64,000 nucleotides of DNA, from positions 841,501 to 905,500 of the forward strand of contig NZ_CP010834.1 in NCBI RefSeq assembly GCF_001548675.1. The letters run 5' to 3'. Positions 1-64,000 of this stretch are shown here, piece after piece. This stretch comes from Methanobrevibacter sp. YE315. GTDB taxonomy: Archaea > Methanobacteriota > Methanobacteria > Methanobacteriales > Methanobacteriaceae. Numbering within the stretch: the first letter of the stretch is position 1; the number at the start of each line of letters is the position of its first letter. Under the pieces are notes generated by a model that saw only the letters and a list, made by a program, of their open reading frames with translations, searched no databases and had not been told where the DNA came from. Both the position numbers and the translations under genes were made by a program.

Positions 1-2658
1 GTTGAACCTGTAGGGGATTTAGTTTCTGACTTTTCATGTGTCATTAATGATTTGGATGATGGATATCTTATCAGTTTGGAACATTCGGATAAGTATTCTC
101 ATGAAACAGGTGTTCGTTTTGTTGAGGCATATTCTGAAATTTTAACCCAAATTTTGGATGCTGAAAGACTATCTGATATTGAATATGTTTCCGAATATGA
201 TTTGGAGATTTTGGATGATATTAATAAAACTGAACATGCTTTGGTGTATGATGATATTTTGGATGCATTTAATGATAATCTTTCAGATAATCCGGATAAT
301 GCTCTTGTATCATATGAGGATGATGTATATAGTTATGGTGAAGGAGCATTCATTGCTGATAAACTGGCTAAAACTTTAAAGGATATGGATGTTGATGAAC
401 AGGATTGTGTTGCTTTCCTTGTTGAACGTTCTGAACTCTATATGTTCTGTGTTCTAGGTATTTTGTCTGTGGGTGCGGTTTATGTTCCTTTAGATGATGC
501 TCACCCTGATGATCGTATACAGTTCATATTGGAGGATACTGCTGTTAAAGTTCTGATTGTAAGTGATGAAACTTATGAACGTGCAGGAATGTTGGTCAAT
601 GATGGAGTTGTTCTTTTAAATATTTCCGATATGATGAAAGATGATATCGGTACTTTGGATGCTTTGCCTGTTGTTTATGGTGATTTGGCATGTATATTGT
701 ACACCAGTGGTACTACTGGAATTCCTAAAGGTGTTAAAATTACTAGGAAATCTGTATTGAACCTGTCAGAGTTTTATATCCGAAAATATGGTCTTGGTGA
801 AGATGATGTTTATGCATTGTTCGCTTCCATCGGATTTGATGTGGCAATGAAAGCCATATTCCCAACAATCTGTGCAGGAGCATGCTTGACTGTAATTCCG
901 GGAGATATCAAACTAGATATGAACGCAATGAATGAATACTTCATTAAGCAAGGCGTAACACACACGGAAATATCCACACAGGTGGCCAAACTCTTCATAA
1001 GTCAGGTTGATGAAACTTCATTGAAAGTTTTAACAACCGGTGGAGAAAAGCTGGGTGAAAGTGAAATTGATGTGGATTACCGTTTCGTAGATTCATATGG
1101 TCCGACAGAAGCATGTGTGGACGTAACCAGTATTGATTCAGATGACAGAATCAATCCGTCATCTATCGGTTTCCTGCTTGACAACATCAAGGCTTATGTA
1201 TTGGATGATGAGTTCAGACGTGTGCCTGTCGGTGCAGTTGGTGAATTATACTTGGCAGGTAATCAAATAGCAGACGGATACCTCAATCGTGATGAAGAAA
1301 CAGTGAAAGCTTTCCTTGAAAATCCGTTCGATGAAGGAGAAGACTACAAGGTAATGTACAGGACAGGAGACATTGTGAGAGTCTTGCCTGATGGTTCTTT
1401 AGGTATTGTTGGTCGTCGTGACAGCCAGGTCAAAATCAGAGGAAACCGTGTGGAGCTGTCAGAAATCGAAGCGGTCATACGTGAAATAGACTTCATCGAG
1501 GATTTGACTGTTCAAACAGTTAAAAATGGTACTAACAATGAATTGGTTGCTTATGTTGTCGTATCTGATGAATTTGATGGTGATGACCTTAAAGAGGAAA
1601 TTTCTGCTTATGTTGATGAGCGTAAACCTAAGTATATGGTTCCGTCATTTGTTGTTGAATTGGATGAGATTCCATTGAATGTAAATGGTAAGGTGGACAA
1701 GCGTGCACTGCCTGAAGTTGATGTTAAAGAATTGCAAGTGGAGTATGTTGCACCAACCACTGAAACTGAAAAACGCATTGTTGAAGCATTTGAAAGGGTA
1801 TTTAATCAGGATAAAATTGGTATCTATGATGACTTCGTTCGTCTTGGTGGTGATTCATTAACTGCAATTAAAATAATCTCAATCTTGTCTAAATATGGTA
1901 TTAGTGTTAACGCCCAGTTTATTTTTGATAATAAAACTCCTTATCATATTGCAAAATTCATTGATGAAGGCAATGATGAATATGGATTCTATCTGGCCAA
2001 AGAAGGTACTGCAGATCAAAACATGTTTATACTGCCTCCATGGGACGGAACATCTGTGGTATTTTCAGAATTGGTTGACAATCTGGAATTTGAAGGTAAT
2101 GTTTATCTTATTGATGACTTTAAATTTGATTTAACAATCGATGAAATCAAAAACACTGACCATAATATGACATTTGAAAAATACTGGAATGCAATCAAAG
2201 ACATCTTTCAGGATGGGGACATTATAGCCGGATATTCATTAGGTTGTCTTTTCGCAATTCTGATTGTCGAAAAATTGGAAAAAGAGAAGAAAATAGAAAA
2301 ATGTGTCTTAATCGACGGTACATTAGACTTCTACAGTGATGACCTTCCGGATAAGGAAGAGGCATTAAATATTATTAATGGACTATATGATCTAGGCTTT
2401 GACGTTGATAAGTTAGGATCAGAAGACCATGATGAGTTAATTGATAAAATGGCGGAAATAATCATTGTAAACTCTATATGGGACTTCCCAGCTGCAAAAA
2501 TCGAGGATACTCCGGTAATTTATCTGGCTAGTGAACATGAAAATGAGGACAAATTGGCAAATATCGCAAGAAATTGTGAATTCATCTTCATTGAGGATTG
2601 TGATCATACAGCAATTATTACAAGTGATGTTGATAAAATTGTCAAATATTTAAAATAA
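1..2658 (+). CDS. Non-ribosomal peptide synthetase, terminal module (5' partial)
   Basis: The reading frame is open from the first base, so the gene begins outside the window. Visible order: end of a condensation domain; adenylation domain with TSGTTGIPKG near 703-735, YGPTE near 1096, YRTGD, the hinge GRRDSQVKIRGNRVE and NGKVDK; a carrier domain with LGGDSL near 1843, whose Ser takes phosphopantetheine; and a thioesterase with GYSLG near 2230, a later Asp (LIDGTLDFY) and a His (DCDHTA) near 2605. C-A-T-TE is the release module, so the enzyme loads the last amino acid and frees the product in the cytosol. NRPSs are rare in archaea but known from Methanobrevibacter ruminantium. Aligning the pocket residues by eye to GrsA gives roughly D-V-K-E-T-G-S-V-D-K, close to the ornithine code I recall (D-V-G-E-I-G-S-I-D-K). 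The family is certain; the substrate is a guess. Confidence 0.95.
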   Translation, partial: VEPVGDLVSDFSCVINDLDDGYLISLEHSDKYSHETGVRFVEAYSEILTQILDAERLSDIEYVSEYDLEILDDINKTEHALVYDDILDAFNDNLSDNPDNALVSYEDDVYSYGEGAFIADKLAKTLKDMDVDEQDCVAFLVERSELYMFCVLGILSVGAVYVPLDDAHPDDRIQFILEDTAVKVLIVSDETYERAGMLVNDGVVLLNISDMMKDDIGTLDALPVVYGDLACILYTSGTTGIPKGVKITRKSVLNLSEFYIRKYGLGEDDVYALFASIGFDVAMKAIFPTICAGACLTVIPGDIKLDMNAMNEYFIKQGVTHTEISTQVAKLFISQVDETSLKVLTTGGEKLGESEIDVDYRFVDSYGPTEACVDVTSIDSDDRINPSSIGFLLDNIKAYVLDDEFRRVPVGAVGELYLAGNQIADGYLNRDEETVKAFLENPFDEGEDYKVMYRTGDIVRVLPDGSLGIVGRRDSQVKIRGNRVELSEIEAVIREIDFIEDLTVQTVKNGTNNELVAYVVVSDEFDGDDLKEEISAYVDERKPKYMVPSFVVELDEIPLNVNGKVDKRALPEVDVKELQVEYVAPTTETEKRIVEAFERVFNQDKIGIYDDFVRLGGDSLTAIKIISILSKYGISVNAQFIFDNKTPYHIAKFIDEGNDEYGFYLAKEGTADQNMFILPPWDGTSVVFSELVDNLEFEGNVYLIDDFKFDLTIDEIKNTDHNMTFEKYWNAIKDIFQDGDIIAGYSLGCLFAILIVEKLEKEKKIEKCVLIDGTLDFYSDDLPDKEEALNIINGLYDLGFDVDKLGSEDHDELIDKMAEIIIVNSIWDFPAAKIEDTPVIYLASEHENEDKLANIARNCEFIFIEDCDHTAIITSDVDKIVKYLK

Positions 2659-2721
2659 TTAAATAATTCCAGTAAATTAAGCTGAGGATTTCAATAGGAA
2701 AAAAATAGAAGTAGGTTAAAT

Positions 2722-4710
2722 ATGAGAGACATTGATGAACTTAAGAAAACGCCGGGACTGTCATTGAAAAGTTATTTGATAATGTTCATTGCAAATGTAA
2801 TTGGATTGTATTTAATTAGCTTTGGATTGGATTTTACCATCAACAAATTAGGTGAGGTTGTGCTTTTCGTATTTTTCATCAGTATTTTCAATGTGGTATT
2901 GTGGCCGCTTATAATAAAGGTGTATATGCCGGTTCTGGTATGGACTTTTGGAATAGGGACTCTTATTTTAAATGGGGGGATATTTGCTTTTTTCGGACCG
3001 TTATTTGGTTTAAACATTACCGGATGGGGAATAATTCTCGCACCATTAACCATAGCATTAATTACAATCGTCTTATCGTCCCTATTTGGAATTGAAGATG
3101 ATAGGGCATATTACCAGGCGGTGCTAAGGGAAGCCCAAAGGAAAAGAAAAGGCAATATTAAGGATTATCCCGGATTGATAATTGTGGAAATTGACGGGCT
3201 TGCATATGACGTTTTATGTGAAGCTGTCGACAAGGGCATTATGCCGACTGTCAAGTCAATGATGGATGGCAAAACCCATACCCTTAAGAAATGGGAAACC
3301 GATTTATCTTCTCAGACAGGAGCCAGCCAAGCTGGGATTCTTCATGGAAACAATGAAGACATCACCGCTTTTAGATGGGTTGAAAAAGAAAATGACAATC
3401 AGATGATGCAGTGTTCAGGAGTTACAAAAGTCAAAATAATTGAAGAAAGAGTATCAGATGGAAATGGATTGCTTGTTGAAAATGGGGCTAGCAGATCCAA
3501 CCTGTTTTCAGGAGATACGGACAACGTAATATTCACCTTCAGCAAAATAACCGATTTGAGAAAACTGTATAACGGCGCATGGTTTTCCGTTTTTTCAAAT
3601 CCAAGCGAATTCGCACGTATAGTCGTGCTGGTCGTTGAAGACATGGTCCACGAAATACATTCCCAATTGAAACACAGGCTGTTAAACATCCAGCCAAGAA
3701 TTTCACGTGGAATAAAATATGTTCCGGTAAGGGCAGGTACCAATGTGTTCATGAGGGAAATCAATACCGGAACACTGATTGGAGACATGATGATTGGAGA
3801 TATTGATGTTGCATATTCCACATATTTGGGTTATGATGAAATCGCCCACCATTCCGGAGTCAGGGACGATGATGCATGGTTCGCCCTTAAAGGAATGGAC
3901 AGGCAGATAAAACGTTTGCTTGATGGAAACAAATACTCTCCAAGAGAATACCAATTCGTGATACAATCCGATCATGGCCAGACTAACGGTGCAACATTCA
4001 CACAAAGATACGGCGAGTCATTTGAAGATTTTGTCAAATCCCTGCTTCCACAGGACCTTAGCATGTATGCGAACATGTCTTCAAACGAAGACCATTTTGC
4101 GGAAGTATACATTCCATTTTCAGATAAAATCGATAACATTAGAAACAGAAACAAGGAAGATGAGGAAAAGGTGCTGTCAGAGTCCGAAGTCATTGTTCTT
4201 GCATCGGGAAATCTTGCATTGATTTACCTAACCCAATGGGACCATAGACTGACATATGAGGAAATCAACAGTTTGTTTCCAGAGCTGATTAATGAAATCG
4301 TCAACAATGAATACATAGGATTTATTCTTGTCCGCTCATCCGAAAGGGGTGACATGGTAATTGCTAAAAACGGAACATACTACTTGGATGATGATGAAAT
4401 AGAAGGAAAAAATCCTCTTGAAGATTTCGGTGACAACATTGTTCACCATTTGAAAAGAAACAGCTCCTTTAAATACACACCGGACATTTTAGTCAACAGC
4501 TTTTATGACGCTGAAAATGATGAGGTTTGCGCTTTTGAAGAGTTAGTCGGAAGCCATGGGGGTGTTGGAGGAAGCCAATCAGAACCGTTTATATTATATC
4601 CCTCAGATTGGAATGTTCCGGATGAGGAAATTGTAGGTGCCGAAAACATTTACAGGGTGCTGAAGACAAATTTGGAAAATATTAAAGAAAGCTCTAAAAT
4701 CAATAAGTGA
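2722..4710 (+). CDS. Membrane-anchored alkaline-phosphatase-fold phosphodiesterase with holin-like N-terminus
   Basis: The first 135 residues hold four hydrophobic segments resembling the phage holin 4_2/YvlD-type membrane domain. After a basic linker (REAQRKRKG), residues about 145-660 form an alkaline-phosphatase-fold hydrolase. LIIVEIDGLAYDVL supplies the metal-binding Asp, SSQTGASQAGILHG carries the likely nucleophile segment, AYSTYLGYDEIAHHSG and IQSDHGQT carry Asp/His metal ligands, and GSHGGVGG lies near the end. The family includes type I phosphodiesterases and nucleotide pyrophosphatases; the substrate cannot be read from sequence, and which face of the membrane the catalytic domain is on is uncertain. 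It starts 63 bp after the NRPS on the same strand, so co-transcription is plausible and a role in modifying or exporting the peptide product is possible but unproven. Confidence 0.82.
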   Translation: MRDIDELKKTPGLSLKSYLIMFIANVIGLYLISFGLDFTINKLGEVVLFVFFISIFNVVLWPLIIKVYMPVLVWTFGIGTLILNGGIFAFFGPLFGLNITGWGIILAPLTIALITIVLSSLFGIEDDRAYYQAVLREAQRKRKGNIKDYPGLIIVEIDGLAYDVLCEAVDKGIMPTVKSMMDGKTHTLKKWETDLSSQTGASQAGILHGNNEDITAFRWVEKENDNQMMQCSGVTKVKIIEERVSDGNGLLVENGASRSNLFSGDTDNVIFTFSKITDLRKLYNGAWFSVFSNPSEFARIVVLVVEDMVHEIHSQLKHRLLNIQPRISRGIKYVPVRAGTNVFMREINTGTLIGDMMIGDIDVAYSTYLGYDEIAHHSGVRDDDAWFALKGMDRQIKRLLDGNKYSPREYQFVIQSDHGQTNGATFTQRYGESFEDFVKSLLPQDLSMYANMSSNEDHFAEVYIPFSDKIDNIRNRNKEDEEKVLSESEVIVLASGNLALIYLTQWDHRLTYEEINSLFPELINEIVNNEYIGFILVRSSERGDMVIAKNGTYYLDDDEIEGKNPLEDFGDNIVHHLKRNSSFKYTPDILVNSFYDAENDEVCAFEELVGSHGGVGGSQSEPFILYPSDWNVPDEEIVGAENIYRVLKTNLENIKESSKINK

Positions 4711-4920
4711 TTCAAAAATGTTCCTCATATTGAAACAAAATCCACAAAGGATTTAGATAATTTCGAAGGATTTATGCAAATCAGCATAAAATCGATTAAA
4801 ATGAATTTCAAGCTTCACAATTCTGATTTTTCGCTATTGATTGGAAATATCAAATAAGATGATGTTGTAAAAGAAATTAGTGGCTCAATCTATATCAATA
4901 GACAGCAAAATCTTATTTAA
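4711..4920 (+). pseudogene. Decayed gene remnant, unknown family
   Basis: Directly after the hydrolase stop, the same frame reads on through about 48 codons, meets one in-frame stop at 4855-4857, then continues to 4920. The peptide contains KLHNSDFSLLIGNIK followed after the stop by DDVVKEISGSIYI. A similar peptide and similar DNA occur at 27193-27306, so both look like remains of one gene family. I do not recognise the parent family. Confidence 0.4.
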
Positions 4921-4927
4921 TTGGCTA

Positions 4928-4947
4928 TTTTTTTGAGCGTTTTTTTG
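4928..4947 (+). terminator. Oligo-T terminator after the NRPS/hydrolase unit
   Basis: Two T7 runs separated by GAGCG. Archaeal transcription commonly ends at T-runs without a strong hairpin. The position fits the end of the NRPS/hydrolase transcript. Confidence 0.35.
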
Positions 4948-5078
4948 AAATGGATTTCCTTTATAACAGGTATGTAAATCGTATTAATATTCACGCAATC
5001 TATGTGTTGTCTTTTTAATCGTATCTCTGGAGATTCAATAATTGAAATGAACTCTAAATTGTTTATTAAATATTGAAA

Positions 5079-5137
5079 GCAAGCACTTGCATGCGGGAAA
5101 GTATATTAATAAGTTTTGGCATAGCTAAATTTATAAG
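5079..5137 (+). promoter_or_regulatory. Adhesin promoter with inverted repeat and degenerate palindrome
   Basis: Three elements stack here. GCAAG-CA-CTTGC (5079-5090) is an inverted repeat followed by ATGCGGGAAA. TTTTGGCATAGCTAAA (5114-5129) is a degraded copy of the 16-bp palindrome found at 15017, 27060 and 40747. TTTATAAG (5130-5137) is a good archaeal TATA box. The start codon is 55 bp further on, consistent with a short leader. The palindrome touches the TATA box, the same arrangement as at 27049-27075 and 40738-40762. Confidence 0.5.
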
Positions 5138-5191
5138 AGAAGAATAGAAGATATTCCCAAATTATCATAAACTAGGGGGAATAATGGAATA

Positions 5192-7435
5192 ATGTTTAAA
5201 AAGCGAAAATTAAACTTAATTTTAATATTAGTATGTATATGTATTTTTATGAGTGTTTCTTGTGTTTTTGCAAGTGAATCTGATAGTGCTGTTAGTGTTG
5301 ATGGTGCTTCTGATAATTTAGATTATTATTCAATGGTTGTTGATAATAGTAGTTCTGATAATATGGGCTTTATTGCCAATGAAGGGACTTTTGATGATTT
5401 GGATCATGATATTCGCAATCTGTATCCTGGAGATACATATAATATAGATAAAGATTATTATTATGATGACGGAGATCTTGTCCAGGCTAAATATGGAATC
5501 ATTATCAATGTTGATAATGTGGTTATTAACGGTAACGGACATGTAATCGATGGAAAGAATAAAAGTGCATTATTTAGCGTTTATGGAAACAATGTTAAAA
5601 TTTTCAATTTAACTTTCATGAATTCATATTTCCATAGTCCTAAAGTGACGCAATATGATACATATAGTGTTGAAAGAGGCCGCAGTCCCATACATTGGGA
5701 AGGAGATAATGGAATAATTTCAAAGTGTATATTTATGGGAAATTCCGCTTTAGTAAAGGGTGGAGCAGTAACCTGGATGGGAAATAATGGTTTAATCAAT
5801 AATTCGATTTTTATAAATAACACTGCAGGTATTATTGGCGGCGCAATATATGCGAGTGGTGCAAATAATACGTTTACTAATTGCATATTCTATAATTCCA
5901 CTTCAAGAATAGGTGGTGAAGCGGTTTATGTTGACAGAAACCATGAAAACTGTAAAATACACGCATTTTTCAATGGTGAAAGCTTATTTTCTGACGGAAG
6001 CATTACCAATATTGATGTAGATGATTTAAATTATAGATATGAAATAGTTTTTGCTGGTGAAAAGATAGATCTCATTCCATTATTTTATTCAGCAATAGTA
6101 AGTCGTGATGATTGTGTTTTTTTAACTGATGACATAACATATTATGCTCAGTATTATTCCAAAAAATTCATTTTTACATTGGTTAAGGATTTCGGTTATG
6201 GTCTTACTTATGAATGGAATTCTCATTTTGATGACATTGAAGATTTGTCTGATTTATATACTGGATTAATTCGTGGAGATTATAAACTGGATGTAACATT
6301 CTATAAAGATGTAAGCGTAAACAATGCCGCTGATTATGAGCGTGTAATAGCATTGGATGCTCATGCAATGTTATCTAACCATTCTAAAGAATATTCCATA
6401 ATACTTGATGATATAAATAGGTTTGATTCAGCAGGAGGATCTTTAGGTGAGGTATTTTTTGTTTTAAATGTGATTTTTGAAAAGCCCATTACTATTAATT
6501 CCAAAAGTACATGGAATCCGGCTTTCACCGGATTTAATACAATCAATATTGAGGGTTGCGATTCTACAATCAAAACAGAATCTGGAGATAGGGATGAAAA
6601 TAAATGGGCTACCATAGCTGAAGGATATATATTTGGTGTTTCTTCGTTAACTGTATCAGGTTTCAATACTGCTATTGAAAATTTAGGAGGCACCTGCATT
6701 TTAAATTATGTCCATTTGAATAATAACAGGATGGACTATTTGATTGATAGGGATTGGGGAGCCGCTATTCTCAATGCTGGAATTTGTTATTGTACTGGTT
6801 GTACATTCACCAATAACTATTGCAGCAATGGTGGTGCAATTTTCAATCAAGGAGTATTAAATTTGATAAACTGTGAGTTTAGAGGCAATGAGGCATATCG
6901 TAATGGGAACAATATTTTAAATGTAGATAAAGGCCTTGTAACTATTGATTATGATGAAATTACCGGTTCTTCTGGATGGGTTACATATATTGAAAGTACT
7001 GATGAAATCGCTTCAGGTCTGATTCATATCTTTAGTTATGCTTTTTGTTTCATTGTAGGAACTATTATTGGTGCCGTTACTGCAAATCCTGCAATAGGTT
7101 TTTTTGCCGGCGCAGCTATAGGGGCAGTTATTGGAACAATAGCTTCAGTCTATCTTATAAAAACCACTTATGACGTCAATTATAATAGATTCAAAACTTG
7201 TTTGCTTCTAATTGGAGGTTGTGCAGTATCAGGTGCACTTGGAGGATGTTTTGGATCATATATTGCCGTATCTGGCGAGGCGGCTGGGGCTGCTGAAGCT
7301 AGTGAAATGGGAGGTGCGGTTGATGACTTTTGGTTTGATGCTCAGAGTAGTCTTGATTCTATTGAATCTGATACTGGATCTGATTTAACTTTGAGAATTA
7401 TTGAAGAGGTATCTGAGGGTGCAGCAAGTATATAG
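5192..7435 (+). CDS. Adhesin-like beta-helix protein with glycine-rich hydrophobic tail
   Basis: The first 27 residues are a signal peptide (basic MFKKRK, a hydrophobic core, cleavage near VFASES). Residues about 65-260 and 490-590 show the Asn/Gly-rich periodicity of right-handed parallel beta-helices (NNSIFINNTAGIIGGAIY). Between them lies a module without obvious repeats. Residues about 610-720 form a hydrophobic tail with several glycine/alanine-rich segments (GTIIGAVTANPAIGFFAGAA) and a YDVNYNRF spacer between them. No sortase signal or pseudomurein-binding repeat is visible, so anchoring through the tail is likely. The start is set by AGGGGGA 11 bp upstream. The 742-residue protein at 23637-25865 is a near full-length paralogue, and the protein at 38076 shares the second helix and the tail. 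The role is inferred to be cell-surface adhesion or interaction with other cells. Confidence 0.85.
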   Translation: MFKKRKLNLILILVCICIFMSVSCVFASESDSAVSVDGASDNLDYYSMVVDNSSSDNMGFIANEGTFDDLDHDIRNLYPGDTYNIDKDYYYDDGDLVQAKYGIIINVDNVVINGNGHVIDGKNKSALFSVYGNNVKIFNLTFMNSYFHSPKVTQYDTYSVERGRSPIHWEGDNGIISKCIFMGNSALVKGGAVTWMGNNGLINNSIFINNTAGIIGGAIYASGANNTFTNCIFYNSTSRIGGEAVYVDRNHENCKIHAFFNGESLFSDGSITNIDVDDLNYRYEIVFAGEKIDLIPLFYSAIVSRDDCVFLTDDITYYAQYYSKKFIFTLVKDFGYGLTYEWNSHFDDIEDLSDLYTGLIRGDYKLDVTFYKDVSVNNAADYERVIALDAHAMLSNHSKEYSIILDDINRFDSAGGSLGEVFFVLNVIFEKPITINSKSTWNPAFTGFNTINIEGCDSTIKTESGDRDENKWATIAEGYIFGVSSLTVSGFNTAIENLGGTCILNYVHLNNNRMDYLIDRDWGAAILNAGICYCTGCTFTNNYCSNGGAIFNQGVLNLINCEFRGNEAYRNGNNILNVDKGLVTIDYDEITGSSGWVTYIESTDEIASGLIHIFSYAFCFIVGTIIGAVTANPAIGFFAGAAIGAVIGTIASVYLIKTTYDVNYNRFKTCLLLIGGCAVSGALGGCFGSYIAVSGEAAGAAEASEMGGAVDDFWFDAQSSLDSIESDTGSDLTLRIIEEVSEGAASI

Positions 7436-7477
7436 ATTCAATCATGTAAAATTTCAATCAAAATTGTAGAAATTTTT

Positions 7478-7508
7478 AAGTGCATTTTTTAATGCACTTA
7501 TTTTTTTT
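7478..7508 (+). terminator. Hairpin plus T-run terminator
   Basis: AAGTGCATT and AATGCACTT form a perfect 9-bp stem with a TTTT loop, followed by A and eight T. It ends the adhesin transcript from the plus strand. Confidence 0.7.
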
Positions 7509-7577
7509 AAACGCTTTCTAGAAATTCCAAATCAAGAAAAGCTCTGATTAGTAATAAGGAACATCCTCATATTATAA

Positions 7578-8246
7578 TCATATTGGGCTGTTAGTTTTTA
7601 AATCTTCGATCTTATCTTCAATTTCGGATTTAATGCCATTCCAATCAGTATTATTTACATAAGCATTTGCTTTAGACTGTAAATCCCCGGTCATATTTTC
7701 TATTGATGAGATGGCATTATCCAAATCGGTATTGTTTGGATAAACATTTTTGTACTGCACTGATTGGGCCATATGCAATGCCATGTCCTTGTCTTTGCAG
7801 CAGATTATAATGTTATCATGGGAAGTTTCATTAGCTAACGGAATACAATATAATTTACCTTTATAATTTACTTTAATGATGTCAAACAAGTGGATTTCTA
7901 ATAATTCATCGCCATTTATTACGTAACATGTGGAACCGTCAATGTTTTGCATTTCCCCATTTTTTATTAATTCATTTAGGGCATTGAAACTTAATCCAGT
8001 TAATTTACTTATTCCGCTGCCTTCGTGATCATTGTAAGTAATTAATGCTCCATTTTCCCATTTCCAAATTTTAACGCCTTCAATATTGCCGCAAAATTTA
8101 GTTTGATTGGCTGGAACATCTATGCTTGTCCCGTTGGGGGTTATTTCAATTCTTTCATAATTCACGGTGTTTGTAAGCATTACTAAGATGACGCCTGCAA
8201 TAATTAAAAGTAATATGCCGATTATAATTATCTTTTTGTTGTCCAT
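7578..8246 (-). CDS. Small membrane-anchored extracytoplasmic protein, unknown function
   Basis: A single hydrophobic segment at residues 5-25 (IIIIGILLLIIAGVILVML) acts as an uncleaved anchor or signal. The remaining roughly 195 residues are soluble and probably outside the cell. They contain a hydrophilic domain with four Cys (residues about 53-150, including IIICCKDKD) and a C-terminal Asn/Asp-rich helical stretch (NTDLDNAISSIENMTG). I recognise no catalytic motif or named family, although the lineage encodes many proteins of this design. The start is supported by GAGGG 9 bp upstream on the minus strand. The gene stands alone, convergent with the adhesin at 5192. Confidence 0.7.
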   Translation of the reverse strand: MDNKKIIIIGILLLIIAGVILVMLTNTVNYERIEITPNGTSIDVPANQTKFCGNIEGVKIWKWENGALITYNDHEGSGISKLTGLSFNALNELIKNGEMQNIDGSTCYVINGDELLEIHLFDIIKVNYKGKLYCIPLANETSHDNIIICCKDKDMALHMAQSVQYKNVYPNNTDLDNAISSIENMTGDLQSKANAYVNNTDWNGIKSEIEDKIEDLKTNSPI

Positions 8247-8589
8247 AGGTTATGCCCTCATTATTTTAATAGATCATAAGTTATTTTTGTTCACGACCAC
8301 ATTAGGCTAATTAATATTATAATCTTTTAAAACCTGATTAAAACAACTATAACTATTAATTGCATAATAAGATTATACTTCATAATTTATAAGATTTTGT
8401 AGCATCATTGATAAGTAATTTTATTATATCTGAAACAGATTTAACAAATGTAGTGGAAAATTTAGATACTTTAAGCCTTATTTGTTTGTAATGCAGGAAA
8501 CTGGATTGTATTTGCTGAAGATAATTTTTATAGACTTATGCAAATACAAAAGGGGATATTCATAAAAAAATGCATGATGGGAAATCACT

Positions 8590-8697
8590 ATTGACTTATT
8601 CAAGCTCAACCTGACCAACGGCAATTTAAAAGTATACCTTGACGGTACACTAGTATTCGATGGCTATGTGGGTGATGATTTGTCACGGGTAATCTGA
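8590..8697 (+). pseudogene. Remnant of the C-terminal domain of the repeat protein family
   Basis: This frame reads IDLFKLNLTNGNLKVYLDGT then LVFDGYVGDDLSRVI and a stop. It matches the end of the 1420-residue protein (NKLFDMSFINGQLKVCIDDE then LVFEGDTTDDLTQEI). The upstream frame is closed by a stop at 8575-8577, and the fragment ends before the final strand of the domain. It is therefore a leftover of a second copy rather than a gene. Confidence 0.65.
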
Positions 8698-9255
8698 AAT
8701 CATCGAAAAATATCTGTTATATTTATGCGCAACAAAAGTTGCTTTGGTCTTTTTTTTAAATTCCTTCGTTTTATCATGTGAAACAATTATTTCACTTCTT
8801 TAAACCGAGACCGTACTTTAAAAAAATAATTCTTTTAAATTTAATTAATAAAAATTAATAAATTTTTAAAAATTATATGCTATTTTTAACGTAATGTCGA
8901 TTAGATGATTGAAATTTTAGTACAATAAATAATAATTTTAAAATGTACAATATTTTTTAAATTTTTTAAATTTTTCATTCTTTTATTAATTTTATTTTTA
9001 TATTTTTTAATTTTTGGAAATTCCCTATGTTTATTTGGTTTTTTTCAGATAATCATTTTACTTTTATCACATCAATTTATAATTTATAATTTTATTTCCA
9101 ATAATTTTAAATATTTTTTAATAAATTTACTAATTTTATATTATTTGATTATTTTTCATGTTATAAAATTAAATAATATTTAAAAAAAATCATAATACTT
9201 AAATATAATATATACAAGAGAATATATCATGTAACCAATTAATGGAAATGATATC
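8698..9255. other. AT-rich gene-free stretch upstream of the repeat protein
   Basis: There is no credible open frame on either strand. Long A/T tracts dominate. The last 70 bases hold a likely promoter (CTTAAATATAATATATAC near 9197) for the gene starting at 9256, about 40-60 bp from the start. Confidence 0.5.
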
Positions 9256-12200
9256 ATGACTAAAAACGAAAAAGCGTTAAAAGACGATGAAGAATATCTC
9301 GAAGGAGAGTTTGATGCTGGTAGGGAAGCATTAACAGCCGAGGAGGTATCTGAAAAATACACCGTTGCAGAATTGAAATACATTTTAAAAGAAAACGGTT
9401 TAAAAGTTTCAGGCAAAAAGCAAGAACTCGTTGAAAGAGTTTTACCTATCTTAAATAATGATTCAAGTGAAACCTCTGGTGAAGATGTGGCGGATGATTC
9501 CAAAGCAACAGAAAAAGCAAAAACATTTAAAGTTAAAAAAGTAGTTTCAGCAGAAACTGAAGATTATGGTTCTGAAGATGATGAGAGTCTACTTTTCCCA
9601 GTAAATGATGAGATGTTAAGTTCTGTACTTAGCATTTATGGGATAAATTATGAGGATCTGCCTATTAAAGACAAAATATTTATGAAAGATAATATCAATT
9701 TAAATATTCAAGGCTTTACTCAAAACGGTATAATCATGTCTGATTCTACCATGTCAATTGTGGCAGCTTCAGATTCTTCAAATATTGATTTGAAAATGAA
9801 TATTCCTGAAGTTTCCTATAGTGACTTTGAAAGTACCATCTTTACATTTAAAGATCTTGATTTATCTATTCTGCCTAGTTCAAGTCCACAGACTCTTGAG
9901 TTTTCAGCAATTATGGACAGTTTGGAGATAATAACTGAAACAAATTATGTAAATTTAAAAGGTCTAAATCTGTTTTTCAAATCTTTCGCTGATGAAAGGG
10001 GTGTACGTTTAGATATTGATATAAAAAGCTTCATATATCCAGATCTTGATGCAACCATTAAATTTGAAGATCTTGATTTTAATCTGTCAATAGGATTGGA
10101 CGGACAAAGTCTTGATGTATCAGTGAATTTGCCTAAATTAAATCTCCTAAACAAAAACTATAGGGTGGACTTATCTGATTTAAATCTGAATATCTTGCTA
10201 CCGGATACAGAAGTATCAAGTCTTGATTTATCCATATTGATGTCAGATTTCCATTACACAAACTTTGATGATGTTGTTATTGATATGGATAATGTAGATG
10301 TATCACTTGAACCTATTTCAGATTTGAATAACATTAATGTAATTATTCGTATGGATGGAATGGATGCAATTGGCTTGAATTCTTTCGATGAATTGTTCCC
10401 AATGATGAACATCACTAGTGTAACCTTTAAAAACCCTACTGATGATTCTGAATCACTCATTAAGCTGACTGCCCTTATGTCCCTTTTAGATATTTTCAAA
10501 AATATGGATTTAATCAGCATTGGCAACCTATTGAGTTCAGGATTTGACCTTGATACTTACACCCGTAATATGTCTGATAAATATAAACGTTCTTCATATG
10601 GTGATGTTATTGATATTTCTGGTGCAGAGGCATCAGATTCCGATGATTCAGGCTTTGATTTAGGTGCTGTATTTGCAAACTGTGATTATTCAGGTTTAAG
10701 TGCAATTGAGCTTGATTTAACTGGATTGCTTGATTCATTAGATATTGATTTGGCCGAGTTCGGCATTGATGTGTCAGATTATGACTTGTCTTCAATCAGC
10801 TTGTCAGACCTTATTGATACATTAAGCAGTTCTGATTTTGTCAAGTCTGCTATTGCGGCTGTGTCAAAATTATTCAGCCTTGACTTTGATGGCTTTGACA
10901 TGTCCAGTCTTGTAGTTAGTTTTGATGTAGATAACTTTGATCCGTCTGGTCTGTTAGATAGTCTTAATTTATCCGGCTTGGATATTTCCGGCATTATGGA
11001 TATGTTCAGTAATTTAGATTTAGGTAGCGTATTTAAAAACTGTGATTATTCATGTTTAGGTGCAATTAAGCTTGATTTAACAGGATTACTTGATTCATTA
11101 GGTATTGATTTGGCCGAGTTCGGCATTGATGTGTCAGGTTATGACTTGTCTGCAATCAGCTTGGCAGATGTTGTCGGTATCGTAAGTAATCTTGATTTTG
11201 ACATGTCTACTATTTTATCTATGTTAAAATTATTCGGTCTTAACTTAGATGACATTGACCTTTCTGGCTTAATAGCCAGTTTTGATGTGGAAAACTTTGA
11301 CATCTCCAGTTTATTGGCCAGTCTTAATTTATCCGACTTGGACATTGCAGGCATTATGGATATGTTAACCAATTCAGATCTTGATCTTGCAGACGTATTT
11401 GAAAACTGTGATTATTCATGTTTAGGTGCGATTGTACTTGATTTAACAGGATTACTTGATTCATTAGGCATTGATTTGGCCGATTTAGGCATTGATCTGT
11501 CAGATTATGACTTGTCTGCAATCAGCTTGGCAGATGTTATTGGCATCTTGGGCAATCTTGAATTTGACATGTCCACCATTTCAGCTCTGTTAAAATTATT
11601 CGGTCTTGATTTAGATGAGCTTAATATTTCTGATTTAGTAGCCAGTTTCGATGCAGAAAACTTTGATTTAGCCAGTTTGTTGGATAGTCTTGATTTATCC
11701 AACTTGGACCTTTCCCTTATTGGAGATATGTTCGCCAATTCGAAAATTGATTTCGCTGGAGTATTCGAAAACTGTGATTATTCAAACTTGGATGGACTTG
11801 TGCTTAATTTATCCGGATTGATTGATTCATTTGGCATTGATTTGGCTGATTTAGGCATTGATGTGTCAGATTATGATTTATCTGCAATCAGCTTGCCAGA
11901 TGTCATTGATATCTTAAACAATTCTGATTTCGACATCTCTAAGTTTGACCTGTCCAGCATTGAGTTTGACGGTATTAAACTGTCTGATTTAATAGCCAGT
12001 CTTGATGTAGAAAACTTTGATTTAGCAGGCTTCTTAGATAGTCTTAATTTATCCGACTTGGATATTGCCGGCATTATGGATATGTTCACCAATTCCGATC
12101 TTGATCTTGCAGGCGTATTTGAAAACTGTGATTATTCATGTTTAGGTGCGATTGTGCTTGATTTATCCGGTTTGATTGATTCATTAGGTATTGATTTGGC

Positions 12201-13518
12201 TGATTTGGGCATTGATGTGTCAGATTATGACTTGTCTGCAATCAGCTTGTCAGACATTATTGGTATCTTGGGCAATCTTGATCTTGACATGTCCACTGTT
12301 TCAGCTCTGTTAAAATTATTCGGTCTTGACTTGGATGACCTTGACCTGTCCGGTCTAATATCCAGTTTTGATGCAGAAAACTTTGACATATCCACTTTAT
12401 TAGAGAGTCTTAATTTATCTGACTTGGACATTTCCGCTATTTTGGGCATGTTCACTAATTTAGATTTAGCCAGCATATTTGAAAACTGTGATTATTCATG
12501 TTTAGGTGCGATTGTGCTTGATTTATCCGGTTTGGTTGATTCATTGGGTATTGATTTGGCTGAGTTCGGCATTGATGTGTCAGATTATGATTTGTCTGCA
12601 ATCGGCTTGTCAGATGTTATTGGCATCTTAAATAATGCTGATTTTGACATGGAAACTATTATTGCCATGTTAAAGCTATTCGGCCTTGACTTGGATGGAA
12701 TTGATTTGTCAGGTTTAATAGCCAGTTTCGACTCAGATAACTTTGATTTATCCGCTTTATTGGCTAGCCTTAATTTATCTGACTTGGATATTTCAGGCAT
12801 TACAGATATGTTCGGCAATATGGATGTTGATTTTGCGGACATATTCGAAAACTGTGATTATTCCTGTTTAAATGCGATTGTGCTTGATTTATCCGGTTTG
12901 GTTGATTCATTGGGTATTGATTTGGCTGAGTTCGGCATTGATGTGTCAGATTATGATTTGTCTGCAATCGGCTTGTCAGATGTTATTGATATCTTAACCA
13001 ATTCTGATTTCATCAACACAGCTATTGCAGTTATCTCAAAAGCATTCAGCCTTGACTTTGATAATTTCGATATGTCTGGTTTAATAGCCAATTTCGATTC
13101 AGAAAACTTTGACATGTCAGGTATATTGAATGGTCTTGATTTATCCAGCTTGGGTATTTCCGGAATTTCAGATAACTTCGATATGAATGGATTCGACTTA
13201 ACAGAAGTCTTGAATGGTCTTGTAAGCATGTTCATTGATAAAACTTTTCCGGATGCCTCACACAATGAATTAATTTGCGAGTCAGATTCATTCAATCTTG
13301 AATCCTTAAACAAGTTATTTGATATGTCTTTCATTAATGGACAATTAAAAGTATGTATTGATGATGAGTTGGTATTCGAAGGAGATACAACCGATGATTT
13401 AACACAGGAAATATTTGAAATCATTGAAGAATGTCTTGGCGAACATGAAATAACTGTGGAATTCACAGATAGTGAAGGAAAATCCGATAATTATGCAGAA
13501 AAAATAGTAGTGGAATAA
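9256..13518 (+). CDS. Giant acidic repeat protein with N-terminal SAP motif, no signal peptide
   Basis: Four parts are visible in the 1420 residues. (1) Residues about 36-67 match a SAP motif (TVAELKYILKENGLKVSGKK), which binds nucleic acid in other proteins. (2) Residues about 140-430 contain four or five loose units of about 42-45 residues built of alternating hydrophobic/Asp strands (VDLSDLNLNILLPD). (3) Residues about 470-1310 hold seven repeats of 118-122 residues, each with FENCDYSCLGAIVLDLSGLI, GIDVSDYDLSAI and DLDLSGLIASFD. (4) The last 85 residues look like a beta-sandwich domain (NGQLKVCIDDELVFEGD). The protein is extremely Asp-rich, with two conserved Cys per repeat in most units. 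There is no signal peptide or membrane segment, unlike other giant proteins here. The start ATG follows GGAAATGAT. The function is unknown; a structural or filament-like role is a guess. Confidence 0.85.
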   Translation: MTKNEKALKDDEEYLEGEFDAGREALTAEEVSEKYTVAELKYILKENGLKVSGKKQELVERVLPILNNDSSETSGEDVADDSKATEKAKTFKVKKVVSAETEDYGSEDDESLLFPVNDEMLSSVLSIYGINYEDLPIKDKIFMKDNINLNIQGFTQNGIIMSDSTMSIVAASDSSNIDLKMNIPEVSYSDFESTIFTFKDLDLSILPSSSPQTLEFSAIMDSLEIITETNYVNLKGLNLFFKSFADERGVRLDIDIKSFIYPDLDATIKFEDLDFNLSIGLDGQSLDVSVNLPKLNLLNKNYRVDLSDLNLNILLPDTEVSSLDLSILMSDFHYTNFDDVVIDMDNVDVSLEPISDLNNINVIIRMDGMDAIGLNSFDELFPMMNITSVTFKNPTDDSESLIKLTALMSLLDIFKNMDLISIGNLLSSGFDLDTYTRNMSDKYKRSSYGDVIDISGAEASDSDDSGFDLGAVFANCDYSGLSAIELDLTGLLDSLDIDLAEFGIDVSDYDLSSISLSDLIDTLSSSDFVKSAIAAVSKLFSLDFDGFDMSSLVVSFDVDNFDPSGLLDSLNLSGLDISGIMDMFSNLDLGSVFKNCDYSCLGAIKLDLTGLLDSLGIDLAEFGIDVSGYDLSAISLADVVGIVSNLDFDMSTILSMLKLFGLNLDDIDLSGLIASFDVENFDISSLLASLNLSDLDIAGIMDMLTNSDLDLADVFENCDYSCLGAIVLDLTGLLDSLGIDLADLGIDLSDYDLSAISLADVIGILGNLEFDMSTISALLKLFGLDLDELNISDLVASFDAENFDLASLLDSLDLSNLDLSLIGDMFANSKIDFAGVFENCDYSNLDGLVLNLSGLIDSFGIDLADLGIDVSDYDLSAISLPDVIDILNNSDFDISKFDLSSIEFDGIKLSDLIASLDVENFDLAGFLDSLNLSDLDIAGIMDMFTNSDLDLAGVFENCDYSCLGAIVLDLSGLIDSLGIDLADLGIDVSDYDLSAISLSDIIGILGNLDLDMSTVSALLKLFGLDLDDLDLSGLISSFDAENFDISTLLESLNLSDLDISAILGMFTNLDLASIFENCDYSCLGAIVLDLSGLVDSLGIDLAEFGIDVSDYDLSAIGLSDVIGILNNADFDMETIIAMLKLFGLDLDGIDLSGLIASFDSDNFDLSALLASLNLSDLDISGITDMFGNMDVDFADIFENCDYSCLNAIVLDLSGLVDSLGIDLAEFGIDVSDYDLSAIGLSDVIDILTNSDFINTAIAVISKAFSLDFDNFDMSGLIANFDSENFDMSGILNGLDLSSLGISGISDNFDMNGFDLTEVLNGLVSMFIDKTFPDASHNELICESDSFNLESLNKLFDMSFINGQLKVCIDDELVFEGDTTDDLTQEIFEIIEECLGEHEITVEFTDSEGKSDNYAEKIVVE
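10654..13170 (+). repeat. Seven tandem intragenic repeats of 354-366 bp
   Basis: The anchor TGTGATTATTC starts at 10681, 11041, 11407, 11773, 12127, 12487 and 12853, giving spacings of 360, 366, 366, 354, 360 and 366 bp. All are multiples of three, so the frame is kept. Some neighbouring units share long identical DNA (the segments after 12120 and 12480), suggesting recent unequal crossing over or gene conversion. Confidence 0.9.
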
Positions 13519-13715
13519 TTTTCACTATTATTCATTATTTTTTTTTTAAAAGAATCAAATTTAAATTTAATTTTTTTTTTAATAGTTAATATCTTTCTAA
13601 ATTAATCGTAAATGCTGACGATAAAAATTGAGTCCTTATTATAATCAACAATATCATCAATGATTTGAGGTAATAATGCAACAACTTCCAATGCTATAAA
13701 CAATTTTACATGGAT

Positions 13716-13859
13716 ATGCAATTGATGTTAATCAAGAGAGGAGACATTTCAACTGAAAAGATGGAAATATGTCAATTAATTTAACATAACTGTTCAAGAA
13801 GTCTCAGGCTGCTTAAAGCCGGAGAAGTTCAAGGGCAGGGGTCTGTAAAATTTAAATAA
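13716..13859 (+). pseudogene. Short degraded open frame upstream of the AraC gene
   Basis: The 13519-13881 gap begins with two T10-11 runs (likely terminator of the repeat gene). After that, one frame reads MQLMLIKRGDISTEKMEICQ, then a single in-frame stop, then SRSLRLLKAGEVQGQGSVKF to a stop at 13857. The continuity through one stop suggests a decayed gene, perhaps the end of a small helix-turn-helix protein. The family is not identifiable. Confidence 0.3.
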
Positions 13860-13881
13860 AACTCATCTCAAATTTAAGTAT

Positions 13882-14832
13882 ATGAATGAAAATCTTTATG
13901 GAATGTTTGATAAGGTTTTACAATCCGAATTTTCAATTATAGAAGAAGCTTCAAAAAAGACAATTGAGTTAGGAAAAGATGCCAAATATGGAAAAATGGA
14001 AACTTACTCGTTATTTGATGGAGTTATCATTGCTTTTATGGACATTAACATTGACAATATTGATAATGTGTTTTTTGAAGATAAACTTCCTTCCCGTTTA
14101 CTTCAAATCAACCATTGTGCTAAAGGTAGATACTCATATGCAATAGGCGATGATAAGATTGTTTATTTTGGAAAAGGTGATTTGTGCGTTAGCATATATG
14201 ATTTAACAAAGACAGTTTCCGATTTTCCTTTGGGATATTATGAAGGTTTGGAGATTTTCATTGATGTTGATGTTGCAAATGAGCATATCAAAGAACTTAT
14301 TCCTGATTTTGATTTAATTGAGCTATATGAAAGTTTAGAAAAATCTAAAGGTTATAAGTTAGTTAGAGCAAATGAAAAAATCGACCATGTAATCGGTGAG
14401 TTGTATTGTGTCGATGAGCGAATTAAAGAACCTTATTTCAAATTAAAGTGTTTGGAGTTACTGTTATTTGTCTCTATTGCTAATGAATCAAAAATGGAAT
14501 CACTTTCCCTTTCCAAAAGACATGTTGATATAGTTGAAAGTGTCAAAGATGATTTGATCAATGATTTGGAAAGCAAGATTACAATTGATGAGCTGGCAGA
14601 TAGATACGATGTAAGTAAAACCACCTTGAAGAATTGCTTTAAGGAAGTTTATGGAAAACCTATTTTTAAATGGAGAAAAGAGTACAAACTTGATTATGCT
14701 TGCCGACTGATTGAAGAAGGCCATCTTTCCATTTCAGAAATCTCTAAAATGGTGGGATATTCTTCACCATCAAAATTTAGCCAGGCATTTAAGGACTATG
14801 TCGGCTGCACACCTTCAGAGTATAAAAAATAG
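13882..14832 (+). CDS. AraC-family transcriptional regulator
   Basis: Residues about 230-316 form the double helix-turn-helix DNA-binding domain of the AraC/XylS family (ITIDELADRYDVSKTTLKNCF, then ISEISKMVGYSSPSKFSQAF and the closing GCTPSEYKK). The first 200 residues are a divergent ligand-sensing half without a named match. AraC regulators are bacterial in distribution and rare in archaea, so transfer is likely. The gene sits directly upstream of the ABC/ECF island in the same direction, as yersiniabactin-type import genes sit beside YbtA in enterobacteria, so control of that island is the natural inference. An AT-rich box (AAATTTAAATAAA) about 30 bp before the ATG, with no ribosome binding site, suggests a leaderless transcript. 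Confidence 0.88.
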   Translation: MNENLYGMFDKVLQSEFSIIEEASKKTIELGKDAKYGKMETYSLFDGVIIAFMDINIDNIDNVFFEDKLPSRLLQINHCAKGRYSYAIGDDKIVYFGKGDLCVSIYDLTKTVSDFPLGYYEGLEIFIDVDVANEHIKELIPDFDLIELYESLEKSKGYKLVRANEKIDHVIGELYCVDERIKEPYFKLKCLELLLFVSIANESKMESLSLSKRHVDIVESVKDDLINDLESKITIDELADRYDVSKTTLKNCFKEVYGKPIFKWRKEYKLDYACRLIEEGHLSISEISKMVGYSSPSKFSQAFKDYVGCTPSEYKK

Positions 14833-14865
14833 TTTTTGTCTTTTTGGTATATTTTTTGTCTTTTT
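14833..14865 (+). terminator. Two TTTTTGTCTTTTT repeats after the AraC gene
   Basis: The 13-mer occurs at 14833-14845 and 14853-14865, exactly 20 bp apart. T-rich tandem blocks right after a stop codon most simply act as an archaeal terminator. A regulator-binding role for the 20-bp phased repeats cannot be excluded. Confidence 0.4.
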
Positions 14866-14946
14866 AGTTCAAATAAATATATATACTTATTTTAAAAGAA
14901 GTTAATAATGAAAATAAGGTATATTTAATTATTTTTTTACAAAAAC

Positions 14947-15009
14947 TTTTAGGATTATTCTTTTATCTATTTTTAAGATATTTTAAAGAATTGTCCTTTT
15001 AGGATTATT
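14947..15009 (+). promoter_or_regulatory. Direct repeats upstream of the ABC/ECF operon
   Basis: TTTTAGGATTATT occurs at 14947-14959 and again at 14997-15009, with starts exactly 50 bp apart, close to five helical turns. AraC-type activators typically bind direct repeats on one DNA face, and an AraC gene lies just upstream. The assignment as its binding site is an inference. Confidence 0.4.
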
Positions 15010-15016
15010 TTAAATT

Positions 15017-15032
15017 TTTAGGTATACCTAAA
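15017..15032 (+). promoter_or_regulatory. 16-bp palindromic operator candidate before the ABC/ECF operon
   Basis: TTTAGGTATACCTAAA is a perfect palindrome, 22 bp before the ATG at 15054. A plausible TATA element (TTTTAAATT at 15008-15016) precedes it, so the palindrome lies between TATA box and transcription start, a typical repressor position. The pattern resembles TTAGGnnnnCCTAA sites of DtxR/IdeR-type metal regulators. Confidence 0.6.
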
Positions 15033-15053
15033 TTAAATTTTAAGGAGTTTATT

Positions 15054-16844
15054 ATGTCAAATACTCAAAGTAAAAATAAATTTATACGATTATTGAATTA
15101 TTCGGGCAATTATAAGTATTTATCAATCTTAGGTATGATATTATCGGCTTTAAGTGCAATATGCCTATTAATTCCATTTATATACATATGGGATGTTGTC
15201 AATGCCCTTCTGGCTGCTGCTCCAAACTTCTCTCAAGCACAGAACTTGGAGACCTATGCATTTAATGCGTTTGCTTTTGCAATTGCGGGAATTGTTTTGA
15301 ACTTTTTCGGTTTAATGGGCACTCACTTATCTGCATTTAAAAACGAGAAAAACATGAAGGATGCAGCTATCAATCATTTGCTTAAACTGCCTTTGGGGTA
15401 TTTCTCAAATCATACCAGTGGAGGAATTAGAAAAGTAATTGACTTCAGCACTTCAAAAACTGAAACATTTTTAGCTCATCAATTATTTGATCTGACAGGA
15501 GCTATTATAACTCCGATAGCATTTATTATATTGTTATTCAGTTTTGATTGGCTTTTAGGCTTAATATGCTTGATTCCAATTATTTTATGTTTCATATTTA
15601 TGTATCCTATGTTTTCCGCCGAATCCCAGAATATTATGGTTCAGTATCAAACATATCTCGAAAAGATGAACGGTGAAGCCGTTGAATATGTTAGGGGAAT
15701 TCCAGTTACAAAGGCATTCCAGCAAAGTGTATATTCATTTAAAAACTTTATCGATGCAATTAGGAATTATGCAAAGTTTTCAGCTAATTACTCATTGTCT
15801 ACTCAGCTTCCAATGACAGCTTTTACAGTATCCATCAATGGATTTTTTGCGCTTTTGATTCCTGCGGGAATATTGCTTGCAGGGTCTGTAGTTGATAAGA
15901 AATTCTTGGCGGATTTCATGTTCTATATAATATTCACACCGATTTGCGCTGTAATGATGAACAAGATTATGACAGTTTCACAAGATTGGATGTTGGCAAG
16001 CCATGCTTTGGAAGGCATTGAAGAAATTTTAAATGAAAAGCCTTTAGTCGAAGCAGTCAATCCTCAAAAACCTAAAAATCATTCAATTGAATTTGAAGGA
16101 GTCTATTTTGACTATGAAAAGACTAGTGGTGATGAACATATCCTAAATGATGTTAATTTAAAAATCAATGAAAATGAAACTGTTGCATTAGTCGGACCTT
16201 CTGGGGGCGGTAAAACAACAATAGCATCATTAATTCCAAGATTCTGGGACGTTGATGAAGGTTCTATTAAAGTCGGCGAAGTAGATGTAAGGGATATATC
16301 AACAAAAGATTTGATGGAAAATATTTCATTCGTATTCCAAAATACAACCTTATTCAAAGATTCAATTTACAATAATGTGGCTATTGGCCGTAAAGGAGCC
16401 TCAAGAGAAGATGTTAAAAAAGCATTAAGTTTAGCTCAATGTGATGATATCATTGAGGAATTGCCGGATGGAATCGATACTGTGATTGGAACTGAAGGAA
16501 CCTATCTTTCAGGAGGTCAACAACAAAGGATTGCTCTTGCAAGAGCAATACTTAAAGATGCTCCAATTATCATTTTAGACGAAGCTACTGCATTAGCCGA
16601 TCCAGAAAACGAATACATGATTCAAAAGGCAATTTCTCAAATCACTATGGACAAAACAGTAATCATGATTGCACATAGATTGTCCACTGTTAAAAATGTA
16701 GATAGAATCTATGTAGTTGAAAATGGACGAATTGTAGAAGAGGGCAATCACAGCAGTCTTGTTGAAGATGAAGGCCTTTATTCAAGAATGTGGGATGAAT
16801 TTAACCAGTCAATTCAATGGAAAGTAAAAAGTGAGGTGGCATAA
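15054..16844 (+). CDS. ABC half-transporter, IrtA/YbtP-like (membrane plus ATPase domains)
   Basis: Residues about 15-300 carry six membrane spans of a type IV ABC exporter fold, followed by a nucleotide-binding domain. It has Walker A GPSGGGKTT near 381, signature LSGGQQQR near 486, Walker B IIILDEATALADPENE and an H-loop (MIAHRLST). The ALADPENE variant of the usual SALD motif is, from memory, typical of the siderophore-importing IrtA/YbtP group, which uses an exporter fold for uptake. It pairs with the next gene, whose ATG follows its stop with no gap, so the two should form a heterodimer. TAAGGAG at 15041-15047 sets the start. The metallophore substrate is an inference from family resemblance and context. 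Confidence 0.88.
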   Translation: MSNTQSKNKFIRLLNYSGNYKYLSILGMILSALSAICLLIPFIYIWDVVNALLAAAPNFSQAQNLETYAFNAFAFAIAGIVLNFFGLMGTHLSAFKNEKNMKDAAINHLLKLPLGYFSNHTSGGIRKVIDFSTSKTETFLAHQLFDLTGAIITPIAFIILLFSFDWLLGLICLIPIILCFIFMYPMFSAESQNIMVQYQTYLEKMNGEAVEYVRGIPVTKAFQQSVYSFKNFIDAIRNYAKFSANYSLSTQLPMTAFTVSINGFFALLIPAGILLAGSVVDKKFLADFMFYIIFTPICAVMMNKIMTVSQDWMLASHALEGIEEILNEKPLVEAVNPQKPKNHSIEFEGVYFDYEKTSGDEHILNDVNLKINENETVALVGPSGGGKTTIASLIPRFWDVDEGSIKVGEVDVRDISTKDLMENISFVFQNTTLFKDSIYNNVAIGRKGASREDVKKALSLAQCDDIIEELPDGIDTVIGTEGTYLSGGQQQRIALARAILKDAPIIILDEATALADPENEYMIQKAISQITMDKTVIMIAHRLSTVKNVDRIYVVENGRIVEEGNHSSLVEDEGLYSRMWDEFNQSIQWKVKSEVA

Positions 16845-18590
16845 ATGATATCTGAATATTTTGTTGAAAGATTCGGACTTACAAAAGAAGGTTCGGATAA
16901 TCTGATTAAGGGAATCATCTACACAGCACTTTTAAACATTGCATTCATGTTACCGGTTGGTTTATATGCATTACTACTTTACATGTGGGTAGAACCATTA
17001 ACCGGTGGAGAAATCATTGAACCAAACCTTGGAATGTTTATCGTATTGATATTGATTGTTTTAGGAATTATCTTTGCATTGGCATGGAAACAATATCACT
17101 TCGTATTCAATACAACCTACACAGAAAGTGAAAACAGAAGGATTAATCTTGGTGAAAACTTAAGAAAACTTCCGTTATCATTCTTTGAAAACAGGGACTT
17201 GGCGGATTTAACTGCAACAATCATGAATGACTGTACAGACTTGGAACATGTTTTCTCACATGCAATTCCACAATTGCTCGGTTCAATTATTTCATTAGTT
17301 CTTGTTGCAATAGGACTGCTAACCTTTGATTGGAGGCTAGCCATTGCACTATTATGGCCTGTTCCGGTAGCATTTGCAATATTGTATGCTTCAAAGATTC
17401 TCATCTATAAAGGTGGAAGAATTGTCATGGAAGACCTGCTTGATTGTGGAGATACAATGCAGGAATGCATAGAATCTGTCAGGGATTTGAAATCATACAA
17501 CTATCAGGATGAATACTATGGAAAAATTTCCAGTTTAACTTCCAAAATTGAAAAGTCAAGAATCAAAGCAGAACTGATGGCATCTGCTGGAGTAATTACC
17601 GGCAAAGTAGTTTTAAATCTAGGAATAGTTTCAGTGATTCTTTTAGGGTCATACTTGATTATGAATTCACAGGTGTCACTATTTACACTTTTGATATTCC
17701 TGATAGCTTCTGCTACAATCTATGCTCCTGTTGAGAATGGATTGATGTTTTTATCTGAAATATTGATGATGGATATAAAAATTGACAGGACCAAGGAAAT
17801 AGAATCATTAGTTGTTGAAGAAGGATTGACAGAATATTCCTTGAACGGCTATGATATTGAATTTAAGAATGTCGATTTCAATTATGATGATTTGAAAAAT
17901 GTTTTAACTGATATTAATTTCACAGCAAAACAAGGTGAAGTCACTGCACTTGTAGGACCTTCAGGAGGTGGAAAATCAACAGTTTCCAAACTTGCTGCAA
18001 GATTCTGGGATCCTGTTTCAGGTGAAGTAATTTTGGGAGGTCAGGATTTATCAAAACTCGATAGTGAGAAACTTTTAGAAAACTTTTCAATAGTTTTCCA
18101 GGATGTAATATTGTTTAATACTTCAATTTTGGAAAATATTCGAGTCGGTAAGAAAGATGCAACTGATGAAGAGGTAATTGAAGCAGCAAAGCTTGCAGAA
18201 TGTGATGAATTTGTCTCAAAACTTCCAGATGGATACGATACTGTCATCGGTGAAAATGGTGAGCTATTGTCTGGCGGTCAAAGGCAAAGAATTTCAATTG
18301 CAAGGGCAATGCTTAAAGATGCCAATGTAATTCTTTTGGATGAAGCAACATCATTTTTGGATGTTGAAAACGAATCCAAAATTCAAAAGGCATTATCTGA
18401 GCTAATAAGAAACAAAACTGTCATAATTATTGCTCATAGGATGCGTACAATAGCTAATGCCGATAAGATTGTTGTTCTCGATGAAGGTAGAATCGTTGAG
18501 CAAGGTTCACCTGATGAGTTGATAGCTCAAAATGGACTATTTAAGAAAATGGTTGATTTACAAAATTTAAGCGGGGAATGGGTAATCTAA
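16845..18590 (+). CDS. ABC half-transporter, IrtB/YbtQ-like
   Basis: Partner of the preceding half-transporter. About six membrane spans in residues 20-300 are followed by an ATPase domain with GPSGGGKST near 371, FQDVILFNTSI (Q-loop), LSGGQRQRIS near 475, VILLDEATSFLDVENE and IIIAHRMRT. Both halves keep the catalytic Glu after Walker B, so both sites look competent. The start codon immediately follows the upstream stop, with GAGGTGG inside the upstream gene as ribosome binding site, indicating tight coupling and equal expression. The family includes multidrug exporters as well as siderophore importers. The AraC neighbour and the downstream ECF genes favour uptake, but export of a product cannot be ruled out from sequence. 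Confidence 0.88.
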   Translation: MISEYFVERFGLTKEGSDNLIKGIIYTALLNIAFMLPVGLYALLLYMWVEPLTGGEIIEPNLGMFIVLILIVLGIIFALAWKQYHFVFNTTYTESENRRINLGENLRKLPLSFFENRDLADLTATIMNDCTDLEHVFSHAIPQLLGSIISLVLVAIGLLTFDWRLAIALLWPVPVAFAILYASKILIYKGGRIVMEDLLDCGDTMQECIESVRDLKSYNYQDEYYGKISSLTSKIEKSRIKAELMASAGVITGKVVLNLGIVSVILLGSYLIMNSQVSLFTLLIFLIASATIYAPVENGLMFLSEILMMDIKIDRTKEIESLVVEEGLTEYSLNGYDIEFKNVDFNYDDLKNVLTDINFTAKQGEVTALVGPSGGGKSTVSKLAARFWDPVSGEVILGGQDLSKLDSEKLLENFSIVFQDVILFNTSILENIRVGKKDATDEEVIEAAKLAECDEFVSKLPDGYDTVIGENGELLSGGQRQRISIARAMLKDANVILLDEATSFLDVENESKIQKALSELIRNKTVIIIAHRMRTIANADKIVVLDEGRIVEQGSPDELIAQNGLFKKMVDLQNLSGEWVI

Positions 18591-18621
18591 TTCCCTTTTA
18601 AAAATTATAGGAGAAAAAATT

Positions 18622-19203
18622 ATGTCTGAAAGATTAAATGTACATGATTTAATTACTGTGGGTATTTTTGCAGTGATTTTAATAGTATTAATTTTCGCAT
18701 TTGGAATGTTGGGTTATATTCCGATTTTAATGTTGGCATTGCCAATTTTAGCAGCATTAATTTGTGGAATTCCATACATGCTCTTCTTAACAAGAGTTTC
18801 TAAATTTGGAATGGTTACATTGCTAGGGCTGATTCTGGGAATTGTAATGTTTTTAAGCGGCCATACATGGGTGCCAATTGTTGTATTTACTTTATTTGCA
18901 TTCATTGCAGATTGTATCTTAAAAATGGGTAATTACTCATCAATTAAAAATTCAATTATTAGTCATGGTGTTTTTATAATGGGAATAATGGGTAATATGT
19001 TGCCATTTTTCATTTTAAGAGACTATTTCATGGAAGCAATGCGCGCTTCAATGGGAAATGATTATGTTAATGTCATTGCCCCATTCCTTAACAATGGTGT
19101 TTTAGTAATATTATTTATTTTAACATTCATTGCAGGTGTTGCAAGTGCTTATGTTGGAAAAATTGTGCTCAAAAAACACTTTGAAAAGGCAGGTATAGCT
19201 TAG
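18622..19203 (+). CDS. MptD/Trep-Strep-type ECF transporter S component
   Basis: The 193-residue protein is almost entirely membrane-embedded, with five or six spans, starting with a short polar N-terminus (MSERLNVHDLITVGIFAVIL) as in MptD-family S components of energy-coupling factor transporters. Length and topology fit an S component, which binds the substrate and docks with EcfT and EcfA. Those two genes follow immediately on the same strand. An ATAGGAG site lies 9 bp before the ATG. The S component decides substrate and none is known for this family. In several gut Clostridia I recall the same set (AraC, two ABC halves, MptD, EcfT, EcfA), suggesting a mobile module. Confidence 0.75.
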   Translation: MSERLNVHDLITVGIFAVILIVLIFAFGMLGYIPILMLALPILAALICGIPYMLFLTRVSKFGMVTLLGLILGIVMFLSGHTWVPIVVFTLFAFIADCILKMGNYSSIKNSIISHGVFIMGIMGNMLPFFILRDYFMEAMRASMGNDYVNVIAPFLNNGVLVILFILTFIAGVASAYVGKIVLKKHFEKAGIA

Positions 19204-19211
19204 GTGTAATA

Positions 19212-19931
19212 ATGGGATTAGAACTAAATTTTAACTTAGATCCAAGAACTAAAATCATTATTTTAGTTGTTTTAAGTTTCATGGTTTTTAATGATGTGTC
19301 ATTATATATTAGTGGAATTTTAGTTTTAATTCCATTTATTTGTTTATTTTTCACAAACCATAAAAAATCAGCATGGCTTTATATTGCTGTTTATTTATTG
19401 GCTAAATATATTCAAATTTTTATTCTTCCTACAGCAACAGGATTGATGGCAATTATACTAATTACTTTTAGTTATACTGCTTCTAGAATGTTGCCAATTC
19501 TTATGATGGGATATTATACTATAACAACTACTAAAGTAAGCGAATTCATTGCGTCTATGGAAAAAAGTAATATTCCCCGATATGTCATTATTCCCGTTTC
19601 AGTTGTTTTTAGATATATCCCATCAGTTTATGAAGAAATTAAATCAATAACTAATGCAATGAAAATGAGAGGCTTTGGATTAAATATCAAATCCTTGAAA
19701 AACCCTTTAAAACTAATAGAATTTTATATGATTCCTATTTTGATTAGTGCAGTTAAAACAGCAGATGAACTCTCAGCCGCCTCTCTAACAAGAGGACTCA
19801 GCAATCCGGAGCCAAGAACTCATTTACTTCAAGTAAAATTGACCAAACTGGATTACTCACTTATAGCAATAACATTCATTGGTTTTGGAATATATGCATA
19901 TGGTTTTTTAAGAGGTGTCTTGATTGCTTAA
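19212..19931 (+). CDS. ecfT: ECF transporter membrane coupling protein EcfT
   Basis: Residues about 15-120 contain four membrane spans, followed by cytoplasmic coupling helices containing the characteristic A-R-G sequences (ITNAMKMRGFG and SAASLTRGLSNP), then a final span. EcfT links the S component to the ATPase subunits. The gene begins 8 bp after the MptD-like gene (AGGTG precedes the ATG) and its end overlaps the EcfA start by 8 bp, so the three form one transcription unit. The length of 239 residues is normal for the family. Confidence 0.87.
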   Translation: MGLELNFNLDPRTKIIILVVLSFMVFNDVSLYISGILVLIPFICLFFTNHKKSAWLYIAVYLLAKYIQIFILPTATGLMAIILITFSYTASRMLPILMMGYYTITTTKVSEFIASMEKSNIPRYVIIPVSVVFRYIPSVYEEIKSITNAMKMRGFGLNIKSLKNPLKLIEFYMIPILISAVKTADELSAASLTRGLSNPEPRTHLLQVKLTKLDYSLIAITFIGFGIYAYGFLRGVLIA

Positions 19932-21375
19932 AATGGAAGATGTTTCATTCACATATAATAATAATGGCGATACTCAAAATCTGTCTGATATAAATTTGAA
20001 TGTTAAAGAAGGGGAAGTTATTCTGCTTTGTGGCGAGTCAGGCTGCGGAAAAACATCAATCACACGTTTTTTAAATGGACTGATTCCGAATTTCTTCGAT
20101 GGTAAACGTGAAGGAAATGTTTATTTGGGTAATGATTTAATCAGTGAAATGAAGATATATGAAATTTCAAAGCATATTGGATCAGTTTTTCAAAATCCAA
20201 AAACCCAGTTCTTCAATGTTGATACGACAAGCGAACTTGTTTTTGGATGTGAAAATTTATCCATGAACGTTGATGAGATTAAAAAAAGGCTAGATTGTGT
20301 AGTTGATGACTTTGACATATTCAATCTGGTTGATAAAAATATTTTTAAGTTATCCGGCGGTGAAAAGCAAAAGATTGCTTGTGCATCAGTATCGGCGGTA
20401 TCTCCCGATGTTCTTGTTCTAGATGAACCATCATCCAACTTGGATTCCAAGTCAAGCTGGGATTTTGAATTCATAATTAGGAAATGGAAAGAGCAGAAAA
20501 AAACAGTAATTATTGCCGAACATAAATTATTCTTTTTAGGTGATGTCGTTGACAGGGTAATATTTCTTAAAGACGGAAAAATTACAAACGAATGGTCAAT
20601 CGATGAATTTAAAAACATAAATCATCGAGATTTGGGTTTAAGGCAATTAAATTTGGACAATATAGAATTAAAAAGAAAAGAATATTACTCCAAGAATCAG
20701 GAATTTTTGGAACTTAAAAATTTTAAATTTAACTATGGAAAAACTCAAGTTTTAGACATTGATGATGTTAAAATTCCTAAAAACGAAATCATAGCCATCA
20801 TTGGTAAAAATGGTGCCGGAAAGTCAACATTTGCAAATTGTTTGTGCGGTCTTAAAAAATCATGCAAGGGCGAGTTAGTCTTCAATGGAAAATCCTTAAA
20901 AAGAAAGGATAGGCTTAAAAAATCTTATATGGTGATGCAGGATGTAAATCATCAGCTATTTACAGAAAGTGTCCTTGATGAAGTTTTGTTGAGTATGGAT
21001 GAAGATGATTTGGAATTAGCTGAAGATATTCTTAGGAATTTGAACCTGATTCATCTAAAAGATGCCCATCCAATGGCATTATCCGGTGGTGAAAAGCAAA
21101 GGGTAGCTATTGCATCGGCAATTGCATCTAAAAAGGAAATATTGATTTTTGATGAGCCAACAAGTGGTCTTGATTTAAGGAATATGATGAAAGTTTCTGA
21201 AAACTTAAGGTATCTGCAGGGATTAGGGATAACTTCATTCATCATAACCCATGATTTCGAATTAATCTGTGAGTCTTGTTCCCATATCCTGCATTTTGAT
21301 GATGGCAAAATCATTGATAATTATAAGATTGATGAACAAAAACTGAAAGATTTCTTTTTAAGGGGGTCTCAATAG
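19924..21375 (+). CDS. Double-domain ECF ATPase EcfA (two fused ABC domains)
   Basis: Two complete ABC ATPase domains lie in one chain. The first has Walker A CGESGCGKTS, LSGGEKQKIA and VLVLDEPSSNLD; the second has IGKNGAGKST, LSGGEKQRVAIA and ILIFDEPTSGLD. The fusion replaces the EcfA1/EcfA2 heterodimer and powers import through EcfT and the S component. The TTG start at 19924 gives MLKMEDVSFTY, matching usual EcfA starts, and overlaps ecfT. The ATG at 19933 is an alternative that loses only three residues. The gene ends the transport block; the next gene begins about 90 bp later. Confidence 0.88.
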   Translation: MLKMEDVSFTYNNNGDTQNLSDINLNVKEGEVILLCGESGCGKTSITRFLNGLIPNFFDGKREGNVYLGNDLISEMKIYEISKHIGSVFQNPKTQFFNVDTTSELVFGCENLSMNVDEIKKRLDCVVDDFDIFNLVDKNIFKLSGGEKQKIACASVSAVSPDVLVLDEPSSNLDSKSSWDFEFIIRKWKEQKKTVIIAEHKLFFLGDVVDRVIFLKDGKITNEWSIDEFKNINHRDLGLRQLNLDNIELKRKEYYSKNQEFLELKNFKFNYGKTQVLDIDDVKIPKNEIIAIIGKNGAGKSTFANCLCGLKKSCKGELVFNGKSLKRKDRLKKSYMVMQDVNHQLFTESVLDEVLLSMDEDDLELAEDILRNLNLIHLKDAHPMALSGGEKQRVAIASAIASKKEILIFDEPTSGLDLRNMMKVSENLRYLQGLGITSFIITHDFELICESCSHILHFDDGKIIDNYKIDEQKLKDFFLRGSQ

Positions 21376-21463
21376 TCTTTTAACCCTTAATTCAGGAGTT
21401 TTAATCGAAATTACATTAAGATTTATGAGTATGTGAATTATTAGATATTTGATTAGTGATATT

Positions 21464-21943
21464 ATGTATGAGAATCATTTGCCAATTTTTGGTGTAGGAC
21501 CATATTTAGTTTTAATAATTGGAATCATAACTATAATTTTCTCCATATCCTCATACTACCATTTAATTCCAGTTTATAAGATAAATGAATTAAATATGGT
21601 CTTTTTTATTTTAGGAGTAATATTAATAAGTTTAGGGATTGTTTTTTGGATTTCAGCAGTTCTGGTCTCAAAAATAAGTGATGAAGTTGAAAACAATAAA
21701 TTAGTTACAACAGGGATATATGCTTATGTAAGGCACCCTATTTATGCCGCATTTTTTTATGCTGCAACCGGATTAATATTAATCTCTCAGAATATCCTCC
21801 TATTTATCTTGCCCGTATTTTTCTGGGCATTTCTAACAGTTGCAATGATAAATACTGAAGAAAAGTGGTTAATTGAGAGATATAGTGATGATTATAGGGA
21901 TTATTCTAAAAAAGTTAATAGATTCATACCAAAGGTGATTTAA
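21464..21943 (+). CDS. Isoprenylcysteine carboxyl methyltransferase-like membrane protein
   Basis: About four membrane spans with the family's C-terminal signature: GIYAYVRHPIYAAFF, then EEKWLIERYSDDYRDY. These residues bind S-adenosylmethionine in ICMT/PEMT-type enzymes. The family methylates lipids or lipid-linked groups, but the substrate here is unknown. The ATG at 21464 is preferred because GTGAT sits 4 bp before it; a TTG at 21449 in frame is possible. The stop overlaps the ATG of the next methyltransferase by one base, indicating an operon. Position after the transport genes suggests it modifies the transported or synthesised molecule. Confidence 0.75.
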   Translation: MYENHLPIFGVGPYLVLIIGIITIIFSISSYYHLIPVYKINELNMVFFILGVILISLGIVFWISAVLVSKISDEVENNKLVTTGIYAYVRHPIYAAFFYAATGLILISQNILLFILPVFFWAFLTVAMINTEEKWLIERYSDDYRDYSKKVNRFIPKVI

Positions 21944-22638
21944 TGGGATTTTTTGACAATATGAGAAAACCAAAAGGAAAATTAGGAAACATTCAATTAA
22001 AATCAATGAACAAGGAACACACTCCTGTTTCACTATGGGGGTTGAAACATTTGGAGATAAAACCTGGCGATACTATCTTGGATGTAGGCTGCGGCGGTGG
22101 AATTAACATCAATAGAATGGCCAAACAAGCAAAAATGGTATATGGTGTAGATTACAGCATAGAAAGCGTAAAACTGTCACGTGAAGTAAACCGCCAGGAG
22201 ATATATGACGGCAAAGTCAAGGTTCTTGAGGGCAATGTTGCAAATCTGCCCTTTGAAGATAACACTTTCGATGTAGTGACAGCATTTGAAACGGTTTATT
22301 TCTGGCCTGATATCGAAAAATGCTTTGGCGAAGTTAAAAGGGTCCTTAAGCCTGGCGGAACATTTCTAATTGGGATGGAATCGAACGGATCAGACAACCT
22401 AATTATGAAAGTATCTGAAAAATTAATTGACATGACAGTATATGATGATGAGCAGATTACAGAATTTTTAAGGAATAACGATTATTCACAAATTACCGTT
22501 TATTTGAGGGACGGAAAAAACAAAAAGGAAATAATAAAAGAGATTGGCGGGCAAACAAAAACCGTTGATGATGATTATGACCATGTTTCTTTTTCGGATA
22601 AGTTTGTCCAATGGATGACCATTGTGGCAAGAAAGTGA
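21943..22638 (+). CDS. Class I SAM-dependent methyltransferase
   Basis: Motif I ILDVGCGGGININ begins near residue 46, motif II contains VYGVDYS with the acidic ribose-binding residue, and ANLPFEDNTFDVVTAFETVY and KRVLKPGGTFLIGME are the later UbiE-type motifs. It is a soluble Rossmann-fold methyltransferase of unknown acceptor. Start and stop overlap or nearly touch the neighbours on both sides (TAATG upstream; 4 bp to the next ATG), so it is translated with two other methyltransferases. The C-terminal 60 residues are divergent and probably form the substrate cap. Confidence 0.85.
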   Translation: MGFFDNMRKPKGKLGNIQLKSMNKEHTPVSLWGLKHLEIKPGDTILDVGCGGGININRMAKQAKMVYGVDYSIESVKLSREVNRQEIYDGKVKVLEGNVANLPFEDNTFDVVTAFETVYFWPDIEKCFGEVKRVLKPGGTFLIGMESNGSDNLIMKVSEKLIDMTVYDDEQITEFLRNNDYSQITVYLRDGKNKKEIIKEIGGQTKTVDDDYDHVSFSDKFVQWMTIVARK

Positions 22639-22642
22639 TATT

Positions 22643-23440
22643 ATGGAGGAATATGAAGGTGTGGAAGATACATTATTCATACCATTAACTGGAAGAGTAT
22701 ATGTCTCTAAAAAATTTCCAGAGTATTTTTTCGATGAAAAAGCCTTAGAAATGGAGAATTTGATTAAGAACAAACAAATTGAGAATAAATCATCAGAATA
22801 TACGATGCTGGCAAATGTTGCTAGAAGCTACAATTTAGATGAAATGGCTCAAAAATTCATTGATAAGCATGATAAATGCAATATTGTGAATTTGGGTGTG
22901 GGCCTTGAAACATCATATTATAGAATTGATAGAAAAAATTCTCTTTTTTTTGAAGTTGACCTACCTGAAGTGATTGAACTAAGAAAGAAATATTTCGAAG
23001 TCGCAGAAAATGAAAAGTTCATTAAAGGAGATTTGTTTAAACTTGAATGGTGTGATGAATTAGACACCAATCTTCCAACATTAATGATAGTTGCAGGCGT
23101 GTTCCAATACTTCCATGAGGAGGATATTCTCGATTTCATTGGAAATGTTAAAAAAATTTTTAGAAATGCTGAGTTGATATTTGATGCAACAAACAAATTT
23201 GGAATAAAATATTGCAATCTATATGTTAAAAGAACTGGAAATAAGTCAGCATTAATGTATTTCTATATTGAAGATGCAAATGAATTTTCAAAAAAGGCTA
23301 ATTGTCAGCTGATTGAATGTAGAGGTTTTTATAAAGATGCTATAAAAATATTAAATAAGAAATTAGGTTTATATGCAAAAATTGCAATGAAAATAGCCGA
23401 TAAAAGGGATAATGCAATGATTTTGCATCTAAAAATTTAA
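22643..23440 (+). CDS. LCM-family (leucine carboxyl methyltransferase-like) SAM methyltransferase
   Basis: The core CNIVNLGVGLETSYYRID followed by FFEVDLPEVIELRKKY is the hallmark of the Ppm1/LCM1/TcmP-type O-methyltransferases, where the Asp binds SAM and an Arg the cofactor. LMIVAGVFQYFHEEDI is the later motif. The first residues of the longer frame (from TTG 22622) overlap the upstream gene; the ATG at 22643 with AGTGAT just before it is preferred. In bacteria this family often tailors polyketide or peptide products. A relative lies at 26219-26998 on the other strand, under a palindromic operator candidate. Confidence 0.82.
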   Translation: MEEYEGVEDTLFIPLTGRVYVSKKFPEYFFDEKALEMENLIKNKQIENKSSEYTMLANVARSYNLDEMAQKFIDKHDKCNIVNLGVGLETSYYRIDRKNSLFFEVDLPEVIELRKKYFEVAENEKFIKGDLFKLEWCDELDTNLPTLMIVAGVFQYFHEEDILDFIGNVKKIFRNAELIFDATNKFGIKYCNLYVKRTGNKSALMYFYIEDANEFSKKANCQLIECRGFYKDAIKILNKKLGLYAKIAMKIADKRDNAMILHLKI

Positions 23441-23640
23441 CTAATCTTTTGTAATCAGCCATATCCATTCAACCATTTTGCGATTAATGTAATTTCTTAT
23501 TTGTTTTAATAAATCCATCAATAACAGCTTGTCAATAAGAGGTATTCTAAAAAAAATAATTTGATGAAGATACTTTAGTATCCCATCAGTATTGTTTAAT
23601 TTTTTGGCACAATAGTGGCATGCACTTAATACTTTTTCAT
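23441..23640 (-). pseudogene. Small open frame or gene remnant between MTase and adhesin
   Basis: On the minus strand one frame reads HEKVLSACHYCAKKLNNTDG followed by ILKYLHQIIFFRIPLIDKLL and on to a stop at 23441-23443, about 65 codons. It has a C-x-x-C pair and a composition like real protein, but no start codon in a credible place: upstream the frame enters the end of the adhesin gene in another phase and hits a stop. It may be a truncated gene. The family is not recognised. Confidence 0.35.
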
Positions 23641-25865
23641 GGTAACATTGCTGAGATAACAGATGCTGAATCTGAGAGCAGAGTTACAGAGTTTGAGAGA
23701 ACAGACGCTGAACCTGAAGATAATGAGCTTGCATCATCTACGAAAATATAATCAGGGCCGTCTATGTGCCTTAATAACCAAAAATCACAGCAATTTGCTT
23801 CGGATAAAAATGCAAAACCGAAAATTTCGGCAGCAATTCCAGCCATAATTGATCCACCTATTATTACCGCTGAAAATATTGTTGTGTCAAAGTTTACATT
23901 AAACACATTGTCACTAACTAATTTGGCCGCCAGAATACCGTGAATAGCACCTATTGCCAATCCTAAACTGGCTGCCATAAGCATTCCTCCTGAAGCGGCT
24001 CCTGCAAGAATACTGAGAAGAATAGTTGATCCAATACACCATGCTGTAATTAGTGATATGTCTGTCATGCTGAAACCATTGGAAAAATAAACAGGGCCAC
24101 AGTCACCTGTAAGGTTAATTCCCTTAAATTGTACCTTACCACCGTCTCCTACACAGACATCATTGCCTTTACCATAAGCCTTATTATTTGAGAATGTACA
24201 GTTATTCAAGACTAATGCTCCCTGGTTGAAGATTGCTCCGCCATGTTTAGCATAATTACTGATAAAACTACAGTTATTGCAAGTCATGGATCCTAGGTTG
24301 ATTATTGCTCCACCCCAGTCTCTTGTAATGATGTAGTCCATTCTGTTATTTTTGAATATTACGTTGTTGAAAGTACATGATCCTCCCATATTATAAACTG
24401 CAGTGTTATATCCTTCGATATTTAAATTAGATACGACAATTGAGTAGGAAGGGTCTACTACGAGCCAGTGATATTCATCACTTTCATCATATGTGCCGTA
24501 GATTGTTGACTGATGACCATTAATGATTATCATGTTAAATTGGGAAAATGATATTTGCCATGGGTCTGTGCATCTGATGGATACATTACTTGTAAAAATT
24601 ACATTAAGTACATACAATAAATTTTCTAAAGGTAAGTATCCCTCAAAATCAGGGCAAGACCTTTCTTCAAAGGCGAATGAAATTTCTAATATATGGCTTT
24701 TTATTAAAGCATTATAATCTGCTGTACTGCTGACGGTTTTATTCAACATAAGTGTTAAATCATTGCGAAAATTCCCCTCACGCATTAAATTGAAAATTTC
24801 ATTTAATTCTGTAATGTTTTTGAAATTGTAATCTTTTCTGTAGGTAATTCCATATTCCTCGAAATATCTTATCATTGATAATGAAAAAGTGCAGGTTTCG
24901 TTATCGTAAATGATATAATATACAATGTCGTTATCCAGATAATTAAGGCCGCTGTTCATTATTGCGGAATACATTACATGAGCCAGATTGAATTTTTTAT
25001 CGATTAGGTAGGAACTAAAATCATATCTTAGGTAATTTACATCAATATTGGTTACTGATCCATCAATAATGTATTTACCTCCCTCTTCGAATACACATTC
25101 TGTGAGGTTTAGATTTTTCTTGTTGCGGTCAATGTAAATTGCTTCGTGAGATAATTGGCTGAAGCTGTTTATAAAAAAGGAATGGCTAATTGTATTATCC
25201 GCGCCACCTATATAAATTGCACCACCAATTCCCCGTGCAGTATTATTTATGAATATGCAGTTATTGATAATGCCATTATTTCCACTCCAGCTAACTGCTC
25301 CACCGTTAATCGCTTCATTATTTATGAATGTACAGTCTGAAATAATTCCATAATCACCATTCCAGCTAATGGGGCTTAAAACATCATGATATGTTTTTCG
25401 GTATTTTGAGTCGTCCATTGGAGAGTTATCAGGTATATTTATTCCGATTGGTTTGGAGTTGATGATTGTCAGGTTTAATAGTTTAACATTGTTTCCTGTT
25501 ACTTTAAATATTGCATAGAAATATTCTCCTGCATCTATGATGTGTCCATTACCATTGATGGTGATGTTATCTTTGTCGATTATGATTACATTCTCATCGA
25601 TTATTATATGTTTTCCGTTACCATCAAAATAATAGTCTTTGTCAAAATCGTATGTGTCTCCGGGCTGGAGATTTTGAATATCATTGTTTAAGTCGTCAAA
25701 ATTTCCGGGCAATGGTGTTTCGTCAGTCAGGGTGTGGTTAATGTGTGTTGGTTCATTCAACGGCATAGTGTCTACATCGCTTGCTGAAACGCAAGACGTT
25801 CCTATTAATATGCATAGGAATAACATTATAAAAAACAAATACTTTTTCGTTTTCAGTTTTATCAC
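23637..25865 (-). CDS. Adhesin-like beta-helix protein with hydrophobic tail (paralogue of 5192-7435)
   Basis: It has the same plan as the protein at 5192: signal peptide (YLFFIMLFLCILIGTSCVSA), a shared FDDLNNDIQNLQPGDTYDFD opening, two Asn/Gly beta-helix blocks (INNCIFINNTARGIGGAIYI; NCSFISNYAKHGGAIFNQGA), a middle module, and a hydrophobic glycine/alanine tail (residues about 600-700) with the FNVNFDTTIF spacer. The resemblance runs end to end. The start is uncertain: GTG at 25865 lies inside an AGAGGTGAT sequence that itself looks like a ribosome binding site, so a non-standard start a few codons later (CTG) is conceivable. Surface location is inferred from the signal peptide. Confidence 0.85.
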   Translation of the reverse strand: MIKLKTKKYLFFIMLFLCILIGTSCVSASDVDTMPLNEPTHINHTLTDETPLPGNFDDLNNDIQNLQPGDTYDFDKDYYFDGNGKHIIIDENVIIIDKDNITINGNGHIIDAGEYFYAIFKVTGNNVKLLNLTIINSKPIGINIPDNSPMDDSKYRKTYHDVLSPISWNGDYGIISDCTFINNEAINGGAVSWSGNNGIINNCIFINNTARGIGGAIYIGGADNTISHSFFINSFSQLSHEAIYIDRNKKNLNLTECVFEEGGKYIIDGSVTNIDVNYLRYDFSSYLIDKKFNLAHVMYSAIMNSGLNYLDNDIVYYIIYDNETCTFSLSMIRYFEEYGITYRKDYNFKNITELNEIFNLMREGNFRNDLTLMLNKTVSSTADYNALIKSHILEISFAFEERSCPDFEGYLPLENLLYVLNVIFTSNVSIRCTDPWQISFSQFNMIIINGHQSTIYGTYDESDEYHWLVVDPSYSIVVSNLNIEGYNTAVYNMGGSCTFNNVIFKNNRMDYIITRDWGGAIINLGSMTCNNCSFISNYAKHGGAIFNQGALVLNNCTFSNNKAYGKGNDVCVGDGGKVQFKGINLTGDCGPVYFSNGFSMTDISLITAWCIGSTILLSILAGAASGGMLMAASLGLAIGAIHGILAAKLVSDNVFNVNFDTTIFSAVIIGGSIMAGIAAEIFGFAFLSEANCCDFWLLRHIDGPDYIFVDDASSLSSGSASVLSNSVTLLSDSASVISAMLP

Positions 25866-25907
25866 CTCTAAATAGGGATTTCTTTTATTCTACAATTTTT
25901 TCTATCC

Positions 25908-25951
25908 TATTTATAGTATATAATATTTTCCGCAAGTAAGTGATTGCTTGC
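25908..25951 (-). promoter_or_regulatory. Adhesin promoter with GCAAG...CTTGC repeat
   Basis: Read on the minus strand, GCAAGCAATCACTTACTTGC is followed by GGAAAATATTATAT and a TATA-like ACTATAAATAG (25908-25918). The gene at 5192 has a related GCAAG/CTTGC repeat also followed by GCGGGAAA and an AT-rich stretch. The rest of the 25866-26218 gap shows nothing clear apart from the terminator near 26183. Confidence 0.4.
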
Positions 25952-26182
25952 ATTAGTTTGGTGATAATAATTTGGTTTTAATGTCCTATTATTAAAGGAA
26001 AATCATAAGTAGAATTAAAAATTATTTGGGTTGATGGTAATCCAATCATAAGTCTTTTCAAATGACATATTTAGATCGGTTCGGTGATTTTTTCTGGTTT
26101 GTTGATCAAAATTTCTATTTTTTTTTTATAGATTGCTTATTCAACATTAATCTTTAGTGGTGAATCATAATTTGCTTTTTAA

Positions 26183-26206
26183 AAAAGTACCTGTGGAGGT
26201 ACTTTT
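26183..26206 (-). terminator. Hairpin terminator for the LCM-type methyltransferase
   Basis: AAAAGTACCT and AGGTACTTTT form a perfect 10-bp stem with a 4-base loop. Read on the minus strand it is followed by an A/T stretch containing several T. It lies 12 bp past the stop of the gene at 26219. Confidence 0.6.
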
Positions 26207-26218
26207 AAAAAGTGCTTT

Positions 26219-26998
26219 CTATTTTTCAAGAACGGCAATATAATCCATTCTTTTTCTTAACAACGGAAGCCAAGTGACTATCTTATAATGGGGCTTATAA
26301 ACATTAACGCCATCAAAGAGATTAACATCCTTTATCCATCTAAAGTTATTATTGAACTTTGTTAATTCATGTCCTTTTTCGACACCCCATATGAATTTGG
26401 AGTCTGTATCTTCTATTGATTCTTCCTTTGTGTTTTTAACGGAAATCGGAGGCATTATCTCCATATAGATTGTACATTTGTCAAAATTTGAATCTATAAC
26501 ATTAATGATGTCTACTACATCTTTCTCATTTAGATACATTGTCAATCCTTCAACGATGAATAAAACATCATTTCTTATTGAGATTTCCTGAGCCCATCCA
26601 GGATCCATTGCCGAATACGCAAGTGTTGTAACCCTGTCTGTATCTTCAATATATTTCAACCTATAATTTGCTGAATTTTCTAAATCCACATTGTACCAAT
26701 TGATTTTACCGTTATCAAGTCTGTTAAAACGTGTATCCATCCCTGATGCAATATTGACAATTGTACATTCTGGGTGGGCATTTATATAGTCTCCAACCAT
26801 TTCATCTAATACAATTGTTCTTGAAATTGTACCAAGTTGCATAAATTTATCCTTTTCAGCTATGCTGAAATCATAATCAATTTTAGATATGACTTCTATT
26901 GCTTTTGAATCATAGAATTTATGATTTTTCTGTTGTGAATGTCTTGCTTTAGCAAACAATGTCAAAAGCATTGTTTTTTCTACGCCTTCTAAATTCAT
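26219..26998 (-). CDS. LCM-family SAM methyltransferase
   Basis: CTIVNIASGMDTRFNRLD and NWYNVDLENSANYRLKYI are the SAM-binding motifs of the leucine carboxyl methyltransferase-like O-methyltransferases, and VLFIVEGLTMYLNEKDVVDI is the conserved GLxMYL segment. At 259 residues it is a full-length family member. The acceptor is unknown. GGAGA before the ATG supports the start. Unlike most neighbours it has a single-gene unit bounded by a hairpin terminator and a promoter carrying a perfect palindrome (27060-27075) shared with the ABC/ECF island, so the two are probably co-regulated. It is distinct from, but in the same family as, the methyltransferase at 22643. Confidence 0.85.
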   Translation of the reverse strand: MNLEGVEKTMLLTLFAKARHSQQKNHKFYDSKAIEVISKIDYDFSIAEKDKFMQLGTISRTIVLDEMVGDYINAHPECTIVNIASGMDTRFNRLDNGKINWYNVDLENSANYRLKYIEDTDRVTTLAYSAMDPGWAQEISIRNDVLFIVEGLTMYLNEKDVVDIINVIDSNFDKCTIYMEIMPPISVKNTKEESIEDTDSKFIWGVEKGHELTKFNNNFRWIKDVNLFDGVNVYKPHYKIVTWLPLLRKRMDYIAVLEK

Positions 26999-27048
26999 AA
27001 GTAGTTCTCCATTGATAAGTTTAATTCATATAATTATTGTATGGGATA

Positions 27049-27075
27049 CTATATAAATTTTTAGGCATGCCTAAA
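27049..27075 (-). promoter_or_regulatory. TATA box plus perfect 16-bp palindrome for the LCM methyltransferase
   Basis: TTTAGGCATGCCTAAA (27060-27075) is a perfect palindrome. On the minus strand it is followed after AA by TTTATATAG (27049-27057). The 15 bases AAAATTTATATAGTA recur identically beside the palindrome at 40747. The palindrome covers the BRE position, so a bound protein would affect TFB/TBP loading. Confidence 0.65.
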
Positions 27076-27192
27076 TTTTTAAAATCCTTTTCAGAATAGT
27101 CATATTTAAAATGCCGTTTTTTGAAATTATACTTAAAGTAGCTGACAATTCCAATACTGACATCTAAATTCAAATATTATGTCGATTAAAGG

Positions 27193-27306
27193 AAGTTAAA
27201 GCTTCAAAATCAAGATTATCAACTTTTAATTGGCAATATTGATGATAAAAAGGTAAACTGGGTTGGAAAGTCCAGTTATATTGATAATAAACAAAAAAGA
27301 ATTATA
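27193..27306 (+). pseudogene. Decayed gene remnant related to 4711-4920
   Basis: One frame reads KLKLQNQDYQLLIGNIDDKK then VNWVGKSSYIDNKQKRII, bounded upstream by a stop at 27187-27189. Both peptide (K-L-x-N-x-D...LLIGNI...SxYI) and DNA (TCGATTAAA followed shortly by AAGCTTCA) resemble the remnant at 4801-4920. The parent family is unknown. Confidence 0.4.
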
Positions 27307-27330
27307 AAAATAAAAAAAGAAGTAGCTGAA

Positions 27331-27573
27331 TTATTCAGCGTTAATTTCGATATCAAAGGTTTTAGCTTCAATAGCAGCACTTTCACCAGGTTGAATGGTG
27401 TAAATAGGGGAACCAAGTAAAATTAAGTTGTTGTTAATTTCTCTAATAACATTGTCTGCTACTTCTTGCATGTGGGTTCCTTCATATAAGAAACCTTCAT
27501 CTTTGTTACCTTCTAATTTGTATGAAGTTACGTCACCACTAATTTTGTTAGTTGCTTTTACATTTACAATCAT
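27331..27573 (-). CDS. Small protein of unknown function (80 aa)
   Basis: An 80-residue soluble acidic protein with no signal peptide, membrane span or cysteine. The sequence alternates like a small alpha/beta domain (MIVNVKATNKISGDVTSYKL; VADNVIREINNNLILLGSPI). TTGGAGATT precedes the ATG, a good ribosome binding site, and codon use looks normal, so I regard it as real. It is divergent from the methyltransferase at 27629, with 55 bp between them that must hold both promoters. I recognise no family. Confidence 0.7.
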   Translation of the reverse strand: MIVNVKATNKISGDVTSYKLEGNKDEGFLYEGTHMQEVADNVIREINNNLILLGSPIYTIQPGESAAIEAKTFDIEINAE

Positions 27574-27628
27574 AATTAATCTCCAATTAAATGATATTAA
27601 TTATTATGTTAGTTAACATTTTTAAATA

Positions 27629-28393
27629 ATGCGGTTTAAATTTAAGATTATGGAAATACCCTTATATTTTTATCTTGCATATAAAGATTTGGATAGATTA
27701 TCCCCAGGCAGTGACGATACAACTTTAAAAGCAATTGGCAAAGTCAATATAATCCATCCAGAAGATTTAAATATTCTTGACATTGCATGTGGTGTTGGTT
27801 CATCTACAATCCTGCTTGCAAATTACTTTGAAAATGCCACAGTTGAAGCAATCGACTTATTCAAACATTATCTGGCAGTTTTGGATGAAAAGATATCTGA
27901 AAATAATCTGGAGGATAGGGTATTTACATATCAGATGGATATGAATGATCCTGATTTTGCAAACGAAGAGTTTGACATCGTATTTTGCGAAGCCGCAGTG
28001 GAAATTATGGGATTTAAAAAAGCTTTGCATGATTGGAAAAGACTGCTTAAAAATGAAGGATTCTTGATAGTGTCTGACGTTTCATGGATTGGAAAACCAT
28101 CATCTGAAAGCAGAAAATTCTGGAAAGAAACATATGAGGAAATAGACACGATTGAAAATAAGATTGCACAGATAAAAGATGAGGGATATGAATTTGTTGA
28201 TTATGTTATTGTTCCTAAAGAGGACTGGAGCGAGTATCACAAAAAACTTGAAAGGAATCTGAATTCCCTAAGCTCAGATAAATCAGCAAAAGAATTTGTA
28301 AATCAATTGAAAAAAGAAATAAAGATTTATAGGCAGAATAGCGGGGATTATAGTTACGTATTTTATATCATGAGAAAAGCAACTCGTCAATGA
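27629..28393 (+). CDS. Class I SAM-dependent methyltransferase (UbiE-like)
   Basis: ILDIACGVGSSTILLANYF is motif I, VEAIDLFKHYL holds the acidic ribose-binding residue, and FDIVFCEAAVEIMGF plus WKRLLKNEGFLIVSDV are motifs II/III of the UbiE/COQ5-type methyltransferases. The 254 residues include a C-terminal helical region that probably covers the substrate. The start at 27629 is followed by another ATG eight codons later (MEIPLYF), which is an equal candidate. The 3' end overlaps the converging cobyric acid synthase gene by 26 bp. The acceptor is unknown. Confidence 0.8.
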   Translation: MRFKFKIMEIPLYFYLAYKDLDRLSPGSDDTTLKAIGKVNIIHPEDLNILDIACGVGSSTILLANYFENATVEAIDLFKHYLAVLDEKISENNLEDRVFTYQMDMNDPDFANEEFDIVFCEAAVEIMGFKKALHDWKRLLKNEGFLIVSDVSWIGKPSSESRKFWKETYEEIDTIENKIAQIKDEGYEFVDYVIVPKEDWSEYHKKLERNLNSLSSDKSAKEFVNQLKKEIKIYRQNSGDYSYVFYIMRKATRQ

Positions 28394-29894
28394 TGTCCAT
28401 ATCCAAGTGCTGTTCAACTATTTCAGCCAATCTATTTAAAGAGTAATCTTTTTGGGTTTCGTATGGATCTTCACCATATTTCGCTTCAAGACCTTTTTTA
28501 ACTCTTAAATAATTAAGGAATTCTCTTCTGAAATTATAATTATGGAATATTCCGTGGAAATATGTTCCAAATACGTTTCCTGATGAAGCTCCATCAATTA
28601 GTCCGTCATCATTATTTCCTTGGCCTTTTTTAACATTCAATAATGCAGATGCGGTCAAAAGGTCAGTTGTACCTTCATGAATTTCATAACCGGTTACGGT
28701 CTCGCCTGCGATATTCTTAAAGATTTCGCCTGCAAGCCCTTCAATTTCATGAGGAATTGTAGCTTCGGATTGTGTAACTATCTTGTCAGCTCTTGAAAAG
28801 TTGGATTCGATATCTAACAGTCCAAGACCTTCAATGGTACCATGCTTTGATTCGCGTTTTTCTTCATCGTAAATGATATTTCCTAAAATCTGCAGGCCAC
28901 CACAAATTCCAACAATAGGAATTTCATTTGACTTTTCAATGATTTTTTGAGCAAGCCCGCTTTCATTAAGCGCATAGGTGTCTTCTGTTGAATTACGGGT
29001 TCCTGGAATCAAAATGGCATCGACATCACCAATATCATCATTCACGCCAATCATCTTAAGCCCGACATCCTCTTCGTACTCAAACGGATCGATATCTGTG
29101 AAGTTAGCTATTTTAGGAAGCCTGATGACTCCTATTGTGATGTCCTTGTTTTCTGCAAATTCATGTGTGGTCAATGAAGCGGAATCCTCTTCGGGCAGTT
29201 TTAAGGTCTCATCATAAGGAAGGACTCCCAATACTGGTTCGCCGGTAATTTCTTCGATTCTGTCAAGTCCAGGTTTCAGTATATCCAGATTGCCTCTGAA
29301 CTTGTTTATGACAGTTGCCTTTAAACGGGATCGGTCATAGTCATCAAGCAGAACGTATGTTCCTGCAATTGCTGCAAAAACTCCTCCCATTTCAATATCA
29401 GCTATCAGGATTACATTTGCATCAGCAAGATGCGCTATTTCCATATTTGCTATGTCCTGTTTTCTCATATTGATTTCGGCCGGAGAACCTGCCCCTTCAA
29501 TAATTATGATATCATATTTCTCAGATAGAATACCAAAACTTTCTTTTATGGCATTTAAAGCGGTATCATGGTATTTGTGCTGGTAGTCATAGAAATTCAT
29601 GTCTCCAATTGATTTTCCTTGAATGATTACATTGGAGGTAAAATCTCCTTTTGGTTTTAGCAAAATAGGATTCATGTGTATGCTCGGTTCAATCATTGCC
29701 GCTTCTGCTTGCAGCATTTGGGCGATACCTATTTCACCATCTTCTTTGGTTGTATAGGAGTTTAGGGACATATTCTGTGATTTAAAAGGAGCTACATTAT
29801 ATCCCCTATTTTTATATATTCTACATAAAGCTGCTACAAGCATGCTTTTCCCGGCATTTGATGAGGTTCCTTGAACCATGATACATTTAGTCAT
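28368..29894 (-). CDS. cbiP: Cobyric acid synthase CbiP/CobQ
   Basis: The N-terminal ATP-binding half opens with MVQGTSSNAGKSMLVAALCR (P-loop-like) and continues with APFKSQNMSLNSY, diagnostic for CobQ/CbiP. The C-terminal half is a class I glutamine amidotransferase with the nucleophile Cys in VGICGGLQILG and a His in YFHGIFHN. At 508 residues it is standard length. It amidates adenosylcobyrinic a,c-diamide four times using glutamine and ATP, a step in making the corrinoid needed by methanogen methyltransferases. A TATA-like AATTATTTATAAC lies about 26 bp upstream of the ATG and there is no ribosome binding site, so the message may be leaderless. Confidence 0.96.
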   Translation of the reverse strand: MTKCIMVQGTSSNAGKSMLVAALCRIYKNRGYNVAPFKSQNMSLNSYTTKEDGEIGIAQMLQAEAAMIEPSIHMNPILLKPKGDFTSNVIIQGKSIGDMNFYDYQHKYHDTALNAIKESFGILSEKYDIIIIEGAGSPAEINMRKQDIANMEIAHLADANVILIADIEMGGVFAAIAGTYVLLDDYDRSRLKATVINKFRGNLDILKPGLDRIEEITGEPVLGVLPYDETLKLPEEDSASLTTHEFAENKDITIGVIRLPKIANFTDIDPFEYEEDVGLKMIGVNDDIGDVDAILIPGTRNSTEDTYALNESGLAQKIIEKSNEIPIVGICGGLQILGNIIYDEEKRESKHGTIEGLGLLDIESNFSRADKIVTQSEATIPHEIEGLAGEIFKNIAGETVTGYEIHEGTTDLLTASALLNVKKGQGNNDDGLIDGASSGNVFGTYFHGIFHNYNFRREFLNYLRVKKGLEAKYGEDPYETQKDYSLNRLAEIVEQHLDMDIIDELLFS

Positions 29895-30293
29895 GTTAAG
29901 ATATATTGAATTAATGTTATAAATAATTTAAAATGAGATTTAATTAATCTTATTTGAAGTATGGATTGTTATATATCGGGGGTTTCAATTTAATATCTAA
30001 TACTATTTGAATATAAAAACTGATTGAAAGTGATATATTCCATACTTTCAAACTCGATTAACAATATATAAACATTGATAATTTAATATTGTAGTGGTAT
30101 ATATGTTAATTTTAGTATATAATATTGTCTATTATTAGTTTATAATTTTTATTTTTTAAAATGAACTTAAATCCATTTATTTTTTATTAAAAATACTTGA
30201 AAATATGACTATTATTTTATTTGATATATAATCAAGGATATATCGATATTGCTGATTTTTTCCAATTTTGCCATTCAAGTCAATTTTAACATT
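29895..30293. other. Gene-free AT-rich stretch between cbiP and lonB
   Basis: There is no supportable open frame. TTGAAAGT (30024-30031) and ACTTTCAA (30044-30051) form an 8-bp inverted repeat. The rest is A/T tracts around the divergent cbiP and lonB promoters. Confidence 0.4.
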
Positions 30294-30336
30294 ATTTTAG
30301 TAACCTTAATTTACTAAAATAGAAAACTTTTTATAT
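30294..30336 (+). promoter_or_regulatory. lonB promoter with 10-bp inverted repeat next to TATA box
   Basis: ATTTTAGTAA (30294-30303) and TTACTAAAAT (30311-30320) are perfect inverted repeats with a 7-base spacer, followed within 10 bp by the TATA-like CTTTTTATATC (30327-30337). The position suggests an operator for a stress or heat-shock regulator; the regulator is not identified. Confidence 0.45.
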
Positions 30337-30420
30337 CTTGTGGATTTAAATAATATTTAAATAGTATTTAGAACTTATCTTTTTAATGATGAATGTATTT
30401 AGATTATGTGAGGTTTGTTT

Positions 30421-32388
30421 ATGAAATTTGAAGAACAAGAATCAATTGAAGATTCTTCTGAAGAAGTGGTGGTTGAGAACGAAACCAAAAATGAAGAGAC
30501 TCAGCCAATGTTAGATTATAATAATATTAAAAGCTCACAAGATATTGAAGTTCCACCTTTATTAATTGATCAGGTTATAGGACATGAAGAGTCCATCGAA
30601 ACAATTAAAAAAGCAGCAAAACAAAGAAGGAATGTTTTGTTAATTGGTGATCCGGGTGTCGGAAAATCAATGCTTGCTAAAGGTATGGCTCAAATTTTAC
30701 CTCATGAAACCTTACAAGACATATTAGTATATCCGAATATGGAGGACAACAATCATCCTCTGATAAGAACTGTGCCTGCAGGTGAAGGTAAAAAAATTGT
30801 TAAGGCAACAAAAGGATCTGCTAAAGGTCATGAGGAAAGAAAAACAATCATTACAATGTTTGCAATTTGCGGAATATTGGTGATTGGATTCATGTATGGT
30901 AGATTATTAGAATCTATTATAGCAGCAGCTTTAATTTTACTTATATCTATTCAAATTAAGCCAAAAGCTAATAATATGTCTCCAAAATTATTAGTAAATA
31001 ATCAAGAATCTAGATTTGCACCATTCATGGATGCGACTGGAGCTCATGCCGGTGCACTTTTAGGTGATGTACGTCACGACCCATATCAATCAGGGGGTCT
31101 TGGAACTCCTGCACATGAACGTGTTGAAGCAGGAATGATTCATAAAGCCAATAAGGGAGTTTTATACATTGACGAAATAGGTACAATGTCAATGAAAACC
31201 CAACAGGAGCTATTATCAGCAATGCAGGAGAAGCAATATTCAATTACCGGTCAAAGCGAAAATTCCAGTGGGGCAATGGTAAGGTCACAGGCAGTCCCAT
31301 GTGATTTCGTATTGGTTGCATCAGGTAACCTTCAGGTATTGGAAGGCATGCACATTGCAATGAGATCCAGAATCCGAGGATACGGTTATGAAGTATTCAT
31401 GAAAGATTATATGGAAGATACAACTGAAAACAGAGAAAAACTAGTCCAATTTGTAGCTCAGGAAGTTAAAAACGATGGAAGGATTCCTCACTTCGCTCCA
31501 GATGCATTGGATGAAATAATCATGGAAGCAAAAAGAAGATCCGGAAAGCAAAATGCATTGACTTTAAGGCTCAGAGATTTAGGTGGATTAGTCAGATCTG
31601 CCGGAGATGTAGCTATTGAAAAAGGCGATAATTTAGTAACTGCAGAACATGTGTTTGAAGCTAAAAAATTCGCAAGAACATTAGAACAGCAAATAGCTGA
31701 CAGATCAATCATGCAAAGAAAAGACTACAGTATGGTTTCAGCTGAAGGCGGAAGGATTGGTCTTATCAATGGTCTTGCAGTAATCGGTGACAGAAGTGGT
31801 ATTGTATCTCCAATCGCAGCAGAAGCCGCACCTACCCAGTCCAAGACTGGTGGTCAAATTATTGCTACAGGTAAATTGGGTGAAATAGCTCAGGAATCAG
31901 TTCAAAACGTAAGTGCATTAATTAAAAAATACACTAACAAGGACATTTCCGACTATGATATTCACGTTCAGTTTATCCAGACATATGATGGTGTTGAAGG
32001 GGACTCAGCTAGTGTAAGTATTGCGACTGCGGTTATTTCAGCAATTGAAGAAATTCCGATAGACCAAACTATTGCATTAACCGGTTCTTTAAATGTTCGT
32101 GGTGATGTAATGCCTATTGGCGGAGCTACCGCTAAAATCGAAGCGGCTGCAGAAGCTGGAATGAAAAAAGTATTGATTCCAAAATCTAACCTTAAGGATG
32201 TTATGATTGAGAAGAAATACGAAGACATGATTGAAATCATTCCAACTGAAACTTTAAGTGATGTTTTGGAAAACATTTTAATTAGCGGTTCACGTAAGGA
32301 CAATCTTATTGAAAAAATGAAAAACATCAGCAGCAAAGTTGCAGAAAAAGTTCCACAAACATCAATAAATAATCCAACAACCAATTAA
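30421..32388 (+). CDS. lonB: Membrane-bound ATP-dependent Lon protease LonB
   Basis: An AAA+ ATPase with Walker [11 protein letters not shown] near residue 76 is interrupted by two membrane spans (residues about 142-180), the hallmark of archaeal LonB. Walker B is VLYIDEIG. The C-terminal protease domain has the Ser/Lys dyad: Ser529 in [10 protein letters not shown] and Lys572 in [10 protein letters not shown], 43 residues apart as in other Lon enzymes. It degrades misfolded and regulatory proteins at the membrane and is generally essential in archaea. The ATG at 30421 is chosen because GTGAGG precedes it by 7 bp; the in-frame TTG at 30415 would crowd that site. Confidence 0.96.
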
Positions 32389-32440
32389 ATGTGAGTTAAA
32401 TTTTTTAATTCACTCTCTTTTTCTTATTTTTAACAAAATT

Positions 32441-32449
32441 TTTATATAT
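32441..32449 (+). promoter_or_regulatory. TATA box of the MurT-like gene (leaderless transcript likely)
   Basis: TTTATATAT is centred about 27 bp before the ATG at 32472, and no ribosome binding site is present. This spacing puts the transcription start at or next to the start codon. Confidence 0.55.
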
Positions 32450-32471
32450 TTTCTAGTTTATAATTTAACTT

Positions 32472-33896
32472 ATGAGTAATGTAAAAACAAGTGTTGGGAA
32501 ATTTTTGGCTAAAGTTGGCGGACCCTTTGCCAGATTCGGTTCTGGAAGCGGTAAAAGTTTTCCAGGTATAATATTTTCAAAGGTTGCAGGTATCGAGGCA
32601 ATTTCAGATTTGTCTAAAGAATTAAAAAATGGCTCTATTATACTTACAGGAACTAATGGAAAAACAACAACTACAACTCTTTTAATTGACTTATTATCTA
32701 ATGACACTCAAATTAGAAGTAGTTTTGAAAGTAACACTATTAATGCTATAGCTACTGCGTTCATCAATCAAAAAGGGGATTTGGGAGTGTTTGAATATGG
32801 TATTCGTAACATCAAATATGGAATCCCGGACACCGTTCAGAGGGTTGTGGACCCTGTAGGGGTGGTTTATACAACCATTTCACAGGAACACACTCAGGTG
32901 GCAGGTGTTAAAAATCCGTTTAAGGATTATTTCAAGGCTAAATTATTATTGTCTGAGGGCATGACAAGAGGTATTGTCGTTACAAATGCAGATGATCCTC
33001 GCACTGCCTATATCGGATATCTTAAGGAACAGGACATTGATGTAAATTACTATGGAATAGCTATTGATGATATTGTAGACATATTTGATGAAGAGGATAT
33101 TGAATGCCTTAATTGTGGGGCAACATTAAGTTATGAAAAAAGATTCTTAAATCATAGGGGAATCTATAGTTGTTCCTGTGGTTTTAAACGCCCTGAACCT
33201 AATGTAAAATTAACCAATGCCGTATTTGGCGATTCATCATGGACTCTGACAATTGAAGGGGATTTGTATAATTATACCTGCAGTTGTGATGTGTCCTTTA
33301 ATGTGGAAATAACAGTTCCACCATTCGGTTTCCATAACATTTACAATACTTTGGCATCAATTACAGCTTACGCCTCATTCACTCCAAAAATAGAGAATAT
33401 AGAATCCACTATTAAAAAGGTATTCAACAATTTGGACATGTCATTCATTCCTCCTGGAAGGTTTGAAGTTGTAAAGGTTGGAGACAAGCATATTGGACTC
33501 GGACAAGGTGATAACGGTGATGCAATCAAAATCAATGCATTATTCATGAAACAATATGCTAAGGATTCATTGGAATTCATTTACACAACTCCTGATGAAA
33601 ATGAGGAGGATATCTTCAACGATCACTTTAAGGTTATAAAAAGCATGAATCCTGACCATGTTATTGTTGTTCCTGGAAGGCAGTCTATAAAAAAAGCTGA
33701 AGAGTATTACAACATTATCAAAAAGGATTTTGAAACTGCAGAATTTTATCCGCTAAGTTATGAGGAAATGGATAAAAGAATAGCTAAATTAACTGAATTG
33801 GCTTTGGAATCCGATTATAAAAATGTTATAATGACTGGCTGCGGTGAAGAGCAGGCAATGTGGGAAAATATCAAAAGGAATATAATTAATAGATAA
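32472..33896 (+). CDS. Mur ligase family protein, MurT type (with DUF1727-like C-terminus)
   Basis: The Mur ligase ATP-binding loop LTGTNGKTTTTTLL lies near residues 57-70. A four-Cys zinc ribbon (CLNCGATLSYE...YSCSCGF) sits in the middle domain, as in MurT, which works with the glutaminase GatD to amidate lipid II in Gram-positive bacteria. In Methanobacteriales related Mur ligases serve pseudomurein synthesis, so an amidation or amino-acid addition step is the likely job. No GatD-like gene is adjacent, although the cobyric acid synthase 2.5 kb upstream has a related amidotransferase fold. The 3' end overlaps the converging gene at 33886 by 11 bp. Confidence 0.88.
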   Translation: MSNVKTSVGKFLAKVGGPFARFGSGSGKSFPGIIFSKVAGIEAISDLSKELKNGSIILTGTNGKTTTTTLLIDLLSNDTQIRSSFESNTINAIATAFINQKGDLGVFEYGIRNIKYGIPDTVQRVVDPVGVVYTTISQEHTQVAGVKNPFKDYFKAKLLLSEGMTRGIVVTNADDPRTAYIGYLKEQDIDVNYYGIAIDDIVDIFDEEDIECLNCGATLSYEKRFLNHRGIYSCSCGFKRPEPNVKLTNAVFGDSSWTLTIEGDLYNYTCSCDVSFNVEITVPPFGFHNIYNTLASITAYASFTPKIENIESTIKKVFNNLDMSFIPPGRFEVVKVGDKHIGLGQGDNGDAIKINALFMKQYAKDSLEFIYTTPDENEEDIFNDHFKVIKSMNPDHVIVVPGRQSIKKAEEYYNIIKKDFETAEFYPLSYEEMDKRIAKLTELALESDYKNVIMTGCGEEQAMWENIKRNIINR

Positions 33897-34368
33897 TTTT
33901 GCTATCAATTATTTCCTTAATTTTTTTATAGAATTTGCAATCTGTTTTTCTGAATTCTTCAAATGAAGCGTCAATGCTGCAGCTGCAGACATCTGTTTTG
34001 CCTATCAGGAATTCGTCTGAATCTTTTTTTATTAGAATTCCGAATAGCTTTTCTTCATTGTCACAGTATTCATCAAATTCTTCCTGTGAGAGCTGAAGAT
34101 TATAGTCTTCAGTAGAGAATATGTCGCATTCATTTATTATTGGCATGAAGGTTATCATTCCAATTGGCAGGAATATGTTCTCTTTTTCATGAATCTTTAA
34201 AAGCCTTTCATCATAGCCGTCGCTGTCTTCAATGCCATATCCTTCAATTTCCAGGATATTGTTGGTTCCCATGTAGTTGTCGTCATCAATGAGAAAAGCA
34301 AGCAGATCAGGGTCTACATAATTATTGCAGGAAGCCCTAATATTTTTGATAGTTTCACTAAGATTCAT
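33886..34368 (-). CDS. Hypothetical acidic protein downstream of the ADP-ribosylglycohydrolase gene
   Basis: A soluble acidic protein of 160 residues, no signal peptide, with a CSCSID motif near the C-terminus (GKTDVCSCSIDASFEEF). An SMI1/KNR4-like immunity fold is conceivable from length and acidity but I cannot show it. The longer frame from 34413 would overlap the upstream gene by 56 bp; MNLSETIKNI at 34368, preceded by GAGGC, overlaps it by only 11 bp and is preferred. It is probably co-translated with the glycohydrolase gene, so a role in ADP-ribose metabolism or regulation is possible. Confidence 0.7.
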   Translation of the reverse strand: MNLSETIKNIRASCNNYVDPDLLAFLIDDDNYMGTNNILEIEGYGIEDSDGYDERLLKIHEKENIFLPIGMITFMPIINECDIFSTEDYNLQLSQEEFDEYCDNEEKLFGILIKKDSDEFLIGKTDVCSCSIDASFEEFRKTDCKFYKKIKEIIDSKIIY

Positions 34369-35260
34369 CACAAAACGCCTCGTACTTTTCACATAAATCA
34401 AGTACCTCTTCAAGTTTATAAATTTTATTAAGCCAATCTATAGGAATTTCATCATATCCATAATAAATTCCTGCCAATCCTCCGCAGATGGCACCTACAG
34501 TATCTGTGTCCCTGCCTAAATTGACCGCCTTTAGAACTGCATCCCTGTAATTTGAGGTTGTCTGCATACAGTGTATGACACATTCCAATGTTTTAATGAC
34601 ATAGCCGCTGCTTTCCACATAGTCCAAATCATCATTGAAGATTCTTTCAAAATGCTCTAGTTCAGAAGAATCTTTATAATATTCTTTTATCTTTTCACAG
34701 GAGTTTGCAATATGCTCTTGAATTTCCAAATCGTTTTCAAGAATGGATTTGGCTATTTCAACATATAACACACAGGCAATTCTGGATCTTTCATGTGCAT
34801 GTGTTAAAGCCGAAACTTTTTCAATTGTTTCATAATCAATATTTTTCATGTAGGCCAGCGGCAAAATCCTCATTAAAGAACCGTTTCCGTTGTCACGTTC
34901 ACCGCTGAGTCCGGATTCTAAAGCTGGAGTGTCGTGATAATGATAATTTTCCAATGCACTGCTTGTTGTAATTCCGATATCGAATAGACCATTTTGTGTG
35001 TACTTGTCATTAAGGTACCATTCCAAAAACTCCCCCATCATATCATCATAGTCAATGGCTTTTTTATTAACTATACTTTCCATTGTAGCTAGTGTCATGG
35101 AAGTGTCGTCAGACCATGTTCCTGCAGGTTGGTTATAGGTACCGTATTCTCTCATACCTGTAACAGGGTCTTTATCAAGTTCCTCTTTTCTTGTAAATTC
35201 AACAGGCACGCCTAAAGCATCTCCAATTACAAAACCGCAAATTCCGTCTTTAACCTTCAT
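34358..35260 (-). CDS. ADP-ribosylglycohydrolase family protein (DraG-like)
   Basis: GFVIGDALGVPVEF at the N-terminus, GTWSDDTSMTLATMESI with the Mg-binding T/S-D-D, and NLGRDTDTVGAICGGLAGIYYG at the C-terminus with the second D-x-D pair are the complete signature of DraG/ARH enzymes. These remove ADP-ribose from proteins or small molecules in the cytosol with two metal ions. At 300 residues it is full length. No matching ADP-ribosyltransferase is visible nearby. The downstream gene overlaps by 11 bp, so the two form one unit. Confidence 0.92.
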   Translation of the reverse strand: MKVKDGICGFVIGDALGVPVEFTRKEELDKDPVTGMREYGTYNQPAGTWSDDTSMTLATMESIVNKKAIDYDDMMGEFLEWYLNDKYTQNGLFDIGITTSSALENYHYHDTPALESGLSGERDNGNGSLMRILPLAYMKNIDYETIEKVSALTHAHERSRIACVLYVEIAKSILENDLEIQEHIANSCEKIKEYYKDSSELEHFERIFNDDLDYVESSGYVIKTLECVIHCMQTTSNYRDAVLKAVNLGRDTDTVGAICGGLAGIYYGYDEIPIDWLNKIYKLEEVLDLCEKYEAFCDES

Positions 35261-35312
35261 GATATTATATATGTTTTTTGGAGTAATTAATTGTGTTTAT
35301 TTTAGGTGAAAA

Positions 35313-35322
35313 TTTTTATATC
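35313..35322 (+). promoter_or_regulatory. TATA box of the acetyltransferase gene
   Basis: TTTTTATATC is centred about 28 bp before the ATG at 35345 with no ribosome binding site between, consistent with a leaderless message. Confidence 0.5.
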
Positions 35323-35344
35323 ATTTGAAATCAAACTTTAATTC

Positions 35345-35863
35345 ATGATTTTGAAAACTGAAAATCTCACTTTAAGACCATGGGATGAGGCGGATGCTGA
35401 ATGCCTATATCATTTTGCAAAAAACCCAAATATAGGTCCTATTGCAGGTTGGCCACCTCATGAAAGTGTAGAGGATAGTTTAAATATCATCAAAACTGTT
35501 TTTTCTAAAAAGGAAACTTATGCCGTTGTCAAGGATGATATTCCAATCGGTTGTGTCGGTTTATTGTTTCATCCTGATTGCAATCATTATTGGGGTGATG
35601 ACTCGGCCGAACTTGGCTATTGGATAGCTGAGGAGTACTGGGGAAATGGCTATGCTGCAGAGGCATCTGAAGCCTTAATTGAAAGAGCATTCAGAGATTT
35701 GAAAATCAATGAAATTTATGCTTCATATAGGTATGAAAACAAACAGTCAGGAAGAGTTCTGGAAAAATTGGGATTTGAATATTATACCAAGCTCAATAAT
35801 GTCAATTATAAAGGAGAAGCTTTTTTTGAAATAGCTGTGAAACTGAAAAATAATTTATATTAA
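35345..35863 (+). CDS. GNAT-family N-acetyltransferase (RimJ/RimL type)
   Basis: The N-terminus LKTENLTLRPWDEADAECLY and the later ELGYWIAEEYWGNGYAAEAS (acetyl-CoA-binding region) followed by ASYRYENKQSGRVLEKLGFE are typical of the RimJ/RimL subgroup. At 172 residues it is a single-domain enzyme. It transfers an acetyl group from acetyl-CoA to an amine, either a protein N-terminus or a small molecule; the acceptor cannot be read. The gene is followed 19 bp later by a small zinc-ribbon membrane protein on the same strand. Confidence 0.9.
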   Translation: MILKTENLTLRPWDEADAECLYHFAKNPNIGPIAGWPPHESVEDSLNIIKTVFSKKETYAVVKDDIPIGCVGLLFHPDCNHYWGDDSAELGYWIAEEYWGNGYAAEASEALIERAFRDLKINEIYASYRYENKQSGRVLEKLGFEYYTKLNNVNYKGEAFFEIAVKLKNNLY

Positions 35864-35882
35864 AAAATATTAATTTTAATTA

Positions 35883-36254
35883 ATGACAAGAATTTGTAAA
35901 AACTGCAGTTTTGAAAATCAGGATTACTATGACTATTGCGCAAAATGCGGAACACCACTCATAGAGGGAGCAAGACCAAAACAGGTTTATGTCTACAATT
36001 CCCATCAGCTTCCTCCATTAAACAAAAAGGCCGTTATAGCAGCGTATATTGTAACAATCTTTTTATCCTGGAGCGGATTTGTTGTAGGGCTTATTTCTAA
36101 AAACACCATATTTGCCACATTTACATTTTTCGGATTTTTCATGCCGTTTTATTTAGTTCAGTCAAAGCATCCAACACTTAGGAGACATGGTCTAATCATG
36201 ATGGCTATATCTTTCGTTGGTGTGGCTCTTTCATTTTACGTATTGTTGCATTAA
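35883..36254 (+). CDS. Zinc-ribbon membrane protein, unknown function
   Basis: Residues 4-22 form a zinc ribbon of the C-x-x-C...C-x-x-C type (CKNCSFENQDYYDYCAKCG), followed by a linker and three hydrophobic spans (residues about 50-120). The ribbon would face the cytosol. This layout is very common in methanogens and the family has no assigned function. It probably shares a transcript with the acetyltransferase upstream. The 3' end converges on the gene at 36271 with a 16-bp gap. Confidence 0.8.
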   Translation: MTRICKNCSFENQDYYDYCAKCGTPLIEGARPKQVYVYNSHQLPPLNKKAVIAAYIVTIFLSWSGFVVGLISKNTIFATFTFFGFFMPFYLVQSKHPTLRRHGLIMMAISFVGVALSFYVLLH

Positions 36255-36270
36255 AAAAGGAATAGGGAAA

Positions 36271-36789
36271 TTATACGATGTGAAATTTAATATTTCCCAT
36301 TAAAACTTGTAGTGGAATTTCAAAAGCATTTATTTCACTGTTTGCCATTGCTGTTCCAACTGCATCTCCCCTGGACATTGTTCCTTGAGCATTTTCATTG
36401 CCTGGATAGCCGTTATATGCATCATTTGCACGAATGTTGTCGACGATGTTTGTGCCGAAAATTGATTCTGCAGCCTCATTGTTCACGCTAACGATCAAAT
36501 GGGGTGTATAATGATATGTGTATGTCATGATGTCACGTGCGGCACCATAAGGATTGTCAGGGCTGTCCAGGTGGATATTATGCAATGTCTGACCATATTC
36601 GTTTACGGAATTTCCCGGGTAAACCCAATCAAAACCACCTAAGGGGGTAAATGATGCGGCCATATCAATGCCGGGGTCTCCTTCATCAGTATCTTCAGCA
36701 ATAATTAAAATAGGGCTTGTTATTGTAAATAATAAAAGAGCAATAATGATTAAAATAATTGCGGTCAATATCATTTTTCCGGTTTTCAT
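36271..36789 (-). CDS. Membrane-anchored extracytoplasmic protein, unknown function
   Basis: An N-terminal hydrophobic segment (MILTAIILIIIALLLFTITS) is followed by about 140 residues outside the membrane, rich in Asn, Asp, Gly and Tyr (GGFDWVYPGNSVNEYGQTLH). I recognise no family. The ATG at 36789 (MKTGKM...) is preferred to an upstream TTG at 36813, because that TTG lies in the intergenic region shared with the divergent PRPP synthase gene. No ribosome binding site is obvious for either. Confidence 0.65.
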   Translation of the reverse strand: MKTGKMILTAIILIIIALLLFTITSPILIIAEDTDEGDPGIDMAASFTPLGGFDWVYPGNSVNEYGQTLHNIHLDSPDNPYGAARDIMTYTYHYTPHLIVSVNNEAAESIFGTNIVDNIRANDAYNGYPGNENAQGTMSRGDAVGTAMANSEINAFEIPLQVLMGNIKFHIV

Positions 36790-36879
36790 AATTTCGTTTT
36801 TTTGGTCGTTCAAATATTAATACTTAACTTTTTTAATTATCATGAACATATATTATATCATAAATATTTTGGTGATATT

Positions 36880-37794
36880 GTGATTATTGGTGGTTCATCT
36901 TCACAAGATTTGGCTGCTCATGTGGCACGTGAACTTGGAGAAGAATTATGTTACGTTGAAACTAAGAAATTTCCAGATGGAGAAAGATATTTAAGAATCG
37001 ATGGTCAAATTGCAGACGAAGTTACTGTTATTCAGTCAACAGGATATCCTCAGGACGAGAACCTGATGGAATTATTGTTCATAATTTCCAATCTTAAGGA
37101 TTTGGGCGCTAAAAAAGTCAGGGCAGTAGTTCCTTACATGGGATATGCAAGACAGGAAAAACGTTTCAATCCAGGTGAGACAATTTCAGCTAAAATCATC
37201 TGTAATCTAATCCAGGCCGCTGGTGCTGATGAATTCATTACATTCAATATACATGAAGAGTGCGTTCTGGATTTCTTTGATATTCCTGCAAGAAATATCT
37301 CAGCAATGCCTGCTATTGCGGAATACTTGGACAAGAAATATTTCAGAAAAACAGATGAAAAACCTTTAATTATCGCTCCGGATAAAGGTGCATATGGTTT
37401 TGCACAGGAAATTTCCGATATTCTCGATTGCGACTGCACTTATCTGACAAAAGTACGTTTAGGGCCTGACAAGGTTGAAACCAAAATAGTTGATGTCAGA
37501 TGCGATAGTGAAAGTGAAAATACTGTCAACGTTGACTCTGTAAAAGGCATGCATGCAGTTATCATTGATGATATCATAGCTACCGGCGGAACCATTGTCA
37601 ATGCAATCAATATTCTAAAACAATACGGCGCTTCATCAGTTGATGTATGCTGTGTACATCCGATTTTAACCAATAATGGAGCTACTAGAATTTATGCGGC
37701 CGGTGCAAACAAGATTATAGGTACTAACAGTTTATCTTCAGATACTTCACGTGTATCTATTGCTAAAAGCATTGCAGATGCATTAAGAGATTAA
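36880..37794 (+). CDS. prs: Ribose-phosphate pyrophosphokinase (PRPP synthase)
   Basis: GGSSSQDLAAHVARELGEEL at the N-terminus, FPDGERYLRI, the ATP/Mg region YMGYARQEKRFNPGE and the PRPP-binding loop VIIDDIIATGGTIVNAI identify PRPP synthase. It makes phosphoribosyl pyrophosphate from ribose 5-phosphate and ATP for nucleotide, histidine and methanopterin synthesis. The frame is open from 36802, but the GTG at 36880 gives the usual archaeal start (VIIGGSSSQ) with GGTGAT 4 bp upstream, so it is chosen. The length then is 304 residues, normal for the family. Confidence 0.95.
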   Translation: MIIGGSSSQDLAAHVARELGEELCYVETKKFPDGERYLRIDGQIADEVTVIQSTGYPQDENLMELLFIISNLKDLGAKKVRAVVPYMGYARQEKRFNPGETISAKIICNLIQAAGADEFITFNIHEECVLDFFDIPARNISAMPAIAEYLDKKYFRKTDEKPLIIAPDKGAYGFAQEISDILDCDCTYLTKVRLGPDKVETKIVDVRCDSESENTVNVDSVKGMHAVIIDDIIATGGTIVNAINILKQYGASSVDVCCVHPILTNNGATRIYAAGANKIIGTNSLSSDTSRVSIAKSIADALRD

Positions 37795-38075
37795 TTATTG
37801 CTCAAAACTACGTATTTTAATATATTGCATGAATTCTTCGGCTTATTTAAGCCGGGGATGTTCAACATTTTTCCCAATTTAGATTATTCAAACATATCTA
37901 AATTTAACTATTTTTAGAATTACTGAAAGGTATTTTCTTCATCAGTGTATTGTCATATCACTAGTGATTTGAAATATAATTGCGTCTTCAGCTAAGCTTG
38001 GCAAGTCAAAAATCATAAAAATAACCCAAAATGTAAGTATAATCGAAAAAAGAAAAGTAAATTAAGAAATTAATC

Positions 38076-40532
38076 TTAATTTTTTTGAACTTGTTGATTG
38101 ATTAAGTCATTGATTGGCACTGTAACCATGTCCATGTTTGAAAAATCAAAACGTGGAAGGAACTCAGTTAATATTTCACCAGTAACTTCTAAACCAAAAC
38201 AGATTGCACCTAATTTTCCAGCCACTTTCGCTGTTAATTCTTGTGTACCTACTTTAAAGAATGTAGTACCTATCCAAGTTCCCACAGCTCCACAGATTGA
38301 ATCGGAGAGTCCTGCAACAACTACCATTGCTAAACAATTGTATATGTTGAAATTATGGTCAAGGCAACATTCTTCATAAAGCTCTTCAGCACCCGCTAAA
38401 AGAGATCCTACAACAAATCCGATAACAGCTGCAGAACCTTCTGGCACTCCAAGAAAAGTTAAGGCACAACATAATCCGACACATAGGACGATTTCCACAG
38501 CTCTAACAGCATATCTTGCAATTTCATTAGGAGCATCTTCTGTAATTTTAATTGTCTGATTGGTAACCTTTTCCCCTATTTCTGTAATTGAATATGATTC
38601 GCCTATTACTGAAACTTTTGCTTCTGCCCCATAACTGAAAATATCCTTTCCATTTCCTTTTACAGCTTGTGAATTTATAAATGTATTGTTGGAAATTGTA
38701 AGTTCACCGAAGTCATTGTATATGGAGCCGCCGTCACCTGTAACTGAACAGTAACCGAAAATAGTATTGATTATTCTTAGGGTGCCGTAATGATTGAAGA
38801 TTGCACCACCATCGTCAGCCTTATTGGAAGTGAAAATACAGTTTTCACAACTTGTAATTCCAAATGCGTTATATATTGCGCCACCATCGCCATAGACTAC
38901 ATTTTCTGTAAAGTCGCATCCAGTGCAAATCACAATTCCCCTATTATTATAAACCGCTCCTCCATTTTTCGCATATCCGTCTTCAAAACGTGTATTTGAC
39001 AGGTATACTAAACCTTCATTATTATAAATCGAGGATCCATAATCGTCTTTAATCATATAATAGCATTTATTCACTTTAAAAGTTGAGTTCACTATATTCA
39101 ATGTGCCCTGGTTAATGAATGCCTGATTGAATCCAATAAATGTCAAATTCTTTACCAGACAGGAGGCCTTTCTGTGCAATTGGAGAAAATGACATTCGTT
39201 ATTGTTTTTTGGATCTTTCACATTGAGTATAGCACCATTTCCATTAATGATTAAATTTTCTATATTTTTATAGTTCATTCCCTCAAAATCGGAATCGATA
39301 TTATATGTTGTGTTTGGTTGGAAATTTAGTATACAGAATTTCATGTATTTGATGCTTTTGATGTTTGAAAAGAATTTATTCAAATCAGCAGTATTATTAA
39401 CATATGCAATATATATTTCATCATTTTCATTGTAAACAAAACAGTTTGCTAGGTCGCATGTATGGATGTCATACTCGTTATTGCAGTCGAAACCTTCACA
39501 TTCAAAAAGTCTCATTTCTCTGGGATACCTTTCTTCATTGTCGTATACATATTTGGTTTTTGTGACCGTGTCATAGACTACGACAGTGTAAATTTCATTT
39601 CCCTTGAAGAAACAGTTTATGAAAGATGACTGTGTTCCCTTTTCATTATAGATTGCACCGCCAAGTTTGGCGATATTGTTTGTAAAGGAACAGTTCATGC
39701 AATTCAAGGTTCCGAAATTTCTTATTGCGCCACCATAATCCACTTCATCCTTGTGGTTTATTACGTCTGAAAAATCAGGTATTTTCAAGATAGGGTTCGC
39801 ATATTTGATTTCGTATCGAAAATCAACAATGTTTTTATTGAAGTCAACTTTTGTCATTTGGCATTGTCCGTAATTTAATATGGCACTGTTAAATCCTGTT
39901 AATGTGATGTTATTGATTGTTGCCATGGTGCCTGAGTTGACTTTTAAAAAATGTTTTATATTGTCGATTCTGGGGTTTCTGATGGATATTGTTGCGCCAT
40001 GCCCATAAATCATAAGGTTCTTAATGCTTTTCAAGTTTATCAATTCATCGACCCACGGTTCAATTTCGAGATTTAGCTTGTCTTTAAATTCCAGCATAAT
40101 CAAATCATAGTTTTCATCAGGTTTTGAAATGAATGCGGATGCATCCTTAAAGCTCTGTAAATCATAGACTCCTAACCTGCATATATTTAATGTAATATTG
40201 TTGGGTAATGACAGTATGAATGTTTTTTCGGATGTTTGTGTAATATTGTATAGTTCTGTTAGATTTTTCAAATCAATCTTTTCAACATTTAAATCATTTC
40301 CTAAGTTACTGTTCTGCAAGACTTCACTATTGTTTTTCAGATTCTCAGTTTGATAATCGTCTGAATTCAAATCGACAATGTTGTCTTGTAAATTGGTCAA
40401 ATCATTGTCATTCGTGTCTAAAGATATGTTATCAAAATTATCATGTACATCTGCCGCACTTACGGATAATGCAGAGAAAAATAAGATAGTAATCAGTATT
40501 AATGATAATAAAATACATTTTGTTAATTTCAT
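38076..40532 (-). CDS. Adhesin-like beta-helix protein with hydrophobic tail (third family member)
   Basis: The ATG at 40532 gives a clean signal peptide (MKLTKCILLSLILITILFFS, cleavage near VSAADV) with GGAGTGG 5 bp upstream; the frame extends to 40631 but that would bury the signal. Asn/Gly-rich beta-helix blocks (NCSFTNNIAKLGGAIYNEKG; NCIFTSNKADDGGAIFNHYG) alternate with two copies of a module also present at 5192 and 23637 (SIKNLMIYGHGATISIRNPR...). The tail at residues about 690-810 has glycine/alanine-rich hydrophobic stretches (LTFLGVPEGSAAVIGFVVGS) and an HNFNIYNCLAM spacer matching the other two. The C-terminal 40 residues are soluble. Surface location and adhesion are inferred. Confidence 0.83.
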   Translation of the reverse strand: MKLTKCILLSLILITILFFSALSVSAADVHDNFDNISLDTNDNDLTNLQDNIVDLNSDDYQTENLKNNSEVLQNSNLGNDLNVEKIDLKNLTELYNITQTSEKTFILSLPNNITLNICRLGVYDLQSFKDASAFISKPDENYDLIMLEFKDKLNLEIEPWVDELINLKSIKNLMIYGHGATISIRNPRIDNIKHFLKVNSGTMATINNITLTGFNSAILNYGQCQMTKVDFNKNIVDFRYEIKYANPILKIPDFSDVINHKDEVDYGGAIRNFGTLNCMNCSFTNNIAKLGGAIYNEKGTQSSFINCFFKGNEIYTVVVYDTVTKTKYVYDNEERYPREMRLFECEGFDCNNEYDIHTCDLANCFVYNENDEIYIAYVNNTADLNKFFSNIKSIKYMKFCILNFQPNTTYNIDSDFEGMNYKNIENLIINGNGAILNVKDPKNNNECHFLQLHRKASCLVKNLTFIGFNQAFINQGTLNIVNSTFKVNKCYYMIKDDYGSSIYNNEGLVYLSNTRFEDGYAKNGGAVYNNRGIVICTGCDFTENVVYGDGGAIYNAFGITSCENCIFTSNKADDGGAIFNHYGTLRIINTIFGYCSVTGDGGSIYNDFGELTISNNTFINSQAVKGNGKDIFSYGAEAKVSVIGESYSITEIGEKVTNQTIKITEDAPNEIARYAVRAVEIVLCVGLCCALTFLGVPEGSAAVIGFVVGSLLAGAEELYEECCLDHNFNIYNCLAMVVVAGLSDSICGAVGTWIGTTFFKVGTQELTAKVAGKLGAICFGLEVTGEILTEFLPRFDFSNMDMVTVPINDLINQQVQKN

Positions 40533-40737
40533 TTTTCCACTCCGAAACATTTTTTCATCAAGAATTAAACGTTCTTTCAGAATCAATTTGCAATTATGAA
40601 TAGAAATGTCTGAAAATCTAGTTTTGTTCAAATTATTTATATTTTAAGTTAAATTTTATTTGAATGTTTAAAATTTTAAATTGTTATTTGACATTTCATA
40701 AATATTCTCTACTCTTGATTAGTATGTTCTCTTTCTA

Positions 40738-40762
40738 CTATATAAATTTTGGCATGCCTAAA
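40738..40762 (-). promoter_or_regulatory. TATA box plus near-perfect palindrome for the third adhesin
   Basis: Minus strand: TTTAGGCATGCCAAAA (40747-40762, one mismatch from a perfect palindrome) followed by TTTATATAG (40738-40746). AAAATTTATATAGTA is identical to the promoter at 27049. The chosen start codon is about 205 bp downstream, implying a leader of roughly 180 bases. The rest of the 40533-41016 gap shows nothing else clear. Confidence 0.6.
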
Positions 40763-41016
40763 AAATTATGTATTCAAACTAGATTATGCGAAACTTATCG
40801 ATGAATCATTCAAAACAACGTAACATTAACCATGAAAAATTGGTAGGTTGGTTGGGAATCTGAAAGTTAAATATAGGAAGTTTTACTACACAATAATCAC
40901 TTTGATTTTAAGTCATTTTTTTAAATGATAGTGATAATATTTAACTAATGTGCAGCATAATAATTAGTAGTAGAGAAGTAAAAGTAATGGATATTAATAT
41001 GTATTGAGGGAATAGA

Positions 41017-41307
41017 ATGGATAAAGAAACAATCAAAAAAGAACTGGTTGATGAGTCAAACAATATTCTAGCAAAGTATGCTGAACCGGATATTGTTGAA
41101 AGCGTTTCAGTAATGAATATGTCTGCCAAGACAGTCTTTTTAGGTTCACTAAGAGTTTACAATGAAGATGTTGTTTCTGATATTGTAAAGGACTTGGAAA
41201 AACAACTGAAAGGGTATGGTGAATTATCAGTAAGAGACGAGAAGATTATCCCTTGCTGCGCACCAAATTATACACATATTAGTTTCAATATTACAATCAA
41301 AAACTAG
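41017..41307 (+). CDS. Small conserved-looking protein preceding uvrB
   Basis: 96 residues, soluble, with a predicted alpha/beta pattern ([40 protein letters not shown]) and a CC pair near the end ([16 protein letters not shown]). GAGGGA precedes the ATG. It ends 5 bp before uvrB, so the two are almost certainly co-transcribed. I do not recognise the family; a link with DNA repair rests only on position. Confidence 0.7.
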
Positions 41308-41312
41308 ATAAT

Positions 41313-43277
41313 ATGAAGGAATTCAAGTTAAAATCACCTTATAAACCACTGGGTGATCAACCAAAAGCCATTAACTCATTAGCTGAAGGCATAAAGAATG
41401 GAATAAAAGAACAAACTCTTTTGGGAGTAACAGGTTCAGGTAAGACTTTCACGATGGCAAATGTCATTGAAAAAGTCCAGAAGCCTACTCTTGTCATTTC
41501 TCACAACAAGACTTTGGCTGCACAGCTTTATGAGGAATTCAAGGAATTTTTCCCTGATAATGCAGTTGAATATTTTGTAAGCTATTATGATTATTACCAG
41601 CCTGAGGCTTATGTGCCAAGAACTGATACTTTCATTGACAAGGAAGCGTCCATCAATGATGATATTGATATAATGAGGCATTCTGCAACCCAATCACTAT
41701 TATCAAGGGATGATGTTATTGTTGTAAGCAGTGTAAGCTGCATCTATGGTATCGGTTCACCTGAAGATTATGGTGAATTTGCCTTTGGGATTTCAGTTGG
41801 AGATGTCTATGACAGATTTGAAATTCTCGCCCGTCTGGTATTCATGCAATATGAACGAAATGATATTGAATTTGCTCGTGGTCAATTTAGGGTTCGTGGG
41901 GATGTAATTGAAATTAATCCGGTTCATGGAACACCTCCAATTAGAATCGAACTGTTCGGTGATGAGATTGATGCCATTAGTATCATTGACAATGTTACCG
42001 GAAGAAAAAAGGAATCGCTTCAAAGATACATGATTTTCCCTGCAAAGCACTTTGTCGTTGGCCAGGACAAGATGGATACGGCTATTTCTAAAATTTCTCA
42101 AGAGCTAGATGAAAGGCTTGAAGAGTTAAATTCAATGGGTAAGCTATTGGAAGCTCAAAGATTGGAGCAAAGAACCCGTTTTGATATAGAAATGCTTCGT
42201 GAAATGGGATATTGTCCAGGTGTAGAAAACTATTCCATGCATCTATCCGGACGTGAATGGGGTGAAAAGCCATATTCGCTTTTAAAGTATTTCCCGGATG
42301 ATTTCTTGACAATAATTGACGAGTCTCACGTAACCGTTCCTCAAATCAGGGGAATGTATAATGGTGACCGTGCACGTAAGGAAACTTTGGTTGAGCATGG
42401 ATTCAGGCTTCCTTCTGCTAAGGAAAATAGGCCTTTAAGGTTTGATGAGTTCGAGTCATCTGTCAATCAGGTAATATATGTATCAGCAACACCGGCTCAA
42501 TATGAGCTTTCAAAGTCAAGAAATGTTGTTGAACAGATTATTAGGCCGACCGGTCTGGTGGATCCTGAAGTATTGATAAGGCCTGTAACAGGCCAGGTTG
42601 AAGACCTGCTTAAAGAGGTTAGACTTACTGCCGAAAAGGATGAGAGGGTTTTGGTTACCACATTAACTAAAAGAATGGCTGAAGATTTGACAGACTATTA
42701 TGCGAGAATAGGTGTTAAAGTAAGATATATGCATTCAGAAATTGATACATTGGAACGTATTGACATTGTCAATGACTTAAGAAGAGGCAAATTTGATGTT
42801 TTGGTAGGTGTAAATCTTTTAAGGGAAGGTCTGGACCTGCCGGAGGTTTCTCTGGTAGCTATTCTTGATGCCGATAAGGAAGGATTTTTAAGAAACGAAA
42901 CTTCATTGATACAGACCATTGGCCGTGCGGCAAGAAACGTCAACGGTCGTGTAATCATGTATGTTGATGATATGACTGATTCTGTTAGAAATGCATATGA
43001 CATTACAATGAAAAGGCGCAAGCTGCAGATGAAATACAATGAGGTTCATGGAATTACTCCAAAATCTACCCAAAGGACATTGAAAGAAAAACTCGCTGAG
43101 GAAGATGAAAAATACAAAGTGCGCGGTGCAGACATCGAAAAAATGCCTAAGGATGAGCTTCGCCTGCTGATAAGGGATTTGGAAAAGGACATGAAGGATG
43201 CAGCTTCAAGGCTTGACTTTGAAAGGGCTGCCGATTTAAGAAATAAGCTTTATGCCTTGAAAGGTTTTGATAAATAG
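41313..43277 (+). CDS. uvrB: Excinuclease ABC subunit B
   Basis: Walker [21 protein letters not shown], the beta-hairpin [20 protein letters not shown] that inserts between DNA strands, the helicase motifs [21 protein letters not shown] and QTIGRAARN, and a C-terminal UVR motif ([20 protein letters not shown]) that contacts UvrC. At 654 residues it is full length and closely resembles bacterial UvrB, consistent with ancient transfer of uvrABC into methanogens. UvrB receives damaged DNA from UvrA and recruits UvrC for incision. uvrA follows about 1 kb later with a toxin-antitoxin pair between; uvrC is not in the window. Confidence 0.97.
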
Positions 43278-43554
43278 TTTTCTCTTTTGAGTAAACTTTT
43301 TCAAAATATCCATAATTGTTTTTATTTGAAAAATAATATTGATATCACTTTATATTTTTATTAAAGACATGTAAATTTCTTTTAGGTTAATATAGAAAAG
43401 TATTTTAATCTATTCAATCAAATAATGAATTTAATTGATTAAAAGTGGTTTTAATATTAAGATAAGTATTATTAGTATTTTATTATTTTAGAAAAATTAA
43501 ATTTCTGAAATTTTAAATATTAGGTATTTTATATTATTAACTGGAGATGATTTT

Positions 43555-43797
43555 ATGGATGATGTTGTAAGCTCAAAGATTTACAAAGGTTTTCAAACTA
43601 TTATTCCAAGTAAAATTAGGAATGAAATAGGAATCACTCTTGAGGATACTCTTAATTGGAGAATTGAAAAGGATGTGATTATTGTGGAAGTGGAAAAACA
43701 AAGGCCATTATCTGATTTATCAAAATTTGCAATTTCTCTTGATGAAGAAACTGATGCAGTTGATTTAAAAAGAAAATCTGGTAGGGGAGAATTTTAG
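43555..43797 (+). CDS. AbrB/SpoVT-type antitoxin, VapB-like
   Basis: An 80-residue protein with the swapped-hairpin DNA-binding domain typical of VapB/MazE-type AbrB antitoxins (SKIYKGFQTIIPSKIRNEIG, then DTLNWRIEKDVIIVEV). The C-terminal acidic part would neutralise the toxin. CTGGAGATGA precedes the ATG. The stop overlaps the toxin start by one base (TAGTG), the usual translational coupling. It is expected to repress its own promoter together with the toxin. Confidence 0.85.
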   Translation: MDDVVSSKIYKGFQTIIPSKIRNEIGITLEDTLNWRIEKDVIIVEVEKQRPLSDLSKFAISLDEETDAVDLKRKSGRGEF

Positions 43798-44180
43798 TGA
43801 TATTTGTTGATACAAGTTTTTTAATTGCTTTGCTTATTAAAACAGACAAATTTCATGATAAGGCTTTAAAAATTTCAGAAACAATTTATGAACGAAAAGT
43901 TATAAATAATACTGTATTAAATGAAACATTAAATGCATTTACAGGCAATGGTGGGAAAATAGGTAAGGATTTATATAGTATTATCGATGAGATGTTTGAT
44001 ATTCAATATTTAAATAAATCCGATTATGAAGAAGCAATTGACATTTACTTACATTATGACTCATCAATTAATTATTCTGATTGTACAATTCTATCAACAA
44101 TGAATAAAAATAAAATTAATTCTATTTTAAGTTTTGATGCTGATTTTAAAAAGATTCAAGGAATATCGGTTATAGATTAG
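43797..44180 (+). CDS. PIN-domain toxin, VapC-like ribonuclease
   Basis: The PIN fold's acidic residues are all present: Asp5 in MIFVDTSFLIALLI, Glu in NNTVLNETLNAF, Asp in NYSDCTILSTM and Asp in ILSFDADFKKI. Length (127 residues) is standard for VapC. Such enzymes cut tRNA or rRNA when the antitoxin is degraded. The start is GTG, coupled to the antitoxin stop. The pair sits between uvrB and uvrA on the same strand, so it may be transcribed with them, although a promoter upstream of vapB is likely in the 277-bp gap. Confidence 0.87.
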   Translation: MIFVDTSFLIALLIKTDKFHDKALKISETIYERKVINNTVLNETLNAFTGNGGKIGKDLYSIIDEMFDIQYLNKSDYEEAIDIYLHYDSSINYSDCTILSTMNKNKINSILSFDADFKKIQGISVID

Positions 44181-44263
44181 AATTTTTACTTTTCAACTGC
44201 TCTCTGAAACATTTTATTAAGTAGTTTGTTCTAATAATATATAACTAAATTAAGGAGATTACT

Positions 44264-47152
44264 ATGGCAGAGGAGTCTAAAAAACAAATTATCATCAAGG
44301 GTGCACGTGAGCACAATCTGCAAGATATTGATGTTAGTGTCCCACGTGATGAATTCATTGTTATTACTGGGATTAGTGGGTCTGGAAAGTCTTCACTAGC
44401 TTTCGATACAATTTATGCTGAAGGACAGCGTAGATATGTTGAATCATTATCAGCTTATGCAAGGCAGTTCTTGGGCCAGATGAAAAAGCCTGAAATGGAA
44501 TCAATTGAAGGTTTGTCCCCAGCTATTTCAATAGATCAGAAAACAACAAGGGAAAACCCAAGATCAACAGTAGGAACAATTACTGAGATTTATGATTATT
44601 TGAGATTATTATATGCAAGGATAGGTATTCCACATTGCCCTAATTGTGGAAAAGAAATCTCACAACAGACCATCGGCCAAATTGGCGATTCAATCATTGA
44701 AGAAGGTGAAGGAATTAAGATTCAGATATTGTCACCGATTGTCAGGGATAAAAAAGGCCAATTCAAGGACGTTCTGGATGACCTTAGAAACAAAGGTTTT
44801 GTAAGGGTACGTGTAGATGGAAAGATAAGGGATTTGGATGAGGATATTGAACTTGCAAAAACCTACAGGCACAATATTGATGTTGTAGTTGACAGATTGA
44901 AAATCAGAAAAGACGTTGACTTTAAAAGAAGGCTTGTTGACTCACTGGAAACAGCTGCAGAATTTACTGAAGGACTGATTACAGTACTGTACACAACAGA
45001 TGATGGTGAATATGAGAAAAAATACTCCGAACACTTTGCCTGTGTCGATTGTGGAATAAACTTTGAAGAGTTAACCCCTAGGATGTTTTCATTCAATGCT
45101 CCTCAGGGGGCTTGTCCGGAATGTAATGGTATCGGTTCAAAAATGGAAATCGATCCGGATTTGATTGTTCCAGATAAAACATTAACATTAAACGAAGGAG
45201 CTATTGCGCCTTGGTCAAAATCTTCCAAAAGGGAAAATTATTATTATCAGATGCTTGAAGCAGTATCAAGGCATTTTAATTTCAGCATGGATGTTCCATT
45301 CAATGAATTGGATAAGGAATATCAGAATACTATTTTATATGGATGCAAAGACAAAATCGCTTTCACATTTAAACGCAGGAATAAATCCTACATGGTAAAC
45401 CGTAAATTTGAAGGGGTTATTCCAAGAATGGAAAGATTATACATAGAGACCAAATCAAACTATTCAAGAAAATACCTCTCAAAATTCATGTCCGATAGGA
45501 AATGCCATGTTTGTGGAGGTAAAAGGCTCAGGCCAGAAATATTGGCCGTTACCGTTGGTGGAAAATCCATTATTGATGTGTGCGACCTTGCAATTAAAGA
45601 TTCATATCAATTCTTCCAGGATTTGGAACTAACTGAAAGAGAAAACTTCATTGCAAGAGAGGTTTTAAAAGAAATTAAAGAGCGTCTAAGCTTTTTAGTT
45701 GAAGTCGGTCTTGATTACTTGTCAATGTCAAGGTCTTCCGGTACTCTATCTGGTGGTGAAGCTCAGCGTATCCGTTTAGCAACCCAAATTGGTTCAGGTC
45801 TTGTAGGTGTTTTGTACATATTAGACGAACCGAGTATAGGACTTCACCAAAGAGACAATATTAAACTCATTGAAGCTTTAAAAAGGCTTAAAGATTTGGG
45901 AAATACCTTGGTTGTTGTTGAACACGATGAGGAAACTATCTTGTCAGCGGACCATGTTGTTGATATTGGTCCTGGTGCTGGTGAGCATGGTGGAAAGGTA
46001 GTGGCTCAAGGAACACCGCTGGATATTATGAAAAATCCCGATTCATTAACAGGACAATACATTTCAAGAGTTAAAAAAATTGACATTCCTAAGACCAGAA
46101 GGGAAGGAAACGGTAAATTTATAACAATCAAAGGAGCCGCACAAAACAATTTAAAGCACATTGATGTTGAAATCCCATTAGGCAAATTCACTTGCGTAAC
46201 AGGGGTTAGCGGTTCTGGAAAAAGCAGTTTGATTAATGAAATATTATATAAAGGCGCTAAAGGAAAACTTTCTAAAAAATTCACCTTTGCAGGAAAATAT
46301 GATGAGATTGAAGGGCTGGAAAATGTTGATAAGGTAATAGCAATCAATCAAAAGCCGATTGGAAGAACTCCAAGATCAAATCCTGCAACTTATACTGGTG
46401 TATTTACTGATATTCGTGATTTATTTGCAAATACTCCGGAATCAAAGGCCAGAGGTTATAAGCCTGGAAGATTCTCATTCAATGTTAAAGGCGGAAGATG
46501 TGAAGCTTGTTCCGGTGATGGTATTGTTCAGATTGAAATGCACTTTTTAGCTGATGTTTATGTTCCATGTGAAGTTTGCGGTGGTAAAAGGTACAATGAG
46601 GAAACTTTAGATATCAGATATAAAGGTAAAAATATCTATGAAGTTCTGGAAATGACTGTTGAAGAAGCATTGGAGTTCTTTGAAAACATTCCGAAAATCA
46701 CTAAAAAACTTCAGACATTATATGATGTCGGATTAGGTTATATGAAGATAGGCCAACCTGCAACCACACTGTCAGGTGGTGAAGCTCAAAGAATTAAGTT
46801 GGCAAAAGAATTGTCAAGAACCAGTACCGGTAAAACATTGTATATCTTGGATGAACCAACTACAGGTCTTCATTTTGCCGATATCAAAAGGCTTTTAGAG
46901 GTTCTTGCCAGATTGACCGATGCCGGCAATTCAGTTGTTGTTATTGAGCATAATTTGGATGTTATAAAAACAGCTGACCATATTATTGATTTGGGTCCTG
47001 ATGGTGGTGATGGTGGAGGTCAAGTGATAGCCACTGGAACACCTGAAGAGATTGCCGAATCCGGAACATACACTGGTGAGTTTTTAGAGCGTATGCTTGA
47101 TGAGAATATAACTCCTTATGCAAAGGAATTGGTTGAAGACATAGGCAAATAA
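44264..47152 (+). CDS. uvrA: Excinuclease ABC subunit A
   Basis: Two ABC ATPase modules: [20 protein letters not shown] at the N-terminus and [20 protein letters not shown] later, with signatures [15 protein letters not shown] and [15 protein letters not shown]. Zinc modules include [19 protein letters not shown] with [18 protein letters not shown] and [10 protein letters not shown] with CEVCGGKRY. At 962 residues it is full length. UvrA dimers scan for damage and load UvrB. AAGGAGAT lies 7 bp before the ATG, among the strongest ribosome binding sites in the window. It is followed 31 bp later by a PII gene. Confidence 0.97.
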
Positions 47153-47183
47153 CCAGTTCTACAATCAATATTGGAGAGATATT

Positions 47184-47522
47184 ATGAAGAGGATTATTGC
47201 TGTTATACGTGAAGAGATGTTTGATAATGTCAAAAATGCCCTTTTAGAAGCAGGATGTGAAGGAATGAATGTTTCTTCTGTAAAAGGAAGGGGAAGACAG
47301 CCACGTATGAGAGAATCGTATAGGGGATCTAAGGTTTGCATTGATTTAATTCCAAAAACAAGGGTAGAATTGATTGTTAATGATGAAGATTTGGACCGTA
47401 TCATTGATGTTATACTTGAAAATGCCCGAACTGGAGAAATCGGTGATGGGAAAATATTCGTTTCCGATGTTGAAGAAGTTATCAGAATTAGAACAGGTGA
47501 ACGAGGTTCTGATGCAGTTTAA
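47184..47522 (+). CDS. PII-family nitrogen regulatory protein
   Basis: The core matches GlnB/GlnK: MKRIIAVIREEMFDNVKNAL, the T-loop VKGRGRQPRMRESYRGSKVC, and the C-terminal ATP-binding ARTGEIGDGKIFVSDVEEVI with IRTGERG. PII trimers bind ATP/ADP and 2-oxoglutarate and control nitrogen-assimilation targets. The T-loop keeps the Tyr in SYRG, but the position of the uridylylated Tyr51 of E. coli GlnB is Val, so that modification is not expected. It is not beside an ammonium transporter or nif gene, unlike most methanogen GlnK/NifI proteins, so the target is unknown. GGAGAG supports the start. Confidence 0.9.
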   Translation: MKRIIAVIREEMFDNVKNALLEAGCEGMNVSSVKGRGRQPRMRESYRGSKVCIDLIPKTRVELIVNDEDLDRIIDVILENARTGEIGDGKIFVSDVEEVIRIRTGERGSDAV

Positions 47523-47543
47523 TTAAACTAATTTTTTTTTTAA

Positions 47544-47573
47544 AAGTGGATAACTTTTTCCACTTAGCTTTTT
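47544..47573 (+). terminator. Hairpin terminator after the PII gene
   Basis: AAGTGGA (47544-47550) and TCCACTT (47559-47565) form a 7-bp stem followed by AGCTTTTT. A T10 run precedes it, so termination may occur at either. Confidence 0.5.
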
Positions 47574-47678
47574 AATATTATTCAACTCTTTTTAATTTAT
47601 CTAAACATATAATGTCGCTTTTCTCATTTTTAAAGATTATTTAAACAAATTTAAATAATATGGTGAATAATTATTATC

Positions 47679-47704
47679 TAAGAGTGTTTAATATAATACT
47701 CTTA
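47679..47704 (+). promoter_or_regulatory. Leader hairpin before the DUF2193 gene
   Basis: TAAGAGT (47679-47685) and ACTCTTA (47698-47704) can pair in the leader just upstream of the AGGTGAT site at 47711-47717. It could be an operator or an RNA hairpin affecting translation or stability. Confidence 0.3.
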
Positions 47705-47721
47705 TTACCTAGGTGATAAAA

Positions 47722-49221
47722 ATGAGAGAGTTATATGAAAAGATGATTAACGAATCAATGGCTGCTCAAAAGGCAGATGTTGCCGTTATATCAGAAAATA
47801 GGTACAACGACTTTAAAATTACTGATGCAAAACCTTATGCAGATGCAGTAGCTGGCATGAAAGCATTAGATAATCAAGCAGAATCAGTAATTAACCTACA
47901 CAAAGAGTCTGTTAAAAACCATTATGAAATTTTATCTTCCATTACCGACACTTTAAAATGTGAAGACGACCCATTCATTGAACATTTCCAAACTCCTCCG
48001 GTTTTAGAAATTTTATGTGAAGAAGACGGTGACTTTGCAGACAGTTTAGATAAATTCATTCAAGCTATCGCTGATAATGAAGCTATCATTGCAAAAGAAT
48101 CTATCAGAAGATACGGTGGATTTTATGGACCAACCTGTGTAGTGGACTTTGCATTAATGCCTGGAAGTACTAGTAATGTAGTAAACCAAATTTTACAAAA
48201 AACTGACATTCCAGTAGCTCACAAACAAGCAATCTTATCTGCAAAATCATGGGGTATGAACACTTCTTATGGTATTGGAGATGCATTTGCAAATGCTATT
48301 GAAGCTGGAGCAACTGCTGCTGAAGCTACTGAAAAAGAAATTGCAGCATTACAAATGATTTACAAAACTCCTATTGAAGGACAAGGTACTTTAATGGATG
48401 ATGCTGATCACTCTTCATTTGATGTAAGAGACTACATGAACAAATATAAAAAAGCAATGACTTCTGTAGTTAAAGCTGCAATGGATGATGGAGTACACTA
48501 CGGTAACATTGTAACAGTACCAGCATACTGTGTTGGAGATATTGGACACCACATTGGCCAATCAACCTACAACATGTGTAAAGATGACATGACTTTAGCT
48601 ATTGTTCAGGCAACTGCTGGTGTAATTGAAAACACTTTAAAAAACAACTTAGATAATTATGAATCTCCATTCAATGTATTAAAATTATCTACTGGCGCAT
48701 CCGCATGTGCAACTGAATTTATATTAGAATTAGATGGATTTAACGCACCAATGATAGTGGATTTATTCTCTAAAAGATTCCACAACTATGTACAGCAATA
48801 TCCAACAAGAGGTGCAGCTGCAGAATTACACAACTGTGACTTCATGGACATGATTTATAGAGGATTCAACGCTATTAGTGGAGCTAGAAAATTCAGAGCA
48901 GCTACCGGTGGAGAATTAGTACCAAAAATCGCTGGATTTGATGTTGACTTAAGCCCTGTTTTAGATAGTGAAATCGTAATGAACCCACAAAGATACACTT
49001 ATCCTGCATGTGCAATTTCAGTAAGATTCTCATCCTTGATGAGATTAGCAGACTATCCATGTCTATTAACTTCAGAACCAATTACAGCAACCATGATGAC
49101 AAACATTATTGCACTTAACAAAGAAGCACCAGGATCACCTGTCAGAGGATGTAAAAACTGCGCTGCTTCTTCACTTGTAGACGGTAAACATGAATATTGT
49201 CAATGGAGAGAAGCTGTATAG
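47722..49221 (+). CDS. DUF2193 family protein of methanogens
   Basis: The 499-residue protein matches, from memory, the DUF2193 family restricted largely to methanogens, whose function is undescribed. Visible features are a helical N-terminus, several His/Cys/Asp clusters that could bind metal (GDIGHHIGQSTYNMCKDDM; GCKNCAASSLVDGKHEYCQW) and no signal or membrane segment. Codon use is more biased than in neighbours (CCA, AGA, TTA), suggesting high expression. The ATG at 47722 is preferred over GTG 47713, which overlaps the AGGTGAT ribosome binding site. The aquaporin gene starts 9 bp after the stop, so the two share a transcript. Confidence 0.85.
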   Translation: MRELYEKMINESMAAQKADVAVISENRYNDFKITDAKPYADAVAGMKALDNQAESVINLHKESVKNHYEILSSITDTLKCEDDPFIEHFQTPPVLEILCEEDGDFADSLDKFIQAIADNEAIIAKESIRRYGGFYGPTCVVDFALMPGSTSNVVNQILQKTDIPVAHKQAILSAKSWGMNTSYGIGDAFANAIEAGATAAEATEKEIAALQMIYKTPIEGQGTLMDDADHSSFDVRDYMNKYKKAMTSVVKAAMDDGVHYGNIVTVPAYCVGDIGHHIGQSTYNMCKDDMTLAIVQATAGVIENTLKNNLDNYESPFNVLKLSTGASACATEFILELDGFNAPMIVDLFSKRFHNYVQQYPTRGAAAELHNCDFMDMIYRGFNAISGARKFRAATGGELVPKIAGFDVDLSPVLDSEIVMNPQRYTYPACAISVRFSSLMRLADYPCLLTSEPITATMMTNIIALNKEAPGSPVRGCKNCAASSLVDGKHEYCQWREAV

Positions 49222-49230
49222 GTGAGTTAA

Positions 49231-50001
49231 ATGCCATGTAATATAAGAAAAAAATTCTTTGCAGAACTATTGGGAACATTTTTCCTAGTATTTTTCGGTA
49301 CAGGATCTGCTGTTGTAACATTATTGATATCCAACAGCATCACTCCTGGAGCTGCAGGTATTGGACCTTTAGGAGGTTTAGGTGACTGGATTGCTATTGC
49401 TTTAGCATTTGGTCTAACTGTAATGATATGTATTTATGTATTTGGTAAGATATCAGGTGCACATTTGAATCCTGCTGTAACTATTGGATTACTTGTCACT
49501 AAAAACATTGCTTTAATTGACAGTATCTACTATATAGTTGCACAAGTGGTTGGTGCTTGTCTTGGAAGTTTAGCATTATTCTTATGTCTCGGTGCTCCTG
49601 CAGTCGCTATAGGTGGGCTTGGTGCAACAGCTCCTGGACTTGGAGTAAGCTACCTGCAAGCCATGTTTGCTGAGTTTTTAGGAACATTCTTCCTAATGAT
49701 GGTTGTAATGGGTGTTGCAGTTGATAAAAAAGCAGAACCTGGTTTTGCCGGAATTTCCATTGGTATGACTGTCACTGCAGTAATTGTAGTTTTAGGTGCA
49801 TTTACAGGTGCTTCAATCAACCCTGCACGTACATTCGGACCATACTTGATGGATATGATTTTAGGTGGTCAAAACCTCTGGGGATTCTTCCCGATATACT
49901 TAGTCGGACCGATTCTCGGTGCAATCTGTGCAGCATTTGCATATGCATACCTTGCAAAAGATAGTGGAGTTTGTGAACTTCCACAACCATTCCAAGAATA
50001 A
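49231..50001 (+). CDS. MIP-family channel (aquaporin/glycerol facilitator)
   Basis: Six membrane spans with both pore motifs: GAHLNPAVTIGLLV in the first half and GASINPARTFGPYLMD in the second. The Arg after the second NPA is the selectivity-filter residue. The length (256 residues) and the extra loop resemble archaeal AqpM, which passes water and some glycerol or gases. It is co-transcribed with the DUF2193 gene upstream (AGGTGAGT overlaps that gene's stop region). A strong hairpin terminator overlaps its stop codon. Confidence 0.94.
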   Translation: MPCNIRKKFFAELLGTFFLVFFGTGSAVVTLLISNSITPGAAGIGPLGGLGDWIAIALAFGLTVMICIYVFGKISGAHLNPAVTIGLLVTKNIALIDSIYYIVAQVVGACLGSLALFLCLGAPAVAIGGLGATAPGLGVSYLQAMFAEFLGTFFLMMVVMGVAVDKKAEPGFAGISIGMTVTAVIVVLGAFTGASINPARTFGPYLMDMILGGQNLWGFFPIYLVGPILGAICAAFAYAYLAKDSGVCELPQPFQE

Positions 50002-50037
50002 ATCATTTGATTTATTCTCCTTTTTTCTTTTTTTTAA
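49996..50037 (+). terminator. Hairpin plus T-run terminator after the aquaporin gene
   Basis: GAATAAATCA (49996-50005) and TGATTTATTC (50008-50017) form a perfect 10-bp stem, followed by TCC and long T-runs. The stem begins inside the last codons of the gene. Confidence 0.7.
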
Positions 50038-50083
50038 TAAGCTATTTAATTAATTAAAACCAAATATTATTTTAGGTGATAAT

Positions 50084-50953
50084 TTGAGTTTTGATATTAA
50101 GGAAGCTATTTTAATTTTTATTCGCGGAGTCCTTATGGGTTCTGCAGATATTGTTCCTGGAGTTTCAGGCGGAACAATAGCATTGATTACAGGAATTTAT
50201 GGTCATTTGGTCGAATCAATCAGTAAAATCCATTTTGGATTTATGAAACCCCTATTGAAAGGGGATATTAACGGATTTATAGACCAGCTGTTCGATGAAA
50301 TAGATTTCAAATTCTTCATTCCATTGGTTTTAGGTATTGGCGTTGCATTTTTGACTCTTGCTAAAGTTGTTACCTACTGTATGGACGCACATACAGCATT
50401 GACATATTCATTCTTCTTGGGATTGATTATAGCTTCTGCAGTAATATTATTTAAAAAACTCAATAAAATCAACTGGAAAATCATATTGTTTGCTGTTTTA
50501 GGTGCTATTTTAACTTTCATATTTGTAAGCCTAAATCCTATTGCAGCCAACCATTCCTTAATTGTAATATTCCTTTCCGGTATGATAGCTATATGTGCAA
50601 TGATTTTGCCAGGTATTTCAGGTTCATTCCTGCTCTTGCTTTTAGGACAGTACAAATACATGCTGAATGCCCTTCACCAGCTTCATATAGTTGATATAAT
50701 CGTTTTCGTAGTTGGTGCGGTAATAGGTATTCTAGGATTTTCCAAAATCCTGAACTATCTACTTAAAAACCATGAAGAAATCACAATGGCATTTCTAATT
50801 GGGGTCATGCTCGGATCACTGAAAGTTCCTTGTGTGGAGATTGCAAATTCCGTTGCTTTAAACTTTGCAGGTTTAATTCCTTGTCTGATTGTTGCTATAA
50901 TAGGTTTTGCAATTATTATTATTTTAGAAACCAGATTTGATTATATGGAATAG
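50084..50953 (+). CDS. DUF368 polytopic membrane protein
   Basis: A DUF368 signature opens the protein (GVLMGSADIVPGVSGGTIAL) and an internal repeat of it occurs at MILPGISGSFLLLLLGQYKY. Eight or so membrane spans fill the 289 residues. Some bacterial and archaeal DUF368 proteins have been implicated in undecaprenyl/polyprenyl phosphate recycling (PopT); applied to a methanogen that would mean lipid-carrier recycling for pseudomurein or glycan synthesis. The start is TTG at 50084, supported by GGTGAT 3 bp upstream. Confidence 0.88.
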   Translation: MSFDIKEAILIFIRGVLMGSADIVPGVSGGTIALITGIYGHLVESISKIHFGFMKPLLKGDINGFIDQLFDEIDFKFFIPLVLGIGVAFLTLAKVVTYCMDAHTALTYSFFLGLIIASAVILFKKLNKINWKIILFAVLGAILTFIFVSLNPIAANHSLIVIFLSGMIAICAMILPGISGSFLLLLLGQYKYMLNALHQLHIVDIIVFVVGAVIGILGFSKILNYLLKNHEEITMAFLIGVMLGSLKVPCVEIANSVALNFAGLIPCLIVAIIGFAIIIILETRFDYME

Positions 50954-51007
50954 TCATATAATCCATTTTTTAAAATTTATTAACAATTAAAAATATATTT
51001 AAATACA

Positions 51008-53599
51008 ATGCTAGTTTTAAAAAAGATTAAAAAACAGTGGAGATTATATCCAATAGGTTCTCCAAAAGGAGCCTTAAATCATAAAAGAGAACCTGAATTT
51101 GTTGGAAATATTAAATTCAGCAATGATGATGACTCATTATCTATTTCCAGATTTGTTGCCGATTATAATTTCAATGATAATTCCACCCTAAATGAAAAGC
51201 TGATGCCTCCTGGAGAGGTTATTAAGCTTTTAAGAAGCCAAGCTGTTTTTCTTGCAACACCCGACGAAAAGGTGGAAAAGTTCCTGAAGTCACTAAATAT
51301 CAAAGTCAGAAAAACCCAAGTATGTGACTTTTGCGCTTATGAGGGAAATATCACAATAGTCAATTCATCCTATTCTTATAAACACAACAATCAATTGATA
51401 TGTAAGGATTGTGCCTATGATACAATCAAACAGGAAATTGAGCTTCAGGGTTTTGATAAGACCATTTTCAGAAATTTAAAAAACACTTTAGAAAAAACCG
51501 GAAACCTTGAGAAAACATTATCTGTTTTGGACCCTCATTTTGATCCAATAAAAAACAGAAATCTGACATTATTTGATAAAACCAAAAAATCAAGGCATAT
51601 CATACCTCCGGTTGATATGAAGCGTCTCAAGATTCCTAAGGATTTTAAGGAAGTTCTGCTTGATTCCGGAAATACCAAGCTATTGCCGGTTCAGTATCTG
51701 GCCATTAAGGAAGGGCTTCTAAAAGGTGAGGATTTGCTTGTCGTAAGTGCAACAGGTTCCGGTAAAACTCTGGTCGGTGAGCTAGCAGGTATAACCGAAA
51801 CCCTAAAGGGCAAGAAATTCATATTTTTAACTCCGTTAGTTGCTCTTGCAAATCAGAAGTATAGGGATTTTAAAAAGAAATACAAAAAGTTAGGCCTGAA
51901 TGTGGCCATTAAAGTAGGAAGAAATCGTGTAAAGGCAAAAGGCGAGTTGAAACTTCCCGATTCTGATGTATCCAAGGCAGATATTGTCGTTGCAACTTAT
52001 GAAGGAATAGATTATCTTTTAAGAAACGGCAACTCAAAAAGCCTGTTGAATTTGGGTGTTGTGTTAATCGATGAGATTCATATGATTGATGATGAAGACA
52101 GAGGAACTCGTTTAAATGGTCTGATTAAACGTATAAAGAATTTATATCCAAAAACCCAGATTATTGGCCTTTCTGCAACTGTCAAAAACCCTGAATTTTT
52201 AGCCTCAGAATTCAATATGAAGCTCGTACAATATTCAGAGCGGCCGGTTCCACTTGAGAGACACCTGGTTTATACAAGAAACGAATCTCAAAAGCGCCAT
52301 CTGATGAGAAATCTTGTTCAAAAGGAATTCAATACCAAATCCAAGAAGGGCTTTAGGGGCCAAACTATCATATTTACCAATTCAAGGCGCAAAACCCATC
52401 AAATCGCTAATTATTTAACCAATAAGAGAGTCAATGCCCAGGCATACCATGCGGGATTGTCATATTATAAAAAAGAAAAGATTGAAAAGGATTTTGATAA
52501 GGGAAAAATTTCCTGTGTCGTAACTACTGCAGCTCTTGCAGCGGGTGTGGACTTTCCGGCTTCACAGGTAATATTTGACTCGCTTGTAATGGGAAACAAG
52601 TGGATAAATCCAAATGAGTTTTCACAGATGCTGGGCCGTGCTGGAAGACCATCCTATCACGATAGGGGTATTGTTTATCTGCTTCCGGAAGTAGGCAATG
52701 ATTTTGCAGGTGAATCCGAAGAATCAAAGGCTCTTGACCTTCTGGAAAGCAATCATGAGGATGTCTATATTGAATATGATGAAGAGTCAGCTTATGAGCA
52801 GATTTTAGCAGACATCTCTTCAACTTCAATCAAATCAAGAGAGGAGCTGAATAAGTTTTACAGCAACATTGATGTTCCTGTTTCCTTAAAAATCGCAGTT
52901 GATGAAATGGAGGATTTGGGATTGATCAATATTTCAGCCAACAATAGGTTGGAAGTTACAAAGTATGGAAGGGCAACATCAGTATCATTTCTATCAATTG
53001 AAGAGGCGGAATTCATTAAAAATACCTTAAACGATAAAGAATACCTTATAAGGTATGTGGGCCATTCCCCAATGTATAAGAAAAAGGACCAGTATGATAA
53101 GCTGAAAGTGTTGATTCTGGCAATGGCCTTGGATTTGGAGATGTTTGAAAACGCATATTTGTCAAGTGTTATTCACAACCAGATTTCAAATGCCTTGAAG
53201 ATAAAATTCTCAACAAGATTGTTTGCAGAATCCACTTTGGATATCATATCATCAGGGGAAGCTATTGAAAAGGTTGATAAGAAATTTCAGGATGCCCTAA
53301 TAGCTCTTCAAACAGATTTCATGCAGTGCAACTGTCAGGACAGACCATTCTGCAGTTGTATGCAAAGGGGAATATCTGAAATCATTATTCATGAGCGTCT
53401 TAAGGGCAAGGATCCTCAGGACATTTCAAATAAGCTGTTCAGAAAGTATCAAATACAGGTCTATCCGGGGGATATTTTTTCATGGCTGGATAATTTTGTC
53501 AAAAACTTGGATGCAATTAAGAGAATTTCAAAATCATTTAATAAAAATAATATAGTTAAAAAAACTAACTATTTAATTAAGAAAATAGAAAATGGGTGA
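51008..53599 (+). CDS. Ski2/Hel308-like DEAD/DEAH-box helicase with zinc-binding modules
   Basis: An N-terminal zinc knuckle (CDFCAYEG and CKDCAYD, residues about 103-137) precedes a superfamily 2 helicase core: motif I SATGSGKTLVGE, motif II LIDEIHMID (DEIH), motif III GLSATV, and motif VI QMLGRAGRPSY. The C-terminal region has a Cys-rich cluster (CNCQDRPFCSCMQRG) near residue 780. This architecture matches an archaeal helicase group related to Hel308, with DUF5814-type accessory parts as I recall. A role in DNA repair or RNA processing is likely; no partner is proven. The end abuts the HerA-like gene. Confidence 0.88.
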   Translation: MLVLKKIKKQWRLYPIGSPKGALNHKREPEFVGNIKFSNDDDSLSISRFVADYNFNDNSTLNEKLMPPGEVIKLLRSQAVFLATPDEKVEKFLKSLNIKVRKTQVCDFCAYEGNITIVNSSYSYKHNNQLICKDCAYDTIKQEIELQGFDKTIFRNLKNTLEKTGNLEKTLSVLDPHFDPIKNRNLTLFDKTKKSRHIIPPVDMKRLKIPKDFKEVLLDSGNTKLLPVQYLAIKEGLLKGEDLLVVSATGSGKTLVGELAGITETLKGKKFIFLTPLVALANQKYRDFKKKYKKLGLNVAIKVGRNRVKAKGELKLPDSDVSKADIVVATYEGIDYLLRNGNSKSLLNLGVVLIDEIHMIDDEDRGTRLNGLIKRIKNLYPKTQIIGLSATVKNPEFLASEFNMKLVQYSERPVPLERHLVYTRNESQKRHLMRNLVQKEFNTKSKKGFRGQTIIFTNSRRKTHQIANYLTNKRVNAQAYHAGLSYYKKEKIEKDFDKGKISCVVTTAALAAGVDFPASQVIFDSLVMGNKWINPNEFSQMLGRAGRPSYHDRGIVYLLPEVGNDFAGESEESKALDLLESNHEDVYIEYDEESAYEQILADISSTSIKSREELNKFYSNIDVPVSLKIAVDEMEDLGLINISANNRLEVTKYGRATSVSFLSIEEAEFIKNTLNDKEYLIRYVGHSPMYKKKDQYDKLKVLILAMALDLEMFENAYLSSVIHNQISNALKIKFSTRLFAESTLDIISSGEAIEKVDKKFQDALIALQTDFMQCNCQDRPFCSCMQRGISEIIIHERLKGKDPQDISNKLFRKYQIQVYPGDIFSWLDNFVKNLDAIKRISKSFNKNNIVKKTNYLIKKIENG

Positions 53600-53604
53600 A
53601 TGCA

Positions 53605-55212
53605 ATGTATGCAGAAGATAAGATATTAATTGGTTGTAATGAAAACGAAAATGTGTTTTTATTACCCAAAATGGCTAATAGGCATGGTATAATTGCTGGA
53701 GCAACAGGTACAGGTAAAACAGTTACCTTAAAAGTATTGGCTGAATCTTTTTCAGATTTGGGAGTTCCAGTATTTTTAGCGGATATGAAAGGGGACATTT
53801 CAGGTCTTGTAAAGGTAGGTTCAACAAACGACTTCATTGCAAAGAATGTTGAAGCGTTTGGCCTTGAAGAGAAAGGATTTAATTTCCATGAATATCCTGT
53901 TGAATTTTGGGATTTGTTCGGAGAAAAAGGAATCCCTGTTAGAGTGACACTATCTGAAATGGGTCCTGTTTTACTTTCAAAAATATTAAATTTATCCGAA
54001 GCGCAAGCAGGTGTTTTAAATATAGTATTCAGGGTTGCTGATGATGAATCCCTTTTAATAATTGATTTGAAAGATTTAAAAGCAATGATTAATCATGTCG
54101 TTGAAAACAAGGACCAGTATGAAAGCCAATATGGTGCAATTGCTCCAAAATCAGCAAGTACAATTTTAAGAAGCCTGATTGCCTTTGAAGACCAAGGCGG
54201 AAATCTGTTCTTTGGTGAACCTGCACTTGATTTAGATGATTTCATGCAAGTCGATGATAATGGAAAAGGTGTTATCAATGTTTTGGATGCTCAAAAATTA
54301 TCATTATCACCTGAAATATATTCAACATTCCTGCTTTGGATGATGTCCAGCCTATATCAAAACTTGCCTGAAGTAGGGGACATGGACAAACCTAAATTCG
54401 TATTCTTCTTTGATGAAGCACATTTGTTGTTTGATGAAATCTCACCTGAATTTGCAAAAAAAATCGAGCAAATAGTAAGGCTTATCAGGTCAAAAGGAGT
54501 GGGATTATACTTTATTTCACAATCTCCTGCAGACATTCCTGATGACATTTTGGCACAGCTTGGAAACCGTATCCAGCATGCACTTCGCGCATACACTCCA
54601 AAAGATCAAAAGGCTGTAAAGGTTGCAGCTGAAACTTTCAGACCAAACCCTAATTTTGATACTGCTGAGGTCATTTCCAATTTGGGAACCGGTGAAGCAT
54701 TGGTTTCTACTCTTGATGAAAAAGGTGCTCCAAATGTTGTTGAACAAGTCAAAATAGTTCCTCCTCAAAGTCACATTGGAGCTATTGATGATGATTTGCG
54801 CCAGCAAATTATTGACATATCCGAATTCAAATCCAAATATTGGGAAGCTTTAGACAGTGAATCAGCTTATGAACTGTTACTGAACAAAATAGATTCAAAT
54901 CCAAATATTGAAAGTGAAGTTCCAGAAGTCGATAAACAGATAATTGAAGAGGTCAAAACCCAAAAACAAGAGGCACCTGAACCTGTAGAAGAAGCGCCTG
55001 AATCAGCTGAGGAAGCTCCTGCACAGCAAGGTTCCATTTTAGGAGATATTCTAGGAACTGTTATTGCAGGCCAAACTCAAACCAAGGGTAAAAGAACCAA
55101 AAAATCCGCTCAGCAAAAAATGGTTGAAAAGGCAGCTACACAGGCCGTCAATACTGCAGCCCGTGAAGTTACAAAAGGAATCATGAGGGGCATATTCGGT
55201 CAGATGAAGTAG
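53605..55212 (+). CDS. HerA-like ATPase (DUF853 family)
   Basis: Walker A AGATGTGKTVTLKVLAESF, Walker B KFVFFFDEAHLLFDE and the DUF853-specific ADMKGDISGLVKVGS place it with YjgR/HerA-like hexameric ATPases. The last 100 residues are low complexity, Glu/Pro-rich then Lys-rich (QKQEAPEPVEEAPESAEEAP). The family probably pumps DNA or remodels complexes; HerA in archaea works with NurA in end resection, but no NurA gene is visible here. The frame opens at GTG 53596, overlapping the helicase gene; ATG 53605 with GGGTGA 5 bp before it is preferred. Confidence 0.88.
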   Translation: MYAEDKILIGCNENENVFLLPKMANRHGIIAGATGTGKTVTLKVLAESFSDLGVPVFLADMKGDISGLVKVGSTNDFIAKNVEAFGLEEKGFNFHEYPVEFWDLFGEKGIPVRVTLSEMGPVLLSKILNLSEAQAGVLNIVFRVADDESLLIIDLKDLKAMINHVVENKDQYESQYGAIAPKSASTILRSLIAFEDQGGNLFFGEPALDLDDFMQVDDNGKGVINVLDAQKLSLSPEIYSTFLLWMMSSLYQNLPEVGDMDKPKFVFFFDEAHLLFDEISPEFAKKIEQIVRLIRSKGVGLYFISQSPADIPDDILAQLGNRIQHALRAYTPKDQKAVKVAAETFRPNPNFDTAEVISNLGTGEALVSTLDEKGAPNVVEQVKIVPPQSHIGAIDDDLRQQIIDISEFKSKYWEALDSESAYELLLNKIDSNPNIESEVPEVDKQIIEEVKTQKQEAPEPVEEAPESAEEAPAQQGSILGDILGTVIAGQTQTKGKRTKKSAQQKMVEKAATQAVNTAAREVTKGIMRGIFGQMK

Positions 55213-55220
55213 GTGATTAG

Positions 55221-55712
55221 ATGGCACACCCTCACATAAAAGCTATTGAAAGCATGAATGCATCATCTTTCATAGGCATCATTGAAGAGTCTAAATTGAC
55301 CTATGTTCGAGACAATCTGGATATTCATCTTCATGAAAGTCAAGTTAAACTACTAAAACAAGTTAAAAAGCATGAAAAAGCTCATCACAAACGTATCAGA
55401 ATAAAACAGTATGAAAAAGCTGAAAAAACTGATTTGTTCAAGTTACATGAAGGTTTATACCTTAAAAGCTATAGGAAATTAGCTAAAAAGGGACTGATTG
55501 AAATTGATGAAAATCCTGAAAACGGTCTTCCATATGATTGTTCATTGACTGATTACGGTAAAGAGATTTTAGAAGAAATCGCTCGTTTGGAAAGTGAATG
55601 GGAAGATGTTGTTGGAATAACTGATGATGATTTGGAAGTTTTAAAAACATTGGCTCTTAATTCATTTGAAATTTCCTATAACCATAAGAAAAAATTGGAT
55701 TTCATATTCTAA
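55221..55712 (+). CDS. Winged-helix-like DNA-binding protein, unknown target
   Basis: A 163-residue basic/acidic protein. The middle (LHEGLYLKSYRKLAKKGLIE then DYGKEILEEIARLESEW) looks like a PadR/MarR-type winged helix. The N-terminal third is Lys/His-rich (KVKKHEKAHHKRIRIKQYEK in spirit). AGGTGAT precedes the ATG and the gene follows the HerA-like gene by 8 bp, so it belongs to that operon, perhaps as its regulator or a DNA-binding partner. A strong terminator follows immediately. Confidence 0.7.
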   Translation: MAHPHIKAIESMNASSFIGIIEESKLTYVRDNLDIHLHESQVKLLKQVKKHEKAHHKRIRIKQYEKAEKTDLFKLHEGLYLKSYRKLAKKGLIEIDENPENGLPYDCSLTDYGKEILEEIARLESEWEDVVGITDDDLEVLKTLALNSFEISYNHKKKLDFIF

Positions 55713-55746
55713 AAGCTATTATCCAATAGCTTTACTTTTTTTTAAT
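55712..55746 (+). terminator. Hairpin plus T-run terminator
   Basis: AAAGCTATT (55712-55720) and AATAGCTTT (55725-55733) form a perfect 9-bp stem with an ATCC loop, followed by AC and eight T. It ends the helicase/HerA-like/winged-helix operon. Confidence 0.72.
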
Positions 55747-55814
55747 TTTACTTGATTATTTATATTATAAAATTTAAACATAATAATATATTTAATAAAT
55801 TCGGGGGCATTATT

Positions 55815-58800
55815 TTGTTTAAAAATTATAAGCTATTAATACTTTTAACTTTCATTATCTTATTAATCGCAGTTCCTTCAAGTTTTGCTCATGAAAACGA
55901 CACGATATTGTCGGTTGAAGAGGGGAATGGTGATCTTATTGAAATCAGTGATGATGTAGATGTTGTTAGGGGAAGCAATGACTATTATTTTAATGCTTCA
56001 GCTAAGGATGACAATGGTAATGGTTCTATAGACAATCCTTATAGAGATTTGAAGGCGAGTAGAATTAACTCAAATTCAAATATCCACTTGGCGAATGGTG
56101 AATATTTTTTAGATACCTCAAAAACCATTGAAAATGTAAATATAATCGGCGAAAACGCCAAAAGCACCATCATTAAATTTGCAGGTGTTGCTTTTACAGT
56201 TGAGAAGTCCTTAACCCTTACTAACCTAACAATGTATGAGGCGACCATAGAGAATAATAAGAATCTGAACGCCACCAACGTTATCTTTAAAAACGGTTGT
56301 GGCAAAAAGATAGACGGGTATTCAAATATTCTTGGAGGAGCCATAACATGCCCTAATTCCGACTATACTCCAACCGTAAACATTAACAACTGCACTTTCA
56401 TTGACAATTATGCAGAATATGGTGGTGCAATCTATATGCTTGGTGGTAGTCTTGACATCACAGACTCCCTTTTCATAAACAATTATGCTTATAATTTTGG
56501 TGGTGCAATAGCCTGTGAATACGGTACCAACATTAAAATTTCAAAATCAAAATTCTTGAATTCACATTCCGTTGCGGATGCAGGGGGAGCGATTTATACA
56601 AGGCAGGCAACTTTAAATTTAAATAATGTCAATATTACTAATTCATCAGCGACTTTCGGAGGTGCAATTGCATCTTTAAATACTGCATTCACCTCAAACT
56701 ATTTGAAAGTTCAGGATTGTTCCGCAAAATGGGATGGTGGAGCGGTCTATCATATGTATGGTAATTTCACATCACTTTATGGTAATTTTGAAAATAACTC
56801 AGCAAATAACGGTGGAGCATTGTTCATCGATAATTCAACCAGTTTGTTCTTAAGATATAATAAGTTCATTTCAAATCAGGCCGGTTTGACTGCGGGTGGT
56901 GTATATTCCATCTGCAATACCTTAAAAAGCGGAGGTTCTGTGAGAAATATGAATACATATACCGGAAACAGTGCCGTTTTCCAAAATGACGCCTATGAAG
57001 CATCTTCCATAAACTTGGATATTGCCAATGGAAATTACTCAATGTATAGGCACAATGAATCTGAAATCACAGTATTGCCTTCAGCATATAGCTTGAGGGA
57101 TTATAATCTTGTAACAATTCCAAAGGATCAACAGTCATCTGGAAACTGTTGGGCATTTGCTGCAATAGCAGTATTGGAATCATCTATCTTGAAAGCCTCC
57201 GGACCATCCTTGGATCTGTCTGAAGAAAACATGAAAAACGTTATTGAGATGTACTCTGACTATGGATGGAAAATGGATACAAATGAAGGTGGATATGACA
57301 AAATGCATTTCGGATATCTTGCAAGCTGGTTGGGTCCTGTTTTGGAAAATGATGATCCTTTTGATGACAAGTCCACGTTGTCACCTGTTTTAAACAGCAT
57401 CATGCATGTCCAGAACATCAAAACTTTAAAACGTGACAATTACTTGGACAATGATGAAATCAAAATGGCCATACTGAAATATGGTGCTGTCGGAACATCA
57501 ATGTATTTTGATAACAATTTCTTCAGGGGAAAAGGCTACTATTGCTGGTATTCAACTCCATCCAATCATGCCGTCACTATTGTCGGATGGGATGACAACT
57601 ATCCGAGAAGCAACTTCTATGGACTTCCTAGTGAGTATGGCGATGGGGCCTGGATTGTAAGGAACAGCTGGGGTCCTGATTGGAAGGATCACGGATATTT
57701 CTATGTTTCCTATTATGATGAGAAATTCGCAGAGCCTGGCAGTGACAATGTTGCCTATGCAATAATTCTGAATGATACAATAAAATACGATAGGAACTAC
57801 CAGTATGATATTGGAGGAATGACAAATTACTACTACATAAATTCACCTTCAATCTGGTATAAGAACGTATTTACTGCAATAGATGATGAGTATATAGCAG
57901 GAGTGTCAACATACTTTGAAAAGATAACTAATTGGACAGCTTCCGTTTATGTTAATGGGGTTGTTCAAGCTGTTAACAGCGGCACTTCAAATCCAGGATA
58001 CTATACAATTGATCTTGGCCAGTTTATACCTGTCAAATCAGGCGACAAATTTGTTGTTGAGTTTAAGGTAAGCAATGGAGATGCCACTTCACTTCCGATT
58101 TCTGAAAGCTGTTCACTTAATAAAATGGTATATATGCCGGAAATTTCTTATTTGAGCGTAGACGGAACCAACTGGCATGATCTGTTTAATTTGAGTGGAA
58201 CTTTTGGAACCCATGTATACTATTCACAGGTGGCATGTATCAAGGCATTCACAATTCTAAATGAGATTAACACAATAACCAATCTGAATGTCATTAGAAA
58301 TGATGATGTTGTTGAGATTATGGCTACAGTCATAGACCAATACGGCAATTTGGTGAAAAATGGAAAGGTCACATTCAATTTTAATGGAGATGACTTTGCT
58401 GTCAATATAAATAATGGAATTGCCAGCTTCACTAATCATTTAAGTCATGGATATAACACCATATCCGCAACATTCAATGCAGTAGGTTATAACTCTTCTT
58501 CAAATTCAACAATTGTTGTTTATGACTATTATAAAACAGATTCGAATATCTCAGCATCCGCCAATAACATTTATGTGGATGAAACTCCTGTTGTTAATGT
58601 TGCTTTAGATGATGGTGCAACCGGAAGAGTTTCAATCATGATTGGTGAAGAGGAATACTTTGCTGACGTAGTGGAAGGTAGTGCAACCATTTATCTTCCA
58701 AGTTTGTCTGCCGGTTCATATGTCTTTGATGTGCTCTACAGCGGTGATGCTAACTATTGGGATGCTTTGACTCAGGTTGCATTTAATGTAGCCAAGTATG

Positions 58801-60629
58801 GAACCAATATTTCAGCTTCCTCCCGTACAATCAGAGTGGATCAGAATGCTGTTGTAAATGTTGTATTAAATGGTGATGCAACCGGAAACGTTTACATTAC
58901 AGTTAATGGAATTGATTATATTGGTGTTGTAGAAAATGGCAATGCAGTTATTGAACTTCCGGTAATTCCTCAAGCCGGTTCACACACTTTTGACGTGATT
59001 TACAGCGGTGATGGTAGATACTTGGCCAATGCTACTCAGGTTACTTTCAATGTAAACAAGTATTATATAACTATTAAGGCTACTGCCCGCACTGTACACG
59101 TTGGAGATGACGTTACAGTTAACGTTGCCGTGTCCAAGGATGCGACTGGTTATGTTTCCATCTTTGTTGATGGTGTTGAATATTCTGGAATCATTAATAA
59201 GGGTAATGCGGTAATCATCATTCCTGATTTGCCTGCAGGGGAGTACTCCTTTGAGGTTGTCTACAGTGGTGATGCAAAATATAAAAATAAATATAATGTT
59301 GTTACATTCAATGTTAACCGGTACAAATCCACCATTAAGGCGACTGCATCTACAGTTAGAGTTGATCAGAATGCTGTTGTAAAGGTGGTCTTGCCAAATG
59401 ATGCAACAGGCAAGGTTTCAATTGTCATTGATGGTATTGTGTATTCAGGTGTTGTTTCAAAAGGTGCTGCAAGCATCATACTTCCGAATATGCCTGCAGA
59501 CAAATATACGTTGGATGTATTGTACAGCGGTGATGGTAGATACTTGGCCAATGCTACTCAGGTTACTTTTAATGTGAACAAGTATTATATAACTATTAAG
59601 GCTACTGCCCGCACTGTACACGTTGGCGATGACGTTACTGTTAATGTTGTTGTGTCCAAGGATGCGACTGGTTATGTTTCCATCTTTGTTGATGGTGTTG
59701 AATATTCTGGAGCTATCAATAAGGGTAATGCGGTAATCATCATTCCTGATTTGCCTGCCGGGGAGTACTCCTTTGAGGTTGTCTATAGTGGTGATGCAAA
59801 ATATAAAAATAAATATAATGTTGTTACATTCAATGTTAACAGGTACAAATCCACCATTAAGGCAACAGCACGTACAGTAAGGTTAGGTGATGATGTAACG
59901 GTCAATGTAGTATTGCCTAATGATGCAACAGGCAAGGTTTCCATTGTCATTGGTGGTGTAAAATATACGGGCATTGTTTCTAAAGGCGCTGCAAGCATCA
60001 TACTTCCGAATTTGCCTATAAACCAATATGCGTTAGACGTGCTGTACGGTGGAGATGAAAAATACAAGTCTTCAACTACAGTGGTTACATTCAATGTCAA
60101 CAAGCTTAATCCATCAATGAAAGCCAGTGCAGCTACTGTCAAAGTGGGAAATGATGTTGTTGTTAATGTGAAATTGTCCAGTGATGCAACAGGTAATGTT
60201 TTCATTGTCATTGGTGGTGTAAAGTATACAGGCATTGTTTCAAATGGCGCTGCAAAAATCATTATTCCTGATTTGCCTGCGGGCCAATATTCATTGGAAG
60301 TAAAATACAGCGGTGATGACAAGTATAAGACAAAGACAACTACTGTATCATTTAATGTGAATAAGAACAATGTTAGAATGAAGGCTACTGCACGTACTGT
60401 TAAAGTTGGCAATAATGTCACTGTAAATGTAGCATTGTCTGATGACGCTACTGGAATCGTATACATTAATGTTAATGGAAAGGTCTATATCGTTGAGGTT
60501 GAAGGTGGAAATGCGGTTATCGTGATTCCTAATCTGCCGGTAAAACAATATTCATTGGATGTTTACTATAGCGGTGATGGTAAGTACAAGAATTATACAT
60601 CCGTTGTAACATTTAATGTCAACCCATAA
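55815..60629 (+). CDS. Giant surface protein: beta-helix, papain-like protease and eight Ig-like repeats
   Basis: A signal peptide (LFKNYKLLILLTFIILLIAV, cleavage near SSFAHE) starts at a TTG at 55815 preceded by GGGGG at 55803-55807; the longer frame from 55752 lacks a binding site. Residues about 50-400 are an Asn/Gly-rich parallel beta-helix. Residues about 430-650 are a C1A cysteine protease with DQQSSGNCWAFAA (Cys445), SNHAVTIVGWDD (His585) and IVRNSWGPDW (Asn617), followed by a domain like the lectin-like modules seen with such proteases. Then one linker domain and eight Ig-like repeats of about 87-89 residues (ITIKATARTVHVGDDVTVNV). No C-terminal membrane anchor is visible, so cell wall retention may rely on the repeats. 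The protease appears intact. Confidence 0.88.
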   Translation: MFKNYKLLILLTFIILLIAVPSSFAHENDTILSVEEGNGDLIEISDDVDVVRGSNDYYFNASAKDDNGNGSIDNPYRDLKASRINSNSNIHLANGEYFLDTSKTIENVNIIGENAKSTIIKFAGVAFTVEKSLTLTNLTMYEATIENNKNLNATNVIFKNGCGKKIDGYSNILGGAITCPNSDYTPTVNINNCTFIDNYAEYGGAIYMLGGSLDITDSLFINNYAYNFGGAIACEYGTNIKISKSKFLNSHSVADAGGAIYTRQATLNLNNVNITNSSATFGGAIASLNTAFTSNYLKVQDCSAKWDGGAVYHMYGNFTSLYGNFENNSANNGGALFIDNSTSLFLRYNKFISNQAGLTAGGVYSICNTLKSGGSVRNMNTYTGNSAVFQNDAYEASSINLDIANGNYSMYRHNESEITVLPSAYSLRDYNLVTIPKDQQSSGNCWAFAAIAVLESSILKASGPSLDLSEENMKNVIEMYSDYGWKMDTNEGGYDKMHFGYLASWLGPVLENDDPFDDKSTLSPVLNSIMHVQNIKTLKRDNYLDNDEIKMAILKYGAVGTSMYFDNNFFRGKGYYCWYSTPSNHAVTIVGWDDNYPRSNFYGLPSEYGDGAWIVRNSWGPDWKDHGYFYVSYYDEKFAEPGSDNVAYAIILNDTIKYDRNYQYDIGGMTNYYYINSPSIWYKNVFTAIDDEYIAGVSTYFEKITNWTASVYVNGVVQAVNSGTSNPGYYTIDLGQFIPVKSGDKFVVEFKVSNGDATSLPISESCSLNKMVYMPEISYLSVDGTNWHDLFNLSGTFGTHVYYSQVACIKAFTILNEINTITNLNVIRNDDVVEIMATVIDQYGNLVKNGKVTFNFNGDDFAVNINNGIASFTNHLSHGYNTISATFNAVGYNSSSNSTIVVYDYYKTDSNISASANNIYVDETPVVNVALDDGATGRVSIMIGEEEYFADVVEGSATIYLPSLSAGSYVFDVLYSGDANYWDALTQVAFNVAKYGTNISASSRTIRVDQNAVVNVVLNGDATGNVYITVNGIDYIGVVENGNAVIELPVIPQAGSHTFDVIYSGDGRYLANATQVTFNVNKYYITIKATARTVHVGDDVTVNVAVSKDATGYVSIFVDGVEYSGIINKGNAVIIIPDLPAGEYSFEVVYSGDAKYKNKYNVVTFNVNRYKSTIKATASTVRVDQNAVVKVVLPNDATGKVSIVIDGIVYSGVVSKGAASIILPNMPADKYTLDVLYSGDGRYLANATQVTFNVNKYYITIKATARTVHVGDDVTVNVVVSKDATGYVSIFVDGVEYSGAINKGNAVIIIPDLPAGEYSFEVVYSGDAKYKNKYNVVTFNVNRYKSTIKATARTVRLGDDVTVNVVLPNDATGKVSIVIGGVKYTGIVSKGAASIILPNLPINQYALDVLYGGDEKYKSSTTVVTFNVNKLNPSMKASAATVKVGNDVVVNVKLSSDATGNVFIVIGGVKYTGIVSNGAAKIIIPDLPAGQYSLEVKYSGDDKYKTKTTTVSFNVNKNNVRMKATARTVKVGNNVTVNVALSDDATGIVYINVNGKVYIVEVEGGNAVIVIPNLPVKQYSLDVYYSGDGKYKNYTSVVTFNVNP
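58541..60626 (+). repeat. Eight Ig-like repeats with a recent 522-bp duplication
   Basis: Units of about 260-267 bp start with codons for N/T-I-x-A-[ST]. A stretch of about 340 bp from 59001 recurs nearly unchanged from 59523 (offset 522 bp, two units), showing recent in-frame duplication. Confidence 0.85.
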
Positions 60630-60630
60630 T

Positions 60631-60669
60631 TAAAAGAGTATTTATCTCTTTTATTTATTCTCTTTTTTT
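60631..60669 (+). terminator. Hairpin terminator after the protease-adhesin gene
   Basis: TAAAAGAG (60631-60638) and CTCTTTTA (60646-60653) pair with a 7-base loop, then TTTATTCTCTTTTTTT follows. Confidence 0.55.
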
Positions 60670-60756
60670 AAATTTTTTTCAAGTTCATTTGATAACTTTA
60701 TATATATTTGTCAACATATATAGAATTTGAATAAATTTTTATTTAGGGTTGATGAA

Positions 60757-63700
60757 ATGAAATTTAATAAAATATATTTGATAGTAATAGCACTATTGAT
60801 ATTGTTAATTTCATTAAATTCTATTTCAGCTGCTGATTTAGATGATAATAATGTTACTCAAGCTGCTGATAATGATTTAATTGATGATATTGGTAGTGTT
60901 GATTCAAATCAATATTTAAAATCAAATATTGATGAATCTACGTTAAATGACAGTAATAATGAAATAATTGTAAATGATTGGAACGATTTACAGTATTACT
61001 GTTCCTTGAATGATAAGGATTACACATTGAAGTTGAAAGAAAATACAAATTATTATCCTGATAGTATAAGTGATTCCAGTTATCAGATTTTAATAAAGAA
61101 TAATGTAAAAATCATAGGTAATACTGGTGCATATATTGGAGATACTTCTCCTAATGCTGGCAATATTACATACACTGCAATGAAAGTGGAAGATGATAAT
61201 GGCATCGGCATTACTTTAGAAAATATTGAATTCAAATGGATTGGTACAGGTTATCAGCCGGATGGAGTATTTTTACAGATGGGTGGTAATTCAGCAAATT
61301 TAATTAAAAATTGTTATTTCCATAATATTTCCACTAATCTAGGTCATTCTAGTATCGTTTATCTTAAGAAAGGTACTGCAGTTTTAGAAAACTGTACTTT
61401 TATTAATTGTACTACTGATTTTGGTTGCGTAAGTATATATTACCCTAAGGATGATCCGACCGGCACATGTACTAGTGCTTCTATGCAGGTTAACGACTGT
61501 TACTTTGAAGGTAACTATGCTAAAACCGAACCTGGTTGTATTAATAACTGTGGGGTACTAGTTGTTAATAATAGTACTTTCTATAAAAATAGTGCTTTCT
61601 GGTGGGCTGGTGCAATACATACTCATGGTGGTGCTAACACTACCATATATGATTCCGACTTTATAGATAATCTAGCAGGTTGGAATGGTGGTGCATTATA
61701 TACCTATAGTTACTTACAGATTTACAACACTAGGTTTATAGGTAACAACTGTACTACTAATAATGGTGGTGGTGCTATTGGTGCTTGTAAATATCTCCAT
61801 GCTCCATACATACGTATTGAAGAATGTCTATTTGAAAACAATGAAAACCTCTGTTGGGGATTGGACGAATTGTCAACTAGTGGTACCGGTCGTGGAGGAG
61901 CAATATCCCTTATGGATGAAGGGGGTCTTGAAGTATATAATTCTGTATTTATAAAAAACAGTGCTTCTATCGGTACTGCAATCTGTGCTATTAACGGTGG
62001 TCTCAGCTACGGTTCTCCAGATGTAAAAATTATAGGAAATCAATTCATCAACCATACTCGTGTTGGAGACGTATTGGACGTTAGGGTAGCAACAGGATCC
62101 ACCGCAGAAATCAGGGATAACTATTATTATAACAATTCATTGGTATATCAAAAGCTCAAACTTACCGCTGATGATCCAGTCAATGGAATAGTAACTTTCC
62201 ATTTGGATGCTGCATTGAAAAATCCTACATCCTTTGATGCGGACATTTTAGATAAATCTACATATGATGTTTATGTAAATGGAGTGTATAATACAACTGT
62301 TTCCAGTAGGGATTTTGAATTAAATCTTGGAAAAGGCAATACTGCTCGAGTTTATGTAATGCCATCTATATCAAACAGTAAAAGTAACGAGGTTTCTGCA
62401 GGTATTGCAAAAACATTCATTTTTGTATCACAAAAAAATGGTAATGATGCAAATAATGGGTTGACTAGAAGCAAAGCAGTTAAGACATTATCTAAAGCAA
62501 TCGAACTTGCAACCGCAACCGAAAATATTGTTCTCATAGATGGAACATTTGGCGAAGCCAATTTAGTAATCAACTACAATTTGACAATTGTTGCTGAAAA
62601 CAATGCAGCCATAACTGTCACAGGAAATGCATTCAAAATCACTAACGGTGATGTCAAGTTTGAAAATGTTACCTTTAAAAATTCCAAATACGGATCAAGT
62701 TCTAAAAATAGACTTATCAATCAGTCAAGTTCAGGATTTTTAATATTTGATGGATGTACATTTGAAAATAATCAATATAAGGCACACATTGAAGCTGATG
62801 GTATTGTAGAAGGTGAAAATCTAATATTCAATAATAATAAGGAAGGTTCATTCATTATAGCCAATTCAATTTCCATTAAGTCTTCAATTTTCACCAATAA
62901 TATAGCAACATATACTTTATATGGCAGTATATTGAAGTATAAGACTCAAACAACAAAGTTTGAGGTTGAAAACTTAATTTTCATTAACAACACTGTTTAT
63001 AATGGTTGTATAGATGTTAAGAAGAATAAGGCAAATATTATAGACTGTACATTCATTGGAAATAAACAGACAAATAGGGCTTCAGGAATATATACGGAAG
63101 ATAGTTGTAGTGTAGCCATTCAATCTTGTAAATTCATTAACAATACAGATACGGGCAAATATGCCTCAGTTATTTATATTAGTTCAGGTTCATTGTTGGT
63201 CAGAGATTCAATCTTCTTAAATAATTCATATGAAAACGATAATCATGTAATCATTAATGGTGGTGATTCCCATCTTAAAAAATTGACTGCCAATAATAAT
63301 TGGTGGGGAAACACTCCTGATAACTTGACCAAACCTGCTTTAAAGGTATATCCTAAGTCAAATCAATTGCCGAATGGTTGGGATCCTGCAAAAACATGGC
63401 TGATATTAAATGTATCATCTTTAAGCAATGAAGCTGAACTTAATAAAGCCGTCCCAGTCCAGTTCTCATTCACTCAAATAGATAATGAAGGAAATATAAC
63501 AAATTATGATGGTGTAAATTTACCAAGCTTTGATTTGGATTTAACTGCAGTAAATGGAGTCTGTTCTGATAACAAAGTCACAGTTGAAAATGGAATGGCT
63601 CTTGTTTATTATACCTTAAATAGCAGAGATGGTGGCTCTCTTACAGGGTCTTTCAATGGAAAAAGCGCTACAATCAACTTTACATTTGCCAAATCCACAC

Positions 63701-64000
63701 CTGAAATGTCAATCGATGCACAAGACATTACCGTGGGAAGCAACGCAAGGATTGTCGTAAATGTCAACTCTGGAGTTACAGGTCAAATTAGGCTTAAGGT
63801 AGGAAATGTTACCCAAACAAAAGCAATTTCAAACTCAAAAGCGATATTTGCAATTTCAGGTCTTGCAGCAGGCAATTATACTATAGAAGCTAATTACACA
63901 GGTGATGATAATTACAAATCCACTTTAAAAACAGCTAATATGACTGTAAATAAAATTGATTCAACAATTGAAATATCTGCAGGAGATATTGTCTTAAATA
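60757..64000 (+). CDS. Adhesin-like beta-helix protein (3' partial)
   Basis: The frame is open from ATG 60757 to the window's end (1081 complete codons). Residues 1-26 are a signal peptide (IYLIVIALLILLISLNSISA). Two beta-helix blocks follow, with runs such as NCTFINCTTDFGCVSIY and GNNCTTNNGGGAIGACKYLH, separated near residue 550 by a DUF1565-like opening (FVSQKNGNDANNGLTRSKAV). From about residue 980 an Ig-like repeat begins (PEMSIDAQDITVGSNARIVV) like those of the preceding gene, with another starting at the edge. A TATA-like TTTATATAT lies about 60 bp upstream and the leader ends TAGGGTTGATGAA. It probably continues with more Ig repeats and a wall-binding or membrane end outside the window. 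Confidence 0.87.
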   Translation, partial: MKFNKIYLIVIALLILLISLNSISAADLDDNNVTQAADNDLIDDIGSVDSNQYLKSNIDESTLNDSNNEIIVNDWNDLQYYCSLNDKDYTLKLKENTNYYPDSISDSSYQILIKNNVKIIGNTGAYIGDTSPNAGNITYTAMKVEDDNGIGITLENIEFKWIGTGYQPDGVFLQMGGNSANLIKNCYFHNISTNLGHSSIVYLKKGTAVLENCTFINCTTDFGCVSIYYPKDDPTGTCTSASMQVNDCYFEGNYAKTEPGCINNCGVLVVNNSTFYKNSAFWWAGAIHTHGGANTTIYDSDFIDNLAGWNGGALYTYSYLQIYNTRFIGNNCTTNNGGGAIGACKYLHAPYIRIEECLFENNENLCWGLDELSTSGTGRGGAISLMDEGGLEVYNSVFIKNSASIGTAICAINGGLSYGSPDVKIIGNQFINHTRVGDVLDVRVATGSTAEIRDNYYYNNSLVYQKLKLTADDPVNGIVTFHLDAALKNPTSFDADILDKSTYDVYVNGVYNTTVSSRDFELNLGKGNTARVYVMPSISNSKSNEVSAGIAKTFIFVSQKNGNDANNGLTRSKAVKTLSKAIELATATENIVLIDGTFGEANLVINYNLTIVAENNAAITVTGNAFKITNGDVKFENVTFKNSKYGSSSKNRLINQSSSGFLIFDGCTFENNQYKAHIEADGIVEGENLIFNNNKEGSFIIANSISIKSSIFTNNIATYTLYGSILKYKTQTTKFEVENLIFINNTVYNGCIDVKKNKANIIDCTFIGNKQTNRASGIYTEDSCSVAIQSCKFINNTDTGKYASVIYISSGSLLVRDSIFLNNSYENDNHVIINGGDSHLKKLTANNNWWGNTPDNLTKPALKVYPKSNQLPNGWDPAKTWLILNVSSLSNEAELNKAVPVQFSFTQIDNEGNITNYDGVNLPSFDLDLTAVNGVCSDNKVTVENGMALVYYTLNSRDGGSLTGSFNGKSATINFTFAKSTPEMSIDAQDITVGSNARIVVNVNSGVTGQIRLKVGNVTQTKAISNSKAIFAISGLAAGNYTIEANYTGDDNYKSTLKTANMTVNKIDSTIEISAGDIVLN

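Follow-up and report, generated by a model that had tools for sequence, protein, structure and literature searches.

The sequence comparisons reported here support the view that four of the five methyltransferase genes lying close together in the window, the 64,000-nucleotide stretch of Methanobrevibacter sp. YE315 DNA that was analysed, share the predicted operator system of an adjacent transport island. This arrangement makes help during iron shortage a likelier role for them than the decoration of a peptide antibiotic. The explanation that we favor, with a probability of roughly 40%, is that the four genes, designated ICMT, MT2, LCM1 and LCM2, are part of a regulon of the DtxR type that very probably responds to iron and that their products methylate a small metal-binding ligand.

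The methyltransferase genes and the transport island

The sequence-only reading reported five methyltransferases of three families within 7 kb, and all five genes were confirmed at 21464-28393, with scores above the Pfam cut-offs and three structural kinds represented. ICMT (21464-21943, plus strand) encodes a small membrane methyltransferase of the PEMT/ICMT superfamily (PEMT 45.1 bits and ICMT 36.6 bits, over cut-off). Its end is overlapped by MT2 (21943-22638, plus strand), a soluble class I methyltransferase (Methyltransf_11, 93.6 bits), followed by LCM1 (22643-23440, plus strand), which has the leucine carboxyl methyltransferase fold (PF04072, 43.0 bits, cut-off 22.3). LCM2 (26219-26998, minus strand) is of the same kind (PF04072, 35.5 bits, cut-off 22.3), while MT5 (27629-28393, plus strand), the fifth methyltransferase, is again class I (Methyltransf_25, 58.8 bits). 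The density is above chance, since the only two LCM matches found by a profile search of the whole genome are both in this region, together with two of the 14 genomic Methyltransf_25 matches. The earlier labels "UbiE-like" and "ICMT-like" hold at the level of the fold only, because the scores fell below the NCBIfam equivalog cut-offs: 69.4 bits (cut-off 160) for ICMT with NF040696, the model of isoprenylcysteine O-methyltransferase proper, 60.6-65.7 bits (cut-offs 158-216) for MT2 with the UbiE/MenG models, and 38 bits, also below cut-off, for MT5 with the latter. As to the function of ICMT and MT2, the family models gave weak matches only.

The genes were said to surround the transport island but are instead located downstream of it. 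The island (13882-21375), encoded on the plus strand, begins with an AraC-family regulator (13882-14832; Pfam HTH_18/HTH_AraC) that precedes the ABC genes in related islands as well. Next come two half transporters of the ABC exporter type, the first mptA/IrtA/YbtP-like (15054-16844) and the second mptB/IrtB/YbtQ-like (16845-18590), both with NCBIfam MsbA-type matches below the equivalog cut-offs; the first presumably resembles YbtP and the second YbtQ. The remaining genes encode an MptD-family ECF S component (18622-19203; TIGR02185, 125.2 bits, cut-off 76.45; Pfam Trep_Strep, 190 bits), an ECF T component of the CbiQ family (19212-19931; PF02361, 75.5 bits, cut-off 25) and an ECF ATPase with two nucleotide-binding domains (19924-21375; two ABC_tran stretches, ECF_ATPase models). 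The combination of two half transporters and an MptD-family S component in one gene run is kept in relatives. ICMT, MT2 and LCM1, with gaps of at most 89 bp, look like distal cistrons of the island. An adhesin-like gene (23637-25865) lies between LCM1 and LCM2 here, although not in two close relatives.

A shared operator

The transport island and LCM2 share the palindrome TTTAGGYATRCCTAAA, as the sequence-only reading had noticed. A predicted iron-type operator is located 21 bp before the first ABC gene (palindrome 15015-15032, core 15017-15032, TTTAGGTATACCTAAA) and another before LCM2 (palindrome 27058-27075, core 27060-27075, TTTAGGCATGCCTAAA), where it is kept before orthologs and paralogs. 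The latter adjoins a putative TATA box, TTTATATA (27050-27057, minus strand), which is kept in the operator-anchored consensus of the LCM2 orthologs. The 64-kb window gave 5 strand-hits at up to three mismatches, compared with 0.29 expected, and none of 100 shuffles reached 5. There were 20 hits per strand in the whole genome and one control hit; the control hits in seven relatives were zero. In this genome feoA and feoB have the same site upstream, as does a DtxR/IdeR-family gene (genome 1365895-1366617) that encodes a FeoA-like domain, so that TTTAGGYATRCCTAAA is a putative DtxR-type metal operator and the metal sensed is very probably iron. Other sites are upstream of a P-type ATPase operon and mvhD.

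Across relatives, the operator was found before LCM2 in 29 of the 30 places examined and before the orthologs of the first ABC gene in 15 of 16, compared with 18 of 397 control ORFs. It also preceded all 12 of the LCM2 paralogs examined, which come from several genera and are 33-41% identical (the set leaves out a fragment in G086 and a degenerate copy in G040), and the conservation was 1.59 bits in the core versus 0.32 bits in the flanks. The first gene of the ICMT/MT2/LCM1 groups had the operator in 21 of 30 cases at up to one mismatch and in 25 at up to three (control ORFs 8/217 and 17/217), the groups having been taken from loci picked for holding these genes. The nine groups without the operator at up to one mismatch count against common regulation; of the five without it at up to three, one is in the importer operon, one is at a contig end, one has an operator 484 bp away and two have none. 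Counted by transcription unit, the operator was present in 18 of 31 at up to one mismatch, compared with 15 of 223 controls, a figure that differs from the group count because neighbouring genes were merged. ICMT has an operator of its own in many relatives and none here. A further O-methyltransferase, in G060, starts 13 bp from an exact operator, and in G050 LCM2-like, PF14196 and LCM1-like genes form a single operator-led run. On this comparative evidence, the predicted regulation of LCM2 and of ICMT-MT2-LCM1 by a metal-type operator is well supported.

We infer that when metal is sufficient, a repressor bound to TTTAGGYATRCCTAAA beside the promoter would keep the four methyltransferases off. 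When iron is short, they would be made together with FeoA/FeoB and the mptAB/mptDEF-like, metallophore-type importer, ICMT-MT2-LCM1 here probably being read through from the operator of the importer and LCM2 being under its own. The enzymes would then move methyl groups from SAM onto a small metal-binding ligand, either made by the cell or imported, with the LCM pair most likely methylating its carboxylates, and the modification could tune solubility, export or metal release in iron starvation. Should the substrate prove to be a small ligand, the question arises of how gut methanogens obtain iron and whether they join in an exchange of metal ligands in gut and rumen. A wider proposal is distinctly doubtful: in gut Methanobacteriaceae a methylation pathway independent of NRPS would act in iron starvation, and in it an LCM-type carboxyl methyltransferase, regularly under an iron operator and usually accompanied by ICMT, MT2 and LCM1, would make or process a metal ligand that is a methyl ester. 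If the proposal is true, the ligand would be the first such known for these methanogens. In place of a vague natural-product guess there is now a testable rule, that LCM2 genes in this group of archaea carry an iron-type operator even at the low identity of the paralogs, and a DtxR-type regulon has been defined bioinformatically for Methanobrevibacter.

Fold, distribution and possible substrates

The predicted models of LCM1 (pLDDT 88) and LCM2 (pLDDT 88.6) have the fold of the carboxyl methyltransferases PPM1, LCMT1 and TYW4. LCM1 aligned with PPM1 with a Z of 22.6 (258 aligned, rmsd 2.9), and LCM2 with ML2640c with a Z of 22.5 (245 aligned, rmsd 3.3) and with PPM1 with a Z of 21.5. The Z values for the PF04072 family (PPM1, LCMT1, TYW4, ML2640, Rv0731c) were about 18-22.6. 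Among the remaining class I methyltransferases in the list they reached at most 14.8, except for the near relatives 3giw and 2qe6 (16-17.5). The identity in structure to PF04072 members is 10-19% and, unlike the named members, the methanogen pair is tied to a predicted iron-type operator. The pair scored 42.8 and 38.3 bits with NCBIfam TIGR00027, below the cut-off of 93.55; a direct PDB sequence search gave LCMT1 as the sole match for LCM1 and no match at 0.01 for LCM2.

Co-occurrence was assessed by Fisher tests over 119 genomes, ignoring their relatedness. The identity cut-offs used to call an ortholog (MptD at least 50%, LCM2 65%, LCM1 59%, ICMT about 48%, MT2 70% and MT5 57%) were chosen by inspection, where the hit lists showed gaps. 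Some broken or partial copies were counted as present, some broken ones fell below threshold, and a 20-residue LCM2 fragment in G113 was left out. The sequence-only reading would have been refuted by an independent, unrelated distribution of each methyltransferase; MT5 is indeed mostly independent, but ICMT, MT2, LCM1 and LCM2 are co-distributed (LCM2/MT2, odds ratio 24, p 5e-11; ICMT/MT2, odds ratio 13.8, p 2e-7) and often adjacent. They are adjacent in the absence of the transporter in five genomes (G098, G048, G104, G106, G114). MptD is missing from 19 of the 31 genomes with LCM2, and 4 of 21 genomes with MptD have none of the four genes, which weakens the case for a ligand shared by the set and the importer. 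MptD-type ECF genes adjoined none of five non-archaeal LCM1 loci, also counting against the explanation that we favor. The idea that importer and methyltransferases must occur together was rejected (MptD/LCM2, p 0.35 within genus).

The characterised matches of the LCM fold act on macromolecules, PPM1/LCMT1 on PP2A and TYW4 on tRNA, and the set could instead be iron-regulon genes whose products target the envelope or a macromolecule (a protein C-terminus, tRNA or lipid) in an iron-sparing measure involving no metal ligand. In relatives the operator also precedes FeoA, FeoB, Hmd/FeGP, rubrerythrin and NiFe hydrogenase genes; the presence of hydrogenase and rubrerythrin genes means that the regulon is not limited to uptake and is consistent with such a role, as is the occurrence of LCM2 without the importer and without an NRPS. 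However, ICMT-MT2-LCM1 or ICMT-MT2 directly follows the importer genes in four genomes (G000, G096, G097, G069), and the patchy distribution of LCM2 (31 of 119 genomes) is not what one usually sees with a core modification of macromolecules. We regard macromolecule modification as a serious but unlikely alternative to methylation of a metal ligand.

Identity of the metal

The island corresponds to the mycobacterial mptAB/mptDEF systems of metallophore type, making metallophore transport its putative function. In the available text of PMC4298942, the mpt system of M. avium subsp. paratuberculosis (mptABC/mptDEF) is metal-regulated and adjoins a putative siderophore cluster. Common to the two are an apparently IrtAB-like ABC pair and an MptD-family transporter. 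The mycobacterial mptABC operon responds to zinc, not iron, and is controlled by FurB, whereas the Methanobrevibacter island has a predicted DtxR-type operator, and the LCM/ICMT/MT2 set is absent from the description of the mycobacterial loci in that text. The zinc control, together with sites before a CbiM-like gene, NiFe-hydrogenase genes and Hmd, could indicate a nickel, manganese or general divalent-metal regulon, with the set serving that metal. This is improbable, given that feoA and feoB carry sites in two genera, that the DtxR-type gene has one too, and the discussion of DtxR together with FeoAB in the available part of a methanogen paper (PMC9431491). The iron regulon that we prefer has a palindromic operator, a DtxR-family gene and feoA/feoB in common with DtxR/IdeR-type iron regulons, including archaeal DtxR with FeoAB; it differs in including at least three methyltransferase families. 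No iron-regulated methyltransferase set in methanogens was found described in the literature searched, the coverage of which excluded most subscription papers.

The nonribosomal peptide synthetase

The density of methyltransferases had been taken as typical of natural-product tailoring. The end of an NRPS gene does lie upstream (52-2658), and all five genes might tailor its product. Siderophore NRPS clusters of the yersiniabactin type come with methyltransferases, an AraC regulator and an exporter-type ABC pair. The latter two resemble those of the island; here, in contrast, no NRPS co-regulation was found, and NRPS co-occurrence was weak and concerned LCM2 (odds ratio 3.8, p 0.006 over 119 genomes; 0.052 within genus), an association that speaks against our reading. 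Over the same genomes ICMT, MT2, LCM1 and MptD had no significant association with NRPS, and 17 genomes that carry one or more of the four genes, several of them 97-99% complete, had no condensation domain at E 1e-15. About 11 kb of unrelated genes separate the NRPS end from the AraC gene, and no operator at up to two mismatches was found between genome position 744456 and the ABC gene, the stretch holding that end. Tailoring of an NRPS product is not supported, because neither the transporter nor any NRPS need accompany the set; it was rejected as the main reading and is quite improbable. For M. ruminantium, two NRPS genes are mentioned in the available text of PMC2812497, the main text of which gave no match to "iron" or "DtxR".

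The fifth methyltransferase

It is very improbable that the set is a random accumulation of horizontally acquired genes in a variable region beside adhesins, the operator being inherited by accident: the patchy distribution, the broken copies of LCM1 in G097 and G063 and the bacterial LCM1 relatives (45-54% identity) would fit, but the operator is kept before orthologs and distant paralogs while the flanks diverge, and LCM2-MT2 and LCM1-LCM2 neighbourhoods recur among relatives. PF14196 (ATC hydrolase family) genes are present in three of five bacterial LCM1 neighbourhoods (L173-L177). Chance is contradicted for the four genes and remains likely for MT5, which is a bystander outside the set. 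The five genes as one unit were rejected, since MT5 is patchy, is located elsewhere in most relatives and has the operator at up to one mismatch in only 3 of 13 orthologs. Its 17 orthologs at 57% identity or more include that of the window, and MT5 is near LCM2 in just two other genomes (G100 and G112). Its co-occurrence with NRPS had a p of 0.018.

Organization of the locus

The genome of Methanobrevibacter sp. YE315 is a single contig of 2,273,296 bases. Gene calls and profile matches placed an AraC regulator (from 13882, forward strand) first in a run that continued on the same strand with two exporter-type ABC half transporters, an MptD-family ECF S component, a CbiQ-type T component, a double ECF ATPase, an ICMT/PEMT-type membrane methyltransferase (ICMT, 21464-21943), the class I methyltransferase MT2 (21943-22638) and LCM1 (22643-23440). 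The ECF ATPase ended 89 bp before the ICMT start codon, and ICMT, MT2 and LCM1 overlapped or almost touched one another. A 742-residue beta-helix/adhesin-like gene (23637-25865) and LCM2 (26219-26998) followed on the reverse strand, then an 80-codon ORF and, on the forward strand, MT5 (27629-28393); the gene beyond it presumably resembles cobyric acid synthase. The five methyltransferases of the sequence-only reading were thereby confirmed.

The adhesin-like gene was missing from two related genomes, G096 and G097, where LCM1 and LCM2 were convergent and at most ~50 bp apart, and was apparently inserted in the lineage of the window. In G097 and G063 (loci L151 and L184) the LCM1 reading frame was broken in two, which suggests that it decayed recently in certain lineages.

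The operator and its regulon

The palindromes at 15015-15032, before the first ABC gene (ABC1), and at 27058-27075, before LCM2, exceeded chance expectation in a scan of the window, in agreement with the earlier claim that one LCM gene and the transport island have the same palindrome. In the whole genome, the 18-mer with at most two mismatches gave 20 matches per strand, compared with 1 for the reversed control. Sites adjoined feoB (two sites), feoA (two sites), a P-type ATPase operon, mvhD, a Cys/Met-metabolism enzyme, a MacB-like ATPase, an MFS gene and a CbiM-like gene, and one was 54 bp 5' of the called start of a gene whose product combines the domains Fe_dep_repress, Fe_dep_repr_C and FeoA; for part of the sites in this genome, a convincing downstream gene was not found. 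Seven relatives had 7-19 sites each (16-mer, at most one mismatch), with 0 control matches. In a subset of these sites, 20 stretches from two of the seven genomes, the genes found were FeoA, FeoB, Hmd with an FeGP-cofactor gene, rubrerythrin, FdhD, a NiFe-hydrogenase subunit, an ECF S component and an O-methyltransferase with a dimerisation domain. Judged by sequence, the operator set is a putative DtxR-type metal regulon, for which iron would be the most economical signal.

The O-methyltransferase with the dimerisation domain, in G060 (L235:2641-3645), had an exact operator 13 bp 5' of its start and is a candidate additional methyltransferase class in the regulon. Another operator-like site (40745-40764) was located ~115-125 bp before an adhesin-like gene of the window (38076-40631, reverse strand), and an adhesin-like gene in G060 (L240) likewise had an upstream site; certain surface proteins may therefore be metal-regulated.

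Within 150 bp upstream and with at most one mismatch, the operator preceded LCM2 in 29/30 places, the single exception being truncated by a contig end, and ABC1 in 15/16. The corresponding counts were 13/23 for ICMT, 3/13 for MT5, and 1/11 and 1/20 for LCM1 and MT2, both mostly internal genes, compared with 18/397 other ORFs of at least 150 residues. When the ICMT/MT2/LCM1 groups were each scored by their leading gene alone, within 250 bp, 21, 24 and 25 of 30 had an operator with at most one, two and three mismatches, respectively (control ORFs: 8, 12 and 17 of 217). An operator of its own was not found at the ICMT of the window; G097 and G069 had one at the ABC gene and at ICMT, G096 at the ABC gene only. 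All 12 LCM2 paralogs (33-41% identity) had the operator with 0 or 1 mismatch. The core carried 1.59 bits versus 0.32 in the flanks among paralogs and 1.75 versus 0.40 among orthologs, in which a conserved TATA-like stretch came after the core. LCM2 of the Methanobacteriaceae is thus probably a DtxR-type regulon gene, the metal probably being iron; this is the lasting result, a rule open to culture tests.

Distribution across genomes

Each gene was searched in the same 119 family genomes, with ortholog cut-offs chosen by eye. Orthologs were present in 21 (MptD), 31 (LCM2), 15 (LCM1), 24 (ICMT), 35 (MT2) and 17 (MT5) genomes, and an NRPS condensation domain in 66. By Fisher tests that ignore genome kinship, the associated pairs were 1) LCM2 and MT2 (24 genomes, odds ratio 24, p 5e-11; genus only, 4e-4), 2) ICMT and MT2 (18 genomes, odds ratio 13.8, p 2e-7; genus only, 3e-5) and 3) MptD and ICMT (13 genomes, p 3e-6; genus only, 0.011). 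Co-occurrence of LCM and ECF genes, one of the proposed checks, was seen for MptD and LCM2 across the 119 genomes (p 8e-4) but not within the genus (p 0.35). The methyltransferases had been read as one set; common operator and co-occurrence bore this out for four of the five, MT5, with its few operators, being the exception. Tailoring of an NRPS product was not supported, since across the 119 genomes NRPS had no significant association with MptD, ICMT, MT2 or LCM1, the exceptions being LCM2 (p 0.006; genus only, 0.052) and MT5 (p 0.018; genus only, 0.33).

LCM2 was convergent to MT2 or LCM1 in G096, G097, G098, G048, G103, G104, G106 and G114, and an MptD match was absent from G098, G048, G104, G106 and G114. 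The LCM2 profile matched 58 of 151 phylum genomes, spanning 5 of 20 genera, and the matches listed were all within the same family.

In several relatives (L163:11682-17020 and similar stretches in L154, L155, L159, L161, L162 and L167), an ABC ATPase of 234-245 residues and large permeases, of FtsX type in L163, came after the ECF island. These stretches carried operator-like sites (three mismatches in L162), and in the YE315 genome itself an ABC ATPase went with the operator at 1763459.

Fold and possible function

The AlphaFold models of LCM2 and LCM1 were confident (pLDDT 88.6 and 88.0). The top structural matches of both were of the LCM family (ML2640c, PPM1, LCMT1, TYW4 and Rv0731c; Z 17.8-22.6), followed by the uncharacterised actinobacterial proteins 3giw and 2qe6 (Z 16-17.5) and the remaining class I methyltransferases (Z at most 14.8); Foldseek gave the same picture for LCM2. 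PPM1, LCMT1 and TYW4 place methyl groups on carboxyl groups, so our guess, by analogy, is that LCM1 and LCM2 may target a carboxylate. Characterised LCM enzymes act on macromolecules, which makes modification of a macromolecule, rather than a small ligand, the strongest rival explanation.

Methylation of a small ligand was proposed because of the likeness between the transport part of the window and the mpt loci of M. avium paratuberculosis. There, mptABC is described as an IrtAB-like, metal-controlled transporter, next to which lie the other transporter, mptDEF, and a presumed siderophore cluster (PMC4298942). ICMT, MT2, LCM1 and LCM2 would be turned on together with iron uptake and would methylate a small metal ligand. 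In this scheme the common operator sequence, the association and the fold are observations; that a metal ligand takes part, which way it is transported and what the enzymes catalyse are postulated.

Bacterial relatives of LCM1 (45-54% identity) were found in an Erysipelotrichaceae MAG, three MAGs labelled Chloroflexi or Anaerolineaceae, and Catonella, which suggests that the gene passed between bacteria and archaea, in one direction or the other. An MptD-type importer was found beside 0/5 of these bacterial genes. PF14196 (ATC hydrolase family) genes were near them in 3/5 loci, and in G050 (L207:7373-9668) a PF14196 gene stood in an operator-led run together with an LCM2-like and an LCM1-like gene.
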